Origin: an uncultured Cryomorphaceae bacterium
Lineage (GTDB): Bacteria; Bacteroidota; Bacteroidia; Flavobacteriales; Schleiferiaceae
Reading direction: 5' to 3'
Assembly: GCA_937120475.1 (NCBI GenBank)
Contig: CAKZJV010000009.1
Coordinates: forward strand, 124,001 to 188,000
Length of the DNA: 64,000 nt
Shown here: positions 1 to 64,000 of the stretch, piece by piece
How the letters are laid out: each line of letters begins with the position of its first letter
Position numbering within the stretch: position 1 is the first letter of the stretch
The notes under the pieces: generated by a model
Databases searched by the model: none
Seen by the model: the letters and a program-made list of their open reading frames with translations, nothing else
What the model was told of the DNA's origin: nothing
Program-made: the position numbers and the translations under genes

Positions 1-1538
1 GACTTTAAGGCATAGGGATTAGCAAAGAGATTCAGAATAATTTTGTTTTGCAGGGAAAGCCTTTTTACAAAATCCTTAATGTTGTTATCCACCTTGTAGC
101 TTTTCCAGGGATTGGCGTTGGAAGTATAAATACCCACTATCACTATATCGTACCGTGAAAGCTGATTGAGAAGCCCGGCACTGTTGTTACTGCCCAGCTT
201 AAAGTGATCTACCTGGGCATAGTATTTCAAAGTTTTGGCAAACTCGCTACCGGCCTCCACGCCTGCTGTTACGCAGGCTATTTTTTTATCCTTAAGGTTA
301 GTAATGGGTACCATTTTTTCACGGTTCATTAATACCGTTACCGCCTTGCGGTAAATATCACGATTCAGTATTTGTGATGATTCCGGGTTTAGCTCGCCCA
401 CTATTCCCTCGCTAACTACGTGTTCTTTTTGCTCCAGCCCCATCCAGCTCTTGGCCAATAATATGCGATAAACCCTTTCATCAATCTCCGCTTCGCTTAG
501 CCTTTCGGCCTTTAGTGCTTCCTTTATTTTTTCTTTGGCCACCTTAACATTCTGAGGAAACAATAACACATCATTACCCGCTAAAAGTGCCCGGAGGTCC
601 ACCTCCCCGGGAGGATAAAGATCACTTACCCCCTTCATATTAAGGGCATCGGTAAATACCAGTCCGTTAAACTTCATTTGCTTCTTCAGGTACTCACCAA
701 TCACCTGCTTTGACAAGGAGGTGGGCATCCCGGAACTATCCAGGGCCGGTACATTTAAATGAGCGGCCATTACCGAACCCAAACCTTGTTCGATAAGGCT
801 ACTATAAGGTTTCAACTCTACCGCATCTAAACGGGCTTTGGCATGAGCCACCGTAGGCAGGATTTTATGTGAATCGGAATCCGTATCCCCATGTCCGGGA
901 AAGTGTTTGGCGCAAGCCAGTACATTTTGGTCCTGCATACCTTTCATGTAGGCCGCACTCAGCCGGGCCACATTTTCGGGATCTTCTCCGAAGGAACGTG
1001 CGTTGATAATAGGATTATCAGGATTGGTATTGATATCGGCCACCGGCCCGAAATTGATATGTACCCCCAAACGTTTACAATGCCTGGCAATTTCAGCACC
1101 CATACGGTAGGCCAAGGCCGAATCGCGGGTAGCACCCACCGTTAAGGGCCAGGGGAATTTAAAAGTACTGTCCAACCGCATGGATAAACCCCACTCGGCA
1201 TCCATCGCAATCATCAGGGGAATTTTAGCGTTGCGCTGGTATATATTGGTGAGTCGCGCCTGACGCACCGGTCCACCCTGAAAAAAGATCAGGCCCCCGA
1301 TATTTTCATCTTTAACCAGATTGATTATTTCCTGCTCGTGGGATTTGCCTTTGTTGGAATAAGCGGCCACCATAAAGAGTTGCCCGATCTTTTCATCGAG
1401 GCTCAAGGACTTCAGTTTTTCACGGGCCCATGCTGTGTCTCCCTCCCATATTACAGATGTTTTTTCAGCTTGAGACCATCCACTCAGGGATAGTGAAGCG
1501 AGGCATAGGGTCAAAAAAATTCGGGAGGTTAGCTTCAT
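1..1538 (-). CDS. Secreted glycoside hydrolase family 3 (beta-N-acetylhexosaminidase-like), 3' end outside window
   Basis: Reading the minus strand from ATG at 1538 gives 512 codons that stay open to the window edge. The first ~22 residues form a signal peptide ending near GWSQA. The loop motif KHFPGHGDTDSDSH (about residues 210-223) and FTDALNM with Asp297 as the likely nucleophile are signatures of the NagZ branch of GH3, which removes N-acetylglucosamine-type sugars from glycans, often peptidoglycan fragments. The signal peptide implies a periplasmic or surface enzyme, unlike cytoplasmic NagZ of Proteobacteria. After the TIM barrel, residues ~370-512 look like the GH3 second alpha/beta domain. 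In Bacteroidota such proteins often carry a C-terminal beta-lactamase-like domain; whether this one does cannot be seen here. Confidence 0.88.
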   Translation of the reverse strand, partial: MKLTSRIFLTLCLASLSLSGWSQAEKTSVIWEGDTAWAREKLKSLSLDEKIGQLFMVAAYSNKGKSHEQEIINLVKDENIGGLIFFQGGPVRQARLTNIYQRNAKIPLMIAMDAEWGLSMRLDSTFKFPWPLTVGATRDSALAYRMGAEIARHCKRLGVHINFGPVADINTNPDNPIINARSFGEDPENVARLSAAYMKGMQDQNVLACAKHFPGHGDTDSDSHKILPTVAHAKARLDAVELKPYSSLIEQGLGSVMAAHLNVPALDSSGMPTSLSKQVIGEYLKKQMKFNGLVFTDALNMKGVSDLYPPGEVDLRALLAGNDVLLFPQNVKVAKEKIKEALKAERLSEAEIDERVYRILLAKSWMGLEQKEHVVSEGIVGELNPESSQILNRDIYRKAVTVLMNREKMVPITNLKDKKIACVTAGVEAGSEFAKTLKYYAQVDHFKLGSNNSAGLLNQLSRYDIVIVGIYTSNANPWKSYKVDNNIKDFVKRLSLQNKIILNLFANPYALK

Positions 1539-1635
1539 GTATGTCTTTTCTTAAGTAACTCTAAAATTAAGGGGATTAATTTTTCACCACTCATTATGTT
1601 CAAATAGTATTCCATATTGTAGTGTTAATAGGTAC

Positions 1636-1643
1636 CATATTTG
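1636..1643 (+). promoter_or_regulatory. Possible -7 element (CATATTTG) for the small gene-mutL-rhomboid run
   Basis: CATATTTG matches the Bacteroidota -7 consensus TAnnTTTG at all but the first base. It lies in the divergent gap between the GH3 gene and the small gene starting at 1691, with a TTG about 17 bases upstream. The match is imperfect, so this is only a candidate. Confidence 0.25.
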
Positions 1644-1690
1644 CAATTGATTATACGGAAAGCCGTATATTAAGTTTTAAATTTGTGCTG

Positions 1691-1966
1691 ATGGAACCAC
1701 CTAAGCTTCCCACCATTTTCAAGCAAGGCCGGGCGCGTAATTTTAATTACCAGCCCATGTACTATGACGAGGAAAAAGAAAGAGCCGAAGAGCTGAAACG
1801 CAAATATGCCGGGGAACCCGAAAAGCTTACCCGTGAAGATTTCCGGGGCCAGATGCGTAGCGACTGGTCCAGAAACCGCGGCAAGCAGGCGGGCTCTTCC
1901 AATATCAGGCTGGTGGTTATCGCTATTGCCCTGTTTTTAATTACCTATTTAATTTTAACTTCTTAA
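1691..1966 (+). CDS. Small conserved membrane protein of unknown function, upstream of mutL
   Basis: I prefer ATG 1691 (91 residues) over an upstream GTG at 1622, because the extra N-terminus looks non-coding and would overlap the likely promoter. The protein begins MEPPKLPTIFKQG, continues with a charged stretch rich in Glu, Lys and Arg (YYDEEKERAEELKRKY), and ends in a single hydrophobic helix of ~19 residues (NIRLVVIAIALFLITYLIL) with only two residues after it. That suggests a tail-anchored cytoplasmic protein. Its TAA overlaps the mutL ATG by one base (TAATG), so the two are probably translationally coupled. I recognise no named domain. Confidence 0.7.
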   Translation: MEPPKLPTIFKQGRARNFNYQPMYYDEEKERAEELKRKYAGEPEKLTREDFRGQMRSDWSRNRGKQAGSSNIRLVVIAIALFLITYLILTS

Positions 1967-3780
1967 TGCCCGATGTTATTCATCTTCTGCCGGATAGCGT
2001 GGCCAACCAAATCGCTGCCGGTGAAGTGGTACAAAGACCTGCCTCAGCCGTAAAGGAATTATTGGAAAATGCCATTGATGCGGGAGCGGACGAAATAACG
2101 CTCATCGTTCGTGAAGCCGGTAAAACCTACCTGCAGGTTATTGACAATGGCAAAGGAATGAGTGAAACGGATGCCCGTATGTCTTTTGAGCGTCATGCCA
2201 CCTCCAAAATCAAATCGGCCGAAGATATTTTTGCCATTCATACCAAAGGTTTTCGGGGCGAGGCCCTCGCTTCTATTGCTGCGGTTGCCCAGGTTGAACT
2301 ACGCAGCCGGCAACGAGAAGAGGAATTGGGAACCTGCCTTAAAATAGAGGGAAGCACCGTTAAGTCGCAGGAGTTTTGCAACACTCCCCACGGAACGCGT
2401 ATTGAAGTGAAAAACCTTTTTTACAATATACCGGCCAGGCGCAATTTCCTGAAGTCGGATGCTGTAGAGCTACGCCATATAATCGATGAGTTTCAAAGGG
2501 TAGCCATCCCCCACCCTCACATCCATTTTACCTTTATCAACGGGAAAAGCGAGCTTTTCAACTTACCACCGGTTGGTTTACGGCAGCGCATTGTGAATAT
2601 TTTCGGGGCCAAATTCAACGAAAGGCTGGTACCCGTTGAGGAGAAAACTCCCATATTACAGTTGCACGGTTTCATCGGCAAACCGGAGTTTGCCCGTAAA
2701 ACACGGGGTGAGCAGTTCTTTTTCGCTAATAACCGTTACATTAAAAACGGTTATTTACACAAGGCGGTTTGCAATGCTTTTGAAGGTTTGTTACAGGATG
2801 GCAGCCACCCTACCTATTTTCTCTTCCTCGAAATAGACCCGGCCCGTATTGATGTGAACATCCACCCCACCAAAACCGAAATAAAATTTGAGGATGAAAA
2901 GGCCATTCACGTGATTATCCGTACCGCGGTAAAGCATGCGCTGGGCCAATACAATATTGCCCCCAGCCTTGATTTTGAAACCGACCAGCAATTCAGTATG
3001 CCCGGTTTGCCCAAAGGAACGCCCGTTGAAAGGCCGGGAATAACGGTTGATCCCACCTTCAATCCTTTTGAAGATCGTAGAAAAAGTGGTGCCGGCAAGG
3101 CCAGCCCGTCCTTACACCCCAAAACCCCTATGCAGGATTGGGAAAGCCTGATGAATGAACTGCCGGACCTGGATGCTAAAACCAACCCACAGGAACGTAT
3201 TGATGTAGAGCCTGCCGCGCGAAAGCATTTTACACAGGTTGGCAAAAAATACATTCTTACCGCGCATGGTAACGGCCTCATCATGATTCACCAGCAGCGG
3301 GCCCACGAACGCATTTGCTACGAGCGGTTGATGGAATCGCTGGAGAGCAAGAACATTCCCAGTCAACAACTGCTTTTTCCGCAAAACCTGAATTTTTCAG
3401 CAGCCGATTTTCAAATAGTAGAAAGCCTGATGCCCCAACTGCGTGAAATGGGTTTTGACATTGACGAATTCGGGAATCACGAGGTAGTGGTAAATGGCAT
3501 TCCGTTGGTACTGGAAAGCAGTGATATCCGCTTGGTGCTGGAGCAACTGATCGAAAATGAAAAAGATTTCAGGGGCAATAAAAAGGAAGACCACCTGGGT
3601 AAAATGGCACAGGTTCTGGCCAAAGTGTCAGCTATCAAAATTGGCAAGAAAATGGAACAGGAGGAGATGCACCACTTGGTGGACGAACTATTTGCTTGCA
3701 GCTCACCTTATGTAAGTCTTGCCGGTAAACCGGTGATCGTAAATCTCCACCTTGAGGACATTGATAAATCGTTTAACTAG
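1966..3780 (+). CDS. mutL: DNA mismatch repair protein MutL
   Basis: The 604-residue protein has the full N-terminal GHKL ATPase: IAAGEVVQRP (16-25), ELLENAIDAGA with Asn35, DNGKGM (60-65) and GFRGEAL (95-101). After MutS recognises a mismatch, MutL couples it to downstream excision. A Pro-rich linker (about 330-400) leads to the C-terminal dimerisation domain. The position of the endonuclease motif DQHA(x)2E(x)4E reads HQQRAHERICYE (442-453): the metal-binding Asp and His are replaced, and the CPHGRP motif is not evident near the C-terminus. This MutL may therefore lack nicking activity. It is the second gene of a plus-strand run and is followed immediately by a rhomboid gene. Confidence 0.97.
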   Translation: MPDVIHLLPDSVANQIAAGEVVQRPASAVKELLENAIDAGADEITLIVREAGKTYLQVIDNGKGMSETDARMSFERHATSKIKSAEDIFAIHTKGFRGEALASIAAVAQVELRSRQREEELGTCLKIEGSTVKSQEFCNTPHGTRIEVKNLFYNIPARRNFLKSDAVELRHIIDEFQRVAIPHPHIHFTFINGKSELFNLPPVGLRQRIVNIFGAKFNERLVPVEEKTPILQLHGFIGKPEFARKTRGEQFFFANNRYIKNGYLHKAVCNAFEGLLQDGSHPTYFLFLEIDPARIDVNIHPTKTEIKFEDEKAIHVIIRTAVKHALGQYNIAPSLDFETDQQFSMPGLPKGTPVERPGITVDPTFNPFEDRRKSGAGKASPSLHPKTPMQDWESLMNELPDLDAKTNPQERIDVEPAARKHFTQVGKKYILTAHGNGLIMIHQQRAHERICYERLMESLESKNIPSQQLLFPQNLNFSAADFQIVESLMPQLREMGFDIDEFGNHEVVVNGIPLVLESSDIRLVLEQLIENEKDFRGNKKEDHLGKMAQVLAKVSAIKIGKKMEQEEMHHLVDELFACSSPYVSLAGKPVIVNLHLEDIDKSFN

Positions 3781-4524
3781 ATGTATCAAAGACCATTACG
3801 CTTTAATCTGCTTCCCGATGTCATCAAAAACCTGTTGATCATCAACGGTTTGTTTTTCCTGGCCACCATAGTTTTGGGAAGCACTTTCGGTTTGGACCTG
3901 GCGCGAATGCTAGGGGTTTATTTACCTAATTCCGACAATTTCCAGCCCTTTCAATTGGTAACGCACATGTTTATGCACGCCAATTTTTCACACATCCTCT
4001 TCAATATGTTTGCACTTTGGATGTTTGGCTATACGCTTGAAAATGTATGGGGCAGCAAGCGTTTCCTCATCTACTACCTGGTTACGGGCTTAGGAGCCGC
4101 CCTGTTGCACTTAGGGGTAAATTACTGGGAGTTTCTTAGCGTAAAAGACGCTTTGAATGAGGAACAATTGCGGATTGTACTGAACGAGGGTCAAAACTTA
4201 CTTTATCAAAACCGCAATTACATTGATGAAAATATGGCCCGTGCCAACCTGCTTTTGAATACGCCTACCGTGGGTGCTTCAGGAGCAGTTTTCGGAGTGC
4301 TGCTGGCCTTCGGGATGATGTTCCCGAATACTTACATTTACCTGTATTTCGCAATCCCGATAAAAGCAAAGTATTTTGTGGCTATTTACGGTGCGCTGGA
4401 ATTATACAGTGGTATAATGAATGATCCGGATAGTAACGTGGCCCACTTTGCCCACCTGGGTGGAATGTTATTCGGATATTTACTGATCCGTTACTGGCGC
4501 AGGAGCGGTACAAGTCATTACTAG
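3781..4524 (+). CDS. Rhomboid family intramembrane serine protease (first of two)
   Basis: The 247-residue polytopic membrane protein has the rhomboid catalytic dyad: Ser167 in VGASGAVFG and His225 in AHFAHLGGMLFG. The HxxFSHILFNM segment (66-76) corresponds to the HAxxxHLxxNM helix that stabilises the oxyanion. Rhomboids cut transmembrane substrates within the bilayer. A hydrophilic insertion of about 40 residues (~118-158) sits before the catalytic helix, which is longer than in GlpG. The start codon directly abuts the mutL stop, and a second rhomboid gene follows after 5 bases. The substrate cannot be told from sequence. Confidence 0.93.
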   Translation: MYQRPLRFNLLPDVIKNLLIINGLFFLATIVLGSTFGLDLARMLGVYLPNSDNFQPFQLVTHMFMHANFSHILFNMFALWMFGYTLENVWGSKRFLIYYLVTGLGAALLHLGVNYWEFLSVKDALNEEQLRIVLNEGQNLLYQNRNYIDENMARANLLLNTPTVGASGAVFGVLLAFGMMFPNTYIYLYFAIPIKAKYFVAIYGALELYSGIMNDPDSNVAHFAHLGGMLFGYLLIRYWRRSGTSHY

Positions 4525-4529
4525 TAATC

Positions 4530-5417
4530 ATGGCTGGAATTCGTGAGGAAATAAAGAGATACTTCAATGAGGGAGATGCCCTGGCTAAACTCATCCTCAT
4601 TAACCTTGGGGTTTATCTCCTTTACATTCTACTACGTATCTTAGGTACCTTAACCCAAACCGGGGCTCATCTTTTTTTTATCGAGTGGATAGCCCTGCCC
4701 AGTGACCTGGGTAAACTGGCTACCCGTCCGTGGACATTGGTTACTTATATGTTCACCCACCAGGACTTTTTCCATATTCTATTCAATGTTTTGTACCTGT
4801 ATTTTTCAGGTACCTTGTTTATACAATACCTGGGTGGCCGAAAACTATTGAGTACTTATATCCTGGGCGGACTTATTGGCGGAGCACTTTATGTGATCGC
4901 CTATAACGTGTTCCCGTTTTTTAGCGAGGCCGTGGCTGGCTCCAATAACCGCGGAGCTTCGGCCGGTGTAATGGCAATATTGGTAGCTATTGCTACTTAT
5001 GCACCCAATTTCAGGGTACGCCTGTTTTTTGTTTTGGAAGTAAAGCTTTGGGTGGTAGCCATTTTTGCCGTATTGCTGGACCTGGTGTATCTACCGGATA
5101 GTAATGCCGGGGGACACATTGCCCACCTCGGTGGTGCTCTTTTTGGATATGTTTCCATTCGTCAGCTAAAAAACGGTTCTGATATTACGGAAGGCTTTAG
5201 CCGCTTTATGGATAACATGGTGAACTTTTTCAAGCCACGTCCTAAAATACGCAAGGTATATACCAGCACCACCACCCGAAACGATTATAAATACAACCAG
5301 CGTAAAGCGCATACCCAGGAACGTATCGATGAAATACTGGATAAGATCAATCGTTCGGGTTACGACAGCCTTTCAAAAGAAGAAAGGGATTTTCTTTTTA
5401 AGGTAGGTAAAGATTAA
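4530..5417 (+). CDS. Rhomboid family intramembrane serine protease (second of two, with C-terminal tail)
   Basis: This 295-residue membrane protein has a candidate catalytic Ser144 in RGASAGVMA and His199 in HIAHLGGALFG. The residue after Ser is Ala, where the usual motif is GxSG, so activity is likely but not certain. THQDFFHILFNV (76-87) matches the rhomboid HxxxHxxxN helix. After the last membrane helix there is a basic cytoplasmic tail of ~80 residues, ending in a helical segment that includes LDKINRSGYDSLSKEERDFL. It differs clearly from the adjacent rhomboid, so the pair is probably old and not a recent duplication. Confidence 0.92.
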   Translation: MAGIREEIKRYFNEGDALAKLILINLGVYLLYILLRILGTLTQTGAHLFFIEWIALPSDLGKLATRPWTLVTYMFTHQDFFHILFNVLYLYFSGTLFIQYLGGRKLLSTYILGGLIGGALYVIAYNVFPFFSEAVAGSNNRGASAGVMAILVAIATYAPNFRVRLFFVLEVKLWVVAIFAVLLDLVYLPDSNAGGHIAHLGGALFGYVSIRQLKNGSDITEGFSRFMDNMVNFFKPRPKIRKVYTSTTTRNDYKYNQRKAHTQERIDEILDKINRSGYDSLSKEERDFLFKVGKD

Positions 5418-5423
5418 AATAGC

Positions 5424-6509
5424 ATGGCCGGGCGTAAGCGATCATTCCTGGATAGGTTCCTCTATTTTTTCAACATACTGTCCGCCATGGGCCTGCTGGC
5501 CTCTTACCTCGCCTATTATTTCAGCCCGCAATGGTTTACCTTTTTCTCATTTGCCGGGTTGGCATACCCCATATTGTTGTTGATCAATTTGATTTTTGTA
5601 CTCTATTGGGTTTTACGGTTCAAGCTCAAATTGATTTTACCGGTGATATGCATTGCTGCGGGCTACCTCCACCTGGAACGCCTGTACCAGTTCGGCTCGC
5701 CCCCCAAAGTGGTGAACCCAGGCGAAAGCCTGCGGGTAATGAGCTATAACGTGCGAATGTTCAATGAATACCAATGGATTCCCGAGCAGGGCATTCCTCA
5801 GGAAATAGGTCGCCTGATCAACAGCAACGCACCGGATGTTTTGTTGTTACAGGAGTATTATCAATCGGAAAACACCCCGAAATTCCAATACCCGCATGAA
5901 TTTACCAAGCTTACCAATGACGGGCGTAATTACGGGCTTAAGGTGTTTTCCAAATTCCCGATTGTTGAAACGGGTACCCTCTCCTATGATAAGCCCAATG
6001 AAAGCGGTGTTTCGGTAAACAACCAATTTATTTATGCCGATGTAAGGTGGAAAAACCGCACCATCCGCTTCATTAACGTTCACCTCGCTTCGGTAGGCCT
6101 GGGTGTTTCCGACTATCAAAGGCTGCAAAACCCCAATGAAGGAAGCCAGGAAGAAATACGCAACGGGTTTTTGAAAATATTGAAACGTCTGCACTGGGCT
6201 TTTAAAAGACGGGGTGAGCAAATAGAAGCCGTGGAAAGAGCCATTAACGACAGCCCTCACCCGGTAGTTCTTTGTGGCGATTTTAACGATACCCCGCAAT
6301 CCTACACCTACCACCGGGTAGATTTACTCCTCAACGATTGTTTTATGGAAGCGGGAAATGGCTTTGGTAAAACGTACGCCCGGGGGCCGGTACCTTTCCG
6401 TATCGATTACATTTTTCATGCTGATGAATTACGTGTAAACCGATATGAGGTTATCTCTGAAAAACTGTCCGATCACTACCCGGTAATAGCCGAACTGGAA
6501 TTCCGGTAA
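5424..6509 (+). CDS. Membrane-anchored endonuclease/exonuclease/phosphatase (EEP) family protein
   Basis: The 361-residue protein starts with about three hydrophobic helices (residues ~10-85), followed by an EEP domain. Family motifs are visible in order: MSYNVRMFNEY (Asn109), LLLQEYYQ (metal-binding Glu144), INVHLASV, VVLCGDFNDTP, RIDYIFH and the terminal SDHYPVIAEL (Asp350, His351). EEP enzymes hydrolyse phosphodiesters or phosphomonoesters, and this membrane-linked subclass could act on nucleic acid, nucleotides or phospholipids. It closes the mutL-rhomboid run, 6 bases after the second rhomboid gene. Its 3' end overlaps the convergent membrane protein gene by 34 bases. Confidence 0.9.
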   Translation: MAGRKRSFLDRFLYFFNILSAMGLLASYLAYYFSPQWFTFFSFAGLAYPILLLINLIFVLYWVLRFKLKLILPVICIAAGYLHLERLYQFGSPPKVVNPGESLRVMSYNVRMFNEYQWIPEQGIPQEIGRLINSNAPDVLLLQEYYQSENTPKFQYPHEFTKLTNDGRNYGLKVFSKFPIVETGTLSYDKPNESGVSVNNQFIYADVRWKNRTIRFINVHLASVGLGVSDYQRLQNPNEGSQEEIRNGFLKILKRLHWAFKRRGEQIEAVERAINDSPHPVVLCGDFNDTPQSYTYHRVDLLLNDCFMEAGNGFGKTYARGPVPFRIDYIFHADELRVNRYEVISEKLSDHYPVIAELEFR

Positions 6510-7783
6510 TCCCCGGCCGGTGGTAAAAATGCCTGCATAAAGCAAAGAACCATAACCGGCCATACGGCCAGCATAAAACGTGAAGCATTAATAGGCCCCG
6601 TAATCAATACCACGTAAAATACCAATCCGGTTAAAAACCACTTCCATAAAGGGTGGAAGCTCTGCCGGAGTATGAAAAATACAAAGCCAACCATTAACAG
6701 CAGTTTATTCAACAGGCTAACCGCCATCAGTACAAACAATTGCCAGGACATTTGAGAGAGTACATCAGGAATGGCACTCCAGCCTTTTTCATTCAGGGCT
6801 TTAAGAAAGCCACTGCTGGTAGAAGTACCCTCTCCCAAAAAACTGCGCAAATCAAAATTACCCGGATCGAGCATTCCGCGAAAAGCTCCCTTCAGATGGA
6901 ACCAGAAATAGGCCAGCTCATCACGACTAATTTCATTCAGGGCTACATCCTGCATATATTGAACCTTAGCCGGAAAACCATCTATGTCGTTCAACCTTTG
7001 GTGAGCGGCATCCGCCACCTGATTGGCATAATCCGCTCCCTTACTCTCCACGTTAAAATAGTAGGCGTTGTAATCCAGCAGGTTGATGTAGGCGATACTT
7101 GAAAAGTGGGCCTTACCGGTTACCTCTTTATTACGCCAAAAGAAAAGTGCCACTATTAAAAGCGGTAGCAGTGAACCCCAGGCATACTTGCGGTAAAATA
7201 TCCCCCAAAAAGCCAGGTTGATTGCCAGGAACGGGAAAAAAACCGGCTTGGTAAATACAGCCACCAAAAGAAAAGTGTTGTACAACCACACCCAACGGAC
7301 ACCAGGTTGCAACCAGAAACGAAAATAGCTCCATAGCATACCGGTAACGGCTGCTATCAGTAGTATTTCGGACATTATGCTATTTACATACACAAAGTAA
7401 GGTACACTGCTGCTTACTATGAGCCCGAACCATAGTGGCCGGTAAACCCCCAATCGCAGTAATATGGAACGTAAACGGCTAAGCACCCAAACTGAAAGCA
7501 GGTTTTGCAGCAGCAAAATACCCCACCAGAAGTAATTGGCACCACTGAGCCAGAGTAAAAAAGGGTAAAAAGGCGGACGCTTGCTGTAATCGAAATAATT
7601 TACCGGAAGGCTCGTGTCACCACAGTATGCCAAATAGCCCTTACTGATGTTAAGGGCCTGTATCAGGTATTCCCTGGAATCGTTTAGAAGTGCGGGCCCC
7701 TGAACCAGGGTGTAGGCCAGGTATAGAGCGTGCAAGGCGATGGCCCATATCAGGAAATTTGTAAAGGATATTCTTTGGGTCAT
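6476..7783 (-). CDS. Polytopic membrane protein, GT39/GT83-type glycosyltransferase-like
   Basis: The 435-residue protein has about ten or more hydrophobic helices. A loop after the first helix reads LLNDSREYLIQALNISKGY, followed by SKRPPFYPFLLWL. An acidic/Tyr loop followed by RPPxYPxLL is typical of lipid-phosphate-sugar-dependent membrane glycosyltransferases (ArnT/PMT superfamily). The sugar and acceptor cannot be inferred. Its start is 83 bases downstream of the peroxiredoxin stop and is separated from it by a strong terminator hairpin. Its end overlaps the convergent EEP gene. The family assignment rests on topology and one loop. Confidence 0.68.
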   Translation of the reverse strand: MTQRISFTNFLIWAIALHALYLAYTLVQGPALLNDSREYLIQALNISKGYLAYCGDTSLPVNYFDYSKRPPFYPFLLWLSGANYFWWGILLLQNLLSVWVLSRLRSILLRLGVYRPLWFGLIVSSSVPYFVYVNSIMSEILLIAAVTGMLWSYFRFWLQPGVRWVWLYNTFLLVAVFTKPVFFPFLAINLAFWGIFYRKYAWGSLLPLLIVALFFWRNKEVTGKAHFSSIAYINLLDYNAYYFNVESKGADYANQVADAAHQRLNDIDGFPAKVQYMQDVALNEISRDELAYFWFHLKGAFRGMLDPGNFDLRSFLGEGTSTSSGFLKALNEKGWSAIPDVLSQMSWQLFVLMAVSLLNKLLLMVGFVFFILRQSFHPLWKWFLTGLVFYVVLITGPINASRFMLAVWPVMVLCFMQAFLPPAGDYRNSSSAITG

Positions 7784-7811
7784 ACCCGTTTATTGGACTT
7801 TACGAACCTAC

Positions 7812-7846
7812 AAAAAAAGCCCCCACGCTTTGGCGTGAGGGCTTTT
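7812..7846 (-). terminator. Rho-independent terminator after the peroxiredoxin gene
   Basis: On the minus strand, AAAAGCCCTCACGCC pairs with GCGTGGGGGCTTTT around an AAA loop and is followed by a T run. It lies 20 bases after the peroxiredoxin stop and just before the next minus-strand gene. The A/T flanks are symmetrical, so it may work in both directions. Confidence 0.85.
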
Positions 7847-7866
7847 GAGTATATTATGACTAATTA

Positions 7867-8499
7867 TTAGTTCTGGCTCAGGTAAGAAGCTACACCTTCG
7901 TGAGTAGCATTCATTCCGGATTTTCCTTCGTCCCAGTTAGCGGGGCAAACCTCACCTTTTTCTTCAAAAAACTGCAGGGCTTTTACCATACGGATGGCTT
8001 CATCTACATTACGGCCTAAAGGAAGGTCATTTACAATTTGGTGGCGTACCACACCATCTTTATCGATAAGGAAAAGACCACGGTAAGCTACCATTTCACC
8101 TTCAGCATTCAATTGATCATTCTCATCGTAGTAATAACTTCCGGCCATTACATCGTAGTTGGTAGCAATAGTTTTGTTGGTATCAGCTACCAATGGGTAG
8201 GTAATACCCTCAATACCACCTTTATCTTTTGGTACTTGCAACCATCCCCAGTGTGACTGCTCCGTATCGCAAGAAACGGCTACCACCTGCACTCCCAGAT
8301 TTTCAAAATCCTTTAGCCTGGATTGGAAAGCGTGCAGTTCGGTAGGGCATACAAAGGTGAAATCCTTTGGATAAAAGAACAGGATAACGTGCTTGTTACC
8401 GATGTACTGATCCAAGGAAAAATCTTCTACGATTTCCTCACCGTTAATTACAGCCGAAGCTTTGAATTGTGGTGCTTTTTTACCTACTAATACTCCCAT
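7867..8499 (-). CDS. Typical 2-Cys peroxiredoxin (AhpC/Prx1 family)
   Basis: The 210-residue thiol peroxidase reduces hydrogen peroxide and organic or nitrogen peroxides. FYPKDFTFVCPTE places the peroxidatic Cys at residue 51, and GEVCPANW places the resolving Cys at 185. The FVCP motif and the long C-terminal arm are those of typical 2-Cys enzymes that form head-to-tail dimers. The electron donor is probably a thioredoxin; no ahpF is adjacent. A good Bacteroidota promoter lies upstream and a terminator downstream, so the gene is probably monocistronic. Confidence 0.95.
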   Translation of the reverse strand: MGVLVGKKAPQFKASAVINGEEIVEDFSLDQYIGNKHVILFFYPKDFTFVCPTELHAFQSRLKDFENLGVQVVAVSCDTEQSHWGWLQVPKDKGGIEGITYPLVADTNKTIATNYDVMAGSYYYDENDQLNAEGEMVAYRGLFLIDKDGVVRHQIVNDLPLGRNVDEAIRMVKALQFFEEKGEVCPANWDEGKSGMNATHEGVASYLSQN

Positions 8500-8561
8500 G
8501 TTATTTGTTTTTTTAGAGATTATTTGATTTAACTATTCAAAATTTATTTTAATAGCGATTA

Positions 8562-8591
8562 CAAATTTAAGTCATCCTGAGCCTCCTCAAA
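8562..8591 (-). promoter_or_regulatory. Bacteroidota-type promoter of the peroxiredoxin gene
   Basis: On the minus strand TTTG (complement of 8588-8591) is followed after 18 bases by TAAATTTG (complement of 8562-8569). This fits the -33 TTTG / -7 TAnnTTTG pattern of the Bacteroidota [12 protein letters not shown] sigma factor. The predicted leader before ATG 8499 is about 55-60 bases and AT-rich. Confidence 0.6.
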
Positions 8592-8645
8592 GTAAACGGT
8601 ATTAGTTCTTTCTATAGGCTTATTCAGTAATGGCAATCACCAAGC

Positions 8646-9338
8646 CTATAAGCTCAACCAAGCCAGTATTACGGCCACGAGTGTGGTAGCCAGCTTTGAA
8701 AAGTTAAAGCGGTGGGATTGCGAAGATTCAAATAATATGGTGGTGGAAATATGAAGGAAAATCCCCAGTACTAAGGCCGTAATCTCACGGTGATATTGTG
8801 CCAGCAAACTGAGTTTATCGCCCAACAAAACACCGATGGGAGCCACCAAGGCAAAGCCCAGCATGAAGAGTATTATTTTCCAGCGTTTTCCAAATACTTC
8901 GGCCACCATAAAATACAGGACCAGGCTTACCGGTACCTTGTGAATAACGATGGCCCAAAGCAGGGTATGATCCCCGTGATTCTGATGGGTTCCTACCGGT
9001 AAACTTTCCAAAAGTGCATGCAGGTACAGGCTTACAATAATAGAAACAGGGATGCCCTTATTGCGGAACATTTCAAGGTGGCTATGGCCGTGTTCCACTC
9101 CTTTAGAGAAAAATTCGAGGATCAGTTGCAGGAAAAAGCCGCCCATTATAAAAAGCCCGATCTCCGTACCACCTCCACTATATACTTCAGGTATAAGGTG
9201 AAAAACGCCAATGCTCAGCAGATAGGCTCCGCTGAAGGTAAGCAGCATTTTTACCGGTGTGGTTTTAGGGTTGCGTATAAAACCCGCGGCAAGACTTCCT
9301 ACAACCACAGAACCAATAAGATAGAGATAATTAAGCAT
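8646..9338 (-). CDS. ZIP family divalent metal transporter
   Basis: The 230-residue protein has roughly seven to eight hydrophobic helices. The HALLESLPVG and AIVIHKVPVSL helices carry the paired His/Glu/Pro pattern of the ZIP metal-binding site in membrane segments 4 and 5, and a His-rich stretch (GTHQNHGDH) lies between them. ZIP proteins import Zn, Fe or Mn into the cytoplasm. It is preceded by the TauE/SafE-like gene on the same strand with a 92-base gap. The metal preference cannot be deduced. Confidence 0.88.
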   Translation of the reverse strand: MLNYLYLIGSVVVGSLAAGFIRNPKTTPVKMLLTFSGAYLLSIGVFHLIPEVYSGGGTEIGLFIMGGFFLQLILEFFSKGVEHGHSHLEMFRNKGIPVSIIVSLYLHALLESLPVGTHQNHGDHTLLWAIVIHKVPVSLVLYFMVAEVFGKRWKIILFMLGFALVAPIGVLLGDKLSLLAQYHREITALVLGIFLHISTTILFESSQSHRFNFSKLATTLVAVILAWLSL

Positions 9339-9430
9339 GATGGATATCGAACCGCAAATAAAATCAATCGCCCTGACTTCCGAAAACCATGCAGCGTTTA
9401 ATGCTGGATTTATAGATGACTTCTATAGTA

Positions 9431-10219
9431 TTAAAGCTCCAGTAGGCCAGCCAGCATCTGCGGAATACGTAGTAAGGTAACGGATGAAACAATGAGAATG
9501 ATAATCAGTAACCACCGCACATATTTATTGGCATCGGGAAGATACAGTATATACCGCGCACCGATTACCGCTCCCAGCGCCTGACCGGCTGCCAGGGTTA
9601 AACCGGGCTCCCAGCGCATATCGCCACTGTACCAAAAAATAAAAAAGGCCGGTACTACAAATACAAAAGCCAGTACCAGCTTGATAATGTTGGCATCGCG
9701 TAAACTGTATTCCGCCAGTAGCACCAATACACTTAGTAAGATTACACCCAAGCCCATTTGGATAAAGCCCCCGTAAACGGCCACCAGAAAAATCAGGATC
9801 CAGTTGAGCGTGGTTTTGTGGCTTTTGGAAACATCGGTAGCCTTCAACCAGCGCTTGGGGCGATTGAGCAAAGTGAACAACAAAAGCACCATAAAACCAC
9901 CGATGGTGTATCGTAAAATATCCGGGTTTATATCTATAGCCAGTAAGGCACCGATAACCGAACCCAAAATGGAAGGAATTAAAAACCAATAGCTATCCCT
10001 GAAAAGCAGCTTGGTACGTTTGGTTCTGCGCAGGCTTACCAGGGCGGTAGCGGTTTGTAAAGCAGCCCCAATACGGTTGGTGGCATTGGCCACGTTGGCA
10101 GGAAGTCCCAAAAATATGAGCAGGCTCAAGGTAATAGCCGAACCATTACCCGCCAGGGTATTGATGATGCCTGCCAAAAAGCCTCCCAAAAAAAGTAAGA
10201 TGTACTGATAAACTTCCAC
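9431..10219 (-). CDS. TauE/SafE family membrane permease (sulfite exporter-like)
   Basis: The 262-residue protein has about eight hydrophobic helices. The N-terminal motif GGFLAGIINTLAGNGSAITLSL and the internally repeated half (VYGGFIQMGLGVILL) are typical of the TauE/SafE (formerly DUF81) family. Members export sulfite, sulfoacetate or other small organic anions, but most are uncharacterised. No sulfur-metabolism gene is adjacent, so the substrate is unknown. It lies between the symporter and the ZIP gene on the same strand. Confidence 0.88.
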   Translation of the reverse strand: MEVYQYILLFLGGFLAGIINTLAGNGSAITLSLLIFLGLPANVANATNRIGAALQTATALVSLRRTKRTKLLFRDSYWFLIPSILGSVIGALLAIDINPDILRYTIGGFMVLLLFTLLNRPKRWLKATDVSKSHKTTLNWILIFLVAVYGGFIQMGLGVILLSVLVLLAEYSLRDANIIKLVLAFVFVVPAFFIFWYSGDMRWEPGLTLAAGQALGAVIGARYILYLPDANKYVRWLLIIILIVSSVTLLRIPQMLAGLLEL

Positions 10220-10282
10220 GGATATTTACAGGCCGAAAGTAAAGTTTTTAAACAGCACCCAATCACACGGGCACGCTAAACT

Positions 10283-12082
10283 TTAATGCCGTACCGTACG
10301 GTTTTCCACTTCCGTTTTACGCATACTCCACAGCATAGCGAATAAACACACCACAGCCACCACCGTCCATAAAGCAAACAAGCCCCAATCCTGGAACAGG
10401 AAATACCCGAATAAAAACAAAACGGAATACACCATCAGGGTTCCGGAAAGCCAGCTTATTAGCGGGTAGCGGAGGGAATGCTCACTTTTACGGTCTCCTT
10501 TAACGGGTTTCCACCATCCACCGGGTTTTACTCTTTGGTAAAAGGATTGCAGTGTGGCCTGATCGGTAGGCTTGCTTAAATATGTAGCCAACAGCCACGC
10601 TACGGTGGTAAAGAGCACGGTGAAAATAAAGGCTCCGTTTTGGGCGAAAAAAGATTCGGGCAGCCAGCCCGGCAAAACACCGTTGGCAATGGCCAAACCT
10701 AAAACCGGGGCCAGCGTGGCAATAAGCTCACTCCAGGCATTAATGCGCCACCAGTACCAGCGCAAAATAAGCACCATACCCAAACCGGCACCGCTGGCAA
10801 TAAGGAATTGAGCGGCCGTATCAATCATGGTAATTTGTGAAGTTACCGCTAAGGCAATGAGCATAATCAAAACGGTGAAAACACGCCCGGCCTTTACGTA
10901 GTGGCGATCAGCCGTTCCCGCATTCTCAAAGTTCTCCTCCCTTTTTATAAATCGTTTGTAAAGATCATTGGTGAGGTAACTCGCCCCCCAGTTTAACTGG
11001 GTGGAAATGGTGCTCATATAGGCTGAGAAAAAACCCACCAGCAAAAGGCCCTTTACCCCTACCGGTAAATAGTCGCGCATGGCCATAATAAACCCTTTCC
11101 GGGATTCTTCCACCGGCAAATCAGGGTACAACACCAAAGCGCAAAGCCCCACTATAATCCAGGGCCAGGGGCGCAAACAGTAATGAGCAATCTGAAAAAA
11201 CAAACTGGAGTACACCGCATTTTTTTCGTCTTTGGCACTCATCATGCGCTGCGAAATATATCCCCCACCACCGGGCTCGTTGCCCGGATACCAACTGGCC
11301 CACCACTGCAAAGCGATGTAAGAGAAAAATGCCCCGGCCGATAGTGAAAAGGTGCCTACCGCAACATCGGAAACCCCTGAAATGGTAGGGAAAATATTGA
11401 GCCGCCAGGCGGGAAGCTTTTCTTTCAGGCCTTCCACTCCACCCACTTCCGGCACATTCAATACAATAACCGCCAGTACAATACACCCTGCCATGGCAAT
11501 AATAAATTGCACAAAATCGGTCATGGCAATACCCAATAAACCCGCTACCGAACTGTAAACTGCCACCAAAACCATAGCTACTGCTACGGCCCAGAAAGCA
11601 GTTTCATAAGGAATCTCGAAAAACACTTCCAATATGGAAATGAGTGCTGCGTTTACCCAACCGATGATAATGGTATTGAGGAACAAGCCGAGATAAACGG
11701 ACTTCACTCCCCTGAGTAAGCGGGCTACCGGTCCGCTGTAGCGCAATTCCAAAAATTCCAGTTCCGTCAATATTTCGGCCCTGCGCCATAATCGCGCAAA
11801 AAAGAAAGTGGTGAACATACCCCCGATGAGCATATTCCACCACAGCCAGTTTCCCGAAACCCCGTGTTGGGCGATCTTTTCCGTAACCCATAAAGGAGTA
11901 TCGGCAGCAAAGGTGGTGGCCACCATGCTTACCCCCGCAATATACCAGGGTAAGTTACGCCCTCCCAGGAAAAAATCGCTGAGGCTGTTACCGGCTTTGC
12001 CGCGAAAACTGATACCGATAAGGATAAAACCGGAAAGGCAAACGATCAGGATTACCCAGTCCAATAATGCGAGATTAGCCAT
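10283..12082 (-). CDS. Sodium:solute symporter (SSS family)
   Basis: The 599-residue protein has about 13-14 transmembrane segments. The start (LDWVILIVCLSGFILIGI), the motif FFLGGRNLPWYIAGVSMVAT and the following TFAADTP resemble the sugar/sialic-acid/inositol branch of the SSS family, which imports solutes with Na+. The central AYMSTISTQLNWGASYLTND segment is also characteristic. The substrate cannot be assigned. The small gene gaps suggest transcription with the downstream TauE/SafE-like gene. Confidence 0.92.
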   Translation of the reverse strand: MANLALLDWVILIVCLSGFILIGISFRGKAGNSLSDFFLGGRNLPWYIAGVSMVATTFAADTPLWVTEKIAQHGVSGNWLWWNMLIGGMFTTFFFARLWRRAEILTELEFLELRYSGPVARLLRGVKSVYLGLFLNTIIIGWVNAALISILEVFFEIPYETAFWAVAVAMVLVAVYSSVAGLLGIAMTDFVQFIIAMAGCIVLAVIVLNVPEVGGVEGLKEKLPAWRLNIFPTISGVSDVAVGTFSLSAGAFFSYIALQWWASWYPGNEPGGGGYISQRMMSAKDEKNAVYSSLFFQIAHYCLRPWPWIIVGLCALVLYPDLPVEESRKGFIMAMRDYLPVGVKGLLLVGFFSAYMSTISTQLNWGASYLTNDLYKRFIKREENFENAGTADRHYVKAGRVFTVLIMLIALAVTSQITMIDTAAQFLIASGAGLGMVLILRWYWWRINAWSELIATLAPVLGLAIANGVLPGWLPESFFAQNGAFIFTVLFTTVAWLLATYLSKPTDQATLQSFYQRVKPGGWWKPVKGDRKSEHSLRYPLISWLSGTLMVYSVLFLFGYFLFQDWGLFALWTVVAVVCLFAMLWSMRKTEVENRTVRH

Positions 12083-12103
12083 GCAACAAGATTAATAAGA
12101 ATT

Positions 12104-13018
12104 TTAATATTCCGATAACTGCGCCCGAACGCCAATACAGGGGCTCAACTTCGAACCCATAATCTTGACCTGGTACCATTCTCCCGTAAAAGAGGTCCTG
12201 AAATAACCCGAATCATCAAAGGCCACCGCCCGTGTTCCATACTCCACCTTTTTATCTTTATTGAAAGTAGCCTTGCGCACGGGAGCACGTTTTTCCGAAC
12301 CGGATGATCCGGACATCTCCGCCTTGCCGCCTGGCAAAAACTGAATGGATACTATAAAATCATGGTTTACAGCAAGGTTATAGGCGCTGATGTCACGCAC
12401 CACTTCGGAGGATTTTTCCCATACCTCGAAAATGACACTTTCCCGGATAATTAAAGACCCCGGTGACCCATGAGAATTGAGGTTGTAAATATTCATCCGC
12501 AACCATAGGGTATCTTCTTCGCTTTTTAATACCTGGAACTTTACCTCATCGAGCCGCGCCACCTGGGTTTCCTTCAGCCCCACCTTTACCGCGAACTCCA
12601 TACCCGGCAGTGGCGAAAGCTTGACTCCACTTACACCACTACCCCAGTTGCCCAACTTCTTTTCAAACACCCTTTCAGGTGGTTTTAGATTCACTGCATC
12701 CAGGTGATATACGGCCGGAGACATTTTTACACTGGCTAAGCTATCCCCGGCCGGGAACAGTTGGTTCAAAGCCAGCACCTTTTTATCAAAAGCTATGGCA
12801 GATAGTAATATCGAGTCATTGTTTGTCAGGCTCCCGGTAGGGATAAGCACCACGCCATTGATATCGCTGATAAAACCGCTTTGAGAAGGTTTTAATATAA
12901 TATGAGCAAAGGCCACCGGTTCACCCCCTTCAGATGAGAGTAGCTTGAGCCGGAAACCTTGGGCCGATGCATCCGGTAAGGCATAAAAAAATAAAATAAG
13001 CGCCCACAATTTACTCAT
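12104..13018 (-). CDS. Secreted protein with N-terminal carboxypeptidase-regulatory-like domain
   Basis: The 304-residue protein has a signal peptide ending near ALPDASAQG. Residues ~23-110 (KLLSSEGGEPVAFAHIILK, then SGFISDINGVVLIP) look like the beta-sandwich found at the N-terminus of many Bacteroidota outer-membrane proteins (CarboxypepD_reg-like). The remainder is beta-rich with no TonB plug or barrel and no recognised domain. It lies 21 bases upstream of the symporter gene on the same strand and is divergent from the lipoprotein gene at 13095. A periplasmic or surface location is inferred. Confidence 0.72.
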   Translation of the reverse strand: MSKLWALILFFYALPDASAQGFRLKLLSSEGGEPVAFAHIILKPSQSGFISDINGVVLIPTGSLTNNDSILLSAIAFDKKVLALNQLFPAGDSLASVKMSPAVYHLDAVNLKPPERVFEKKLGNWGSGVSGVKLSPLPGMEFAVKVGLKETQVARLDEVKFQVLKSEEDTLWLRMNIYNLNSHGSPGSLIIRESVIFEVWEKSSEVVRDISAYNLAVNHDFIVSIQFLPGGKAEMSGSSGSEKRAPVRKATFNKDKKVEYGTRAVAFDDSGYFRTSFTGEWYQVKIMGSKLSPCIGVRAQLSEY

Positions 13019-13067
13019 GACTCCAGCATTCCATTCTTAAAGTACTAATAAAGGCAATTTCAATTTG

Positions 13068-13075
13068 TAATTTTG
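13068..13075 (+). promoter_or_regulatory. Candidate -7 element TAATTTTG for the lipoprotein-rlmL-cyclase run
   Basis: TAATTTTG is a full match to TAnnTTTG, 19 bases before the ATG at 13095. I see no clear TTTG at the -33 spacing. Confidence 0.45.
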
Positions 13076-13094
13076 CCCGCCTAAACGAATTGTC

Positions 13095-13436
13095 ATGAAG
13101 AAAGCCCTGGTTTGCATTGCCCTCTTAGCGGCAGCCTGCTCCACCGATACATCCTCCAGCGATGACCCCTACCTGGCCGATTCCGAAATATTCGATACCG
13201 AAGTAGGTGGCCGCAGGGTGTATGGCGTACGCCTTTTCTTTTCCAGCCCTGACCAAAAGCCCCGTAACCTTGGCTACCAGGTAAGCCTGTACCAGAGTGA
13301 TAAAGTTTGGATAGACACCCTATACACGGAAATCAGCGCCAATGATACCGTTGAAGGAGAGGTGATTTTTACCGAATCACGCTTTAAAAAGGGAGAAAGA
13401 ACCAGCTTCAAAACCGAGTCTTTTGAAGTGGAATAA
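13095..13436 (+). CDS. Small lipoprotein of unknown function
   Basis: The 113-residue protein has a lipoprotein signal (IALLAAACSTD, lipidated Cys at about residue 15), then a Ser/Asp-rich linker and a single beta-rich domain of ~85 residues (VYGVRLFFSS, YQVSLYQSDKVWIDTLY, VEGEVIFTESRF). I recognise no family. Its end overlaps the methyltransferase gene by 14 bases in another frame, which suggests co-transcription. Confidence 0.75.
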   Translation: MKKALVCIALLAAACSTDTSSSDDPYLADSEIFDTEVGGRRVYGVRLFFSSPDQKPRNLGYQVSLYQSDKVWIDTLYTEISANDTVEGEVIFTESRFKKGERTSFKTESFEVE

Positions 13437-14586
13437 CGACAACCTATCCATGATGGCCAAAACCTATTTTGGCCTGGAGGGCGTATTGGCCAAAGAGCTA
13501 CAGGTACTGGGAGCCCGCAATGTAAAGGCAGCAAACCGCGCGGTTTTTTTTGAGGGCGACCTGGGTTTTGTGTATAAGGCGAACTTATGGACACGTACGG
13601 CCCTGCGCATATTGGTACCCATCGCCCATTTTAAAATACGCAATGAAGAAGAACTGTACCGCAAATTAAAGGAAGTAGCCTGGGAAGATTACTTTGAGGT
13701 GACCAAAACCTTTGTGATTGATGCCAACGTTTTTGCACGCCAGTATAAAAACAGCCTTTTTATTGCCCAGCGCAGCAAGGATGCCGTTGTAGATCGCTTT
13801 CGTGAAAAAAGCGGGCGCAGGCCTTCGGTACATACGCAAAACCCGGATATACGCATTAACGTACACATTGCCAATGAAAAAGTTACCGTTTCGCTGGATA
13901 GTTCAGGAGAATCGCTCCACAAGAGGGGTTACCGTACCGAAGCAGACCGGGCGCCCATCAGCGAAGTACTGGCAGCCGGTATCCTTAAACTCAGTGGTTG
14001 GGATGCCCTGCGTGATTTTGTAGATCCGATGTGCGGTTCGGGAACCTTCCTGGTTGAAGCGGCCCTGATGGCACATAATATTCCCGCCAATATCTTCAGG
14101 AAAGATTTTGCCTTTAAAAACTGGAAGGGGTTTGACCAGGAACTCTTTGGACTGCTGTTCGACAAAGCCCTGGAGAAGGAAAAAAACTTTCACTTTAACA
14201 TTTACGGCTTCGACCGTTCGGCCATGGTTTTGCGTAAGACGCAAAAAAACCTGCGCAATGCGCTTATGCTGGAACAGGTTCAAACGGAGCAAGCTGACTT
14301 CATGGAATTTACCCGTCCCGAATATTTCCGCGACCACGGCCTGGTGGTATTTAACCCTCCGTACGGTGAAAAGATGGAAGCGGATATTCCCGAACTCTAC
14401 CGTGGCATTGGCGATACCCTTAAACGCGAATTTGCAGGCTTTGAGGTTTGGCTTTTTACCTCATCAGCCGAGGGTTTGAAAAACGTGGGTCTGAAACCCT
14501 CCAAAAAAATCCAGCTTTACAACGGAAAGCTTGAGAGCTGGCTGGTTAAATACGAAGTTTATGAAGGCAGTAAAAAGCATACTTAA
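13423..14586 (+). CDS. THUMP-domain class I SAM-dependent RNA methyltransferase (RlmL-like)
   Basis: The 387-residue protein has an N-terminal THUMP RNA-binding region (about 55-165), then a Rossmann methyltransferase with the SAM motif FVDPMCGSGTFLVEAAL and the catalytic motif VFNPPYGEKM (NPPY), typical of base-N methylation. It corresponds to the N-terminal half of RlmKL/YcbY, which makes m2G2445 in 23S rRNA. The start could be ATG 13423 or the internal ATG near 13450 (MMAKTYFGLEG), which fits the family start better and avoids the overlap with the lipoprotein gene. The 3' end overlaps the next gene by 26 bases. Confidence 0.9.
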   Translation: MKWNNDNLSMMAKTYFGLEGVLAKELQVLGARNVKAANRAVFFEGDLGFVYKANLWTRTALRILVPIAHFKIRNEEELYRKLKEVAWEDYFEVTKTFVIDANVFARQYKNSLFIAQRSKDAVVDRFREKSGRRPSVHTQNPDIRINVHIANEKVTVSLDSSGESLHKRGYRTEADRAPISEVLAAGILKLSGWDALRDFVDPMCGSGTFLVEAALMAHNIPANIFRKDFAFKNWKGFDQELFGLLFDKALEKEKNFHFNIYGFDRSAMVLRKTQKNLRNALMLEQVQTEQADFMEFTRPEYFRDHGLVVFNPPYGEKMEADIPELYRGIGDTLKREFAGFEVWLFTSSAEGLKNVGLKPSKKIQLYNGKLESWLVKYEVYEGSKKHT

Positions 14587-15598
14587 AAAGGGCTTGAGCC
14601 TTTTAGCGGCAAGCCTGATGGTTATCTCCTGCGGGCGGGATGCCACGGAGCAGATCAAAATCCGCAGCCTGGATGTAGAGGCTCCCGAAAAGGTAAGGGT
14701 AGGTGAAAATTTCACCGTTCGGATATTGGAGGAAGCCGAAATGGACTCTCTCACGGTGAGTGGCGTAAAACCGCTGCAAACATCGGAAGACGGGCGCACC
14801 TACACTTTTGCCTTTGATTATACCGGAGCACAGAAAATTCAATTTGAGGGATTCCGGGGGGAGAAAAAGTGGCAAAAAACCATACGGGTAACCGTTTTAC
14901 CCGCTCAAAATCCGCTTCGGCTGGATTATGAAATTATACAAACCCTGAACCACCCCGGTGACTCCTACACCCAGGGGCTTGAATTTGCAGATGGATACCT
15001 TTATGAGAGTAAAGGCCAATACGGTACTTCGGGTGTACGCAAGATGGATTTTCCGGCCATGACGGTAAATCATGAGATCAGTCTTAACTCAGAATACTTC
15101 GGGGAGGGCCTTACCTTGATGAATGATACGGTATTTCAACTAACCTGGCGGGAGCGAACCTGTTTTCTCTACAATAAAGATCTGAAAGGCAAGGGAGTAA
15201 TGCCCCTGCCACTGGCCGAGGGATGGGGCATTTGTAACGATGGTAAAGCCCTCTATATTTCAGACGGTAGTCAACGCCTTTACCGTTTTAACAGCCGACT
15301 AAAGCTTTTGGATAGCCGTGAGGTCTATCTTGGGCAAAGGCCCCTCAACCGGCTTAACGAATTGGAATTTGTGAGCGATAAAGTGTACGCCAATGTGTAT
15401 CAATCCGACCAGATTTTCAGGATCGATTATAAAAGCGGTGTGGCTGATGCCATGCTGGACCTTTCGGAGCTAAGGGGTAAACTGACCAACCCCAGGGCCG
15501 AAGTACTGAACGGCATTGCCTACCTCCCCGAACGCAACCTCTTTTTAGTAACGGGCAAGTACTGGGACAAGGCTTTCCTGATTGCTATTAAAGATTAG
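14561..15598 (+). CDS. Glutaminyl-peptide cyclotransferase, lipoprotein form
   Basis: I chose ATG 14561 (345 residues) because it gives a clean lipoprotein signal, KGLSLLAASLMVISCGRD; the upstream TTG at 14531 adds only methyltransferase-overlap codons. After a ~100-residue N-terminal beta domain, the motif HPGDSYTQGLEFADGYLYES marks the five-bladed propeller of plant/bacterial-type glutaminyl cyclase (PF05096), which turns N-terminal Gln into pyroglutamate. In the periplasm it could cyclise Gln exposed by signal peptidase; many Bacteroidota secreted proteins, including several here, begin the mature chain with Gln. That link is inference. Confidence 0.87.
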   Translation: MKAVKSILKKGLSLLAASLMVISCGRDATEQIKIRSLDVEAPEKVRVGENFTVRILEEAEMDSLTVSGVKPLQTSEDGRTYTFAFDYTGAQKIQFEGFRGEKKWQKTIRVTVLPAQNPLRLDYEIIQTLNHPGDSYTQGLEFADGYLYESKGQYGTSGVRKMDFPAMTVNHEISLNSEYFGEGLTLMNDTVFQLTWRERTCFLYNKDLKGKGVMPLPLAEGWGICNDGKALYISDGSQRLYRFNSRLKLLDSREVYLGQRPLNRLNELEFVSDKVYANVYQSDQIFRIDYKSGVADAMLDLSELRGKLTNPRAEVLNGIAYLPERNLFLVTGKYWDKAFLIAIKD

Positions 15599-15756
15599 CT
15601 CTCCTCCTGATCGGCTGCCCGGGAATGATTGGTAACTGAATTTCCGGGGGTCATATCCTCGCAACCATTAGGACATTTGTCCCACACACTGGCGTTTCCA
15701 TTTTTATAGACGAGGTACCGGCCATCATTGCGCTTATAGCATTTACAGTTTGGCAT
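15595..15756 (-). CDS. Small Cys-rich protein (53 residues), function unknown
   Basis: The minus strand from ATG 15756 to TAA 15595 encodes MPNCKCYKRNDGRYLVYKNG, then a segment with WDKCPNGCED and a polar tail ending DQEES. Four Cys are arranged as CxC and CPNGC, 21 residues apart, which could bind a metal such as zinc. There is no signal peptide. The stop overlaps the convergent glutaminyl cyclase stop by a few bases, and the next minus-strand gene ends at 15799, 42 bases upstream. Support comes from the tight fit between genes and codon use like its neighbours. Confidence 0.6.
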   Translation of the reverse strand: MPNCKCYKRNDGRYLVYKNGNASVWDKCPNGCEDMTPGNSVTNHSRAADQEES

Positions 15757-15798
15757 ATTTAAAGTAGTACATGGTTAACATTTTTGGTACGCCTGATT

Positions 15799-16533
15799 TT
15801 ACCCATTCGGATTTTCAAGCGGGGCCAGCCGTATTACATCTTCACCGAACATATCAGAAAGATCAAATACCAGTGATTTACCACCGCTTAAAAAGTGATG
15901 GCCGAATTTTTTAACACTTCGTAAAACCCACTCTTCCCCCTCCTTTTCATAACGGAATATCACCTCCACCTTTTCCTTGCGGTACTGCGGTGTGGGTGGG
16001 TTACCGCATATCCCGATCACCCTTTCCACGTTATTTACCGTTACCGATATCATATTACCCGCAGAATTCAAAGGGTCTCTTTTACCGGCAAAAAGACTGT
16101 AGTATTCCCAACCGGTATCTTTTATATTCCGAACGTTGCCATTCACAAATTCAGGGTAGTTCTGGAACATTCCAAAGGCCACACTGAGAATATACATGGG
16201 CTCTTCCTCACTGCAAAGATTGCCGGGGCTCAGTTCCAGTAGTTTAAAAACCAACTGCCCGCTGGGCAAGCCCTCGCATTCACAATCTTTAAAGCAAATG
16301 GCATCGCTTTGAATACCGTCTTTGGATATCGGGCAAATATCAAAGCTGGCGGTGTATTCCTTTTCCTGGTAGCAATCTAAAATTGGCAGGCTTTGCGAGG
16401 TTTCGGTTTGTGGGTAATAAACTTCTATGTCCGGTTTAAAACCATCTCTTATTTGAAAATAAGATTGTTTGGTGCAAGCTGAAACCAGCAGCATACAACA
16501 AACGCCAATCAACCCTGATCTTATGCTATTCAT
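15799..16533 (-). CDS. Lipoprotein of unknown function
   Basis: The 244-residue protein has the lipobox LLVSACTKQ, with the lipidated Cys near residue 20. The mature part is beta-rich with several Cys (CYQEK, FDICPI, CFKDCECEG, LCSEEE, GICGNPP), suggesting disulfides in the periplasm. I recognise no domain. Its start overlaps the end of the upstream barrel-like gene by 8 bases, so the two are probably co-expressed and may work together at the outer membrane. Confidence 0.75.
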   Translation of the reverse strand: MNSIRSGLIGVCCMLLVSACTKQSYFQIRDGFKPDIEVYYPQTETSQSLPILDCYQEKEYTASFDICPISKDGIQSDAICFKDCECEGLPSGQLVFKLLELSPGNLCSEEEPMYILSVAFGMFQNYPEFVNGNVRNIKDTGWEYYSLFAGKRDPLNSAGNMISVTVNNVERVIGICGNPPTPQYRKEKVEVIFRYEKEGEEWVLRSVKKFGHHFLSGGKSLVFDLSDMFGEDVIRLAPLENPNG

Positions 16534-17512
16534 ACTGCTTTGAGTATTGTAAAAAATTGGTACTTAAGCCTATTTTAATTTTGTTGTTATCCTGGTTTTT
16601 ATGCAACGCATAGTTTAAGCCCGCGTGCAGCAAATCCTGAAGCCCATAGTAGGTGGTTTTGCCAGTTTCATCATTGTAGCTGCTCAATGAGCCCCGAATG
16701 CCGATATCCACTGCGTAATTGCGGTTGAGCCAAACCTTCAGGTTATACTCGGAAGAGTTTAAACGTGCATCGGCTCCCTGCCCCCCGGCCGTATTGTAAT
16801 CTAAAACATCAAAGCCCATAAGGGTGGAGAATTTATACATCAAAGAAGAAAAACCGGTAAACTGGTCGAAACTCAGCTCAGCGGTGTTATAACCTTCGTT
16901 ATTGTGGAAGGTAAGACCCAGTCCCCCGGTCCAGTAGCGATCCAGGTTATCACTCAAGCCGATCCACTCCATAATATTACCTCCGTCATTGTAATAGTTG
17001 AGGGTAAAATTCTGTACCGTAAGGGTAAACGACTCGGTGTATTGGTGCCTCCCTTTATTATTCAGAACCAGGTTGGAGGTAAAGAATAAACCGTAGTCTT
17101 TAAAATGCACCAGGTTATAGGTGCTGTGGTTGTTCATGGTGCGGATGTACTTTCCGGCACTGCTTTCGCGCATGAGGCTTTGCTCCGCACCATATCTGAA
17201 ATCACTGGCGTAGCCAATGGTAAAGGAATTCACAAGATCGGCCTGCAAATCAAATTTCAAAGGAGTGGAAAGGCTTCCAAGGGTATTATTATACACGGAA
17301 AGTACCGGGCCGTAATTAACCACCATACCGTTTTGAAATCGCTGGTTCACGATGGCCCCTAGGTAGGAACGTACGGCCGGGAATTGCCTACCCTTGCCCC
17401 GGTACATATCCACCTCCAGCCCCCAGCGAACTTCTACCCGGGTTAAACTGAATTGAGCATACGAACCATACGCATAAAGGAAAAAGCCTGCGAGAAGTAG
17501 AATTTTTTTCAC
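16526..17512 (-). CDS. Secreted beta-rich protein, possible outer-membrane beta-barrel
   Basis: The 328-residue protein has a signal peptide (LLLAGFFLYAYGSYAQ) with the mature chain starting at FSLTRVEVRWGLEVDMY. Regular alternating strands with aromatic ends continue through the chain, for example GLTFHNNEGYNTAELSFDQF, as in small outer-membrane barrels or polymorphic-toxin-associated DUF barrels. No specific family is recognised. It overlaps the lipoprotein gene downstream by 8 bases, and the T9SS cargo gene upstream is 90 bases away. Confidence 0.65.
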   Translation of the reverse strand: MKKILLLAGFFLYAYGSYAQFSLTRVEVRWGLEVDMYRGKGRQFPAVRSYLGAIVNQRFQNGMVVNYGPVLSVYNNTLGSLSTPLKFDLQADLVNSFTIGYASDFRYGAEQSLMRESSAGKYIRTMNNHSTYNLVHFKDYGLFFTSNLVLNNKGRHQYTESFTLTVQNFTLNYYNDGGNIMEWIGLSDNLDRYWTGGLGLTFHNNEGYNTAELSFDQFTGFSSLMYKFSTLMGFDVLDYNTAGGQGADARLNSSEYNLKVWLNRNYAVDIGIRGSLSSYNDETGKTTYYGLQDLLHAGLNYALHKNQDNNKIKIGLSTNFLQYSKQYE

Positions 17513-17602
17513 AGTGGAAGGTTTGGTTGATCAATTAAGAACTAAAGGTAAAAAAATAAGTGACTTGCACCTACAGAGACCTCTTTTAACATACGCTCCG
17601 GC

Positions 17603-18877
17603 TTATGGCTGCAAAATTACCCGCTGGAAATGTACTGGTTTTCCGTTTCTCAGTACTTGTAGTTGATATAAACCCGGAACGTATTGATGCATAGGGATGA
17701 CCTCTTCCTCCGTGACTTTTTGCCGGTGCATCAATTCACGGCCGCTACTGTCATATAACCTAACGGACACGGGCTCGTTGCCCAAACCCTTCAGGAATAC
17801 CTGGCCATGAGAGGGATTAGGATAAACGCCAATTGAATTGCCCCCGTCTTTGTCTTCAGGAAGGCCAACACCGCAACTGTGAAAAAGCTCCATCCCAAAA
17901 ACAGGGTTTTGAAGCCAGGATGGCCCCTGTGAAATCGGCACCCATTGACCGGTGTGCTTGGTAAACACCTTACAGGCTGCATCGGGTTGAATTACGGTGG
18001 TATCATTGTACAGTTCTATTTTGCGGGTCCCTTGAGTGGAATAGAGCCTCAGAACAAACCAAAAGTATTTTTGCTCCCCCTGAGCAAGGTTAAACGTAGA
18101 AGGCCACGAAGAATTGAACTTTTGAAGCCCTGAAGAAGCTGAGGGCCTTATGGACCAGGAATCTGAAAGGAGCGGACTTCCGGAAAAAGTACCGTTAAGA
18201 GTATCAAAAGCGACCGGATCATACACCTCAAGGGAAATATCCCCACCCACCACAGTAGCCGGCCCCAGCTTTATCAAGGCCGCACTTAAGGAGTTATAGT
18301 AATCTATCGGCATTAAGTAAGCAAAGCCGTAACCATCTTCTCCCAAACTATCGGTTGTATAAGTATTTCCGTAATGTCCGTAATCGGTGGAGTACTGATA
18401 ATCCAGGTGCGAAGGCGGATAATAAAGGCTGTTAAAGGAAAATTCCTCCGGCCCGATCTGGCCATTAGCCTCTATGCGAACCGAATAAATACTTGCCGCG
18501 TAATCAACAGCATCTCCGGTATTGGTCAGGGTTTGAGCATAGGTAGTGGTATCACCGGGATGTAAGGTGTCAATCACCGGGGAAAGAAATACCTTCGCTA
18601 ATCCACCACCCGGAAAGTAGGTCTCCACCCTCAGTCGAACCCCGGTAACGGACGTAGTGCCGGTGTTGGCAATATGCGCCCGAAAGGCAAATGAAATATT
18701 CAAGGTGGTATCGGCACCCTTCAGGCATTGCCCAATAGCGGCCAACTTAACGTGATCTTCATTTCCGTTGTAAAGAACGTCAAAAGGACTCTCACCTTTG
18801 TACCAAACCAGCTCCAGGTTCTGCGCAAAGGAGCCTTTTAAAATGAAAAGAAATAGCAGGAGTAAATAGGACTTCAT
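17603..18877 (-). CDS. T9SS type A sorting-domain protein, paralogue 1
   Basis: The 424-residue protein has a signal peptide ending at GSFAQ. The body resembles its neighbour at 19149 along the whole length: NLELVW, GESPFDVLYNGNEDHVK and LYNDTTVIQPDAACKV occur in near-identical form in both. The first ~120 residues after the signal read as an immunoglobulin-like fold (HIANTGTTSVTGVRLRVETY). The C-terminal ~75 residues start IGVYPNPSHGQVFLKG and end with VPGLYQLQVL, the type A T9SS sorting domain. The protein is therefore expected to be exported and attached to or released from the surface. The role of the body is unknown. Confidence 0.85.
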   Translation of the reverse strand: MKSYLLLLFLFILKGSFAQNLELVWYKGESPFDVLYNGNEDHVKLAAIGQCLKGADTTLNISFAFRAHIANTGTTSVTGVRLRVETYFPGGGLAKVFLSPVIDTLHPGDTTTYAQTLTNTGDAVDYAASIYSVRIEANGQIGPEEFSFNSLYYPPSHLDYQYSTDYGHYGNTYTTDSLGEDGYGFAYLMPIDYYNSLSAALIKLGPATVVGGDISLEVYDPVAFDTLNGTFSGSPLLSDSWSIRPSASSGLQKFNSSWPSTFNLAQGEQKYFWFVLRLYSTQGTRKIELYNDTTVIQPDAACKVFTKHTGQWVPISQGPSWLQNPVFGMELFHSCGVGLPEDKDGGNSIGVYPNPSHGQVFLKGLGNEPVSVRLYDSSGRELMHRQKVTEEEVIPMHQYVPGLYQLQVLRNGKPVHFQRVILQP

Positions 18878-18950
18878 GGTACTGAGTTTTAGGTTCGTAT
18901 TAAAATTTTCATTTCTAAATTACCCTTTTAATAGCATTACCCCCTCATTT

Positions 18951-19370
18951 ATACTATATTACGTGAAAATTTACAGAAAAGGGACAGGTAACGGACGAAA
19001 GTTTAAAATTCACCTTAGTGGTTGCAAACAGACGTTCAAACCTGCTTGCATCGCTTTCGCGTAGCTTCAGCAGAGCGAAGCAGCAGGCAAGCTTAAAACT
19101 TTAAACCTTCAACTTTGAATCCTGCTTACAGCAGGCAAGCTACCACCTTTACTCCACCATCAACTTCGTACGCTGAATAACCCGGCCGCCTTGAAGAATT
19201 TCCACCAGGTATAAACCAGCCGGTTGACCACTTAAGGAAAGGGCTTGTTTTTCCCGTACCTCAGTCACGTTTAGCAGCTCACGGCCCAGGGCATCGTGCA
19301 CCTTCACGGCTGCGCTTTGCCCCGGCAAACCTTGCAGGTAGAAGGAACCATTGGAGGGATTGGGGTATAG
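18951..19370. repeat. Direct repeat copy A (intergenic segment plus sorting-domain coding DNA)
   Basis: This segment is repeated at 20508-20890. It includes an AT-rich block with TTTACAGAAAAGGGACAG, a hairpin-forming block at 19044-19092, and about 225 bases encoding the C-terminal sorting domain of the gene at 19149. Copy A carries an extra ~45 bases (about 19093-19139) that the other copy lacks. Confidence 0.85.
19044..19135. other. Hairpin-forming block downstream of the 19149 gene
   Basis: GCTTGC (19044-19049) pairs with GCAAGC (19087-19092), with an inner imperfect stem of GCTTTCGC with GCGAAGC. A second small hairpin, CCTGCT-TAC-AGCAGG, occupies 19121-19135. The block lies directly 3' of the minus-strand gene at 19149. 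No T run follows, so it is not a classical terminator; it may be an mRNA 3'-end structure or an interspersed repeat. Confidence 0.55.
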
Positions 19371-20435
19371 AGCAATATTTCCGAAATTTTTAGTGGACTC
19401 AGTAATTTGAATGGGTTCAAAAACTGGCAAATACATCTCTAAAGTAAAAGAAGGATTTTGCAACCACCTTGGCCCCTGTGATACAGGTATCCAGCCCCCG
19501 GTATTTTTGGTAGATACTAAGCAGGCCCCGTCCGGTTGAACTACTGTGGTATCATTGTATAAATCGATTTTAAAGCTCCCGGAATAAGAATAAAACCTGA
19601 CTACAAACCAATAATATTCCGTTCCGGAAAAGTGAGGAAAATGTAAGGGGCCGCTAAAAGACACAAAACTTTTCTGGGGTCCTCGTATTAAGCTATGTGT
19701 TATCGTATTAGTCCCTGTAAAAAAAGGACTGGTACTGAACGTTCCCGAAACAGAATCATAAGCTATTGAATCATAAATAGAAACATCTACGTCTCCTCCC
19801 GCTATGGTTTGAGGTCCAAAAGGTAATTGGAGGCCTAAAAGTTGTTGGGAGGCCTCAATCGGCATCAAATACGCAAAGCCAAAACCGTCATCACCAAGAC
19901 TGTCCGTAGTAAAGGTGTTCCCATAGTTCCCAAAATCTACAGAAACGGGATCAGAACTAAAATTACCGATAATACTTCTCATGTAAAGAGTATCCATTAA
20001 CACCGTAGGTTTATTAGCCTCCTTTAAGAATAATAGGAAGTATGAATAAAACGACATATCATAACTTGATATTGAGCTGGTTAATGTTTGAATGTAGGAA
20101 CTTGTGTCACCCGGTTTTAAAGTATCTATTGGTATGGAACTAAGGGTTTTTCCTGTAGTGCCAGAGCTGCTTTTTTGGACTACTATAAGTTGAACATTTA
20201 TGGCATCTTGAGAACCAACGTTTGCAATATGTGATCTAAATTGTATTGAATAGTCTAGCTTAGGACTTGGGGGCAATAAGGCATTATGCCCAATTATGGA
20301 CATCTTAACATGATCCTCATTACCGTTGTATAGCACATCCACCGGAGATTCTCCTTGGTGCCAAACCAGCTCCAGGTTTTGGGCCTGACTTACCTTTAAA
20401 ATGAAAATGAATAGCAGTAGTAAATTTGTCTTCAT
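19149..20435 (-). CDS. T9SS type A sorting-domain protein, paralogue 2
   Basis: The 428-residue secreted protein has a signal peptide ending at VSQAQ, then NLELVWHQGESPVDVLYNG, closely matching paralogue 1 at 17603. Its C-terminal ~80 residues (ALYPNPSNGSFYLQGLPG to VIQRTKLMVE) differ from paralogue 1 and instead are almost the same, also at DNA level, as the end of the next gene at 20669. Its body is visibly AT-rich (20 G+C in bases 19981-20040) whereas its sorting-domain DNA is balanced (30 G+C in 19201-19260). This looks like a body and a sorting cassette with different histories. The function of the body is unknown. Confidence 0.85.
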   Translation of the reverse strand: MKTNLLLLFIFILKVSQAQNLELVWHQGESPVDVLYNGNEDHVKMSIIGHNALLPPSPKLDYSIQFRSHIANVGSQDAINVQLIVVQKSSSGTTGKTLSSIPIDTLKPGDTSSYIQTLTSSISSYDMSFYSYFLLFLKEANKPTVLMDTLYMRSIIGNFSSDPVSVDFGNYGNTFTTDSLGDDGFGFAYLMPIEASQQLLGLQLPFGPQTIAGGDVDVSIYDSIAYDSVSGTFSTSPFFTGTNTITHSLIRGPQKSFVSFSGPLHFPHFSGTEYYWFVVRFYSYSGSFKIDLYNDTTVVQPDGACLVSTKNTGGWIPVSQGPRWLQNPSFTLEMYLPVFEPIQITESTKNFGNIALYPNPSNGSFYLQGLPGQSAAVKVHDALGRELLNVTEVREKQALSLSGQPAGLYLVEILQGGRVIQRTKLMVE

Positions 20436-20507
20436 AGTGGTGTGATTTCGTTGCAGTAAATTTTTTTATTTATATTATCTTTTTTGGATAATACTACTAC
20501 TCCCTTT

Positions 20508-20890
20508 ATAGTATAATACGTGAAAATTTACAGAAAAGGGACAGATAGTGGACGGAAGTTTAAAATTCACCTAAGTGGTTGCAAACAGGCGTTCAACCTT
20601 CAACCCTGCTTGCATCGCTTTCGCGTTGCTTCAGCCGAGCGAAGCAGCAGGCAAGCTACCTACCACCTTTACTCCACCATCAGCTTTGTACGCTGAATAA
20701 CCCGGCCGTTTTGAAGAATTTCCACCAGGTATAAACCGGCTGGTTGACCGCTTAAGGAAAAGGCTTGTTTTTCCCGTACCTCAGTCACGTTTAGCAGCTC
20801 ACGGCCCAGGGCATCATACACCTTTAGGGCCGCGCTTTGCCCTGGCAAGCCTTGCAGGTAGAAAATACCACGGGTAGGATTGGGGTATAG
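20508..20890. repeat. Direct repeat copy B (intergenic segment plus sorting-domain coding DNA)
   Basis: This is the partner of the segment at 18951-19370. The intergenic part and the first ~225 bases of the overlapping minus-strand gene (sorting domain, from ...RTKLMVE back to PNPTRG) align with only scattered differences. The two copies are about 1.55 kb apart in the same orientation, so homologous recombination between them could delete or duplicate the gene at 19149. Confidence 0.85.
20608..20656. other. Hairpin-forming block downstream of the 20669 gene
   Basis: GCTTGC (20608-20613) can pair with GCAAGC (20651-20656), and TGCTTC with GAAGCA inside. It corresponds to the block at 19044-19092 and likewise lies directly 3' of a minus-strand T9SS cargo gene. 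There is no T run, so simple intrinsic termination is not supported. Confidence 0.55.
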
Positions 20891-22225
20891 TTGCAGGCGG
20901 GCGGCAGCTTCTTCCTCGGCCAGGGAAATATGCTGGCAACCGCTGACCACACAACCAAAGCTATCGGCTCTTACAATCCAAACGTGGCTGCCCGCACCAC
21001 CGGTAAGGGGACTGTTGGTAGTACTTAAGAAAGCTCCTCCGGCCACAAACCCGCCATCGGGAGTGGCATCAATATCGAAAAAGCGGTTCCAGTCACTTTG
21101 ATAGGTTCCGGCAATGTATTCGCGGTATTCCAGGCTATCCCCGTTAAAATTGGTTTTAAAGGCATAAGAACGAAACAAAGCTTTCCTAACCGTAAAGTCC
21201 GTTTCAGAATCAATGTAGTAGCCCGAAATCCAAACTTGACCGGTGGAAGATACCACAGCATTACTGATGTAATTGGTTAATTTTTTGGGGCCATAAACTT
21301 TGTCCCAAATTATCGAACCGGCCGAGTCAATTTTATAAATTCTCACCTTTCCTTTGGTGCCGGTTTCCCCGGCAAAATTGGCCAACTCAATACCTAAACT
21401 CGAAACCACTAAAAAATTGGAATCTGGAGTTTCTAAAACGGTACCTATTCCCTCAGAAAGGTTTGCATTACCGTAGGTGTTTTCATGTAATTTATTTCCG
21501 GCACTATCTAGTCTCATAACCAATACATCCGTAGAGTGGGGTTTACTGATGCCTTGACGATAACCTGCTAGCCATAGGTTACCCCGGCTGTCTTCCATTA
21601 GGTTGTGGGCCTGTTGCTCCACTGTTTTTCCATTTACCGAAGGGGTGTGAAAACTGGAACTCCACTTCAGGTTCAATTGACTATCGTAACGAGCACACCA
21701 AAAGCCTTTTCTGAATTGCTGGGTAACACTGTCTTCTTTAAAAGTAACCCCGCTTAAAAGCAGGTCATTATTATTCGTTTGAAAAAGACTAATCCCTGCA
21801 GAAGGCTCCTGGTCAAACCTCACTGTATCGGTTACTTGTAAATTGGTATCCATTTTCAGAATGAAAGAATAAGGTATGCTGTAAGCAGCCAGAGCATATT
21901 CATTACTAGCAATTTTAATCAAAGCGTTTTGAAAGCCAGGATACAGATGCAGGGTATCCAGGTAAAAGGTATCGGCCTTAAGCAAGGTTCCCGAAAGGTC
22001 GGTTTTTAAGAATAAAACACCCGCCTGTCCTGTGCTGCTTTCGGTTTGCGCAGCGGTAAGAATATAGGGATGATCATATAAAATACAGGAGGTTCCGGAG
22101 CCTTCCAGGTATAATTTGGAGAAACCTCCCTGTCCGTAACCGGATACCACGCAAACCAAGCTGGCTATTATAAATAACCAACCTGGTTTTATCCGATATC
22201 GAGGCTTTAACTTACTCAAGTACAA
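20669..22225 (-). CDS. T9SS type A sorting-domain protein with propeller-like repeats
   Basis: The 518-residue protein has a signal peptide (GWLFIIASLVCVVSGYGQ). The body carries repeated blade-like segments, such as NDLLLSGVTFKED, GNLWLAGYRQGIS, NFLVVSSLGIEL, GQVWISGYYID and GGFVAGGAFLS, which suggests a beta-propeller, often an adhesion or binding platform. The C-terminus (QLYPNPTRGIFYLQGLPG to IQRTKLMVE) is the T9SS type A sorting domain shared with the gene at 19149. Its start overlaps the end of the metalloprotease gene by 14 bases, implying co-transcription. Confidence 0.85.
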   Translation of the reverse strand: MYLSKLKPRYRIKPGWLFIIASLVCVVSGYGQGGFSKLYLEGSGTSCILYDHPYILTAAQTESSTGQAGVLFLKTDLSGTLLKADTFYLDTLHLYPGFQNALIKIASNEYALAAYSIPYSFILKMDTNLQVTDTVRFDQEPSAGISLFQTNNNDLLLSGVTFKEDSVTQQFRKGFWCARYDSQLNLKWSSSFHTPSVNGKTVEQQAHNLMEDSRGNLWLAGYRQGISKPHSTDVLVMRLDSAGNKLHENTYGNANLSEGIGTVLETPDSNFLVVSSLGIELANFAGETGTKGKVRIYKIDSAGSIIWDKVYGPKKLTNYISNAVVSSTGQVWISGYYIDSETDFTVRKALFRSYAFKTNFNGDSLEYREYIAGTYQSDWNRFFDIDATPDGGFVAGGAFLSTTNSPLTGGAGSHVWIVRADSFGCVVSGCQHISLAEEEAAARLQLYPNPTRGIFYLQGLPGQSAALKVYDALGRELLNVTEVREKQAFSLSGQPAGLYLVEILQNGRVIQRTKLMVE

Positions 22226-25200
22226 TTAATTTCTCTTCAAAAATACGTTTTTCATCCGCGAATACCGCCACTACGTAGGTGCCGGGCGCTATTCCCGCCA
22301 GTGAAAGCCGGGTTTGCGCACCTTGCAACACTTGTTTTTGCAACAAAGCCCCGCTGAGGTCGTACAGTTGTACTTCCAGCTTTTCGGCCAGCGGCAGTTC
22401 CGCCAGTTGCACGCTTACTTCCCTTTGGGTAGGATTGGGGAAAATACGGTGTTGCGGCCGCGGCAGCTGCGGGTAGGCATGGGCCGTACTGCGCTTGGAA
22501 GTGCTGCTGCCGGGTAAGTAGAGCGGCTCCTGGTAGGTGGTAACCTGCCCGAGTATTTCCAGGGCTCCGCGGCTCCAGGCCCCGGCTGCGTGGTCCCCGG
22601 AAGCCAGGTTTTGCAGGCTTTGTATCTGGCTGGCGTTGTAGCCGCATACGCTCAGGCCGTTGTCGGCCAGGGCAAACTGCAGGTCAAAATAACTTTCGGC
22701 CCGGGCGTGCAGCAGGGCTTCGTCATTATTCAGGGTGCAAAGCTGGGGTACACTGTCCACCACCTGCCGGGCTTTACTCACATTGCCCAGTTCCAGTTCC
22801 ATCTGGGCCCGCATGTACTGAAAGGAAGGGGTACGCAGTTGCCGCAGAATTTTCCGCACCTCGGTTTCGGCTTCGCTGAAGTAGTTATTGTCGTTCACGT
22901 AAATATCCAGCAGGCGGGTGGCGGCAAAGTGTTGGCGCTGGCGGTGGTAGCTCAGGTTGGCCTCCACCAGTTCCTTGGCCCCGAACACATCGGTACCGGC
23001 CATAATGTCGTCCACCATATACTGCGGCATATCGGGGTGGTAGGAAGACAAAAGTTCCATCAGGTCTTCGTCCTTAGCCGCCTGGGGGTTGGCTACCAAA
23101 AGGTTACGCAGCATCAGGTCGTCCATATCTTCCAGCATAATAATATCGGCCAGTACGGTATCGCTCAGGTAGGGCGACTCGTCCAGCAGGTTGTTGTACA
23201 GCTCGAAGTATTCGTTCTGGGGCGTAAAATAGATTTCACCCTGCAGGGCGAAGGTGTTGCCCCCGTCAATGAGCTGGCTCAGCACGCCTTCCAGCGAATC
23301 ACCCCCGGTAGTAAAATCGGCAAAATCGGCCGTGGCATTGGCGAAGGGATAATCCCATTCGGGTAGGGTATCGCCCTCGGTATTGATGAGCAGGCGGGTG
23401 GGGCAGGAATTGGAGTTGTAGGACAGATTATTGTTAAAATTCAGTACTCCCTGGCTCGGGATAGCTTCTACATTGGGGTTATTGGCTTTGTTGTGATGAT
23501 GGTAGTTGACTTGAGGACTATTCTCATTTTTAAAATCCCAAATGTGATTGCTGCCGCTGGCAAAGAGGTTGCCAGCCATATTGCTATCGGCCGGAGTACC
23601 TGCGGTTAAGCTTCCTTGGTTCTCCCTGATCCCATCCAGGGAATTGCCCTGGGTACCTTTTACGAAAATGTCAGTATGAGTAGCCACAAAATCATTGCAT
23701 TTGCACTGCAGGCCCAGTTGTCCGGTAGCATCGCGGTTTTGGCCGATAGTTTGGATACCGGTAACCATGCCCGGAAAGTAATTCCCGTAGAGCACATCAC
23801 TAAAATCACCATTATTATTCACCGCAATTCCTGCCCGGGTGGCATTAGACCCATTGGAAAAATTATCAATGCTATTGTTAGTGTTGAAAAAAAGATTTTC
23901 CTCAATAGCAAAATCACCGGCCTGGTGGTAATAAACACCGTAAGGTATATCTACCGCCCCACCGCTAAGGTTAATGGGATCATCTTTAGGTACATAAAAA
24001 CGATTTTTGAAAGTTTGGTGGCGGTGCCCTCCGCTAAAAAATACGCCATACCGGTTATGCCTGAACTGAGTTTCGGTTATTTTGGAGCCCCTGAAGATAG
24101 GCTTGGAATTAAAGGATCGTAATCCGTAGGTGTAAAAGTAAATTTCGCTCTTATCAATTTGAGCTGTGGCATCTAACAGGTAAATACCATCAACCGGCAT
24201 GGCGGAGCTATCCCGAAAATCAGCATTTGGCATAAGCACTTCACAGTCATTGAATTTCACCCCATGCACTCCCCATAGTGAAATGCTGGCCCCGCGGTAG
24301 AGGTTATTGGGGTTTTCAAACCTTTGGTCCTTCACAAAGCGAGTGTTCGAAAATTCGGCTTTATAATCTACCCAATCGGCCAACCAATGTCCCCACGCCT
24401 GTGAGGGTTCATATTTTACCAAAGCTATATCCCGCAGGTTGTTATAAAACAATGAGCTATCCACATCAATAATACCCCCTGAAGGTGTTACTGCACAGCT
24501 CCAGATATTTCCGTTCATTATGGCATCCGTGGCATTGGTAATTACGCTGTTGCTGATGTCCAAAGTTCCTTGCCAGGTACTATTCTGTTCTTTGGTGTTA
24601 TCTCCTAAAACCCTTATACCCTGCCATAAGCCGTTTTTACCGTATATATAAGAGCAACTAAGGTTTAAGAAAGCACCGGGTTCAACCTCAATTACGGCTT
24701 CTTTTTTTAAACCCAAACTGCTGGTTATAGTTAGTGTATTGCCGGTTTTTACCCGGATATTGGAGTCAATACTCCTGGGAGTATCCCAAGTTTCATTTTG
24801 GGTAATCTCTCTCCACCCTAGAGCACTGGAAGTATCCTGGTTTACGGAGGGAGGTGTGACCATCAAGTGCGAGAGTTCTTCTACGGCAGTTCTTCGCATA
24901 ATACCAACTTGCAGGGGCGACCAGTAGTGCCTTTGATTATAGCCCATGTAATTATCAGGACAAACATTCCCGGGGTAAGGAGTGACCGGTGGACACCCAC
25001 AATCGACTGGTGCTGGGGCACAACCACTGGCAGAGGTTACGTATATATCATCAGGGGTATCGCTCAGGTTATCACCATCCGCGAAGGTATTTCTAAAGGT
25101 ATGTACCAAACCGAGGCAATGACCTAGCTCATGGGCTATAAGATCTGAGTGCCAGGCAGTATCATGATTCCAAAATGTAACGAGAAGACCTTCTGCTGTA

Positions 25201-25763
25201 GTTCCTCCTACAATACCGTACCGGCCCGTTTTGTTGTTTTGAGCTATGGTACCGGTATTGTAAACCATAACGATGTTATTTTGAGCTATACCGGGAGCTA
25301 AGTCATTTATAATATCATCCGTATCCCAAATACCAGTAAAGTTCTTATCCCGCTTTACATAGAGCAAACTATTAAAGCTAAAACGTATCCGGCTGTCTGA
25401 GACCGTTACAGTAGGGTTAGGGTTAGCCACAGCTGGTGTCGGTATATTGTTCATATCTCCATTATTGATATCGTGCACCATTTGATGGAAAAAGGTAGAA
25501 TCCAGCACCAAGTTATCGTAGAAGGGAGAGTTCCCATTGGTATCCTGTGCTATGACAACCACTAAGTTTAAGGTATACAGGGGGTCAGTTGGTGCTGGTA
25601 TATATTCAAAGGCATTGCCATCGCCTATATGCAAGCAGGACCCTACGTTTTCCGATGAGAATATGTGGTTTTCACCAGTGGAATCATTGGTTAAACAATC
25701 TTGCCCAGATAATGAGCAGGTTACCATTAATAACCCCAAGATATCTAATATTCGTTTTTTCAT
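22212..25763 (-). CDS. Secreted M43-type metalloprotease with parallel beta-helix, helical region and T9SS sorting domain
   Basis: The 1183-residue protein has a signal peptide (residues 1-20). The zinc motif HELGHCLGLVH (211-221) and the downstream DNYMGYN Met-turn (about 278-284) identify a pappalysin/cytophagalysin-like (M43) metzincin. Residues ~340-780 form right-handed beta-helix-like repeats (SIYFYTYGLRSFNSKP, GVFFSGGHRHQTF). Residues ~820-1090 are helical and TPR-like, and the end (FPNPTQREVSVQL to PGTYVVAVF) is a sorting domain. Base composition changes inside the ORF: 20/60 G+C at 25261-25320 versus 38/60 at 22441-22500, with the shift near 23400 (residue ~788). A surface or released protease is expected. 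Confidence 0.88.
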   Translation of the reverse strand: MKKRILDILGLLMVTCSLSGQDCLTNDSTGENHIFSSENVGSCLHIGDGNAFEYIPAPTDPLYTLNLVVVIAQDTNGNSPFYDNLVLDSTFFHQMVHDINNGDMNNIPTPAVANPNPTVTVSDSRIRFSFNSLLYVKRDKNFTGIWDTDDIINDLAPGIAQNNIVMVYNTGTIAQNNKTGRYGIVGGTTAEGLLVTFWNHDTAWHSDLIAHELGHCLGLVHTFRNTFADGDNLSDTPDDIYVTSASGCAPAPVDCGCPPVTPYPGNVCPDNYMGYNQRHYWSPLQVGIMRRTAVEELSHLMVTPPSVNQDTSSALGWREITQNETWDTPRSIDSNIRVKTGNTLTITSSLGLKKEAVIEVEPGAFLNLSCSYIYGKNGLWQGIRVLGDNTKEQNSTWQGTLDISNSVITNATDAIMNGNIWSCAVTPSGGIIDVDSSLFYNNLRDIALVKYEPSQAWGHWLADWVDYKAEFSNTRFVKDQRFENPNNLYRGASISLWGVHGVKFNDCEVLMPNADFRDSSAMPVDGIYLLDATAQIDKSEIYFYTYGLRSFNSKPIFRGSKITETQFRHNRYGVFFSGGHRHQTFKNRFYVPKDDPINLSGGAVDIPYGVYYHQAGDFAIEENLFFNTNNSIDNFSNGSNATRAGIAVNNNGDFSDVLYGNYFPGMVTGIQTIGQNRDATGQLGLQCKCNDFVATHTDIFVKGTQGNSLDGIRENQGSLTAGTPADSNMAGNLFASGSNHIWDFKNENSPQVNYHHHNKANNPNVEAIPSQGVLNFNNNLSYNSNSCPTRLLINTEGDTLPEWDYPFANATADFADFTTGGDSLEGVLSQLIDGGNTFALQGEIYFTPQNEYFELYNNLLDESPYLSDTVLADIIMLEDMDDLMLRNLLVANPQAAKDEDLMELLSSYHPDMPQYMVDDIMAGTDVFGAKELVEANLSYHRQRQHFAATRLLDIYVNDNNYFSEAETEVRKILRQLRTPSFQYMRAQMELELGNVSKARQVVDSVPQLCTLNNDEALLHARAESYFDLQFALADNGLSVCGYNASQIQSLQNLASGDHAAGAWSRGALEILGQVTTYQEPLYLPGSSTSKRSTAHAYPQLPRPQHRIFPNPTQREVSVQLAELPLAEKLEVQLYDLSGALLQKQVLQGAQTRLSLAGIAPGTYVVAVFADEKRIFEEKLIVLE

Positions 25764-26088
25764 AAAGGTTGGTTTTTAGTTTTGTTTTTATAAGCGGGAA
25801 TAATCACGGGCGGGAAGGTAATTTTAAATTATACACTCCGTTTAGTCGATTCCCGGTTTTTTTTACTGAAACGCCCGAAATTTTTAGTGAACTTTTTCAA
25901 GAATATTTCAATAGGCTTTCTTAAGCTATTACGCAAGCCCGTAAAATAAAGGGCCAACAACCTCCTATTCTACTAATAACCGTTACCGCTAAACTTAAGC
26001 CCGTGTGGCATACACAATCCCCGGGAATTACCGTTATTGCAAGACTCCGCAAAGCCAGTTGGCTTTAAGCGGAAACGGACCCTGCCCT
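25764..26088. other. Divergent intergenic region between metalloprotease and sensor kinase
   Basis: This AT-rich gap of 325 bases must hold the promoters of both divergent transcription units, but I find no clear TTTG/TAnnTTTG pair in either direction. A small hairpin AAAGCC-AGTT-GGCTTT lies at 26051-26066, 22 bases before the kinase ATG, and could be a leader structure or a regulator site. An in-frame GTG at 26005 extends the kinase ORF, but the added residues do not look like protein. Confidence 0.5.
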
Positions 26089-29061
26089 ATGAAGTACTAC
26101 TTGCTGAAATATATCTGGTTGGCGCCACTGCTGGCCTGGTGGTCTGCCCGTGGCCAATACTGGCATGACCAATTGATACACCGCGCTTATACGGTGGAAC
26201 AGGGCCTCTCCAGCAACCAACTTTACTTTGCCCACCAGGATAGCCGGGGTGACCTGTGGTTGGCTTCCGACCACGGTATTATGAAGTTTGACGGCAAGCG
26301 TTTCAGCTTTTACACGCAGGAAGACGGCCTGGCCGGTAATACCGTTTTCAAAATAATAGAAGACGACCAGAAACGCCTTTGGTTCCTGACCTATCAAAAC
26401 GGTATCTGCTACTGGGAAAAAGGGAAATTCCACACCCCTCCTTTTAATGAGCGTATGCTGCAACTCATCGCCCCGGACGATCATATTCAGCAAATTGCCT
26501 TTGCCGAAGGCCAGATTTATCTTTCCACGCGGTACGGTAATTCCTTTTACCTCCAAGCCTCACTGGACGGTACCCTTGCCAAGGTGGACCTGAGTGCAGC
26601 CCGCAGCCGGGTACAATCAGATGCCACGGTGATGGTATGGAGTTTAGAGCTTGGCCCCGGGAATCATTTATCCGGGATTTACCACAACCAGGTGGAACCG
26701 GAAAAACTGGTAACAGATCGCTTTATGGCGGCAAGGAGCCAGTGCCAGGGCAAGGAGGTGTGGTTTTACAGCCTAAATGAATACCGTGACAACCGGTGCT
26801 TTTTTAAAAACAATGCCTCTGGTGGACCAAAAATCGTAACTCAGCATACCCAAGCTCTTATTATTGAAGGCGACTCTTTCTATACCTATGATTTCCCTTC
26901 ACCGGTGCTGGACCTGGTTATCTGGGACCGGCACTATTATTTTCTTTTACAGAATGGCGGTATGATGCATTTTCAGGACCGCATTGATAAAGAACACCTC
27001 CAAGGCCATTACCTTCAATCCTACGCCCCTACTTCGCTGCTAAAGGACAAGAGCGGAAGCTATTGGGCCACCACCCTGCATAACGGATTACTGAATATCC
27101 GTTCCTTCCGGCACAATAGTTATGTGATTCCTGCCCGCAACCCCGGTTTTATCATTTCCTCGCCCATCTACCTGAGGGGAAACTCCCTCCGCTACCTGGA
27201 AAAGGATAGTTTGGTGGAGGCCCACATCAAAAACGGAATCATAGAGCCCCTCCGGAAAATACACCTGGTCAATGCCCTGGAATATCCTATGAGAACCCAA
27301 AAGGTAGCCTGGCTACCGGACGGCAGTGTTTTCAGTAACTTCCAGAAATTCCGGATTGAAAATTCCTCCTCATCGGTGAGGGGTGAGCCGTGGGTTGATA
27401 AAATAAGGAGGCCCTACCTGAACGCATTAAAGTACCTTCCGGATTCACAAGCCGTATTAGGCCTGTCGAAATCCGGTTTTTTCACCATTGATTCCACGGG
27501 CATAAAATTCGATTCAGAGCTCAGGGGCCTCCGGGAAAACATTACGTGCATGCTACCCATGCAAGACGGCCGATTTTTAATTGGCAGTAATAATCAGCTG
27601 TTAACCTACCAGCCGGCCGACTCCAGTATCAGCTATTTTGAAAACCCGCGGCTTCACCACCCCGTTACGGCTATGGCGAACGACCGCTATGGCCGGTTTT
27701 GGGTATTGGTAAAAGGGCAGGGCCTGGCCTTGCTGGACGGTGATTCTATATACTTTCTCGATAAATATTCCGGTTTAAGTAGCAACTGGTGCCTGTCGAT
27801 TTTACTGGACAGCAACCGGGCCTGGGTAGGAACCCACAACGGCCTGAACCATCTCTCCTTTGACCGGCAAAGCGTTCGGGTGGAATATTTTACCGGCTTC
27901 AACCACGGGCTATCTTCCGACTTTATCGATAACATCCTGGATAATGGTGAAACGATGGCAATTCTTTCGGGCAAAAAATTCACCCTGCTGGATAAGTGGG
28001 AAATGGAAAAACCACATCCCCAAAAGCCACTGCTGGAAGCTATAGAAGTGGCCGATTCAACTTATGCCTACTACAACCTGAACACACTGGAGTTGAAACC
28101 GGGAGATAACAACATTACTTTTCATTACCGCCTCAACTCCTTGATTGGCGATCCTAAAATATGGTACCGCTACCGGCTGGCAGGGTGGGATGATGCCTGG
28201 ACTTATTCCCATGAGACCAGTGTTACATACCTGGACCTGGAACCCGGCACCTACCACTTTGAAGTAACGGCCAGGAATGCCCGTGGACAATGGGCACTTA
28301 CCCCTTTAACCTACACCTTTACCGTTCCCAGTCATATTTATGAAAGAGCCTGGTTCCAGGTGCTGTGCGGGCTGTTAATCATAGGCTTACTGGCCTTCCT
28401 GTTTCAGCGGTACCGCCTTCGCCAGCAGAAAAAGCTATACGTACAAAATCAATTGACGCGTTCCGGTATCCGGGCTTTAAAGGCACAAATGAACCCTCAC
28501 TTTATGTTTAATGCCCTGAACTCCGTGCGGCATTTAGTCCTTTCCGGGCAACAAACAGAGGCCGACCGTTACCTCCTGCGCTTTTCAAAGCTGTTGCGCG
28601 GTCTGTTGCACGATATGGAACAATCCAAGGTAAGCTTAGCCTCTGAAATAAAGCTCATCCAAAATTACCTGGTGCTGGAGGAAATGCGGCTGCAGAATAC
28701 CATCCAATGGAAAATACAGCTGCCGGATGAACTCCGGCCCGAAGAGTTGTGGATGCCCTCAATGCTGTTGCAACCCATCATTGAAAATTCCCTGTGGCAC
28801 GGGTTCAGGAACATAAATTACCAGGGAGAGTTGAACATCACCTTTGCGTTGCAACAGAATGTATTGCGCTGCACCATTACAGACAATGGCGTAGGCCTGA
28901 AGCCCGCCACCACGCCCCGGGAAAATGAAGGGGTGGGTCTGCAAAATGTTAAAGAACGTTTATCTTTATTCAGTCAGTACGACAAAAAACCCTATTCTAT
29001 GAATATCGCTTCAGGTCCCGGCCAGAAAGGAACCGTAGTACACATTCTTATTCCACAATAA
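26089..29061 (+). CDS. LytS-type sensor histidine kinase with periplasmic two-component propeller and Y_Y_Y domain
   Basis: ATG 26089 gives 990 residues and a signal/anchor segment (YIWLAPLLAWWSARGQ); the upstream GTG is rejected. The periplasmic part (~30-680) holds propeller repeats (GLSSNQLYFAHQDSRGDLWL, GLSSNWCLSILLDSNRAWVG), then a Y_Y_Y Ig-like domain (~680-750, WYRYRLAGWDDAWTY). One membrane helix follows (~755-775, LLIIGLLAFLFQRY). The cytoplasmic kinase has NPHFMFNALNSVRHLV with phospho-acceptor His804 and the ATP motifs TDNGVGLKP and GVGLQNVKERL. It probably senses an extracellular carbohydrate or envelope signal and phosphorylates the coupled LytTR regulator. Confidence 0.93.
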   Translation: MKYYLLKYIWLAPLLAWWSARGQYWHDQLIHRAYTVEQGLSSNQLYFAHQDSRGDLWLASDHGIMKFDGKRFSFYTQEDGLAGNTVFKIIEDDQKRLWFLTYQNGICYWEKGKFHTPPFNERMLQLIAPDDHIQQIAFAEGQIYLSTRYGNSFYLQASLDGTLAKVDLSAARSRVQSDATVMVWSLELGPGNHLSGIYHNQVEPEKLVTDRFMAARSQCQGKEVWFYSLNEYRDNRCFFKNNASGGPKIVTQHTQALIIEGDSFYTYDFPSPVLDLVIWDRHYYFLLQNGGMMHFQDRIDKEHLQGHYLQSYAPTSLLKDKSGSYWATTLHNGLLNIRSFRHNSYVIPARNPGFIISSPIYLRGNSLRYLEKDSLVEAHIKNGIIEPLRKIHLVNALEYPMRTQKVAWLPDGSVFSNFQKFRIENSSSSVRGEPWVDKIRRPYLNALKYLPDSQAVLGLSKSGFFTIDSTGIKFDSELRGLRENITCMLPMQDGRFLIGSNNQLLTYQPADSSISYFENPRLHHPVTAMANDRYGRFWVLVKGQGLALLDGDSIYFLDKYSGLSSNWCLSILLDSNRAWVGTHNGLNHLSFDRQSVRVEYFTGFNHGLSSDFIDNILDNGETMAILSGKKFTLLDKWEMEKPHPQKPLLEAIEVADSTYAYYNLNTLELKPGDNNITFHYRLNSLIGDPKIWYRYRLAGWDDAWTYSHETSVTYLDLEPGTYHFEVTARNARGQWALTPLTYTFTVPSHIYERAWFQVLCGLLIIGLLAFLFQRYRLRQQKKLYVQNQLTRSGIRALKAQMNPHFMFNALNSVRHLVLSGQQTEADRYLLRFSKLLRGLLHDMEQSKVSLASEIKLIQNYLVLEEMRLQNTIQWKIQLPDELRPEELWMPSMLLQPIIENSLWHGFRNINYQGELNITFALQQNVLRCTITDNGVGLKPATTPRENEGVGLQNVKERLSLFSQYDKKPYSMNIASGPGQKGTVVHILIPQ

Positions 29062-29804
29062 TGGTGGATAAACGGATAGCTGCTTTTATAGTGGACGATG
29101 AAGTAAAAGCACAGGACGTATTGGTGCGCTTGCTGGAAACTCATTGCCCCCAGGTAGAAGTTTTAGGTACAGCCCGCAATATTGAAGAGGCCGGAGCAGG
29201 AATTAAAAAGTGGAAACCGCACTTGCTTTTTCTGGATATTGACCTGGCGGGAGAAAGTAGCTTTGGGTTACTCCAAACCGGTGAACTACCACCCGTGAAG
29301 GTGATCTTTACCACCGGGCACCGCGAGCATGCGTTGAAAGCCTTTCAATACCAGGCCGTGCACTACTTGCTGAAACCGATTGACCCACAAGAGTTAAAGG
29401 AGGCCGTACAACGCATTGGCAGTGATAACAAGCCACCCGTTTCTATTCCAGCACCTACCCCTGGCCCGGTTGAACGTATTGCCCTCCCGGATACCCATGG
29501 TTATGAATTGATACATACCCGTGATATTATCAGGTTGGAGGCAGATGGGTCCTACACCTGGGTGATCACTAAAAACGGTGACCGGAGAATGGTGAGCAAA
29601 CCGCTGGGTTATTTTGAAGAATCCCTGAACCCACCACAGTTTCTCAGAATCCACAAAAAACACCTGATCAACATCCGGGAACTGGTAAAGTATTCACGAG
29701 AAAAGTCACCGGATATTACCATGTCCAACGGGGATCAGGTTACCGTATCCTGGCGTATGCGAAAAAAGTTTTTTGAAGTTATCGACCAAACCACCGGTTC
29801 TTAG
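29061..29804 (+). CDS. LytTR-family DNA-binding response regulator
   Basis: The 247-residue regulator has a receiver domain with the acidic pair Asp12/Asp13, phospho-acceptor Asp59 (LLFLDIDL), a conserved Thr in IFTTGH and Lys in HYLLKPID. After a Pro-rich linker, residues ~145-240 form a LytTR DNA-binding domain (IIRLEADGSYTWVIT, FLRIHKKHLINIREL). Its ATG overlaps the kinase stop (TAATG), so the pair forms one system. Targets are unknown; the flanking T9SS cargo genes are plausible ones, which is inference from position only. Confidence 0.94.
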   Translation: MVDKRIAAFIVDDEVKAQDVLVRLLETHCPQVEVLGTARNIEEAGAGIKKWKPHLLFLDIDLAGESSFGLLQTGELPPVKVIFTTGHREHALKAFQYQAVHYLLKPIDPQELKEAVQRIGSDNKPPVSIPAPTPGPVERIALPDTHGYELIHTRDIIRLEADGSYTWVITKNGDRRMVSKPLGYFEESLNPPQFLRIHKKHLINIRELVKYSREKSPDITMSNGDQVTVSWRMRKKFFEVIDQTTGS

Positions 29805-29896
29805 GTAAAATACCCCGTCATTTCCTCAGAAAGAGCGCAGGTGCTCATTTTTTCCCCTTTCATGTGTTTCCGTTTACCATAGGGCTTAATACCGGC

Positions 29897-29904
29897 TACT
29901 TTTA
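29897..29904 (+). promoter_or_regulatory. Possible -7 element (TACTTTTA) for the S74-domain gene
   Basis: TACTTTTA matches TAnnTTTG except for the last base and lies 27 bases before ATG 29932, in the 127-base gap after the response regulator. No convincing -33 TTTG is visible. Confidence 0.3.
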
Positions 29905-29931
29905 GGCCCATGTTAACTCAAAATATTACTC

Positions 29932-31479
29932 ATGAGAACAGCTAAACACTTACTCACAGCAATCTTATTAACCGGTAGTACTGCCATAGTACACGGCCAG
30001 GACTGGAATGGTTTTAACCCCGGCACCAGCACTACTTTCAGTCCGGTAAACAGTATTAACGATGATATTGTAACCAACGGACGGGTAGGCATTGGTACCA
30101 TTAATGGCACCAACGCACGCCTGGATGCCATTTTACACGTGGTTAATGATTCGTTGACGTTTGATCCGAATTATACCACTTCAAACGCCATAAGCAGCCG
30201 CTTCGGTATCGGGGCCATTCTTCAAAACCCCAGCCTGGTGGTAGTGAACTCATCAGACGGGGTAACAGCTCCCACCAGGATCGCAGAATTTCGCAGTAGC
30301 CGAAGAGCCCAGCAGGATGCCTCCATCAATATCCGCGGTAGCCGGGATGGATCTACCACCGCAGATATTGCAGCCGTGGAATTATCCAATTACGACCAAA
30401 ACGAAACCCCGAGCCATGAATTTACTTTGGCTACGGTGGCAGCAGGTATGCCTATTAATACAGGAGACTTTGGATTTCTTCGTTTGACTACCAGTAATAG
30501 TGGCACACTTGATACCCGGGTGTTCATCGATCATAATGGTAACGTTGGTTTGGGCAACGGAACCACCTTTAACTCAGCCGCCTTACCCACCCGTAACCTA
30601 GATGTCCAAAACAACGCCCGCATCCGTGATCTTCCCAATGACCTTTGGGAAGATGAAGCGTTAAACGTAGTAGTGGATACCGATGGAAACCTTCATGTTC
30701 AGAATCTGAAGCAAGGTAGTTCCATCTTAAACTGCAACACCACCAACTTTATCCCCCGTGTTAACAGCAGTGGTGAACTGGATTGTGGTATAATGCAGGA
30801 TGACGCTTCTAACCTGGGTATCGGTGGTGCTCCACAATCTTCGCATACGGTTACTATTTATGGCACTATGCAAACCGTTTCTGATCGTAGCTACAAGAAA
30901 AATATCCAACCATTGCAAAACGGCCTGGAAAAGGTAATGGCCTTAAGAGGTTATTACTACCATTGGAACTCTAAACTGGCCAACGCCAGTACCGATAAAC
31001 AGCTGGGTTTTATTTCACAGGAAGTAAGGGAAGTGGTTCCCGAAGCTACCAGCCTTAGTGACGATGGTTCCACTGTATTTATGAATTACGATGCCATGAT
31101 CCCGGTTTTGGTAGAAGCCGTTAAGGAACAACAGCAACAGATAGAAGAACTGAAAGAACAGCTTAGAATGCTGACGGCAAACGGAAACAATGAATCCCTG
31201 GAGCAAAACGCTTCGCTGGAGCTGGAAAAAAGCTTTTACGGTTATCCCAATCCTTCCGATGGTATATTTAAAGTGAATTACGCTTTGCCGAGTGGTGTAA
31301 ACAATGCTTCTGTAATTATTACCAATTTGCAAGGTGCGCTTTTAAAGGAAAACAATGGCCTTTCAGGAAATGGCGAAGTAGTTTTTGATTGTGGTGACCT
31401 CCCTGCGGGGATCTATTTCTACAGCCTGGTTATGGAAGAGCAGCCTGTGCTCACTAAAAAGGTAGTTCTCAAGAAATAA
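29932..31479 (+). CDS. Secreted protein with S74 intramolecular chaperone and T9SS sorting domain
   Basis: The 515-residue protein has a signal peptide (LLTAILLTGSTAIVHGQ). The N-terminal ~300 residues are beta-rich with repeated GxVGIG/NVGLGN-type turns, like phage-tail-fibre-style trimeric stalks. SDRSYKKNIQPL (from Ser317) starts an S74 endosialidase-type chaperone domain, which assembles as a trimer and in known members cuts itself off at that Ser. A coiled coil follows (VEAVKEQQQQIEELKEQLR), then a sorting domain (GYPNPSDGIFKVNYAL to GIYFYSLVM). The order chaperone then sorting signal is noteworthy, since autocleavage would detach the sorting domain from the stalk. Confidence 0.88.
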   Translation: MRTAKHLLTAILLTGSTAIVHGQDWNGFNPGTSTTFSPVNSINDDIVTNGRVGIGTINGTNARLDAILHVVNDSLTFDPNYTTSNAISSRFGIGAILQNPSLVVVNSSDGVTAPTRIAEFRSSRRAQQDASINIRGSRDGSTTADIAAVELSNYDQNETPSHEFTLATVAAGMPINTGDFGFLRLTTSNSGTLDTRVFIDHNGNVGLGNGTTFNSAALPTRNLDVQNNARIRDLPNDLWEDEALNVVVDTDGNLHVQNLKQGSSILNCNTTNFIPRVNSSGELDCGIMQDDASNLGIGGAPQSSHTVTIYGTMQTVSDRSYKKNIQPLQNGLEKVMALRGYYYHWNSKLANASTDKQLGFISQEVREVVPEATSLSDDGSTVFMNYDAMIPVLVEAVKEQQQQIEELKEQLRMLTANGNNESLEQNASLELEKSFYGYPNPSDGIFKVNYALPSGVNNASVIITNLQGALLKENNGLSGNGEVVFDCGDLPAGIYFYSLVMEEQPVLTKKVVLKK

Positions 31480-31513
31480 GAGACCTGTTAAAATTCTGGA
31501 TGAATTAAGCTCG

Positions 31514-31543
31514 AAAAGCCCGTACCGGTGGTACGGGCTTTTC
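31514..31543 (+). terminator. Terminator after the S74-domain gene
   Basis: AAAAGCCCGTACC pairs perfectly with GGTACGGGCTTTT around a GGT loop and is followed by T-rich sequence. It lies between the stop at 31479 and the priA start at 31591. Confidence 0.88.
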
Positions 31544-31590
31544 TTATGAAGGTATAAGCGCAGGCCCTTAAAAATTCGCAATTTTGCACC

Positions 31591-34047
31591 ATGCCGCTAT
31601 TTGCCGATGTAATTCTGCCCCTGGCCCTGCCTCAAAACTATACTTACCAGGTACCCACCAGTATAGAGACACAACTGGAAACCGGCATGCGGGTGGTGGT
31701 GCAACTCGGCAGGCGTAAGCTATATACCGCACTGGTGTATCGCATCCACCGCCAACCACCGGAAGGCTACACCCCCAAACCCATACTGGAGATTGAAGAT
31801 ACCCGGGCCATTGTTACCCCCGTGCAACTTGAACTGTGGCAATGGATGGCAGATTATTACATGTGCTCCATGGGTGAAGTGATGACGGCTGCCCTGCCAG
31901 CCGGTCTTAAACTGGAAAGTGAAACTAAGGTTATGCCCAATCACCTCAAGGAAATAGTGGACGAGGAACTATCGGATCACGAATACCTGATTGTGGAAGC
32001 CTTACAAGGGCAACATAGCCTGAGTATTAAGGAAATTGCTGAAATAATCGGTATCAGCAACCCCTTAAAAACTATCCATAACCTATTGGGCAAGCACTAC
32101 ATATTGCTGGAAGAAGAGATGAAGGGCGGTTACAAACCCAGGCAAAAGCGTTATGTGCAATTGCGTGAGGGTATTGCCGAAGAAGACCTTCCCCTTATTT
32201 TCAATGACCTGGAGCGGGCTCCTAAACAACGGGACCTTTTGCTAAAGTACTTCCAGTTGCGCGCTGAACTGGGATCTGAAAAAAAGATCAGTGCCTCACG
32301 CTTACTCAAGGCCAGTTCGGGAGGAGAAAGCAGCCTCAAAGGATTGCACGAAAAGGAAATACTGGAATTGTACTATGATACCGAAAGCAGTTTACCCCTG
32401 AAGGAAGGTGAAATAGAAATGTTCAAAAAGCTGAATGAACATCAGGTCAAGGCTTTAACCGATATACGTACACAGTTTAAACAACACCGGGCGGTGGTAT
32501 TACACGGGGTTACCTCGTCCGGAAAAACCGAAATTTACGTACGGCTGATCGATGAAGCTTTAAAACAGGCTAAGCAAGTCCTTTACCTGGTGCCTGAAAT
32601 TGCGCTGACCACCCAATTGATCGGACGGTTAAAGAAGTATTTCGGGGCGCAGGTTTTGGTGTTTCACTCCCGTTTCAGTGATCGTGAGCGGGTAGAAACC
32701 TGGCTGGAATTGGTGCAGAATCCTGAAAAACCCTACCTGGTAATTGGCGCTCGCAGCAGCGTTTTTCTCCCCTTCAGTACCCTGGGTCTTATTATTGTAG
32801 ATGAGGAGCATGAAAGCAGTTTCAAGCAATTTGACCCGGCCCCCCGTTACCATGCACGTGATACAGCCATTGTAATGGGAAACCTGCACCGGTGCCCGGT
32901 GCTTTTAGGCTCAGCTACTCCATCTTTTGAGAGTTATTACAATGCCCAGAGCGGTAAATTCGGCCTGGTGGAACTCATGCAACGCCACGGCAACCTACCC
33001 CTGCCTGAAATAGAATGTGTAGATCTGAAAAGGGCCCGTTCCAAAAAAGAAATGCAGGGACATTTCAGCACCACCCTCATCCAGGAAATCAAGGAAGTGC
33101 TGGGCCGCAAAAAACAGGTGATTCTCTTTCAAAATCGCAGAGGCTTTACCACCACCGTTCAATGTGGTAACTGCGGGCATATTACCCAGTGCAAAAACTG
33201 CGATATTACCCTTACCTATCACAAGTACATCAACCAGTTGCGCTGCCATTACTGCGGGTATTCACGCCAGGTACCGCAGCGTTGCCCCGCCTGCAATAGC
33301 CCGGAAATCTCTTCTTTCGGCTTTGGTACCGAAAAGCTGGAAGATGATTTGAAACTTCTGCTGGAACAGGCGGAGGTAAAGCGGATGGACCTGGACAGTA
33401 CGCGTAAAAAGAATGCATATGAAACCATTATCCAGGATTTTGAAGAAGGAGCCATCGACATTTTGGTAGGCACCCAAATGGTAACCAAGGGACTGGATTT
33501 TGAAAACGTGGCCCTGGTGGGCATTATGAATGCGGATACTCTTTTGCACTTCCCCGATTTTCGGAGCCACGAAAGGGCTTTTCAACTGATGGCACAGGTA
33601 GCAGGACGGGCAGGGCGCAAGGGCGAACGCGGTAAGGTTTTAATCCAAACCAGCGACCCTTACCACAACGTAATCCGCAAGGTGATGGACAATGATTACA
33701 AGGCTATGTATGCGGATGAGATTTACGAACGGAAAAATTTCAAATACCCTCCCTTCTACCGCTTTATCCGTATGACCCTGAAGCACCGCGACAAAAGCCA
33801 CTTATCTGCTTCGGCCAGCCTTTTGGCGAAAGACCTGCACGCTGGTTTCGGTGAACGTATCCTGGGGCCTGAGTTTCCAATGGTAGCCCGCCTTCGCAAT
33901 CGCTATCAAATGGAAATATTGCTGAAGCTAGAAGGTAGCGTTTCACTGAAAAAAGCTAAACACAAATTGCGATCCACTATCGAAGATTTTTTTAAGCAGC
34001 AGCCCGACTATAAAGTGCAGGTAATTTTTGATGTAGATCCGTACTGA
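31591..34047 (+). CDS. priA: Primosomal replication restart helicase PriA
   Basis: The 818-residue protein shows the PriA layout: an N-terminal DNA-binding domain (DVILPLALPQNYTYQVP), a helicase core with Walker A GVTSSGKTEIY and the DEEH Walker B (IIVDEEHESSFKQF), a zinc region with paired Cys (CGNCGHITQCKNC, CHYCG, CPAC), and motif V/VI (GTQMVTKGLDFENV, QVAGRAGRKGERG). It reloads the replicative helicase at stalled forks. It is a single gene between a terminator and a convergent peptidase gene that abuts it directly. Confidence 0.97.
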   Translation: MPLFADVILPLALPQNYTYQVPTSIETQLETGMRVVVQLGRRKLYTALVYRIHRQPPEGYTPKPILEIEDTRAIVTPVQLELWQWMADYYMCSMGEVMTAALPAGLKLESETKVMPNHLKEIVDEELSDHEYLIVEALQGQHSLSIKEIAEIIGISNPLKTIHNLLGKHYILLEEEMKGGYKPRQKRYVQLREGIAEEDLPLIFNDLERAPKQRDLLLKYFQLRAELGSEKKISASRLLKASSGGESSLKGLHEKEILELYYDTESSLPLKEGEIEMFKKLNEHQVKALTDIRTQFKQHRAVVLHGVTSSGKTEIYVRLIDEALKQAKQVLYLVPEIALTTQLIGRLKKYFGAQVLVFHSRFSDRERVETWLELVQNPEKPYLVIGARSSVFLPFSTLGLIIVDEEHESSFKQFDPAPRYHARDTAIVMGNLHRCPVLLGSATPSFESYYNAQSGKFGLVELMQRHGNLPLPEIECVDLKRARSKKEMQGHFSTTLIQEIKEVLGRKKQVILFQNRRGFTTTVQCGNCGHITQCKNCDITLTYHKYINQLRCHYCGYSRQVPQRCPACNSPEISSFGFGTEKLEDDLKLLLEQAEVKRMDLDSTRKKNAYETIIQDFEEGAIDILVGTQMVTKGLDFENVALVGIMNADTLLHFPDFRSHERAFQLMAQVAGRAGRKGERGKVLIQTSDPYHNVIRKVMDNDYKAMYADEIYERKNFKYPPFYRFIRMTLKHRDKSHLSASASLLAKDLHAGFGERILGPEFPMVARLRNRYQMEILLKLEGSVSLKKAKHKLRSTIEDFFKQQPDYKVQVIFDVDPY

Positions 34048-35844
34048 TTATTCGGCAACCATCTTGCGGGTTTCGGTAATTACTCCATCAGCTTTCAGCG
34101 AAACGTAAAACACCCCACTCCCCTTTTCATGTATGTAATTCAACTCCTGAACACCCTGCGTGGATTCCAATGGAATTTCCTTCAAAACCTTCCCCGAGGC
34201 ATCACTGATAACCAGGGAAGCTTCGTCAAATAAGCGGCTTACCGTAACCGGTATTACTACCTCTCGGTCAAACGGGTTGGGACGAGGTGGCAGGAGATAA
34301 ATTCCGCGCTTGTGCCTGGGTTTTAAATATTCATTCAGGCCGATACCGCTGCATTGTATTTTCAAGTTCAGGGTATCGGGAGTACCAGGAGGTGTATTGG
34401 CATCGGAAAAAGACCGCTGTTCCGCACTGAAAGGACTCATGATACCATTGCCATCAATGGCTGCAACGCTAACGTAGTAATTGGTATTGGCGGTTTGCCC
34501 GGGTATTAAAAAAGAGTTGCCGCTGAAGCGATATACCGCCTCAAAATCCAGGCTATTGAGCAGGGCCACTCCCACGCGATATTCCGGGAAAATTTGCGGA
34601 CTGGTAATCTCCACTCGCAAGCCCGTAGGTTCATCATGAAGGGTGAAAGTCGGTGCTTGGGGCCCCAGGGCCAGCAGCGCGGCTGTAGTTCCGTTGATCA
34701 CCGTATTTCGCGCCAGGTAGTTGAAATTCACATAGAAGCTATCCACTACATTATCATTGTCCGTATCTACACCCAAAATATCGTTTTCGGTATGTTGCCG
34801 ATCCGTATAATTGGAATCGGGCGCACCATGCCCATGCTCATGAGCAGCGGTAAAACGTACGTTGCGGTAACCTCTTTGCCGGAAGGGAATATGATCACCA
34901 CCGCGGCCAGCACGGTCTTCCGAACTCATAATATTCACATTCATCGGTACCGCTACCTCCGATCTCATTTTTTCATCGTAGTACATTTTAATGGTGCGGG
35001 CAAAGGTGCGGAAGGGACCGGTAGTAGAAGCACTGGAAAATACCCGTACGTTGAGGCTATCTATTTCCCCCTCAGCGGGGCAGCCGGGTGGAGATGCGGT
35101 TTCTCCGCAAAAAATACCACCCACAATATCGTTATTCAATACCGCTTTTACTGCTATGTTCCGCTGATCGCAAAACTCTGCCATAACCGTAGCACCCATA
35201 AGTCCTTGCTCTTCACCGGTAGTCAGCATAAAAACCAGGGTTTCATCAAAAGTATAAGCACTCATAACCCGGGCTAGCTCTAAAACCAGGGCCGAGCCGC
35301 TACCGTTATCCTCCATTCCATGTGCTTCGCAGGCGGTATCGCATCGTTCTTCGCAACGGCTGTCGTAATGAGCCTGGATGATAACAACCGAATTATTAAT
35401 TACACCCTGGCCGGGTAGTACGGCCATCACATTTTTGAGGTTGTAAGCATCACCACAGGCTCCGTTCAACCAGTCGAAGTACATATAAGATACCAGTAAG
35501 CGATCTTCATTAGCCGCATCGAAATCTTCAAACTTTTGATAAGCCCATCTTTGCGCAGCCCCTATCCCGGTTTGGTTGGAAACTGTATCGGAATAGGTAT
35601 GGCGCGTACGAAAACCGGCCATCACCTCCAGGTAGGATTTCAGCGAGTCCGGTGAAACGCGTTCATTAATCTGGCAAAGTACCGCCTGGTGATCTTTGAT
35701 TACCGTAGAAGCCGCGTATTGCGCAGGGCTGTAATTTCCGTGAAATACATCCGTTACCACTGGGTTGCTCATCCTGACGTTGTAAGGCTGGGCCCAAAGC
35801 CCTAAAGAAAGTCCACTAAACAGAAGGTATAGCCGTATTTTCAT
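34048..35844 (-). CDS. Secreted M28-family aminopeptidase-like metallopeptidase with C-terminal sorting domain
   Basis: The 598-residue protein has a signal peptide (LYLLFSGLSLGLWAQ). Zinc ligands of the M28 family are visible in order: HYDSR, GMEDNGSGSALVLELAR, TTGEEQGLMGA, NNDIVGG and GGDHIPFRQRGY. The following ~100 residues (about 405-490) look like a fibronectin-type or Ig-like module. The end (PPRPNPFDREVVIPVTV to SGVFYVSLKADG) resembles a T9SS type A sorting domain in its PNP start and GxFY end. It probably degrades peptides outside the cell. The stop abuts the priA stop, convergent. Confidence 0.9.
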   Translation of the reverse strand: MKIRLYLLFSGLSLGLWAQPYNVRMSNPVVTDVFHGNYSPAQYAASTVIKDHQAVLCQINERVSPDSLKSYLEVMAGFRTRHTYSDTVSNQTGIGAAQRWAYQKFEDFDAANEDRLLVSYMYFDWLNGACGDAYNLKNVMAVLPGQGVINNSVVIIQAHYDSRCEERCDTACEAHGMEDNGSGSALVLELARVMSAYTFDETLVFMLTTGEEQGLMGATVMAEFCDQRNIAVKAVLNNDIVGGIFCGETASPPGCPAEGEIDSLNVRVFSSASTTGPFRTFARTIKMYYDEKMRSEVAVPMNVNIMSSEDRAGRGGDHIPFRQRGYRNVRFTAAHEHGHGAPDSNYTDRQHTENDILGVDTDNDNVVDSFYVNFNYLARNTVINGTTAALLALGPQAPTFTLHDEPTGLRVEITSPQIFPEYRVGVALLNSLDFEAVYRFSGNSFLIPGQTANTNYYVSVAAIDGNGIMSPFSAEQRSFSDANTPPGTPDTLNLKIQCSGIGLNEYLKPRHKRGIYLLPPRPNPFDREVVIPVTVSRLFDEASLVISDASGKVLKEIPLESTQGVQELNYIHEKGSGVFYVSLKADGVITETRKMVAE

Positions 35845-35894
35845 AAGGAAAGATTTACGGAGTAAGATAGTGATTTACCGGCTAAAAAATACTT

Positions 35895-36581
35895 TCAGGA
35901 CTTTGGCAATCCCGATTTTAATGCATACTCCAACGCACCCCAAATAATGAAAAACTGGGCACCACTATAACTGAGCATCACCGACATTTTTAACCACATT
36001 TCCGGCTGTACGTAATTGAAACGCCCGGTGGCCAGCAGTAAATCTGAAACCACAAATAGCAAAACTCCTAAAGGGGCTTGCCAGGACTTGCGCGCTCCTC
36101 CGAAGCCAAACTGCACGCTCAATAGCAGGCTTAAACTTAAAACAGCCCCGTAGGCATTCACCGGTAATGAAATAGTTGCCGGCAGTTGAATAAATCGGTT
36201 TAAAAAGTAAAGGGATAAGACGATAACAACCAAACTGACGAGCAAACCCGGGACTGAAGACCGGGCACTGCGGTTTTTCATGAAGAAAGCGGCATAAGTG
36301 AGGTGTGCCAGGGCAAAAGCTCCCATACCGCTTAGAAAGTAAATTTCCGCGCTACGCATCAACAGAACATCCCCAACCAGGGAAAACCCTAAGGCCGCCA
36401 TAATCCACCAGCGGGATGGAAAATGTAACTCCTGTGTACGCGCTAGAAAAAACGACATCAGTGATATACTTAACAGGCTCTTGCTTATCTGATGCAGCAA
36501 TAAGCTGGAAGGCTGGTAAATAGTAGCCAGGTGAAGGATAAGGATGGCAAAGTATATTTTGGAAAAATCGCGAACTTTCAA
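35895..36581 (-). CDS. Lysoplasmalogenase-like (YhhN/TMEM86) membrane protein
   Basis: The 228-residue protein has about eight hydrophobic helices. The motifs GFSLVGDVLLM and FALAHLTYAAFF match the YhhN/TMEM86 family, in which the Asp and His in these positions are thought to be catalytic. Characterised members hydrolyse the vinyl-ether bond of lysoplasmalogens; in bacteria the natural substrate is often uncertain. It is separated by 35 bases from the downstream M48 peptidase gene on the same strand. Confidence 0.85.
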   Translation of the reverse strand: MKVRDFSKIYFAILILHLATIYQPSSLLLHQISKSLLSISLMSFFLARTQELHFPSRWWIMAALGFSLVGDVLLMRSAEIYFLSGMGAFALAHLTYAAFFMKNRSARSSVPGLLVSLVVIVLSLYFLNRFIQLPATISLPVNAYGAVLSLSLLLSVQFGFGGARKSWQAPLGVLLFVVSDLLLATGRFNYVQPEMWLKMSVMLSYSGAQFFIIWGALEYALKSGLPKS

Positions 36582-36616
36582 AAGGTATGTTTGAAAGTCC
36601 GCTAAGATAAATGCTT

Positions 36617-37420
36617 TTAGTTAGCTGAGGGTCGGTAATATTTCATCGCTTCCGGCATCCATTTATTCAGGTTATTGATGCGGGTGGTATGGCTGGGGTG
36701 CGTGGAAAGGAATTCCGGGGGCTGCGCTCCACCCGACTGGGCAGCCATACGTTGCCAAAACCGGGGTGCCTCCTGCGGATCGTAACCGGCCATGGCCATG
36801 AAAATAAGGCCTAGCTGGTCCGCTTCGCTCTCGTGGGTACGGCTAAAGGGCAGCAGTACGCCTACCTGTGAAGCTACCCCGTAAGCCCCCATAAATAGGG
36901 CCTGTGTTTCAGCCGGTTTGTCATTGATCGCTACTGCGAGGGCTACACCACCTAATTGTTGTACCAAACCCTGCGACATCCTTTCATTACCGTGACGAGC
37001 CACTGCGTGCGCCACCTCATGGCCCATTACCACCGCTACACCGTTACGATCCTTGCAGATGGGCATAATGCCGGTATAAAAGGCCACCTTCCCTCCGGGC
37101 ATGGCCCAGGCATTTACCATATCATCGTCTTTTATTAAGTTGAATTCCCAATTATAGTCTTCAATCAGGTCCATCCGGTTTTCCTGCCTCAGGTAATTTT
37201 CCACCCCATTCTTAATATCGGTCCCTACCGACTTCACCCAATTGCTCCATTCGGTATTACGCTCAAGGTTGCTTTGGTTTAAAACCTGGCTATACTGATC
37301 ATTGCTGAGCGATTGAATTTGATCGGAAGGGATCAGGTTCAATTGTTTTCGCCCGGTTAAGGGAACGGTTTTACAACTCCCGATAAAGAATACAAAGGCA
37401 AGGAAGAGATATCTTTTCAT
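36617..37420 (-). CDS. M48-family metalloprotease, lipoprotein
   Basis: The 267-residue protein has the lipobox FVFFIGSCKTV, so it is anchored in the envelope, probably facing the periplasm. The zinc motif HEVAHAVARHG and the third ligand in ESEADQLGL are diagnostic for M48. The layout matches the LoiP/YcaL branch of outer-membrane quality-control proteases. The conserved C-terminus (EFLSTHPSHTTRINNL) is also typical. It is transcribed away from hsp20; the 198-base divergent gap holds an inverted repeat. Confidence 0.94.
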   Translation of the reverse strand: MKRYLFLAFVFFIGSCKTVPLTGRKQLNLIPSDQIQSLSNDQYSQVLNQSNLERNTEWSNWVKSVGTDIKNGVENYLRQENRMDLIEDYNWEFNLIKDDDMVNAWAMPGGKVAFYTGIMPICKDRNGVAVVMGHEVAHAVARHGNERMSQGLVQQLGGVALAVAINDKPAETQALFMGAYGVASQVGVLLPFSRTHESEADQLGLIFMAMAGYDPQEAPRFWQRMAAQSGGAQPPEFLSTHPSHTTRINNLNKWMPEAMKYYRPSAN

Positions 37421-37493
37421 AAGTCATTTGGTTTACTCTTATAAAACCTAAAATGCCAAAAAGTGTTCTGAATCATTATTGAAAATGACTTTT

Positions 37494-37520
37494 TGTCACC
37501 AATAAAATAAAAAGGTGACA
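37494..37520. promoter_or_regulatory. Inverted repeat TGTCACC-N13-GGTGACA between M48 and hsp20 genes
   Basis: TGTCACC (37494-37500) and GGTGACA (37514-37520) form a perfect 7-base inverted repeat with centres 20 bases apart, about two helical turns. It lies 99 bases upstream of hsp20 and 74 bases upstream of the divergent M48 gene. Spacing and symmetry suit a dimeric regulator, and the sites could serve both envelope and heat-stress genes. No regulator is identified. Confidence 0.45.
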
Positions 37521-37618
37521 TTTTTTCAGCAACCTCATGCATTGGGACCCGGAAAAAAGGCTTGGCACCTCATTTGTCCTAAGCCAGTTGTCATTAAAAA
37601 TTTAAAAAACTTAGAAAT

Positions 37619-38068
37619 ATGAAACTGATTAAAAGAGAACCCGGACAAGTGGCCAACATGAACAGCATTTTCGACCACTTTTTTAACAATGACTTTTTGA
37701 ACTGGCCTGTAAACAACCACAACAGGCGTTGGAACTCTGTACCAGCCGCCAACATATCCGAATCGGATGAGGCTTATAAAATTGAGCTGGCGGTACCCGG
37801 TATGAAGAAAGAAGATTTCAAGGTTTCGCTGGAAGACAATATGTTGAGTATCTCTTCGGAAATCAATAATGAAGAGAAGGTGGACAAATCCAACTTCTCG
37901 CACGTAGAATTCAGGCATCAATCTTTTAAACGCACTTTTCACTTACCTGAAGACCGCGTAAACGAAGAAGATATTAAGGCCAGCTATGAAAATGGGGTAT
38001 TGTCCATTGAGCTTCCTAAAAAAGCCGAGGCTCAAAAACAAGCTCCCAAAATGATTGAGATCGCCTAA
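37619..38068 (+). CDS. Hsp20/alpha-crystallin family small heat-shock protein
   Basis: The 149-residue ATP-independent holdase has an alpha-crystallin domain from ~38 to 135: DEAYKIELAVPGMKKEDFKV, HVEFRHQSFKRTFHLP and ASYENGVLSIELPKK with the A-x-x-x-n-GVL motif. A C-terminal IxI/V-like tail is not obvious (KMIEIA). Such proteins bind unfolding proteins until DnaK refolds them; dnaK is encoded 3.6 kb away on the same strand. The gene ends 43 bases before a terminator. Confidence 0.95.
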   Translation: MKLIKREPGQVANMNSIFDHFFNNDFLNWPVNNHNRRWNSVPAANISESDEAYKIELAVPGMKKEDFKVSLEDNMLSISSEINNEEKVDKSNFSHVEFRHQSFKRTFHLPEDRVNEEDIKASYENGVLSIELPKKAEAQKQAPKMIEIA

Positions 38069-38110
38069 AGAAACGAGTAGAGTTAGGTTAATTGATGGTT
38101 TGTTTGTTGT

Positions 38111-38139
38111 AAAAACCCCGCTACTGGCGGGGTTTTTTA
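38111..38139. terminator. Bidirectional terminator between hsp20 and the convergent membrane protein gene
   Basis: AAAAACCCCGC pairs with GCGGGGTTTTTT around TACTG. It follows hsp20 by 42 bases, and its right half contains the stop codon (38121-38123) of the minus-strand gene, so the hairpin overlaps that coding end. Confidence 0.85.
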
Positions 38140-38810
38140 ATATCGCTGATAAACTGAAGTACCGGCCCGCTCATTTTCTCGGTAACGAGAGTATCGCCCC
38201 CTTCAAAAGCCAAGGCAAACTCTCCCGGTTCCAGGGGGATTACCGATTGTAGTTCATGGGTACCGCGCTGCTTATTTTCACCCAGGCTGGTTTGCCAATA
38301 TACTTCCCCTCCTTTACGATAGGCGTAAACCTGGTATTGGGAGTATAACATAAAACCTGCCCCGCAAAGAGCGATAAGTACCAGCCAGCCCCGCAACCGG
38401 TTGGCATCAAAGCCCTTCCACTCGTCCTGGTATTCTTCAAAGAAGAAACTCAGGCCATCCATCTGCATTTTGGAATTCATCCAACGCGCTATAAGGGTTC
38501 CGGCCAAAAAGCCCAATATTAACGATGGCAGTAATAAAGCGGTGCGCTCCACTATTAATACCGGGCCATCCGCAACACCGTGATGCAATTGGTAGAATAA
38601 TTCGTAAAAACCCAATACCAACAGAAAGGAAATGGTGGGCATGGCTATCCAGAACAGTAGTAAATACCTTCTTCGGTATTTTTTTAATGCTTTTTGGGAA
38701 TCATGACTAAGAGCTATACCCACCTCCTTAACCGGGAATGCCCTTACCACCGTTTGGCGCAATAGTAGAAACACTAAAAAAAAGCTGACCGCTTCTAAAA
38801 GTAGTTTCAT
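38121..38810 (-). CDS. Membrane protein of unknown function
   Basis: The 229-residue protein has about four hydrophobic helices: one N-terminal (LLLEAVSFFLVFLLL), two in the centre (LFWIAMPTISFLLVLGFY and LLLPSLILGFLAGTLIA) and one near residue 145 (GWLVLIALCGAGFMLY). A C-terminal soluble beta domain of ~75 residues follows. No family is recognised. Its last codons form part of a terminator hairpin. The gene lies 5 bases downstream of the pseudouridine synthase gene on the same strand, so it is probably the last gene of a panB-pseudouridine synthase unit. Confidence 0.7.
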   Translation of the reverse strand: MKLLLEAVSFFLVFLLLRQTVVRAFPVKEVGIALSHDSQKALKKYRRRYLLLFWIAMPTISFLLVLGFYELFYQLHHGVADGPVLIVERTALLLPSLILGFLAGTLIARWMNSKMQMDGLSFFFEEYQDEWKGFDANRLRGWLVLIALCGAGFMLYSQYQVYAYRKGGEVYWQTSLGENKQRGTHELQSVIPLEPGEFALAFEGGDTLVTEKMSGPVLQFISDIKKPRQ

Positions 38811-38815
38811 AGGTA

Positions 38816-39526
38816 TTATTCTTTAGTAGCCTCCAATTTAGTAAAGTAGCGCCATACTTTATCCCCCTCCGGTAGGGGAGCGGCCATATTCAGCTTCTCG
38901 TTGCTGACGGGATGTTCAAAATCGATGTTGCGGGCATGCAGGGAAATACTCGCGTCAGGATTGCTTCGTGGAAAACCATACTTCAAATCTCCTTTTATGG
39001 GCATCCCAGCAGCCGCCAGCTGAACCCTGATTTGGTGATGGCGCCCCGTTTCCAACTCTATTTCCAGCAGGCTGTAACTTTCAGATTTATGGAGTAAGCG
39101 ATAGTTCAAAATGGCTTTCCGGGCTCCTTTAACACCCGGTGAAACCACGAAAGATTTATTCTTCTTTTGATCTTTTTTAAGGTGATGCTCCAACCGTGCG
39201 GAAACCTGCCGGGGAACTCCTTTAACCAGGGCCCAGTAAGTTTTGCGCACTTGGCGCTGCTCGAATATCGCATTCATACGCGCCAGTGCCTTGGAAGTTT
39301 TGGCAAACACCACCAGGCCTGAGGTGGGCCGGTCCAGCCGGTGTATCAGTCCGGTAAATACGTTGCCGGGTTTATCGTAGGTAACCCTGATGTATTCTCT
39401 CACCTTTTCCAATAAAGGGATGTCACCAGTATAGTCGCCCTGTACCAGTTCTCCCGGCAGCTTATTAGCTACCAGCAGGTGATTATCTTCGAATACTATG
39501 CGGTTGATGGGGAGTTGCTGGCTCAA
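38816..39526 (-). CDS. RluA-family pseudouridine synthase
   Basis: The 236-residue protein isomerises uridine to pseudouridine in rRNA or tRNA. The catalytic motif is [16 protein letters not shown], with the active Asp in RLDRPTSG. Further RluA features are [11 protein letters not shown] and the [13 protein letters not shown] segment. No S4 domain precedes the catalytic part, which is the short RluA/TruC-like form. The RNA position modified cannot be assigned. Its start overlaps the end of panB by 4 bases. Confidence 0.94.
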
Positions 39527-40341
39527 TACTGTTCTTTATCGTTGGGAAAGTCCACGGCCTTTACGTCACGAACGTAGCCTTGTACCGCCCCGGTGATGTC
39601 TTCAAAAAGATTGAGGTACCTTCTCAAAAAGCGAGGGTGAAACTCATGCGTCATGCCCAACATATCGTGTAAGACCAATACCTGTCCGTCCACTCCGGCC
39701 CCCGCCCCGATACCGATTACCGGTATGCTGATGGATTCCGCCACTTGTTGCGCCAACTGGGCCGGTATTTTTTCCAGAACCAAAGCAAAACACCCGGCTT
39801 CCTCCAACGCCTTTGCATCGGCTATTAGTTTTTCCGCCTCCTGTTCTTCCTTGGCGCGAACGGTATAGGTGCCGAACTTATAAATAGATTGAGGGGTAAG
39901 CCCCAGGTGGCCCATTACCGGTATGCCGGCCGTTAATATTCGCTCTATGGAGGTCAATATCTCAATGCCCCCTTCCATTTTAACCGCATGACCACCGGTT
40001 TCCTTCATGATTTTTACAGCCGAACTCAGCGCCTCCTTGCTGTTCCCCTGGTAACTTCCGAAAGGAAGATCGACTACCACCAGGGCCCTATCCACGGCCC
40101 GAACAACGGAACTGGCGTGATAAATCATCTGGTCCAGGGTAATGGGCAAGGTGGTTTCATGGCCCGCCATTACATTGGAGGCGGAGTCTCCCACCAAAAT
40201 AACGTCAATACCGGCCTGGTCAATGATCTTGGCCAGGGTATAATCGTAAGCAGTGAGCATAGAAATTTTTTCTCCGTTGCGCTTCATTTCCTGAACCGAA
40301 TTGGTCGTTACTTTCTTAAAATCAGATTTGGATGCAGACAT
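39523..40341 (-). CDS. panB: 3-methyl-2-oxobutanoate hydroxymethyltransferase
   Basis: The 272-residue protein makes ketopantoate from 2-oxoisovalerate and methylene-tetrahydrofolate, the first committed step toward pantothenate and CoA. Family motifs are [44 protein letters not shown] (metal-binding Asp in GDS), VKMEGG and HLGLTPQS. Length and order match PanB closely. panC and panD are not in the window. The gene starts a minus-strand unit and faces the lipoprotein gene at 40461 across back-to-back promoter elements. Confidence 0.97.
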
Positions 40342-40368
40342 AAAAGGATTATAATAGAATCAAAGCTA

Positions 40369-40384
40369 CAAAGTTATACTTTTG
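40369..40384. promoter_or_regulatory. Back-to-back -7 elements for panB and the divergent lipoprotein gene
   Basis: The 16 bases CAAAGTTATACTTTTG contain TAACTTTG on the minus strand (40369-40376), pointing to panB, directly abutting TACTTTTG on the plus strand (40377-40384), pointing to the lipoprotein gene. Both match TAnnTTTG fully. The two polymerase footprints would exclude one another, so expression of the two genes may compete. Neither has an obvious -33 element. Confidence 0.45.
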
Positions 40385-40460
40385 CCCTGTTTGCTTTATT
40401 TCTACCGGCAAACAACCCTTTGCGGAAAAAGGGTCTAACGAATGAGAAAGTTTTTTTGAA

Positions 40461-41549
40461 ATGAGATTGAAAAATACAATCGCCCTTTTAAGCCTGTTGT
40501 TTTTATTAGCCTGTGACAACGAACTGGACATTAACACCGACTGGAAGGACGTTGCCGTAGTGTACGGACTTTTAGACGCTACGGCCGACACGAATTTTAT
40601 CCGTATTGAACGGGGTTACCTGGGAAGTGAGCCGGCCCGTAACTCTTACGACAAGCCGGACTCCCTGTACTATAAAGAACTTACCGCGGTACTTAACCGC
40701 TACCGGATCGGTGACAATAATGAACGTGGCTCGTTGGCAGAATCCTATAACCTGATTCAGGACTTTACCAGTCGCCAGTTGAATGATAATGGTCCCTTTA
40801 CCACCGAGGGATATCGCCTGTACCGCGTTCCGGAATCGGCAATCATCACTGATGGTTTTGAATATGAATTGGTGGTTTCCAAACCAAGTGGACCGGATGT
40901 AACGGCCAGCAGCCGGGTACTGGACACGCTGCGCATTATACGCCCTCCTGACTTAATCAGCGGAAGGGAGTTTAACGGATTGCTGGAATGGACCAGCTTG
41001 GACGGACGTATTTTCCTGTTTCAGCCTTACTACTACTTTTATTACAAGGAGTACAACCTGGATACCAAAGAATCGGTAATAAAAGAGATTGTATATCAAT
41101 ATCCCGATGTGCCCCGTAAAAGCTCCGGTAATTACGAAATCAAATTTGCCAACCAGGCAGCTTTCTTTTCCTACATCGCCAATCGCATTGAAACCAAACC
41201 CAACGTTTTACGCTTTTTTGACCACATGCGCTTTGAAGTATGGGGAGCTGATGAAAATCTTACCACCTATATGAACCTAAAGGCCCCGGCTTCCACCTTT
41301 AATCAAAATCGCCCCGATTTTACCAATGTGGAAAACGGGGTAGGCATTTTTGCCTCGCGTTTTAAAGTTTCGCTTGACAATGTAACCCTGAGTGATGCAG
41401 GTTCTTTCTCGTACCGTGATTACCTCAATCAATCGCAAATTATGTGTGCCAAGCGTTTTGCTTTTGTTGATGTTTCTACGGGTGATACCTGTGTATGCAA
41501 TGACCTGCCAGGACCATCCAACGGAAGAACCTGCCCCTATGACAACTGA
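40461..41549 (+). CDS. Lipoprotein of unknown function (possibly DUF4249-like)
   Basis: The 362-residue protein has a clear lipobox, LLFLLACDNEL, with the Cys near residue 18. The mature part is beta-rich, starting WKDVAVVYGLLDATADTNF, which recalls the Ig-like start of DUF4249 surface lipoproteins; this resemblance is weak. The C-terminus has a Cys cluster (GDTCVCNDLPG, GRTCPYDN) suggestive of disulfides. It is a single gene followed by a terminator. Its role is unknown. Confidence 0.72.
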   Translation: MRLKNTIALLSLLFLLACDNELDINTDWKDVAVVYGLLDATADTNFIRIERGYLGSEPARNSYDKPDSLYYKELTAVLNRYRIGDNNERGSLAESYNLIQDFTSRQLNDNGPFTTEGYRLYRVPESAIITDGFEYELVVSKPSGPDVTASSRVLDTLRIIRPPDLISGREFNGLLEWTSLDGRIFLFQPYYYFYYKEYNLDTKESVIKEIVYQYPDVPRKSSGNYEIKFANQAAFFSYIANRIETKPNVLRFFDHMRFEVWGADENLTTYMNLKAPASTFNQNRPDFTNVENGVGIFASRFKVSLDNVTLSDAGSFSYRDYLNQSQIMCAKRFAFVDVSTGDTCVCNDLPGPSNGRTCPYDN

Positions 41550-41591
41550 CACATAGGCACCATCTATAAACTTATTTGAAGAAGAATCCCG

Positions 41592-41622
41592 AAAGTCCTG
41601 TCAAATTTGACAGGACTTTTTT
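41592..41622 (+). terminator. Terminator after the 40461 lipoprotein gene
   Basis: AAAGTCCTGTCAAA pairs with TTTGACAGGACTTT with almost no loop beyond the central A/T bases, followed by TTT. It separates the lipoprotein gene from dnaK. Confidence 0.85.
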
Positions 41623-41699
41623 ATTTAAGGGCCAGTGGCATAGTGATTGACCTTTGGAGGGCGAGAGATTTTGCCAACACTTAAATAAATTAAAATATA

Positions 41700-43625
41700 A
41701 TGGGAAAGATCATTGGAATTGACTTAGGAACCACCAACTCCTGCGTTGCAGTGATGGAGGGAAATGAGCCGGTAGTAATCCCAAATAGCGAAGGGAAACG
41801 CACTACCCCATCTATCGTTGCTTTTGTGGAAGGCGGTGAAAGAAAGGTTGGTGATCCCGCTAAACGTCAGGCCATCACTAACCCCAGTAAAACTATATAT
41901 TCGATTAAGCGGTTTATCGGTTCTTCTTTTTCAGAAGTGGAAAAAGAAGCGGGCCGTGTACCTTATAAAGTGGTAAAAGGGGATAACAATACTCCTCGTG
42001 TGGATATTGATGGCCGCATGTACACCCCACAGGAAATTTCAGCCATGATACTTCAAAAAATGAAGAAAACCGCTGAAGATTACCTGGGACAGGAAGTAAC
42101 GGAAGCGGTAATCACCGTTCCGGCCTATTTTAATGACTCACAACGCCAGGCTACAAAAGAAGCCGGTGAAGTAGCAGGCTTGAAAGTACGCAGGATTATC
42201 AACGAACCTACCGCAGCCTCCCTGGCTTACGGTATTGATAAAAAAGGCGAGGATAAAAAGATTGTGGTATTCGACTGCGGTGGTGGTACCCATGATGTTT
42301 CCATCCTGGAGCTGGGTGACGGTGTTTTTGAAGTACGCTCAACCGATGGAGATACCCATTTGGGAGGTGACGACTTTGACGAGGTATTGATTGACTGGCT
42401 GGCCGATGAATTCAAAAAAGATGAAGACGTAGATCTGAAAAAGGACCCTATGGCGTTACAACGCTTGAAGGAAGCCGCAGAAAAAGCCAAGATCGAGCTT
42501 TCTTCTTCTTCCTCCACCGAGATCAACCTTCCTTACATCACCGCCACAGCCAGCGGACCTAAGCACCTGGTAAAGACCTTATCACGTGCCAAGTTTGAGC
42601 AATTAGCCGATGAGCTGATCAAACGCACTATCGAACCTTGCCGTTCGGCCTTGAAAAGTGCCGGTTTGGATAAATCCGATATTGATGAAATTATACTGGT
42701 GGGTGGTAGTACCCGTATCCCCGCTATCCAGGAAGCTGTAAAGAGCTTCTTCGGTAAAGAGCCTTCCAAAGGTGTTAACCCTGACGAAGTGGTTGCCCTT
42801 GGAGCTGCTATACAAGGTGGTGTACTGGCCGGTGATGTAAAAGATGTATTGCTGCTGGATGTTACCCCGCTTTCATTGGGTATTGAAACCATGGGAGGAG
42901 TAATGACGAAGCTGATTGAAGCTAACACTACTATTCCTACCAAAAAGTCAGAAACTTTCTCTACGGCCAGTGACAATCAACCGTCCGTTGATATTCACGT
43001 AATGCAGGGAGAGCGCCCTATGGCTAAGGACAATAAAACTATCGGCCGTTTTCAACTGACCGATATTCCTCCGGCTCCACGCGGTGTACCGCAAATTGAG
43101 GTAACCTTCGATATCGATGCCAACGGTATCCTGAACGTATCCGCCAAGGATAAGGCTACCGGCAAAGAGCAGAGTATCCGGATTGAAGCTTCTTCTGGTT
43201 TGAGCCAGGAAGAAATCGAAAAGATGAAGCGTGAGGCCGAAGCCAATGCCGATTCTGATAAGCAGGCCAAGGAAAAAGTGGATAAGGTAAATGCGGCCGA
43301 TGCCATGGTATTCCAAACTGAAAAGCAATTAAAAGAGTTTGGTGATAAGCTTTCTGATGATAAAAAAGGTCCGATTGAGAGTGCCTTAACGGAATTAAAA
43401 GCAGCCCACCAAAGCCAGGATACCGAGGCTATTGACGCAGCCATGGAAAAGATCAATGAAGCATGGAAAAACGCATCGGAAGAAATGTACAAGGCCCAGC
43501 AGGAAGCGGGCGGTGCACAAGGTGAGCCGGCAGACGGAGCCGCCCAGGGTGGTGAAGCTGGCGGAGCCGCTGAAGACGTAACCGATGTGGAATACGAAGA
43601 AGTGGACGAGGACGATAAAAAATAA
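41700..43625 (+). CDS. dnaK: Molecular chaperone DnaK (Hsp70)
   Basis: The 641-residue protein has the ATPase domain ([16 protein letters not shown] at the start, [13 protein letters not shown] near 338), a linker ([16 protein letters not shown]), a substrate-binding domain and an acidic C-terminal tail ending DEDDKK. It refolds proteins with DnaJ and GrpE, neither of which is encoded nearby. The phosphate-2 motif, usually DLGGGTFD, reads DCGGGTHD here; the catalytic Gly/Thr/Asp are kept, but the Leu and Phe are replaced. The 77-base gap after the upstream terminator must contain its promoter; I could not find a clean match. Confidence 0.98.
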
Positions 43626-43646
43626 TCGACCTACGTTATGTACCAT

Positions 43647-43675
43647 AAAAAGCCCGGCATGAAGCCGGGCTTTTT
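43647..43675 (+). terminator. Terminator after dnaK
   Basis: AAAAAGCCCGGC pairs with GCCGGGCTTTTT around a short ATGAA-type loop. It lies 21 bases after the dnaK stop and 30 bases before the end of the convergent TPR gene, so it may serve both. Confidence 0.88.
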
Positions 43676-43705
43676 CTTTAGTGCTACCGTGTTAAAATTT
43701 GAGGC

Positions 43706-44581
43706 TTATCGCATATTCTCCAATACGGCCCTGGCATTGGTATTAGCCGGATTCAATTCCAGCGACTTTTCGTAAGCTTCCACGGCCTCTTCCTTGCGAT
43801 CCATCTTCAACAGTATTTCCCCATAACTATCCCAGGGATTGTAGGCCTGCGGATGTAATTCAACGTTGAGTTTAAAAACCCTAAGGGCCTCTTCATCTTT
43901 TCCTTCACCCATTAATTCATAGCCAAAGTTGTTGATGGCATTCTCCGACAGGTCAAAGCCCGATTCACCGGTATAATTCACACGAATAAATTGCAGTACC
44001 TCATCCATGGAGTTTTCCTCATACAGCTCGCTGAGCTTTTTCAAATTCATACGTTCGGCACGGGCACGGGCCTCTTTCAAGGGAGGAACGTTGTACTCCC
44101 TTCGTTCTTCATCGGTAACCGCAGTCTCGTCAATTTCGTACAACACCCACTGGCCTTCACCCTCTTTCCTGAATTGAGTTCCGTATATCTGTGGTTTCTT
44201 ACGGTACATCAGGTCGCGATCTATTGCAGCCGCTAAAAGCCACTTGTTACGACTAGGATCTAATTCCACCGCCTTGCGCATCATCTTCACAGCCATGCCC
44301 GAAGCCACCGTATCGCCACCATGCTGAAAGATCATTGCAGCATGAGCATAGTCATTGGAGGTTTTTAGCAAATTCTCATTCAGCATTTCGTAAACCCTCT
44401 CCTCGCGCTTACGGTCTCGCTCAGCAACCTTACTCCATTCAATACTGGTGCCAGCCGTTCGATCCGCCTGGTCTTCTTTATACATAAGGGCCAGCTCGGC
44501 ATTATCTACAATGTTCTTCTCCTGGGCATGTGAATAAGACACCAATAACAGCGTTACTAAGAAAGTCAGTATGGTTTTCAT
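43706..44581 (-). CDS. Secreted TPR protein with DUF6624-like region
   Basis: The 291-residue protein has a signal peptide (ILTFLVTLLLVSYSHAQ). Residues ~25-150 (ALMYKEDQADRTAG, ERDRKREERVYEML, YAHAAMIFQHGG, AAAIDRDLMY) follow the pattern of DUF6624 proteins. The last ~80 residues are two TPR units (AINNFGYELMGEGKDEEALRVF, AVEAYEKSLELNPANTNA). It is probably a periplasmic protein-interaction module of unknown role. It is convergent with dnaK and downstream of the FAD reductase gene. Confidence 0.78.
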   Translation of the reverse strand: MKTILTFLVTLLLVSYSHAQEKNIVDNAELALMYKEDQADRTAGTSIEWSKVAERDRKREERVYEMLNENLLKTSNDYAHAAMIFQHGGDTVASGMAVKMMRKAVELDPSRNKWLLAAAIDRDLMYRKKPQIYGTQFRKEGEGQWVLYEIDETAVTDEERREYNVPPLKEARARAERMNLKKLSELYEENSMDEVLQFIRVNYTGESGFDLSENAINNFGYELMGEGKDEEALRVFKLNVELHPQAYNPWDSYGEILLKMDRKEEAVEAYEKSLELNPANTNARAVLENMR

Positions 44582-44635
44582 AAAGCAGGGGTTAGCCTTA
44601 AAGGTAGTAAGGCTGGTAAAAAGGGCAAGTATTCC

Positions 44636-45784
44636 CTACAGAAGTTTTTTGAAGCTGCGCCTTATGAAAGGGCTTTTTACGCAAAGGTAACCCATCATAT
44701 TCAGCACCCGATTCTTATCGGCAAACGTATTAACGACCCATGATTTTAATCTCATCTCCTTCCAATATCTACCGTGCAGGTTGTTGGAAAAAGCCTCATT
44801 GAAACCTGCATCAAAACGCTCTTTCTCAAAAGCCCGAAGTATATGCTGTGCTGCCATATTACCGCTGGTAATAGCCGGCATAATACCTTCTCCATTGGTG
44901 GGGTCAATCATGGAAGCAGCATCCCCGATCAACAAAAAACGGTTACCGGAAACGGTATATTTCTGTGAATAAAAGGGCAGTCCAAAACCTTCCAGTTTAC
45001 TTTCTATTTGGGCGTTGCCCAGCTTACTTTGTAAAACGGGTGATTGATCTATAAAACGGTAAAAAAGTTCTTTGAGGTTTATTTTCTTCGAAGTGATGTA
45101 TCGCGATTGCATTCCCACCCCCACATTGGCTTCGGAAGCAGAAATGGGGAACAACCAGAAATAACCGGGTAATACATCTTTATGCGCGTATATCTCGTTT
45201 ACGGCCGGATCAATATTTTCCACACCACTGTAGTAGGCACGTACAGAACCTCCGTAGTGGTTGCGATTCACTTTATAGCCAGCCAGTAACTTGGCCACCG
45301 GTGAGTGGGCTCCATCAGCACCAATGATCATTTTCGCTTTAAAAACATCACCCTTAGCCGTGGAGGCACTTACCTCCTGATCGTTCACCTCCACATCTTT
45401 CACCGCGTGGGCAGGGAAAAAATCTATTTTGCCGGTCTCCAGAATGGACTGTACCAATTCATTATCAAAAAGCTCGCGCTTTATAGTGTACGATTTTAAG
45501 ACCCAATCTATCTGGATCGGATCCATTTTATTAACAAAAAGCTGGGTACTGCGATTCACCACCTTATGGGGAAACTTTTCAAAACGTTCCTTTAAAGACG
45601 GTTTTATACTAATCAGTTCCCGTACTCCTTTGGCAGCGATAAAATCACCGCAGATCTTATCCCGGGGAAACTCATATTTATCCAGCAAGGCTATTTTCAG
45701 GCCACTGCCTTCCAGCGCCATAGCACAGGAAGCACCAGCAGGGCCGGCACCGGAAATAATTAAATCGTAGTGATGAGTTGCCAT
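44636..45784 (-). CDS. FAD-dependent oxidoreductase, geranylgeranyl reductase family
   Basis: The 382-residue protein has the Rossmann FAD motif DLIISGAGPAGASCAMAL, the second motif KICGDFI, and the third motif LLIGDAASMIDPTNGEGIMPA. These define the geranylgeranyl-reductase/digeranylgeranylglycerophospholipid-reductase-like group, which saturates isoprenoid double bonds; in bacteria some members modify menaquinone side chains or carotenoid-type lipids. No isoprenoid gene is adjacent, so the substrate is open. It is divergent from tpx. Confidence 0.88.
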   Translation of the reverse strand: MATHHYDLIISGAGPAGASCAMALEGSGLKIALLDKYEFPRDKICGDFIAAKGVRELISIKPSLKERFEKFPHKVVNRSTQLFVNKMDPIQIDWVLKSYTIKRELFDNELVQSILETGKIDFFPAHAVKDVEVNDQEVSASTAKGDVFKAKMIIGADGAHSPVAKLLAGYKVNRNHYGGSVRAYYSGVENIDPAVNEIYAHKDVLPGYFWLFPISASEANVGVGMQSRYITSKKINLKELFYRFIDQSPVLQSKLGNAQIESKLEGFGLPFYSQKYTVSGNRFLLIGDAASMIDPTNGEGIMPAITSGNMAAQHILRAFEKERFDAGFNEAFSNNLHGRYWKEMRLKSWVVNTFADKNRVLNMMGYLCVKSPFIRRSFKKLL

Positions 45785-45875
45785 AAGTAAGCTTGCAGGG
45801 GCGAATATAGAAAAATGGCCTACCTGGATTCTAAAAAAGTGATAAAATGATTGAACAGCACTCCATTCTATCAGT

Positions 45876-45883
45876 TACCTTTA
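45876..45883 (+). promoter_or_regulatory. Possible -7 element (TACCTTTA) for tpx
   Basis: TACCTTTA matches TAnnTTTG except for the last base, with TTG at 45851-45853, 22 bases upstream. It lies 18 bases before the chosen ATG. The presence of this element inside the longer ORF supports the later start. Confidence 0.3.
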
Positions 45884-45901
45884 TTCAAAACCAATACAAC
45901 A

Positions 45902-46399
45902 ATGGCAGATATACTCTTTAAAGGAAACCCGATTAAAACGGCCGGTGAAATTCCGCAACCCGGTGATGTAGCTCCCAATTTTAAGCTTACGGATACCGAT
46001 ATGAAGGACAAACACCTCAGCGACTTCATCGGTAAAAAAGTGATTCTGAATATTTTCCCGAGTGTGGATACCGGTATTTGTGCCGCTTCGGTACGCAGGT
46101 TCAACCAGGAAGCTTCCAAGCTGGATAATACCGTGGTACTTTGTATTAGCAAGGACCTGCCATTTGCGCAGAAGCGTTTTTGCGGAGCGGAGGGAATTAA
46201 CAATGTGGTGATGTTATCGGAATTTAAAGACCAGAACTTTTCTCGTGAATATCATGTAACCATGACCGAAGGCCCCCTGGCCGGACTCATGTCGCGGGCC
46301 ATTGTTATTACCGATACCGAAGGTAGTGTGGTTTACAGCGAACAGGTACCTGAAATAACCCAGGAACCGGATTATGAAACGGCCCTGAAAAACGTATAA
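45902..46399 (+). CDS. tpx: Thiol peroxidase Tpx (atypical 2-Cys peroxiredoxin)
   Basis: ATG 45902 gives 165 residues, the normal Tpx length, and the family start ILFKGNPIKTAGEIPQPGD; the upstream TTG at 45851 is rejected. The peroxidatic Cys lies in PSVDTGICAASVRRF and the resolving Cys in FAQKRFCGAEG, as in Tpx. It reduces lipid and other peroxides using thioredoxin; a thioredoxin-like gene lies 0.3 kb away on the other strand, convergent. A perfect palindromic terminator follows. Confidence 0.96.
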   Translation: MADILFKGNPIKTAGEIPQPGDVAPNFKLTDTDMKDKHLSDFIGKKVILNIFPSVDTGICAASVRRFNQEASKLDNTVVLCISKDLPFAQKRFCGAEGINNVVMLSEFKDQNFSREYHVTMTEGPLAGLMSRAIVITDTEGSVVYSEQVPEITQEPDYETALKNV

Positions 46400-46440
46400 A
46401 ATCAAAAGCCCCGAGCCATGGCTCGGGGCTTTTGATTTTA
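46398..46440. terminator. Perfectly palindromic bidirectional terminator between tpx and the DUF6952-like gene
   Basis: AAAATCAAAAGCCCCGAGCC and its exact complement GGCTCGGGGCTTTTGATTTT meet at the centre (GAGCCATGGCTC). A stem of about 19 pairs is possible with A/T tails on both sides. It lies between convergent genes and should stop transcription in both directions. Confidence 0.92.
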
Positions 46441-46452
46441 CTCCCTAATAAT

Positions 46453-46692
46453 TTAACTGATAGAGGTACGCACCTTATCCATAAAAGCACGTAAGGCCTC
46501 ACGCTCATCCATTTCACCACTGGCTACTTTTTCCTTAATCCAGATGGCTCCAAAAACGTGGGTCAGCTTCTCACCCTCGTCACTCCCTTCAATCTCTATG
46601 TCAGGACCGCGTTCTTCTGCCAAATCCTCTTCTGCCTTGCGCAATACTTCGAGGTCTATTTTTAAAAGTTTACGAACAGCCGGTACTTTCAT
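46453..46692 (-). CDS. Small conserved protein, DUF6952-like
   Basis: The 79-residue cytoplasmic protein starts MKVPAVRKLLKIDLEVLRKA and ends with a helical segment (WIKEKVASGEMDEREALRAF). The pattern of an N-terminal VPAVRKL strand, an acidic middle and a helical end resembles the small DUF6952 proteins found beside thioredoxin genes in Flavobacteriia. Function is unknown. It lies 3 bases downstream of the thioredoxin-like gene, so the two are almost certainly co-transcribed. Confidence 0.75.
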   Translation of the reverse strand: MKVPAVRKLLKIDLEVLRKAEEDLAEERGPDIEIEGSDEGEKLTHVFGAIWIKEKVASGEMDEREALRAFMDKVRTSIS

Positions 46693-46695
46693 AGT

Positions 46696-47013
46696 CTATT
46701 TCACTTTTCCGATGAGGGTTCTTAAATAGTCTTCCTTACTGCTGGGGCTACCTTCTACCAGTTGCCCACTTTCAAATACAGCCAGGTACGGAAGGTTATC
46801 TACCCCGGCCTTTTTACGGGCCTCAGGGTTTTTCTCAGCGTCCACCTCTAAAAAGAGCACGTCACTGTTCTCTTCTTCATTACTTACTCTTTTGTACTTG
46901 GGAGCAAACAGGCGACAGCTTCCGCACCAGTCGGCATAATATTTTACCACTACTTTCTGGTTACTTCCCAGGTGGTCGAAAAAATCGGTATCAGTTGATG
47001 TTAATACAGCCAT
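46696..47013 (-). CDS. Thioredoxin-family protein
   Basis: The 105-residue protein has the redox motif YADWCGSCRLFAPKY (CGSC; classical thioredoxin has CGPC) and the cis-Pro in NLPYLAVFESG. It lacks a signal peptide, so it acts in the cytoplasm. Replacing Pro by Ser in the active site usually changes the redox potential. The neighbours are a DUF6952-like gene and, convergently, tpx, a likely electron acceptor. Confidence 0.93.
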   Translation of the reverse strand: MAVLTSTDTDFFDHLGSNQKVVVKYYADWCGSCRLFAPKYKRVSNEEENSDVLFLEVDAEKNPEARKKAGVDNLPYLAVFESGQLVEGSPSSKEDYLRTLIGKVK

Positions 47014-47089
47014 AATCTAATTTTGAAGCAAATATAATATCTTAAAATACTATTGCATTTTAAATTCAATAGAAAATAACAATGTTTGA

Positions 47090-47983
47090 TCAATCCTGAA
47101 TATGTTCACGGAAAAGATACCGGACAATGCCATCCGCCAAACCCTTTTTAGGCACCAACATGCGTTCGGCCCGGGCCCAGTTCATGGCCGACTTGTAGAT
47201 TTTGAGGGCGTGCGTAATTACATCCGCCCGGTCCGGATTCAAATCGAATTTCATCATCCGTTCATCGGGTGTGAATTTCAAAAGCATATTGTAGGTATTC
47301 TCAATGTATTCGATACTTAAGGGCTGGCCGGCCTTGCGGTCTGACATTTTAAAGGTACGGTTGATGTTACCTCCCGAACCTACCATAAGTACCTCACCCA
47401 TCCCACTGGTTTCAGTCTTTATCCATTGTTTCATTTCGTCCCAATCTTCCTTATGCACCATACCGTTCAGCAAGCGGATGGTTCCGATTTTAAAGGAGCG
47501 GCTGGCTTTGATCAGGTCACCGTGAAAAAGGGTAAACTCGGTACTACCCCCCCCTACGTCCATGTACAAAAAGCTATCTTCCTGGTCGCGAATACTATCA
47601 ATCATATCGGAGTTGAAGATCATCTTCGCTTCCTCCTTACCATCAATAAGTTCTATGTTCACCCCCGTTTCCTCCATCACCATCCTGCACACCTCCTGGC
47701 CATTGGAGGCCTCCCTGAGAGCCGATGTAGCACAGGCACGGTATTGTTCTACCCCGTGCACCTCCATAATATTGGAGTAGGCCCGCATTCCCGTTACCAG
47801 GCGATTGATATTCTTTTTCGAGATCTTACCCTTTCCAAAGGCATCGGAACCCAAACGAATGGGCAAACGCGTGAGCGATGATTTTTTAAAAAGGGTGTTC
47901 TTCCGGTCGGTAATTACGTTACTTACCAACAATCTTACCGAGTTGGAACCAATGTCTATTCCTGCGAGCTTGTGTACTTTCAA
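47090..47983 (-). CDS. Exopolyphosphatase/GppA-family phosphatase
   Basis: The 297-residue protein belongs to the ASKHA ATPase fold: GIDIGSNSVRLLVSNV (phosphate-1), LYMDVGGGSTEFTLF (phosphate-2) and VGSGGNINRTFKM. Ppx cleaves terminal phosphate from polyphosphate; GppA acts on pppGpp, and short versions like this one can do either. It is short because the C-terminal HD-like domain of E. coli Ppx is absent. The gene overlaps ppk1 by 4 bases, which favours a polyphosphate role. Confidence 0.93.
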   Translation of the reverse strand: MKVHKLAGIDIGSNSVRLLVSNVITDRKNTLFKKSSLTRLPIRLGSDAFGKGKISKKNINRLVTGMRAYSNIMEVHGVEQYRACATSALREASNGQEVCRMVMEETGVNIELIDGKEEAKMIFNSDMIDSIRDQEDSFLYMDVGGGSTEFTLFHGDLIKASRSFKIGTIRLLNGMVHKEDWDEMKQWIKTETSGMGEVLMVGSGGNINRTFKMSDRKAGQPLSIEYIENTYNMLLKFTPDERMMKFDLNPDRADVITHALKIYKSAMNWARAERMLVPKKGLADGIVRYLFREHIQD

Positions 47984-50049
47984 CGGCCTCTTTTTAACTG
48001 GTTCTTCACATAATCATACAAGGCATATTGCGATCGGATTTTAGGGCCTTTAATCGTTCGGTAGGCATTATCCTGCTCTTCATTATGCCAACGTGACTTT
48101 ACATTATCCTTCCAGATAATCTCCAAATGATCGCGCAACTGCCGTTTAATGGTATCATCGTAAATGGGCACACTTACTTCCACGCGATAATCCAGGTTAC
48201 GTGGCATCCAATCGGCTGAAGCAATAAAATATTTAGGGTCGCCACCGTTTTCAAAAACCATTACCCGTGAATGTTCCAAAAAGCGGTCGAGTATGGAAAT
48301 TGCTTCAATATTTTCACTCAGCCCCTTTACTCCGGGCACCAGTGAGCAAATACCCCGCACTATCATTTTAATTTTAACCCCGTAACTGCTGGCCTCGTAT
48401 AACTTTTCAATGATTTTAACGTCACACAGGCTGTTCAGTTTAATGGTTATACCGGAGGGAGCACCTTTTTTAGCATTTTCAATTTCATGGTCAATCAGGC
48501 GAATGAAAGACTTACGGGTGTAGTGTGGTGACACCAGCAAATGCTTGTATTTATAAACCCTGTAATTCTTATTTAGAAATTCAAATACCTTTTCTACCTC
48601 GTGGGTAATGCTTTTGTGGGCCGTGAGCAAATGGTAATCCGTGTAAAGCTTGGAAGTAGATTCGTTGTAGTTACCCGTACCTACGGATGCAAACCGCTCT
48701 ACTACATCGCCTTCCTTACGGGTAATCAGGAACATTTTGCTGTGAACCTTCAAACCGGGTACACCAAAAATTACGTGTACGCCCTCGGCCTGTAATTCCT
48801 GGGTCCATTTAATATTGGCTTCTTCGTCAAAGCGGGCGCGTAGTTCTATCAGTACCGTTACCTGCTTACCGTTTTTCGCAGCATTGATCAGGGCACTGAT
48901 CATCCGGCTTTTATCGGCCACCCGGTATAAGGTAATGTGAATACTTAGTACAAAGGGGTCCAATGCCGCCTCCCTTAACATCCTGATGAGATAGGAAAAG
49001 CTATGGTAAGGCGCAAAGAGCAAAATATCTTTTTCACGAACCACATTCAATATACTGCGGTCCATGTCCAATTCCGGGTGCTGCAAAGGTGGCAACGGAT
49101 CGAATTCAAACTCCTCCGCATCCAGGTCCGGGAATTTGATGTAGTCTTTTTTGTTGTGATAGCGTCCACCCGGAATCAGGGTATCGTAACTATCCAGGTC
49201 CATACGCTGCATCAGGAACTGGAGGATATCGCCAGAAATTTCCTTGTCATATACAAAGCGTACCGGGTCACCGGTTCTGCGATTTTTTACGGACTTGGTC
49301 ATTTTTTCGAGGAACCCCTTGGACACATCATCGTCCAGGTCCAGTTCAGCATCGCGGGTGATCTTTACCGTATGTGCTTCAATGCTGTCAAAGTCATAAA
49401 TAAACAGGATATACTCCAGGTTGTAACGAATCAGGTCTTCCAGGTACATCACGTATTGTTTGCCGTATTTGGGCAGTACCACAAAGCGACCCACTAAATC
49501 CGAAGGAACCTCGATGAGCGCATACTCGGGTTGATCAGGATTTTCGCGCTTTACCATTTTAATGGCGAGGTAAATGGATTTATCCCGCAAATGGGGAACG
49601 CGGTCTTTGTCGGTAAGCAGCAGTGTAAATACAGCGGCACTTACTTTATCGATAAAATACTTCCGTACAAAGTCCTGCTGCCCGGCCGTCAAACTTTTTT
49701 CATTTACAAACGATATCCCCTTCTCTTCCAGCTCTTCCAGCAACTGGTCGTTTACCTCCTGCGCCCGGATTTGCATTTTCATCGCCTTTTCGGAGATCTC
49801 GCTCAGCAGTTCGGCCGGTGATTGGCCTCCCAGTCTTTTTTTAGGTGTTTCACTAATTTGGCTCAAACGCTTTATACTGGCGTAGCGCACCCGGAAAAAT
49901 TCGTCCATATTACTGGAAAATATCCCCAGGAAGCGCAACCGCTCAACAATGGGGTTATTGGTATCCAGCGCTTCCTGAAGCACACGTTCATTAAAGAGTA
50001 ACCAACTAATATCGCGGGCTACAATGGAATTTTTGGCTTTAAATTTCAC
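47980..50049 (-). CDS. ppk1: Polyphosphate kinase 1
   Basis: The 689-residue protein makes polyphosphate reversibly from ATP. It starts with GTG at 50049, overlapping the stop of the upstream histidine phosphatase gene (TAGTG), and family motifs support this start: ARDISWLLFNERVLQEA near the N-terminus. The catalytic region shows KVHSKMFLITRKEG with the phospho-His and ASVGTGNYNESTSKLYTDYHLL. The PLD-like C-terminal motif is DWMPRNLDYRVEVSVPI. It is the middle gene of a SixA-like/ppk1/ppx unit. Confidence 0.97.
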   Translation of the reverse strand: MKFKAKNSIVARDISWLLFNERVLQEALDTNNPIVERLRFLGIFSSNMDEFFRVRYASIKRLSQISETPKKRLGGQSPAELLSEISEKAMKMQIRAQEVNDQLLEELEEKGISFVNEKSLTAGQQDFVRKYFIDKVSAAVFTLLLTDKDRVPHLRDKSIYLAIKMVKRENPDQPEYALIEVPSDLVGRFVVLPKYGKQYVMYLEDLIRYNLEYILFIYDFDSIEAHTVKITRDAELDLDDDVSKGFLEKMTKSVKNRRTGDPVRFVYDKEISGDILQFLMQRMDLDSYDTLIPGGRYHNKKDYIKFPDLDAEEFEFDPLPPLQHPELDMDRSILNVVREKDILLFAPYHSFSYLIRMLREAALDPFVLSIHITLYRVADKSRMISALINAAKNGKQVTVLIELRARFDEEANIKWTQELQAEGVHVIFGVPGLKVHSKMFLITRKEGDVVERFASVGTGNYNESTSKLYTDYHLLTAHKSITHEVEKVFEFLNKNYRVYKYKHLLVSPHYTRKSFIRLIDHEIENAKKGAPSGITIKLNSLCDVKIIEKLYEASSYGVKIKMIVRGICSLVPGVKGLSENIEAISILDRFLEHSRVMVFENGGDPKYFIASADWMPRNLDYRVEVSVPIYDDTIKRQLRDHLEIIWKDNVKSRWHNEEQDNAYRTIKGPKIRSQYALYDYVKNQLKRGR

Positions 50050-50546
50050 TATTTGGTTTTTCTGCGTTTGGGATAGTCAAAAAATACCAACTCTGCTTTC
50101 TTATCAATGTTCTGCCACTCCCCAACATCGAATTTCAGGCAGGCCACACCGGTGGTTGGCACATTATCGATACGATGATCGATACAGCGGTTTACAAAGT
50201 CGGTGATGGTAGGATTGTGACCGAAAAGCATCACGGATGAGTAGTCATCGCTGAGTTCACGTACCAATTGCAGAAGTTCCCTGGTACTGGCGTGGTAAAT
50301 GCGCTGTTCAATGGTAATGTCACTGAAGGCGTAATCGAGGTTTTTGGAAAAGATCAATGCGGTATGAAGAGCTCGGGTAGCCGGACTGGAAATAACCAAT
50401 TCGGGTTGGTCGCCCTGTTCCCGTAACCATTGCGAAGTATTGTGGGCATCTCTAATACCTCTTCCTTTCAGGGGGCGATCCATGTCGTGCACACCTTCTT
50501 CCCTCCATGAAGATTTGGCATGGCGGACCAAGTATAGTTTTTTCAT
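50049..50546 (-). CDS. SixA-like histidine phosphatase family protein
   Basis: The 165-residue protein has the RHG-type motif YLVRHAKSSW with the catalytic His, the Arg/His pocket VISSPATRALHTA, and the late catalytic His in LFGHNPTITDF. SixA dephosphorylates phosphohistidine on signalling proteins in E. coli. Here the gene is the first of the ppk1/ppx unit, so it may act on a phospho-His enzyme such as Ppk1 itself; this is inference from position only. Confidence 0.9.
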   Translation of the reverse strand: MKKLYLVRHAKSSWREEGVHDMDRPLKGRGIRDAHNTSQWLREQGDQPELVISSPATRALHTALIFSKNLDYAFSDITIEQRIYHASTRELLQLVRELSDDYSSVMLFGHNPTITDFVNRCIDHRIDNVPTTGVACLKFDVGEWQNIDKKAELVFFDYPKRRKTK

Positions 50547-50671
50547 AGAACCAGGGTCAGCTTGTAGATAAAATTTTTCCCGAAAATTAAAGAAATGTAG
50601 TAAAGAGAGAAAAATCTTAAGCTTAATTTAACCTGAAGATGACGTAGAAAAAATATAAGAGGGACTTTGGA

Positions 50672-51445
50672 CTAGAGTTTTTTAGCCTCCTCCCAAATCA
50701 GGTCCATTTCGGCCAGGCTCATATCAGAAAGTGAACGGCCTTGCTCCCGGCTTTTTTCCTCCAGGTAGGTAAATCGCTTAATAAACTTTTTATTGGTGCG
50801 TTCCAGGGCTGATTCGGGGTCCACTTTAAGAAAGCGGCCCAGGTTGATCAGGGAAAACAATAAGTCACCAAACTCCTGCTCGGTTTTTTCAGCATCTCCC
50901 TTTTCTACTTCTTCACGCAATTCACCCAATTCCTCGTTTACCTTTTCCCACACCTGGCCGGTTTCTTCCCAATCAAAGCCAATGCCCCGGGCTTTTTCCT
51001 GAATACGGGTAGCTTTTACCATGGCCGGCAGAGAGCGGGGTACGCCTTCCAAAACAGATTTTTTACCTTCTTTCAGCTTCAGTTTTTCCCAGTTGGCCTT
51101 TACTTCTTCCTCACCACTTACTTCAACATCACCGTAAATATGAGGATGCCTGTCGATGAGCTTATCGCAAATACCGTTGAGCACGTCCGCTATATCAAAG
51201 GCTTTTTTTTCAGAACCGATTTTGGCGTAAAAAACCATGTGCAACAGTATGTCACCCAGTTCTTTTTTCACCTCCGGCAGGTCGGCATCCAGTATGGCAT
51301 CACCCAGCTCATAGGTTTCTTCGATGGTAAGCGGACGCAGGGTTTCCATGGTTTGTTTGCGATCCCACGGGCACTTGGCCCGCAGGTCGTCCATAATATC
51401 CAGCAGGCGCGCAAAGGCTTTTAATTGATCCTCGCGGCTGTTCAT
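50672..51445 (-). CDS. mazG: Nucleoside triphosphate pyrophosphohydrolase MazG
   Basis: The 257-residue protein has two MazG domains: the first with CPWDRKQTMETLRPLTIEE and KKELGDILLHMVFYA, the second with ELREEVEKGDAEKTEQEFGD and GDLLFSLINLGRF. The ExxE...ExxD residues bind Mg. It hydrolyses NTPs to NMP and pyrophosphate, and clears abnormal nucleotides or modulates ppGpp-type signalling in E. coli. Its ATG overlaps the stop of the DUF5606 gene by one base (TAATG). Confidence 0.96.
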   Translation of the reverse strand: MNSREDQLKAFARLLDIMDDLRAKCPWDRKQTMETLRPLTIEETYELGDAILDADLPEVKKELGDILLHMVFYAKIGSEKKAFDIADVLNGICDKLIDRHPHIYGDVEVSGEEEVKANWEKLKLKEGKKSVLEGVPRSLPAMVKATRIQEKARGIGFDWEETGQVWEKVNEELGELREEVEKGDAEKTEQEFGDLLFSLINLGRFLKVDPESALERTNKKFIKRFTYLEEKSREQGRSLSDMSLAEMDLIWEEAKKL

Positions 51446-51888
51446 TATTCGCCTTCTGCCGGGTTTTCGCCTTCCGGCTTTTCCCCGGATTTTTCCTCTT
51501 CAGTATCCGGTGTTATCAGGCCCTTATCGTGCAGGGAGTTGTACCACATAAAGAGCTTCTTCAGGTCGGACTGATATACCCGCTCCTGGTCGTAATCGGG
51601 TAAAACCCCGGTCATATAATCCTTAAGCTCCTTAATACTGGCTTTATGATCGATGGTTTTGCCGTAATCTTCTTTTTCGGCAATCTTCTGAAAAACATCT
51701 TTTAAAGGCACCTCCTCGCCATAGGTATAAATGGCGATATCATTAAGGGCGCTTACGTTGTTGGCTGATGATACCGGGAAACGCTTACCATCGTCCATGG
51801 ATTCAACGATAACTCCACCCCGGCTTTGGGCCACCAGTTTATATAAACCGGGCTTGCCACCAATAGCTAAAATTCCTTCTAGGTTCAT
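51445..51888 (-). CDS. DUF5606-domain protein
   Basis: The 147-residue protein begins MNLEGILAIGGKPGLYKLVA, the recognised start of DUF5606, with an SH3-like small beta barrel over the first ~60 residues (GGVIVESMDDGKRFPVS). A helical middle and an acidic, Glu/Pro-rich tail follow. Function is unknown. Position is informative: it lies between a TPR lipoprotein gene (4-base overlap) and mazG (1-base overlap) in a unit with def and yqgF. Confidence 0.88.
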   Translation of the reverse strand: MNLEGILAIGGKPGLYKLVAQSRGGVIVESMDDGKRFPVSSANNVSALNDIAIYTYGEEVPLKDVFQKIAEKEDYGKTIDHKASIKELKDYMTGVLPDYDQERVYQSDLKKLFMWYNSLHDKGLITPDTEEEKSGEKPEGENPAEGE

Positions 51889-52424
51889 TCTTGTGATTTA
51901 AGTTGTGTGCTGTCCGCCTTTTGCCTCCACATTTTGACCTGGTCCAGTTGCGAGGCCGTGGTATCGTTCAAAAGAGCCAAAAGGTTACGGGCATCATCCG
52001 CCAGTTCATGATTCGGATATTGTTCCAGGAAAAAGGTATAGGATTTAGTAGCCCTTTCGCGATCGTTGTATTTTTCGTCAAATACAAAACCGATCATAAA
52101 TACCGCCCTGGGGGCCAGCGGATGTTCAGGATATTCCACAAACAACTGGTTGTAGGTGTTCACGGATTTAAGGCCCCTGCGGGGTACCTCCTTATAAATG
52201 TCGGCCGCTTTGGAAAGGTAATAGGGGCTTAAGGAATCCTCCGGGTTTTCACTCACGTACTTTTCATAAGCACGGGTTAACTTATGCGCCATAGCCGAAT
52301 CCTGAGTAACATCATCGGCCATCTCGGCCTCCATTTCCGCAATGCGGTCTTTCAGGGTGGGTTCTTTAACCGTTTGACAGGCTACGGCCGAGGCCACTAA
52401 AAAAAGTAAAATCAAATTTTTCAT
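51885..52424 (-). CDS. TPR lipoprotein
   Basis: The 179-residue protein has a lipobox (LFLVASAVACQTV, Cys near residue 16). After a charged coiled segment (LKDRIAEMEAEMADD), residues ~45-160 form TPR-like helical pairs (YYLSKAADIYKEVPRRG, AVFMIGFVFDEKYNDRERA), as in YbgF/BamD-type envelope proteins. It probably sits at the periplasmic face of the outer membrane and binds partners; no client is known. It lies 6 bases downstream of def. Confidence 0.85.
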   Translation of the reverse strand: MKNLILLFLVASAVACQTVKEPTLKDRIAEMEAEMADDVTQDSAMAHKLTRAYEKYVSENPEDSLSPYYLSKAADIYKEVPRRGLKSVNTYNQLFVEYPEHPLAPRAVFMIGFVFDEKYNDRERATKSYTFFLEQYPNHELADDARNLLALLNDTTASQLDQVKMWRQKADSTQLKSQE

Positions 52425-52430
52425 ACCGAT

Positions 52431-53000
52431 CTATATTTTAGGGAACCGCATTTTGTAGGCTACGTTCAGCTTGCCTTTGGAAATATTGCTAAGCCTGCCT
52501 TTTATCATACGCTTCCGTAATGGTGACAGGTGATCGGTAAAAAGGATGCCTTCAATATGATCGTATTCATGTTGAATCACCCTGGCTTTCAGCCCACTGA
52601 AAACGGCCTCCTTCCGGTTGAAATCGCGGTCGTAATATTCGATGCGAATCTCTTCCTGGCGACTCACATCCTCCCGGATGTCCGGTATGCTCAGGCAGCC
52701 TTCGTTAAACGCCCATTCCTTGCCCTCTTCTTCCAGTATGCGGGCATTAATAAATACCTCCTTAAAATCTTTCAGTCCTTCTTCGTCCTCTTCATTTTCC
52801 TCAACAAAGGAGGTGGTATCAATTACAAACAAACGGATGGAGCGGCCAATTTGCGGGGCGGCCAAACCAACGCCACTGGCGTTGTACATAGTTTCGAACA
52901 TATCATCGATCAGTTGCTGCAGGTCGGGGTAATCGGCCGTAATGTCCTCACCCTTTTTCCGCAGTACCGGATCGCCATAAGCCACAATGGGTAATATCAT
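52431..53000 (-). CDS. def: Peptide deformylase
   Basis: The 189-residue protein removes the formyl group from new N-termini. All three family motifs are present: GVGLAAPQIG, EGCLSIPDI (metal-binding Cys) and HEYDHIEG (HExxH, two His ligands and catalytic Glu). The start MILPIVAYGDPVLRKKG is typical. It lies between yqgF upstream and a TPR lipoprotein gene, in a minus-strand unit of [12 protein letters not shown] genes. Confidence 0.97.
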   Translation of the reverse strand: MILPIVAYGDPVLRKKGEDITADYPDLQQLIDDMFETMYNASGVGLAAPQIGRSIRLFVIDTTSFVEENEEDEEGLKDFKEVFINARILEEEGKEWAFNEGCLSIPDIREDVSRQEEIRIEYYDRDFNRKEAVFSGLKARVIQHEYDHIEGILFTDHLSPLRKRMIKGRLSNISKGKLNVAYKMRFPKI

Positions 53001-53060
53001 AAATTCGATTTAGGGGCACAAAAGTAAAAAATGCATACATAGCCAAAAGGTTTGGCCTAT

Positions 53061-53471
53061 CTATCTTCTGTTCAGGTAGGATTGCAGTATTACAGCGGCA
53101 CTTATTTTATCCACCTCACCTTTTTGTCGTCTTTGCTTTTTCTTCATTCCTCCCTGTACCATCAGGCCCACGGCCATTTTGGAGCTGAACCGTTCATCCT
53201 CCAGCGCAATAAAAACCTCTCTAAAGCTTGTGGATAACTTTTGCACCCACTGCCGCACCAATTCTGAATTGTCAGAATCTCCGCCATCCAGGTTTTTAGG
53301 ATCGCCTATTACGATACCTTCAAAAGGCTCGTTGCGGAACATTTGCAACAAGTGATCGGAGAGTTTTGCGGTTTCCACCGTTTCCAGTGGCGAGGCCACC
53401 ATTTGCAGGGTATCGGTTTCGGCAATACCGGTTCTTTTTCCTCCTATGTCGAGCGCAATGAGCTTTGCCAA
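53061..53471 (-). CDS. yqgF: Putative pre-16S rRNA nuclease / Holliday junction resolvase-like YqgF
   Basis: The 136-residue RNase H-like protein starts with ALDIGGKRTGIAETD (first catalytic Asp). Family motifs VIGDPKNLDGG and ALEDERFSSKMA (catalytic Glu and Asp region) follow. The E. coli homologue processes the 5' end of 16S rRNA. It is the first gene of the minus-strand yqgF/def/lipoprotein/DUF5606/mazG string, divergent from dapD. Confidence 0.93.
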   Translation of the reverse strand: MAKLIALDIGGKRTGIAETDTLQMVASPLETVETAKLSDHLLQMFRNEPFEGIVIGDPKNLDGGDSDNSELVRQWVQKLSTSFREVFIALEDERFSSKMAVGLMVQGGMKKKQRRQKGEVDKISAAVILQSYLNRR

Positions 53472-53481
53472 AATGGTTTTA

Positions 53482-53489
53482 TACTTTTG
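53482..53489 (+). promoter_or_regulatory. Candidate -7 element TACTTTTG for dapD
   Basis: TACTTTTG is a full TAnnTTTG match, 11 bases before ATG 53501 and 44 bases before the alternative ATG 53534. A TTTG at 53464-53467 lies 14 bases upstream, closer than usual. If this is the promoter, the short leader slightly favours the downstream dapD start. Confidence 0.4.
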
Positions 53490-53500
53490 GCGAAATTACA

Positions 53501-54349
53501 ATGATTTTAAACGATAAAAGCTCCGTACCAAAAATGACCGAAGCACAGCAAATAATAGAGAGAGCCTGGGATAACCGCAGTGAACTGGAAAAGCCTGAAG
53601 TAGTAAAAACCATAGAGGGCATTATTGAAGAAATTGACAAAGGCCGTTTGCGCTGTGCGGAACCTACCGACCAGGGTTGGCAGGTGAATGAATGGGTTAA
53701 AAAAGCGGTGATCCTTTATTTCCCGACCCGTAAAATGGAAAGCCTGGCGGCCGGGCCACTGGAGTTCCACGACAAAATTCCGCTGAAATCAGGCTACCAG
53801 GAACTGGGTATAAGAGTGGTACCGCACGCCATTGCCCGTTACGGGGCTTATGTTTCCAAAGGGGTAATTATGATGCCTTCGTATGTAAACATCGGTGCGT
53901 ACGTAGATGAGGGCACCATGGTGGATACCTGGGCTACCGTGGGTAGTTGTGCACAAATCGGTAAAAACGTACACCTGAGCGGTGGCGTAGGCATTGGTGG
54001 TGTGTTGGAGCCGGTGCAGGCTTCACCGGTAATTATCGAGGATAACTGTTTTTTAGGCTCCCGCAGTATAGTGGTGGAAGGCATCCGTATTGAAAGGGAA
54101 GCGGTACTGGGTGCTAATGTGGTATTGACGGCCTCCACCAAAATATTGGATGTGACCGGCAGCGAACCGAAGGAAATCAAAGGTTATATTCCTTCCCGCT
54201 CGGTGGTTATCCCCGGTAGTTATACCAAAAAATTCCCGGCCGGTGAATTCAACGTTCCCTGCGCCTTGATCATCGGGCAGCGTAAAGAAAGTACCAATAA
54301 AAAGACCTCCCTTAACGATGCGTTGCGGGAATACGGGGTTTCGGTTTAA
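53501..54349 (+). CDS. dapD: Tetrahydrodipicolinate N-succinyltransferase
   Basis: The protein adds succinyl-CoA to tetrahydrodipicolinate in lysine and peptidoglycan-precursor synthesis. The left-handed beta-helix core carries the diagnostic stretch PSYVNIGAYVDEGTMVDTWA followed by GSCAQIGKNVHLSGGVGIGG, nearly as in E. coli. ATG 53501 gives 282 residues; ATG 53534 (MTEAQQIIERAW, 271 residues) aligns better with the E. coli start and may be the true one. A TTG at 53465 is rejected. It is divergent from yqgF and tightly followed by a convergent AT-rich gene. Confidence 0.97.
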   Translation: MILNDKSSVPKMTEAQQIIERAWDNRSELEKPEVVKTIEGIIEEIDKGRLRCAEPTDQGWQVNEWVKKAVILYFPTRKMESLAAGPLEFHDKIPLKSGYQELGIRVVPHAIARYGAYVSKGVIMMPSYVNIGAYVDEGTMVDTWATVGSCAQIGKNVHLSGGVGIGGVLEPVQASPVIIEDNCFLGSRSIVVEGIRIEREAVLGANVVLTASTKILDVTGSEPKEIKGYIPSRSVVIPGSYTKKFPAGEFNVPCALIIGQRKESTNKKTSLNDALREYGVSV

Positions 54350-54368
54350 GAGCATTATATAAACCCCT

Positions 54369-55355
54369 CTAGTTATTTGAGTTTGCCGGAACAATAGAAT
54401 CTCCCACTTTGGCCACGATGTCTTTGATATCTTTAAGAAGCATTTCAAGATAGTCAATATTGCATATTAGGATATTCTTAGTGTTGTATAGAGTTTCACC
54501 TTCTTTCAGTTGATTAATTAAAATCCGCGTGGATGATAATTTAATTTCTTGCCCATCAGGTGAATTATTCCAAGGAATTGACACCTCATGAAGTTTACTG
54601 TACAAGGACAAATTCACGTTAGAGTCAAAATTATTGGGAACATCTTGAAAAAGATTTTTCACATGTGTAGTCAGTGAATCATATCCGGAATGATTATAGA
54701 TAAGGTATGGTACAACTCTAGAAAAATTTAGTAGTTCATCAGAAGCTTTGAGTTTTTCGACTGAGAAATCTTCATTTACTATCCTTAGCTGCGCACTTGT
54801 CACCAATAAATTTGCAATTGCAAATGGGCTAACATCTACAGCATCAGAAGTAATAGAACTCAAAACGTTGTTCTTAATTACTACAGGAGCCGCAAATATT
54901 AATTGACTAAGTCCATGAAGAATTTCAGCATCATGTACATCACCCCTATCTAAATTTACTTCCATTCCCTTGTAAGCAACATCCTTCAAATAGAAGTTAC
55001 TAAGTTTCATAAATTTCTGGACTGACAAAGAATCTACAAACTCTATCATAGAATCTGAAGTTTGATCATGCGGGTGTCTAACTTGAGGTAAAAAAATCCA
55101 CTCTTTATTAGGATCTCTATACTTACACTCTACCAACAAATCAAAATCCAAATCAATTTGACTCTCATCACCAAATGGATAATAGCAAGTTGCGAGAATA
55201 TCAACGGAAAATTCTTTTTCTTGATTACCATCTAATCTTCGATAAGAAAAATCAGAGTTGATATAGAACTTTTCATTACTTAATATCTTGGCTACTTCAT
55301 ACTCGAAGGGAAAACTAGATCTTAATAAATTTTTCTTCCAGGCCTTTTGAGACAT
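54369..55355 (-). CDS. Predicted PD-(D/E)XK nuclease-like protein, AT-rich, probably acquired
   Basis: The 328-residue protein has no signal peptide. Its N-terminus shows the ordered residues of a PD-(D/E)XK nuclease: Glu18/Glu20 in FPFEYEVAKIL, Asp52 in EFSVDILA, and Glu76/Lys78 in FDLLVECKYRDP. The remaining ~240 residues are unrecognised, mixed alpha/beta. Bases 54481-54540 have 20 G+C of 60, against 33 of 60 in dapD (53701-53760), and codons differ from neighbours (frequent AAT, TTA, AGT). It fits in a gap of 20 bases or less on each side between dapD and an MBL-fold gene. Restriction-like defence or DNA repair is possible; no methyltransferase or partner is adjacent. Confidence 0.7.
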   Translation of the reverse strand: MSQKAWKKNLLRSSFPFEYEVAKILSNEKFYINSDFSYRRLDGNQEKEFSVDILATCYYPFGDESQIDLDFDLLVECKYRDPNKEWIFLPQVRHPHDQTSDSMIEFVDSLSVQKFMKLSNFYLKDVAYKGMEVNLDRGDVHDAEILHGLSQLIFAAPVVIKNNVLSSITSDAVDVSPFAIANLLVTSAQLRIVNEDFSVEKLKASDELLNFSRVVPYLIYNHSGYDSLTTHVKNLFQDVPNNFDSNVNLSLYSKLHEVSIPWNNSPDGQEIKLSSTRILINQLKEGETLYNTKNILICNIDYLEMLLKDIKDIVAKVGDSIVPANSNN

Positions 55356-55374
55356 AACTTAACTACAACTGTTA

Positions 55375-56142
55375 TTAATCGATTCTTATCTCTAATTCAT
55401 CCCATGATAAATATACATCATCAGGTAGGTTTTTACTTTCTTCTTCATGTTGGCCCATTTGGTGGCTGACATGAATTATAAACGTTTGCCCGGCTCCCAA
55501 TTCACGGCTTAAGTCAATGGCTTCCTGTAAAGTAAAGTGAGAATGGTGCGGGGTTTTTCGGAGGGCATTTAAAACCAGGTAGCGGCTGCCCTGTACCTTT
55601 ACTTTCTCCTCTTCTGAAATGTAATTGGCATCAGTAATGTAGGTGAAGTCACCCATGCGAAAGCCCAAAACCGGTAGTTGCCCGTGCATTAATTGAATAG
55701 GTTCAAAGTGAATATCGCCCACCGTAAAGGCTTTTTCCCCGATGGTTATCAACTCAATTTGTGGAATACCCGGGTAATTGGGGTTATTGAAAATATAGGA
55801 ATACTGTTCTTTCAAACGCCTTTGCACCTGCTCAGTGGCGTAAACCGTCATTGGCTTTTGCTGAAAGTAGTTGAAGGCTCTGACCTCGTCCAAACCCGCC
55901 AGGTGATCCATATGCTCATGAGTCAGCACTATGGCATCCAGGGTTTGTATGCCGCTACGCAGTACCTGTTGCCGGAAATCGGGACCAATATCAATCACCA
56001 CCCTGGTGGTTTCACTTTCCACCATTAAAGAACAACGCAGTCGTTTGTCACGCGGGTCGCTGGAAGTACATACCGGGCAGTTGCAGCCAATTACCGGTAT
56101 GCCTTGTGAGGTGCCCGTTCCTAAAAATGTATATCGCATCAA
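55375..56142 (-). CDS. MBL-fold metallohydrolase (PhnP-like)
   Basis: The 255-residue protein has the metallo-beta-lactamase motif LTHEHMDHLAGLDEVRAF, with further ligands in DIGPDF, HGQLPV and DANYISEEE. The start GTGTSQGIPVIGCNCPVCTS with a Cys pair is typical of the PhnP/lipoyl-protein-ligase-associated branch, which hydrolyses cyclic phosphodiesters. The substrate is not known. No phosphonate gene is nearby. Confidence 0.92.
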   Translation of the reverse strand: MMRYTFLGTGTSQGIPVIGCNCPVCTSSDPRDKRLRCSLMVESETTRVVIDIGPDFRQQVLRSGIQTLDAIVLTHEHMDHLAGLDEVRAFNYFQQKPMTVYATEQVQRRLKEQYSYIFNNPNYPGIPQIELITIGEKAFTVGDIHFEPIQLMHGQLPVLGFRMGDFTYITDANYISEEEKVKVQGSRYLVLNALRKTPHHSHFTLQEAIDLSRELGAGQTFIIHVSHQMGQHEEESKNLPDDVYLSWDELEIRID

Positions 56143-56208
56143 ACCAAATGATCTTTTACAACGTTTAAAAATAAAGTCTCTTTTTCATGGAGGGGGGCTC
56201 TATCTTTA

Positions 56209-56216
56209 TAATTTTG
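56209..56216 (+). promoter_or_regulatory. Candidate -7 element TAATTTTG for the 56245 gene
   Basis: TAATTTTG is a full TAnnTTTG match 28 bases before ATG 56245, in the divergent gap with the MBL-fold gene. No clear -33 TTTG is visible at the normal spacing. Confidence 0.45.
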
Positions 56217-56244
56217 TAGCCGGTTGCTAACTTAAAAAGTCATC

Positions 56245-57702
56245 ATGGAACGCATTGTTCTAACCACTACCCAGAAGGCCCTTAAGGTAAATCTCAACGA
56301 AAACATTTACGGCACCTTTGCTGAAATTGGTGCCGGCCAGGAAGTGGTGCGCCACTTTTTCCGTGCCGGTGGTGCTTCCGGAACGGTGGCTAAAACCATG
56401 AGTGCCTACGATAAGGATTTTAGCGATGCTATTTATGGTAAAGAAGTGGACGGCCGCTACGTTACCGAGCAAAGGTTGCGTAAAATGCTGGAACATGAGT
56501 ATGGCCTCATTGAGCAACGGCTGAGCCGCGATAAGTATCCCAATAAATGCTACTTCGCCTTTGCCAACACCATAGCTACCATCAATTTTACCAAAAAATT
56601 CAAGGGCCACGGCTGGATGGGTTTACGCTTTCAGCTTGACCCGGATCAGGAGCCGAACGATGTGATTTTCCACATCCGTATGAAGGAAGAAGAGGCTTAC
56701 CTGCAGCAGGAAACCATCGGTACTATGGGCGTAAACCTTACCTACGGTTGCTTCCATATTCGCAATAATCCCGAGGAGCTGCTTCGCTCTTTGTACGATA
56801 ACATCGCCAAGTACAAGATTGAGATCGATATGATCCACTTTGAAGGGCCGGAGTTTGCCAAGGTGGATAACCGCCTGATGTCGCTGCAATTGATCAAGAA
56901 CGGTATGACGGATGCCGTAATCTTTGGGCCGGAAGGCAACAATATTTTGCCGGCAGCCCTGCTTTACAAGAAAAATGTATTGGCCCTACGCGGCAGCTTT
57001 CGCCCGGTTACCAAGGTGAACATCGACATGATCAAAAAAGGTTTCGGCTACTTTGTGGATGAACGTAAGGTAGATCGTGAAAACCTGGTGGTACTGTTTG
57101 AAATTACCTTGAACAACCTGAAAGCAGAGGGGGAAATCGATGAACAGGATTTCCTGGACCGGGCCGAAATTTTATGCTCACTGGGGCAAACGGTATTGAT
57201 CTCCAACTACCAGCAGTACTACAAGCTGGTAGAATATTTTACCCGCTATACCGATGAACGCATGGGACTCATTATGGGGGTTACCAATTTGGAAGACCTT
57301 TTTGATGAGCGCTACTACCGCGATCTTAAAGGGGGAATACTGGAAGCTTTCGGTATTTTGTATTCTTCCGACCTCAAAATTTACATTTACCCATCGCAAC
57401 CTTCACCGGAAGATGAGATTGCCACCAGTGAAACAGTGAAGATACACCCGCGCCTGAGGCCGCTTTATGAGTACCTGGCCTTTAACCGCAGGGTAATCGA
57501 TATCGAAAATTACGACCCTGAGATTTTACAGATCTTTTCACGTGATGTACTGAAAAAGATTCGCAACGGTGAGAAGGGATGGGAAAAAGCCCTTCCGGCC
57601 TATGTTGACAATATTATCCGCGACAAAAAATTATTTGGTTACCACCCGGATAATAAGGAGCAATCTGAATCCGATAAAAAAGTGAAGGAGCAGGCGAATT
57701 AG
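56245..57702 (+). CDS. Conserved cytoplasmic protein of unknown function
   Basis: The 485-residue soluble protein has no signal peptide or membrane helix. Conserved-looking blocks are NIYGTFAEIGAGQEVVRHFF, VAKTMSAYDKDFSDAIYG, TMGVNLTYGCFHIRNNPEEL and FGPEGNNILPAALLYKKNV. I recognise it as a widespread family found in Bacteroidota and other phyla, but I know of no secure function; names attached to homologues in databases (for example receptor or nicotinate-nucleotide enzyme names) are not supported by this sequence. The C-terminal ~20 residues are highly charged. It is convergent with the cysteine desulfurase gene, with a 4-base overlap. Confidence 0.8.
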   Translation: MERIVLTTTQKALKVNLNENIYGTFAEIGAGQEVVRHFFRAGGASGTVAKTMSAYDKDFSDAIYGKEVDGRYVTEQRLRKMLEHEYGLIEQRLSRDKYPNKCYFAFANTIATINFTKKFKGHGWMGLRFQLDPDQEPNDVIFHIRMKEEEAYLQQETIGTMGVNLTYGCFHIRNNPEELLRSLYDNIAKYKIEIDMIHFEGPEFAKVDNRLMSLQLIKNGMTDAVIFGPEGNNILPAALLYKKNVLALRGSFRPVTKVNIDMIKKGFGYFVDERKVDRENLVVLFEITLNNLKAEGEIDEQDFLDRAEILCSLGQTVLISNYQQYYKLVEYFTRYTDERMGLIMGVTNLEDLFDERYYRDLKGGILEAFGILYSSDLKIYIYPSQPSPEDEIATSETVKIHPRLRPLYEYLAFNRRVIDIENYDPEILQIFSRDVLKKIRNGEKGWEKALPAYVDNIIRDKKLFGYHPDNKEQSESDKKVKEQAN

Positions 57703-58829
57703 GCCTCACTTACTTCCTTCAATATTTCAGCCGTGCGATCCATTTCTTCAATGGTATTGTGAATACCAAAGGAGAAGCGTATAACCGGAAAGCCTGAATT
57801 GCCAAGGGCTTCCATAACGTGGGAGGCTTTCTGGCTCCCCGATGAGCAGGCGCTGCCACCCGAGGCTGCCAGGCCTTTCATATCCAGTTTAAACAGCAAA
57901 AGGCCATCGTCTTTTATATCCGGAAAACCGGCACTGAGAACGGTATAAAGACTGTGGTTTACATCTCCGCTCATTCCATTGAAAATTACTCCCGGAAAAT
58001 GAGATTTCAACCTTCCCATCAAGTGCTTTTTCAGCTTCAGAATATGAGCTGACTCCTGCTCCAGGTCATCGAGGCTGGTTTGCAAGGCCGTTTGCATAGC
58101 CGCCAAACCGAGCGAATTTTCGGTTCCGGAACGCATGCCTCTCTCCTGGCCTCCACCAAAAATTAAAGGACCGGTTTTTACGGAGCTCTTCACGTATAAA
58201 AAGCCTGCACCCTTAGGACCATAAAATTTATGGGCCGAAGCAGCCATAAAATCAACCGGGATATCATTTACATCCAGGTTATAGTGCCCGATGGTTTGAA
58301 CGGTATCGGAATGAAAGTAGGCCCCGTACTGCTTTACCAGTGTCCCGGCCTTTTTAATATCCAACAGGTTACCTATTTCATTGTTGCCGTGCATCAGCGA
58401 TACCAGGGTCGGTACCTCTTTGCGCAAAAGATCCTCCAGGTGGCCCAGATCAACCACCCCGTTTTTGTCGATATTCAGCAACTCCAGCTTTACACCGTAT
58501 TTTTTCGCCAGGCCTTCTGCTGTACGCAATACAGCCGGGTGTTCAATGGGTGAAGTAATAATACGCTCCACTCCTAAATCGCGAACGGCTACCTGTAAGG
58601 CTATATTGTCAGCTTCGGTACCCCCGGAGGTGAAAACAATTTCACCGGGACTACAATGCAGACTTTTAGCCACTGCACTGCGGGCATCTTCTATCAGGGC
58701 CCGTGTTTTACGCCCAAATTGATGAATGGAAGAAGGGTTACCAAAAGGTCCGTTGATCAGCTCGTTGAAACGTTCTTTTACCTCCGCTCGCAGGGGCGTA
58801 GTAGCGGCATTATCCAGGTAGATTTGCAT
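57699..58829 (-). CDS. Cysteine desulfurase (NifS/IscS class V aminotransferase)
   Basis: The 376-residue PLP enzyme takes sulfur from cysteine for Fe-S clusters and tRNA thiolation. The start IYLDNAATTPLRAEV, the motif FTSGGTEADNIAL, the PLP Lys in AASAHKFYGPKGAGF, and the active Cys in SGGSACSSGSQ (SxACSSG) identify the class I IscS/NifS type. A loop insertion as in SufS is absent. No iscU or iscR gene is adjacent; [12 protein letters not shown] Fe-S genes must lie elsewhere. Confidence 0.95.
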   Translation of the reverse strand: MQIYLDNAATTPLRAEVKERFNELINGPFGNPSSIHQFGRKTRALIEDARSAVAKSLHCSPGEIVFTSGGTEADNIALQVAVRDLGVERIITSPIEHPAVLRTAEGLAKKYGVKLELLNIDKNGVVDLGHLEDLLRKEVPTLVSLMHGNNEIGNLLDIKKAGTLVKQYGAYFHSDTVQTIGHYNLDVNDIPVDFMAASAHKFYGPKGAGFLYVKSSVKTGPLIFGGGQERGMRSGTENSLGLAAMQTALQTSLDDLEQESAHILKLKKHLMGRLKSHFPGVIFNGMSGDVNHSLYTVLSAGFPDIKDDGLLLFKLDMKGLAASGGSACSSGSQKASHVMEALGNSGFPVIRFSFGIHNTIEEMDRTAEILKEVSEA

Positions 58830-59086
58830 TATTGAAAAATTTTATCCCTTACTTGTTATACTTGGTTCAGGCTCTTGCTTGTTGCCGTTTTAATACTCGA
58901 CCACACCTGTACACTTTTATTGTTTTGGCAAAGTACGGAACCGGGTAAATGGCCTTGAACAGGGCTTGCAATGTACTTGCGCTTAAAATCCTTACACCGA
59001 TGGTTAACTCTCTTGCCTGTGCGAAGATAGGCAGCTTCTTTTTTTCTCCCAATTGGCAGAAAGTTGTGATTGTTAAAAGCCCGTAT
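58830..59086. other. 257-base gap between cysteine desulfurase and glmM
   Basis: The minus strand holds a 61-codon ORF at 58867-59052 (starts MGEKKKLPIFAQARELTIGV, basic, with one Cys near the end). It has no recognised domain and uses AGA, ACA and GCA codons more than neighbouring genes, so I do not annotate it as a gene. No terminator or clear promoter is seen; a structured RNA is not excluded but no family is recognised. Confidence 0.4.
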
Positions 59087-60475
59087 TCAGAAAGCCATTT
59101 CTTTTAGCTCACCGGTAAAACGCTGAGCCAAGGCTTCTGCATCATCCTGTGAGCGGGCTTCGGTATATACTCTTATAATAGGTTCCGTATTGGATTTGCG
59201 CAAATGCACCCACTCATCGGCAAAATCGATCTTTACCCCATCAATGGTACTGATCTCCTCGTCACGGTACTTTTCCTGTACCCGCTTTAACAGGCCATCT
59301 ACATCCATACCCGCTTCCAGTTGTATCTTATTTTTCGCCATGTAATACTGCGGGTAAGCCGCTCGTAACTCACTCATTTTTTTACCACTGGTAGCCAGGT
59401 AGGACAATATCAAGGCAATGCCTACCAATGAATCTCGGCCGTAATGCAGATCGGGCAAAATAACTCCTCCGTTACCCTCACCACCCAGTACGGCTTTTTT
59501 CTCTTTCATTTTTGCTACTACGTTCACCTCTCCTACGGCACTGGCAAAATAGTCGTAACCTTTGGATTGGGCTAGGTCGCGTAATGCACGGCTGCTGGAA
59601 AGGTTGCTTACCACCGGTCCGTTCAGTTTCCCTAAAAGATAATCTGCACAGGCCACCAGGGTATATTCCTCCCCAAACATTTCCCCGTTCTCAGAAATCA
59701 GGGCCAGGCGATCCACGTCCGGGTCCACTACAATACCCACATCACAGGATTCCTCCTTCACGGTTTTCATGATATCTCCTAAATGCTCCTTCAGAGGTTC
59801 AGGATTATGCGGGAAATGACCGTTAGGTTCGCAGTATAGCAACACCTTTTTATTCACGCCCAGGCGATCCAATAGTACAGGTATAGCCAAACCTCCGGTA
59901 GAGTTCACGGCATCCACCGCTACTTTTAAATCCGCCTTTCGGATGGCCTCAACATCTACATAAGGTAAATCGAGGATGGCCTCCACGTGTTTTTCAATCA
60001 TTCCCTGAACCGGAGTGAGTTCACCCAGTTTATCCACCTCCACAAAATCATAATCGTCCGCCTCCGCTATATCCAAAATGGCGCGTCCATCCTCACCACT
60101 CAAAAATTCACCTTTGCCGTTGAGTAATTTCAGGGCGTTCCATTGCACCGGGTTATGCGAGGCGGTAAGGATTATACCGCCATCGGCCTTTTCAAATACC
60201 ACCGCCATTTCTACCGTTGGTGTGGTGGAAAGGCCTAAGTCAATCACGTCAATACCTGATCCGATAAGGGTATTTTGCACCAATGCCTGTATCATGCCAC
60301 CACTGGGGCGGGCATCACGGCCCAAAACTACTTTCAGTCTTTTACCGGGCCGGGCACTTTTTAACCACTGCCCGTAGGCAGCAGCAAACTTCACCGCATC
60401 CAGGGGTGTTAAATTGTCACCCGTTTTTCCGCCAATGGTGCCACGGATTCCTGAAATAGACTTTATCAGTGTCAT
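59087..60475 (-). CDS. glmM: Phosphoglucosamine mutase-like phosphohexomutase
   Basis: The 462-residue protein has the alpha-D-phosphohexomutase active-site loop ILTASHNPVQWNALK with phospho-Ser106, the metal-binding DPDVDRLAL, the sugar-binding GGEGNGGV, and the phosphate-binding RKSNTEPIIRVYTEA. GlmM converts glucosamine-6-P to glucosamine-1-P for UDP-GlcNAc synthesis. The family also includes phosphomannomutase and phosphoglucomutase; the call is based on overall likeness to Bacteroidota GlmM. Confidence 0.86.
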   Translation of the reverse strand: MTLIKSISGIRGTIGGKTGDNLTPLDAVKFAAAYGQWLKSARPGKRLKVVLGRDARPSGGMIQALVQNTLIGSGIDVIDLGLSTTPTVEMAVVFEKADGGIILTASHNPVQWNALKLLNGKGEFLSGEDGRAILDIAEADDYDFVEVDKLGELTPVQGMIEKHVEAILDLPYVDVEAIRKADLKVAVDAVNSTGGLAIPVLLDRLGVNKKVLLYCEPNGHFPHNPEPLKEHLGDIMKTVKEESCDVGIVVDPDVDRLALISENGEMFGEEYTLVACADYLLGKLNGPVVSNLSSSRALRDLAQSKGYDYFASAVGEVNVVAKMKEKKAVLGGEGNGGVILPDLHYGRDSLVGIALILSYLATSGKKMSELRAAYPQYYMAKNKIQLEAGMDVDGLLKRVQEKYRDEEISTIDGVKIDFADEWVHLRKSNTEPIIRVYTEARSQDDAEALAQRFTGELKEMAF

Positions 60476-60564
60476 GCAGTATATTTTTAGATTGGGGTGC
60501 GCAAAGATAACAATCCAGTGAGTGCAGGGTGATTGTGGCCCTGAAAGTTTAGACTGTTGATTAA

Positions 60565-60598
60565 TTTGTGCAAAACGGCAAAAGTGGCCTTACTTTTG
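60565..60598 (+). promoter_or_regulatory. Bacteroidota-type promoter of the TPR gene
   Basis: TTTG (60565-60568) is followed 22 bases later by TACTTTTG (60591-60598), a full -7 match. Transcription would begin near 60605, leaving about 38 bases before ATG 60643. This placement argues against the GTG at 60568 as a start codon, since that lies inside the promoter. Confidence 0.55.
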
Positions 60599-60642
60599 CC
60601 AGCTTTAAATGGATAATTTTAAGTGTATCAAAGCTGTCATCC

Positions 60643-62043
60643 ATGTACGAAGAAGACGAAGAAGCCCTTGACCTCACTCCCATTGTAAATCGTTTCGAGC
60701 GCATGCTCCAGGAGAACGCGGAGTTCTTTTTCGATGTACAGGAGTTTGAAGCACTTTCTGATTATTACTTTGACAGCGGCAAGCTGAACAAAGCCTTGAG
60801 GGTGGTTGAAATAGCAGAAAATCAACACCCCTACTGTGCTTCCTTCCTGGTAAAAAAGGCGCAGTATTTCACCGCTTCCGATCAGTTGGATGAAGCTCAA
60901 AATGAGCTTGAAAAACTAGAGTCGCTGAGTCCGGGTAGTTTTGATCTTTTTATGGCCCGCGCGGCCCTGCAAAGTAAACAAGGCAACCATAAACAGGCCA
61001 TCGCCTTTTTTAAGGAAGCCTTGCGCAACAGTGATTTTCCTGAAGATGTATGGCCATTGATTGCCATCGAGTACCAGATGTTGGGCAATTATGAGCTGTC
61101 CTGCAAATACCTCAAGCTTACGCTGGAGGAAAACCCGAATGACGAAATCGCCATTTACAATATTGCGCTTTGTTTTGATCTGCTGGAAAAAACCGTGGAG
61201 GGCATTTCCTATTTCAAACGTTTTACCGACCGTGAGCCCTATTCGGAAATTGCCTGGTACCACCTGGCCATATTGTACGCCAAAAACAAAGACTTTGATG
61301 AAGCTTTAAGGGCTATCGATTACGCTTTGCTGATTGATGAAACCTTTATGGCGGCTTATTATGAAAAGGCGCGTATGCTGGAGCGTACCTTCCGCTACCA
61401 GGAAGCTGCCGACACTTACCTCGCCAGTTTTGAATTTGACGGCCCTACCGGCTTTTCCTACTATAAAATCGCGCTTTGCTACCTCAAAATGCATAAGCCT
61501 AAAAAAGCGCGTTCCTACTTTACCAAGGCCATACATGAGGATGCCGATCTGGATGAAGCTTTTTACGAGTTGGCTTTGCTTAACGATGAAGAAGGCGAAA
61601 AACAGGAAGCTATTTTCAATATTAAAAAGGCCATGGAACTGGATCCGGATAACTGGGACTACCTCTTTACCAGTGCCGAAATACACAAGCGTTCCGGTTT
61701 ATTGGATGAAGCCGAAGTAATTTACCAAAAACTGATTGAAGACGGTTACCTTGATCCTGAGGTATTTATAGACTATGCCGAACTGCTTTTTGATCTCTGT
61801 GAGTTTGAGGAGGGTATGGAAATACTCTATAAAGGTGTACAGCTCAATCCTGATTCAGCGGACATGCAATACCGCTTGAGCGGTTACCTCTACACGCTGC
61901 AGGAAAGTGATGAAGCCAATATTTATTTTGAAAAAGCCCTGAAAATCGATCCGGACAGGCGCATGTTCTTTTTTGAACTCTTCCCGAAGTTACGCCAAAA
62001 CCCAGCTATAAAGGGAATGCTGCGCAAATTCGGTAAGGTGTAG
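60643..62043 (+). CDS. TPR-repeat protein
   Basis: ATG 60643 gives 466 residues beginning MYEEDEEALDLTPIVNRF; the upstream GTG 60568 lies within the predicted promoter and is rejected. Ten or more TPR-like pairs run through almost the whole length, e.g. ALSDYYFDSGKLNKALRVV, AWYHLAILYAKNKDFDEALR, AFYELALLNDEEGEKQEAI. There is no signal peptide or lipobox, so it is a cytoplasmic scaffold. The family occurs widely in Bacteroidota with unknown role. It is divergent from glmM. Confidence 0.85.
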   Translation: MYEEDEEALDLTPIVNRFERMLQENAEFFFDVQEFEALSDYYFDSGKLNKALRVVEIAENQHPYCASFLVKKAQYFTASDQLDEAQNELEKLESLSPGSFDLFMARAALQSKQGNHKQAIAFFKEALRNSDFPEDVWPLIAIEYQMLGNYELSCKYLKLTLEENPNDEIAIYNIALCFDLLEKTVEGISYFKRFTDREPYSEIAWYHLAILYAKNKDFDEALRAIDYALLIDETFMAAYYEKARMLERTFRYQEAADTYLASFEFDGPTGFSYYKIALCYLKMHKPKKARSYFTKAIHEDADLDEAFYELALLNDEEGEKQEAIFNIKKAMELDPDNWDYLFTSAEIHKRSGLLDEAEVIYQKLIEDGYLDPEVFIDYAELLFDLCEFEEGMEILYKGVQLNPDSADMQYRLSGYLYTLQESDEANIYFEKALKIDPDRRMFFFELFPKLRQNPAIKGMLRKFGKV

Positions 62044-62200
62044 ATATTCTCTCTTCTCAGCTTTCATTCTGATCTTTAACATCAGCTATTAATCCATTGA
62101 TCAAAAACGGGAATTTTAATTCCTTAACAATTTCTTTGTAGCGATAATATTACAAGTAATTTCACTACATTAGGGCATTATTCACTAAAAAACTCTATTT

Positions 62201-62626
62201 ATGAAACCTCTTATCTCTACTCTTCAATTTTTGACGGTTAGCCTTTTCATGTTCCTAAGTGCCAATCTTTCAGCGCAAAGCGGCCCGCTGTACATTTATA
62301 ACCACACAGGCTGTTATTTTGAATTTAACATACTTGCCCACGATTATGGTTGCACTGATGATGCTTGTCAGCCTGGTATAGTTTGTATTGTTCCTGGAAC
62401 AAATGTTATATCGCCCTGTGGACCTTCGCATGTGGAATGGGCCGCGGCCGATGTTGTACCGGTTGACGCCAACTGCGAATTTTGTGGAGTTTATGGCAGT
62501 ACCGTTGAACGTATAAATTCCTGTGGCACGGGGACAACCCGAAATCCTCGGATAGCAACTTGTGATAATGAATGTGGGACTGTTACTGTTAGTTTCATAA
62601 GCCCTTTTGAAATAATGATCAACTAA
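62201..62626 (+). CDS. Small secreted Cys-rich protein of unknown function
   Basis: The 141-residue protein has a signal peptide (FLTVSLFMFLSANLSAQ). The mature chain of ~115 residues holds 10 Cys, spread as singles and pairs (YGCTDDACQPG, NCEFCG, ATCDNECGTV), suggesting up to five disulfides, and begins PLYIYNHTGCYFEF, reminiscent of a beta-sandwich. No sorting domain is present. No family is recognised. It is a single gene with its own terminator, and its DNA is more AT-rich than that of the flanking genes. Confidence 0.78.
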   Translation: MKPLISTLQFLTVSLFMFLSANLSAQSGPLYIYNHTGCYFEFNILAHDYGCTDDACQPGIVCIVPGTNVISPCGPSHVEWAAADVVPVDANCEFCGVYGSTVERINSCGTGTTRNPRIATCDNECGTVTVSFISPFEIMIN

Positions 62627-62644
62627 ATATAAACTCGAAAGCTT

Positions 62645-62680
62645 AAAAGGAAGGCCCCAACCGGTCTTCCTTTTTTTTTT
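62645..62680 (+). terminator. Terminator after the Cys-rich secreted protein
   Basis: AAAGGAAGGCC pairs with GGTCTTCCTTT (one G-U pair) around a short C/A loop, followed by a run of ten T. It lies 19 bases after the stop at 62626. Confidence 0.85.
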
Positions 62681-62734
62681 GGAATGGTTCGATCCCACAT
62701 TCCATTTACTTCACCTGATTGTCAAATAGCTGTT

Positions 62735-62742
62735 TACCTTTG
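62735..62742 (+). promoter_or_regulatory. Candidate -7 element TACCTTTG for the DUF368 gene
   Basis: TACCTTTG is a full TAnnTTTG match 20 bases before ATG 62763. A TTG lies at 62719-62721, 13 bases upstream, somewhat close for a -33 element. Confidence 0.45.
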
Positions 62743-62762
62743 CCGAAAATTAACCACCACCA

Positions 62763-63725
62763 ATGTCACAACTTTCACTAGTTTTTAAAGGCATGGCCAT
62801 GGGTATGGCTGAAGTAGTGCCCGGTGTTTCCGGGGGTACCATTGCTTTTATTACCGGCATTTATGAACGTTTGATCTTTGCCATAAAATCCGTAGATGGC
62901 GAGTTCCTGAAATTACTTTTCAAGGGAAAAATTAAAGCGGCCTGGCATAAAATTGATGGCAACTTTCTGCTGTTCCTCATCGGGGGCATGGTATTGGGCA
63001 TTGGTATTGGAGTATTTGCCATTACCTGGCTTTTGGAGCATCACCCCTTATTGATCTGGGGCTTTTTCTTCGGACTTATTCTGGCTTCGGTGTACGTGGT
63101 AGCAAAGGACATTAACCACTGGAACACGGCTCCTATAATTGCTTTAGTACTGGGAGCCATACTGGTGTACTACGTTACCATTGCCGTGCCCAGTAGCGCA
63201 AATACCGCTTTATGGTTTGTTTTCCTTTGTGGTGCCGTAGCCATTTCGGCTCTTTTGCTACCCGGCCTTTCCGGTAGCTTCATACTCTTATTACTGGGTA
63301 TGTACACTTACATTATTCCCAAAGTGAAGGATATTATATCCGGTGACCTTTCTGGCTTGCTGGTAATTGCAGTTTTTGCGGGTGGTTGCTTAACCGGTCT
63401 ATTGAGTTTTTCACGGGTACTCACCTGGGCTTTTAAAAACTACAAAAACCTTACTCTTGCCTTTCTTACCGGCTTAATGATCGGTTCACTGAACAAGGTA
63501 TGGCCCTGGCAGCAAGTTTTGAGCACCCGTATCAATACCGAAGGTGAAGAGTCCGTGGCATTCACCAAAAGCATTTCCCCCTCGGCCTTCAGCCAGTTGG
63601 ATGCTAACTTTCTTTACGGTACCGATCCCCAGGTAGCAGCGGTAATCGGGTGTATGATTGGTGGCCTTGTTTTAGTGCTCGGTTTATTTGCCCTGGGCAA
63701 TAAGGGCCAGGCCGGCACGGAATAA
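62763..63725 (+). CDS. DUF368 membrane protein, likely polyprenyl-phosphate transporter
   Basis: The 320-residue protein has about eight to nine hydrophobic segments. Two pseudo-repeat motifs, VVPGVSGGTIAFITGIYERL near the start and LLPGLSGSFILLLLGMY near residue 167, define DUF368. Members of this family (PopT in Staphylococcus, VCA0040 in Vibrio) return undecaprenyl phosphate across the membrane for reuse in wall and glycan synthesis. That role is inferred here from family membership. It lies 25 bases before aroE and is probably co-transcribed with it. Confidence 0.9.
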   Translation: MSQLSLVFKGMAMGMAEVVPGVSGGTIAFITGIYERLIFAIKSVDGEFLKLLFKGKIKAAWHKIDGNFLLFLIGGMVLGIGIGVFAITWLLEHHPLLIWGFFFGLILASVYVVAKDINHWNTAPIIALVLGAILVYYVTIAVPSSANTALWFVFLCGAVAISALLLPGLSGSFILLLLGMYTYIIPKVKDIISGDLSGLLVIAVFAGGCLTGLLSFSRVLTWAFKNYKNLTLAFLTGLMIGSLNKVWPWQQVLSTRINTEGEESVAFTKSISPSAFSQLDANFLYGTDPQVAAVIGCMIGGLVLVLGLFALGNKGQAGTE

Positions 63726-63750
63726 GTATCTTTAATGAAAACTTCACCCT

Positions 63751-64000
63751 ATGCAGTTTGGCCTTATCGGTCAGTCTTTGAAACACTCCTTTTCGAGGGA
63801 TTATTTCACCCGGAAATTTGAAAAACTCGGCCTGGATCATTCCTACCGGAACTTTGAACTTGCGCATATTGATGAGTTTCCAAAACTGGTGCAGGAAAAG
63901 CCCGGTTTGAGGGGTCTCAATGTAACCATTCCCTATAAGCAACAGATCATCCCTTTCCTTTCCGGTCTGTCGCCAGAATCGGAAGCAATCGGGGCGGTGA
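63751..64000 (+). CDS. aroE: Shikimate dehydrogenase, 5' part (cut by window end)
   Basis: The ORF from ATG 63751 runs open to the window edge for 83 codons. The protein starts MQFGLIGQSLKHSFSRDYF, matching the shikimate-binding SxS motif (here SLKHSFS), and GLNVTIPYKQQIIPFL contains the catalytic Lys of the NVTIPYK motif. AroE reduces 3-dehydroshikimate in aromatic amino-acid synthesis. The NADP-binding C-terminal domain is outside the window. Confidence 0.95.
   Translation, partial: MQFGLIGQSLKHSFSRDYFTRKFEKLGLDHSYRNFELAHIDEFPKLVQEKPGLRGLNVTIPYKQQIIPFLSGLSPESEAIGAV

Follow-up and report, generated by a model that had tools for sequence, protein, structure and literature searches.

Integrons supply the closest described precedents for defense by one small autonomous gene. 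In the chromosomal integron of Vibrio cholerae, at least 16 of 179 cassettes are anti-phage, and integrons hold defense in a small, streamlined form (PMC12409362); cassettes commonly encode restriction and toxin-antitoxin functions (PMC8618304). The attC sites have the consensus RYYYAAC ... GTTRRRY (PMC12901181), and cassettes can also enter genomes at attG sites (Loot et al. 2024, cited in PMC12901181). Type IV restriction enzymes that stand alone, such as Mrr and MspJI, are built on a PD-(D/E)XK core and need no methyltransferase. Nor is it rare for a solitary nuclease to have been acquired horizontally.

The gene described here, from an uncultured Cryomorphaceae bacterium, resembles each of these systems in part. 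Some of its homologs, like the V. cholerae anti-phage cassettes, are found in attC arrays as small autonomous genes; unlike those cassettes, the copy in the window (by which we mean the whole 64,000-nt stretch of DNA that was analyzed) is not part of an array and lacks an attC site, and its anti-phage role is predicted. With attG-inserted cassettes it shares its position as a lone gene at a nonintegron chromosomal site and the existence of cassette homologs, but insertion at attG should have carried attC along, and the window copy has none. The encoded protein shares with the PD-(D/E)XK superfamily (NERD, Mrr_cat, UPF0102, Hjc, PDDEXK_15) a predicted core topology and the E...D...E-x-K spacing in the expected elements, whereas it falls below every curated cut-off of the named families, has a long insertion before the second core helix, and displays motifs of its own. 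Compared with Mrr and MspJI, it would likewise combine a PD-(D/E)XK core with independence from a methyltransferase, but it has no significant homology to them, lacks a known modified-base reader domain, and differs in motif III. The model is best read as placing the protein in a new, unnamed family inside the known PD-(D/E)XK superfamily, and we posit that this horizontally acquired nuclease probably provides one-gene defense against phage or plasmid DNA.

An AT-rich gene between dapD and an MBL-fold hydrolase gene

The ORF (Table 1) starts with ATG and is free of internal stops. Its GC content of 33.4% (0.334) is the lowest among the 54 predicted genes of the window (z = -6.7; mean of the other genes, ~0.46; second-lowest gene, 0.417), which bears out a preliminary description that had called the gene AT-rich from a sample of 20/60 versus 33/60 G+C in gene and neighbors. 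The two genes that flank this insert, dapD (whose longest ORF begins at 53465) and the MBL-fold hydrolase gene, are housekeeping genes, and their identity as the neighbors is confirmed by Pfam; both gaps are 19 nt, in keeping with the 20 bases or less claimed earlier. No cognate methyltransferase, no ATPase partner, and no small partner ORF lies beside the gene, and here too the initial observation that it has no adjacent methyltransferase, ATPase, or toxin partner was accurate. The composition break lies slightly within the MBL gene rather than at the edge of the nuclease ORF: the final 96 nt of the MBL gene (55375-55470) are AT-rich, with a GC content of 0.35 versus 0.43-0.52 further upstream, and the transferred segment may include this 3' end.

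Table 1. Coordinates of the nuclease gene, its predicted motif codons, and its flanks within the window
Feature	Position	Strand	Basis or remark
Solitary nuclease gene, predicted PD-(D/E)XK, unnamed family, 328 aa	54369..55355	-	ORF, homologs, AF2 model
E18-Y19-E20 codons, motif I, model helix 15-27	55296..55304	-	invariant in 7 full-length homologs; E18 invariant in 18
D52 codon, motif II, model strand 45-59	55200..55202	-	invariant in all aligned homologs
E76-C77-K78 codons, motif III E-x-K, strand 69-78	55122..55130	-	homolog alignments, AF2 model
Q151 codon in H147-G-x-x-Q151-L, helix 143-169, possible fourth motif	54903..54905	-	invariant in 7 close homologs
dapD (tetrahydrodipicolinate N-succinyltransferase), convergent flank	53498..54349	+	Pfam THDPS_N_2, hexapeptide; empty-site comparison
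MBL-fold hydrolase gene (Lactamase_B_2), co-directional flank upstream of the nuclease ORF	55375..56142	-	Pfam
19-nt gap, dapD side (dapD stop 54349)	54350..54368	.	shorter than any attC site could be
19-nt gap, MBL side (MBL stop 55375)	55356..55374	.	without detectable cassette boundary

The gene is single-copy in its own genome and absent from 59 relatives, two of them from the same genus. In one congener (G002) the site is empty, with dapD and the MBL gene convergent and adjacent and their stop codons 2 nt apart; in a member of another genus (G005) it is empty too, the two genes being adjacent with ~70 nt between them, and in a further congener (G001) the downstream neighbor of dapD differs. 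From the empty site in relatives it follows that the two convergent genes received an insert of ~1 kb between them, with damage to neither; no flanking repeat or duplication could be recognized around the insert. The gene came in by horizontal transfer and was placed where dapD and the MBL gene converge. An insertion between core genes had been proposed, and both the empty sites and the combination of absence from the relatives with atypical composition (the opposite of a gene present at this place in all relatives with normal composition) uphold a recent insertion.

Predicted fold and catalytic residues

The AF2 model, computed from an 18-sequence alignment that included distant homologs and left out plasmid-derived rows, has a pLDDT of 77.9 and a pTM of 0.82; the seven close homologs alone gave a pLDDT of 41, which was not usable. 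Its helix 15-27, strands 31-42, 45-59, 69-78, and 84-90, helix 143-169, and strand 178-186 follow one another in the alpha-beta-beta-beta-(beta)-alpha-beta order of a PD-(D/E)XK core, with 84-90 as an extra strand. The catalytic half-core extends to about residue 90, and an insertion (~91-142, partly of low confidence) then separates motif III from the second core helix and the strand after it. What had been taken for a large unrecognized C-terminal domain is, in the model, no separate domain: it holds the core helix 143-169 and strand 178-186 beyond the insertion, and a C-terminal strand-helix that can be aligned with shorter homologs. The nuclease assignment itself fared better, as the modeled chain has the PD-(D/E)XK core order with the named residues in place.

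Those residues, Glu18/20, Asp52, and Glu76-x-Lys78, had been picked out as a nuclease pattern before any homolog was aligned, and they prove to be conserved in homologs and to lie on the expected elements of the model. E18, E20, D52, E76, and K78 are invariant across the seven full-length homologs; in the 18-sequence set, E18 and D52 are invariant, and E76 and K78 are conserved in at least 90% of sequences. A minority of distant homologs (L095, L096, L097, L015) have Ser or Ala in place of the motif III Glu, and therefore not all of these relatives may be active. Two motifs, W86-x-F-L-P and H147-G-x-x-Q-L, are distinctive of the family. Judging from the model, the fold probably has at its center a metal-dependent nuclease core made up of E18/E20, D52, E76, K78, and perhaps Q151.

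Searches of PADLOC, NCBIfam, and PHROGs gave no match for the window protein, and Pfam gave only a chance one; a sequence search of the PDB returned nothing meaningful. Homologs of the protein have sub-threshold profile matches to NERD (E = 0.008), UPF0102 (0.02 and 0.1), PDDEXK_15 (0.03), Xpf (0.04), Mrr_cat (0.05), and Hjc (0.065), among which those to NERD, Mrr_cat, UPF0102, and PDDEXK_15 all fall on the same N-terminal motif stretch. Each of these matches is weak; it is their agreement that, at the level of sequence profiles, suggests the superfamily. Foldseek yielded no match at E <= 1e-3, and TM-scores were low, with the superfamily enriched among the matches: the leading PDB matches, none of them significant, are for the most part proteins that we take to belong to it (NotI, MspJI, the R2 endonuclease domain, VC1899, Exo5, SSO0001/Cas4, and archaeal Hjc), and so are the viral structure matches, none at E <= 1e-3 (Exo8-type PDDEXK, Holliday resolvases, and UL24/UL76). 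Weak matches to PDC-M60A, KwaA, and CARF were judged to be chance; the only PADLOC family match was that of L015 to PDC-M60A (E = 0.0024), at residues 130-215, outside the catalytic motifs.

Distribution of the family and carriage by integrons

Full-length relatives with 31-40% identity occur in Maribacter, Winogradskyella, a Chloroherpetonaceae MAG, Pedobacter, and Hymenobacter and, in another phylum, in Cohnella; distant relatives with the same motifs are found in other Flavobacteriaceae, in Bacillota, and on plasmids of Leptospira, Priestia, and Enterobacter, and homologs are spread over Bacteroidota, Bacillota, Spirochaetota, and Enterobacterales. The family is rare: a random sample of 395 genomes of the phylum contained one further full-length member, and the wide family was present in 6 of 250 randomly sampled genomes from the family to which Winogradskyella belongs, the starting genome included. 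A match in G162 (L003) contains stops and was rejected as spurious. Searches of phage and viral collections, viral contigs among them, found no relatives and leave a phage origin unsupported. Strong purifying selection acts between homologs in two pairs, with dN/dS of 0.09 for the Maribacter and Winogradskyella proteins, which are 95% identical despite their different host genera, and of 0.10 for the second pair. The Hymenobacter copy has a GC content of 32% within a locus of 61% GC.

In the Winogradskyella and Cohnella loci, single ORFs follow one another on the same strand, with related repeats that have attC features (RYYYAAC ... GTTRRRY) between them, and attC-like repeats lie between the ORFs of L006 and L010. 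Direct scans for attC proved either over-strict or noisy, and a cassette-closing test replaced them. The ends of a cassette are complementary because R' and R'' pair after circularization; the test accordingly compares 10 nt starting with GTT upstream of a gene and 10 nt ending with AAC downstream, alongside shuffles and control genes. Pairing is perfect in L005, L006, L010, L083, and L093 and reaches 9/10 in L070 and L015, a complementarity that shuffles attain in 0-0.5% of cases. At least 7 of 20 homologs score 9/10 or better, versus 3 of 126 control genes outside arrays (Fisher P = 3e-5; 1.5e-4 if the Maribacter/Winogradskyella pair is treated as one), a comparison with a small inequality in that gene starts were hand-chosen for some homologs and taken from the longest ORFs for controls. 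The attC-like folds downstream are interrupted hairpins (z of -2.8 in L006, -4.8 in L010, and -2.0 in L005). L008, L009, L079, L080, and L081 do not pass the cassette-closing test.

In L083 (G1226, Flavobacteriaceae; 2904-18001), a 355-aa tyrosine recombinase is followed by a long same-strand cassette array with attC-like repeats and a homolog inside. This recombinase resembles integron integrases, scoring 202 bits against NF040815 (cut-off 220) and 185 against TIGR02249 (cut-off 265). Because matches to TIGR02249 occur in all 14 control genomes, none above the cut-off, we applied a stricter standard and call integron-like only full-length integrase candidates with 185-210 bits against NF040815/TIGR02249. 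The congener G001 has such an integrase; the searches of the window's own genome returned no convincing integron integrase, only XerC/D-like matches. In the Gram-positive Cohnella terricola, the attC-like sites of a large cassette array measure ~160-190 nt (L010:1-11836), and the end of another contig holds an integrase candidate (L063:933-2090).

The family often travels as single-gene integron cassettes between distant bacteria. At the window copy, the best R'/R'' pairing is 6/10, with a shuffle fraction of 0.48, and neither an attC site or attC remnant nor a cassette boundary or hairpin is found; descent of this copy from a cassette is what its relatives suggest. The preliminary description had called for a survey of homologs' neighbors. 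That survey agrees with it in finding no constant methyltransferase partner (none is annotated or recognized near any homolog examined) and goes beyond it in finding integron cassettes repeatedly. No small partner ORF is constantly paired with homologs either.

Several homologs lie among toxin-antitoxin genes, and several of those outside arrays have defense-like neighbors, namely, an MNT-HEPN pair in L009, a TIR protein in L007, an AriA/OLD-like ATPase in L008, and a NACHT-type NTPase in L081. The last of these, a 1411-aa protein, is encoded directly downstream of a distant homolog and on the same strand (L081:3770-8905, G1038). In Pedobacter panaciterrae (L008:10014-15663), an adenylosuccinate synthetase-like protein is encoded beside a PfkB/nucleoside 2-deoxyribosyltransferase-like protein, with the AriA/OLD-like ATPase nearby; this cluster might be a nucleotide-based defense or phage-derived. 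On an Enterobacter hormaechei plasmid (L095:7684-9080), a co-directional helix-turn-helix gene precedes a distant homolog, and the two sit within a methionine-salvage gene cluster, much as if a lone gene had inserted there together with its regulator.

Proposed one-gene defense and its alternatives

In the explanation that we favor, one-gene defense, the predicted metal-dependent PD-(D/E)XK core would cut DNA, and the family-specific insertion together with the C-terminal part would supply target recognition or control. Since the relatives are autonomous one-gene cassettes without a methyltransferase, the protein should work alone; since a sequence-specific nuclease left unrestrained would damage the host, cleavage is probably gated. 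The host could be spared if cleavage required (i) a foreign feature, such as modified bases, DNA structure, or free ends, or (ii) an infection trigger, rather than a fixed unmodified sequence. It is in this sense that we infer nuclease activity, a role in defense, and a mode of self/non-self discrimination. If this reading is right, environmental Bacteroidota and Bacillota integrons hold a compact one-gene nuclease family that defense catalogs have missed, the partnerless cassettes would be a clean system for studying how the genome of the host escapes a nuclease that acts alone, and a single atypical gene between core genes would be traceable to cassette-borne relatives. A broader claim, that the family is widespread and self-sufficient, owes its spread among phyla mainly to single-gene integron cassettes, and confers one-gene immunity to mobile DNA through a new self/non-self discrimination residing in the insertion and C-terminal region, is put forward tentatively, as less likely than not.

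In its most specific form, the defense explanation would make the protein a modification-dependent (type IV-like) restriction enzyme that cuts modified-base phage DNA. The lack of a methyltransferase in any neighborhood examined, the presence of MspJI among the structural matches, and that of Mrr_cat among the sub-threshold ones are consistent with such an enzyme, but Pfam finds no SRA, PUA-like, or EVE reader domain, and motif III is E-x-K here, not the Q-x-K of MspJI and Mrr, and we regard this form as rather doubtful. A structure-specific nuclease of repair or recombination (Hjc-, Xpf-, or NERD-like), gained horizontally and acting on branched DNA or ends of the host, would equally need no methyltransferase partner, and the sub-threshold Hjc and Xpf matches and the Hjc structure among the Foldseek matches point toward it; however, the very patchy distribution, the cassette carriage, and the frequent toxin-antitoxin or defense-like neighbors are atypical of housekeeping repair genes, and we regard repair as unlikely. 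The cautious initial reading as a one-gene defense or repair nuclease is supported, with repair the less likely of its two halves.

The gene could also be a conditional toxin or addiction gene, whose cell-damaging nuclease either has its antitoxin elsewhere or acts in abortive infection; integrons often contain toxin-antitoxin cassettes (PMC8618304), and several homologs keep such company, but a small partner ORF is found neither by the window gene nor as a constant companion of its homologs, and we consider a toxin improbable. A functionless passenger at a harmless site between two convergent genes, to which we assign the lowest probability of the readings weighed here, would accord with the intact neighbors and with the possibility that a cassette ORF has no promoter of its own; against it, the ORF is full-length and retains all of the predicted catalytic residues, and dN/dS between homologs is ~0.1.
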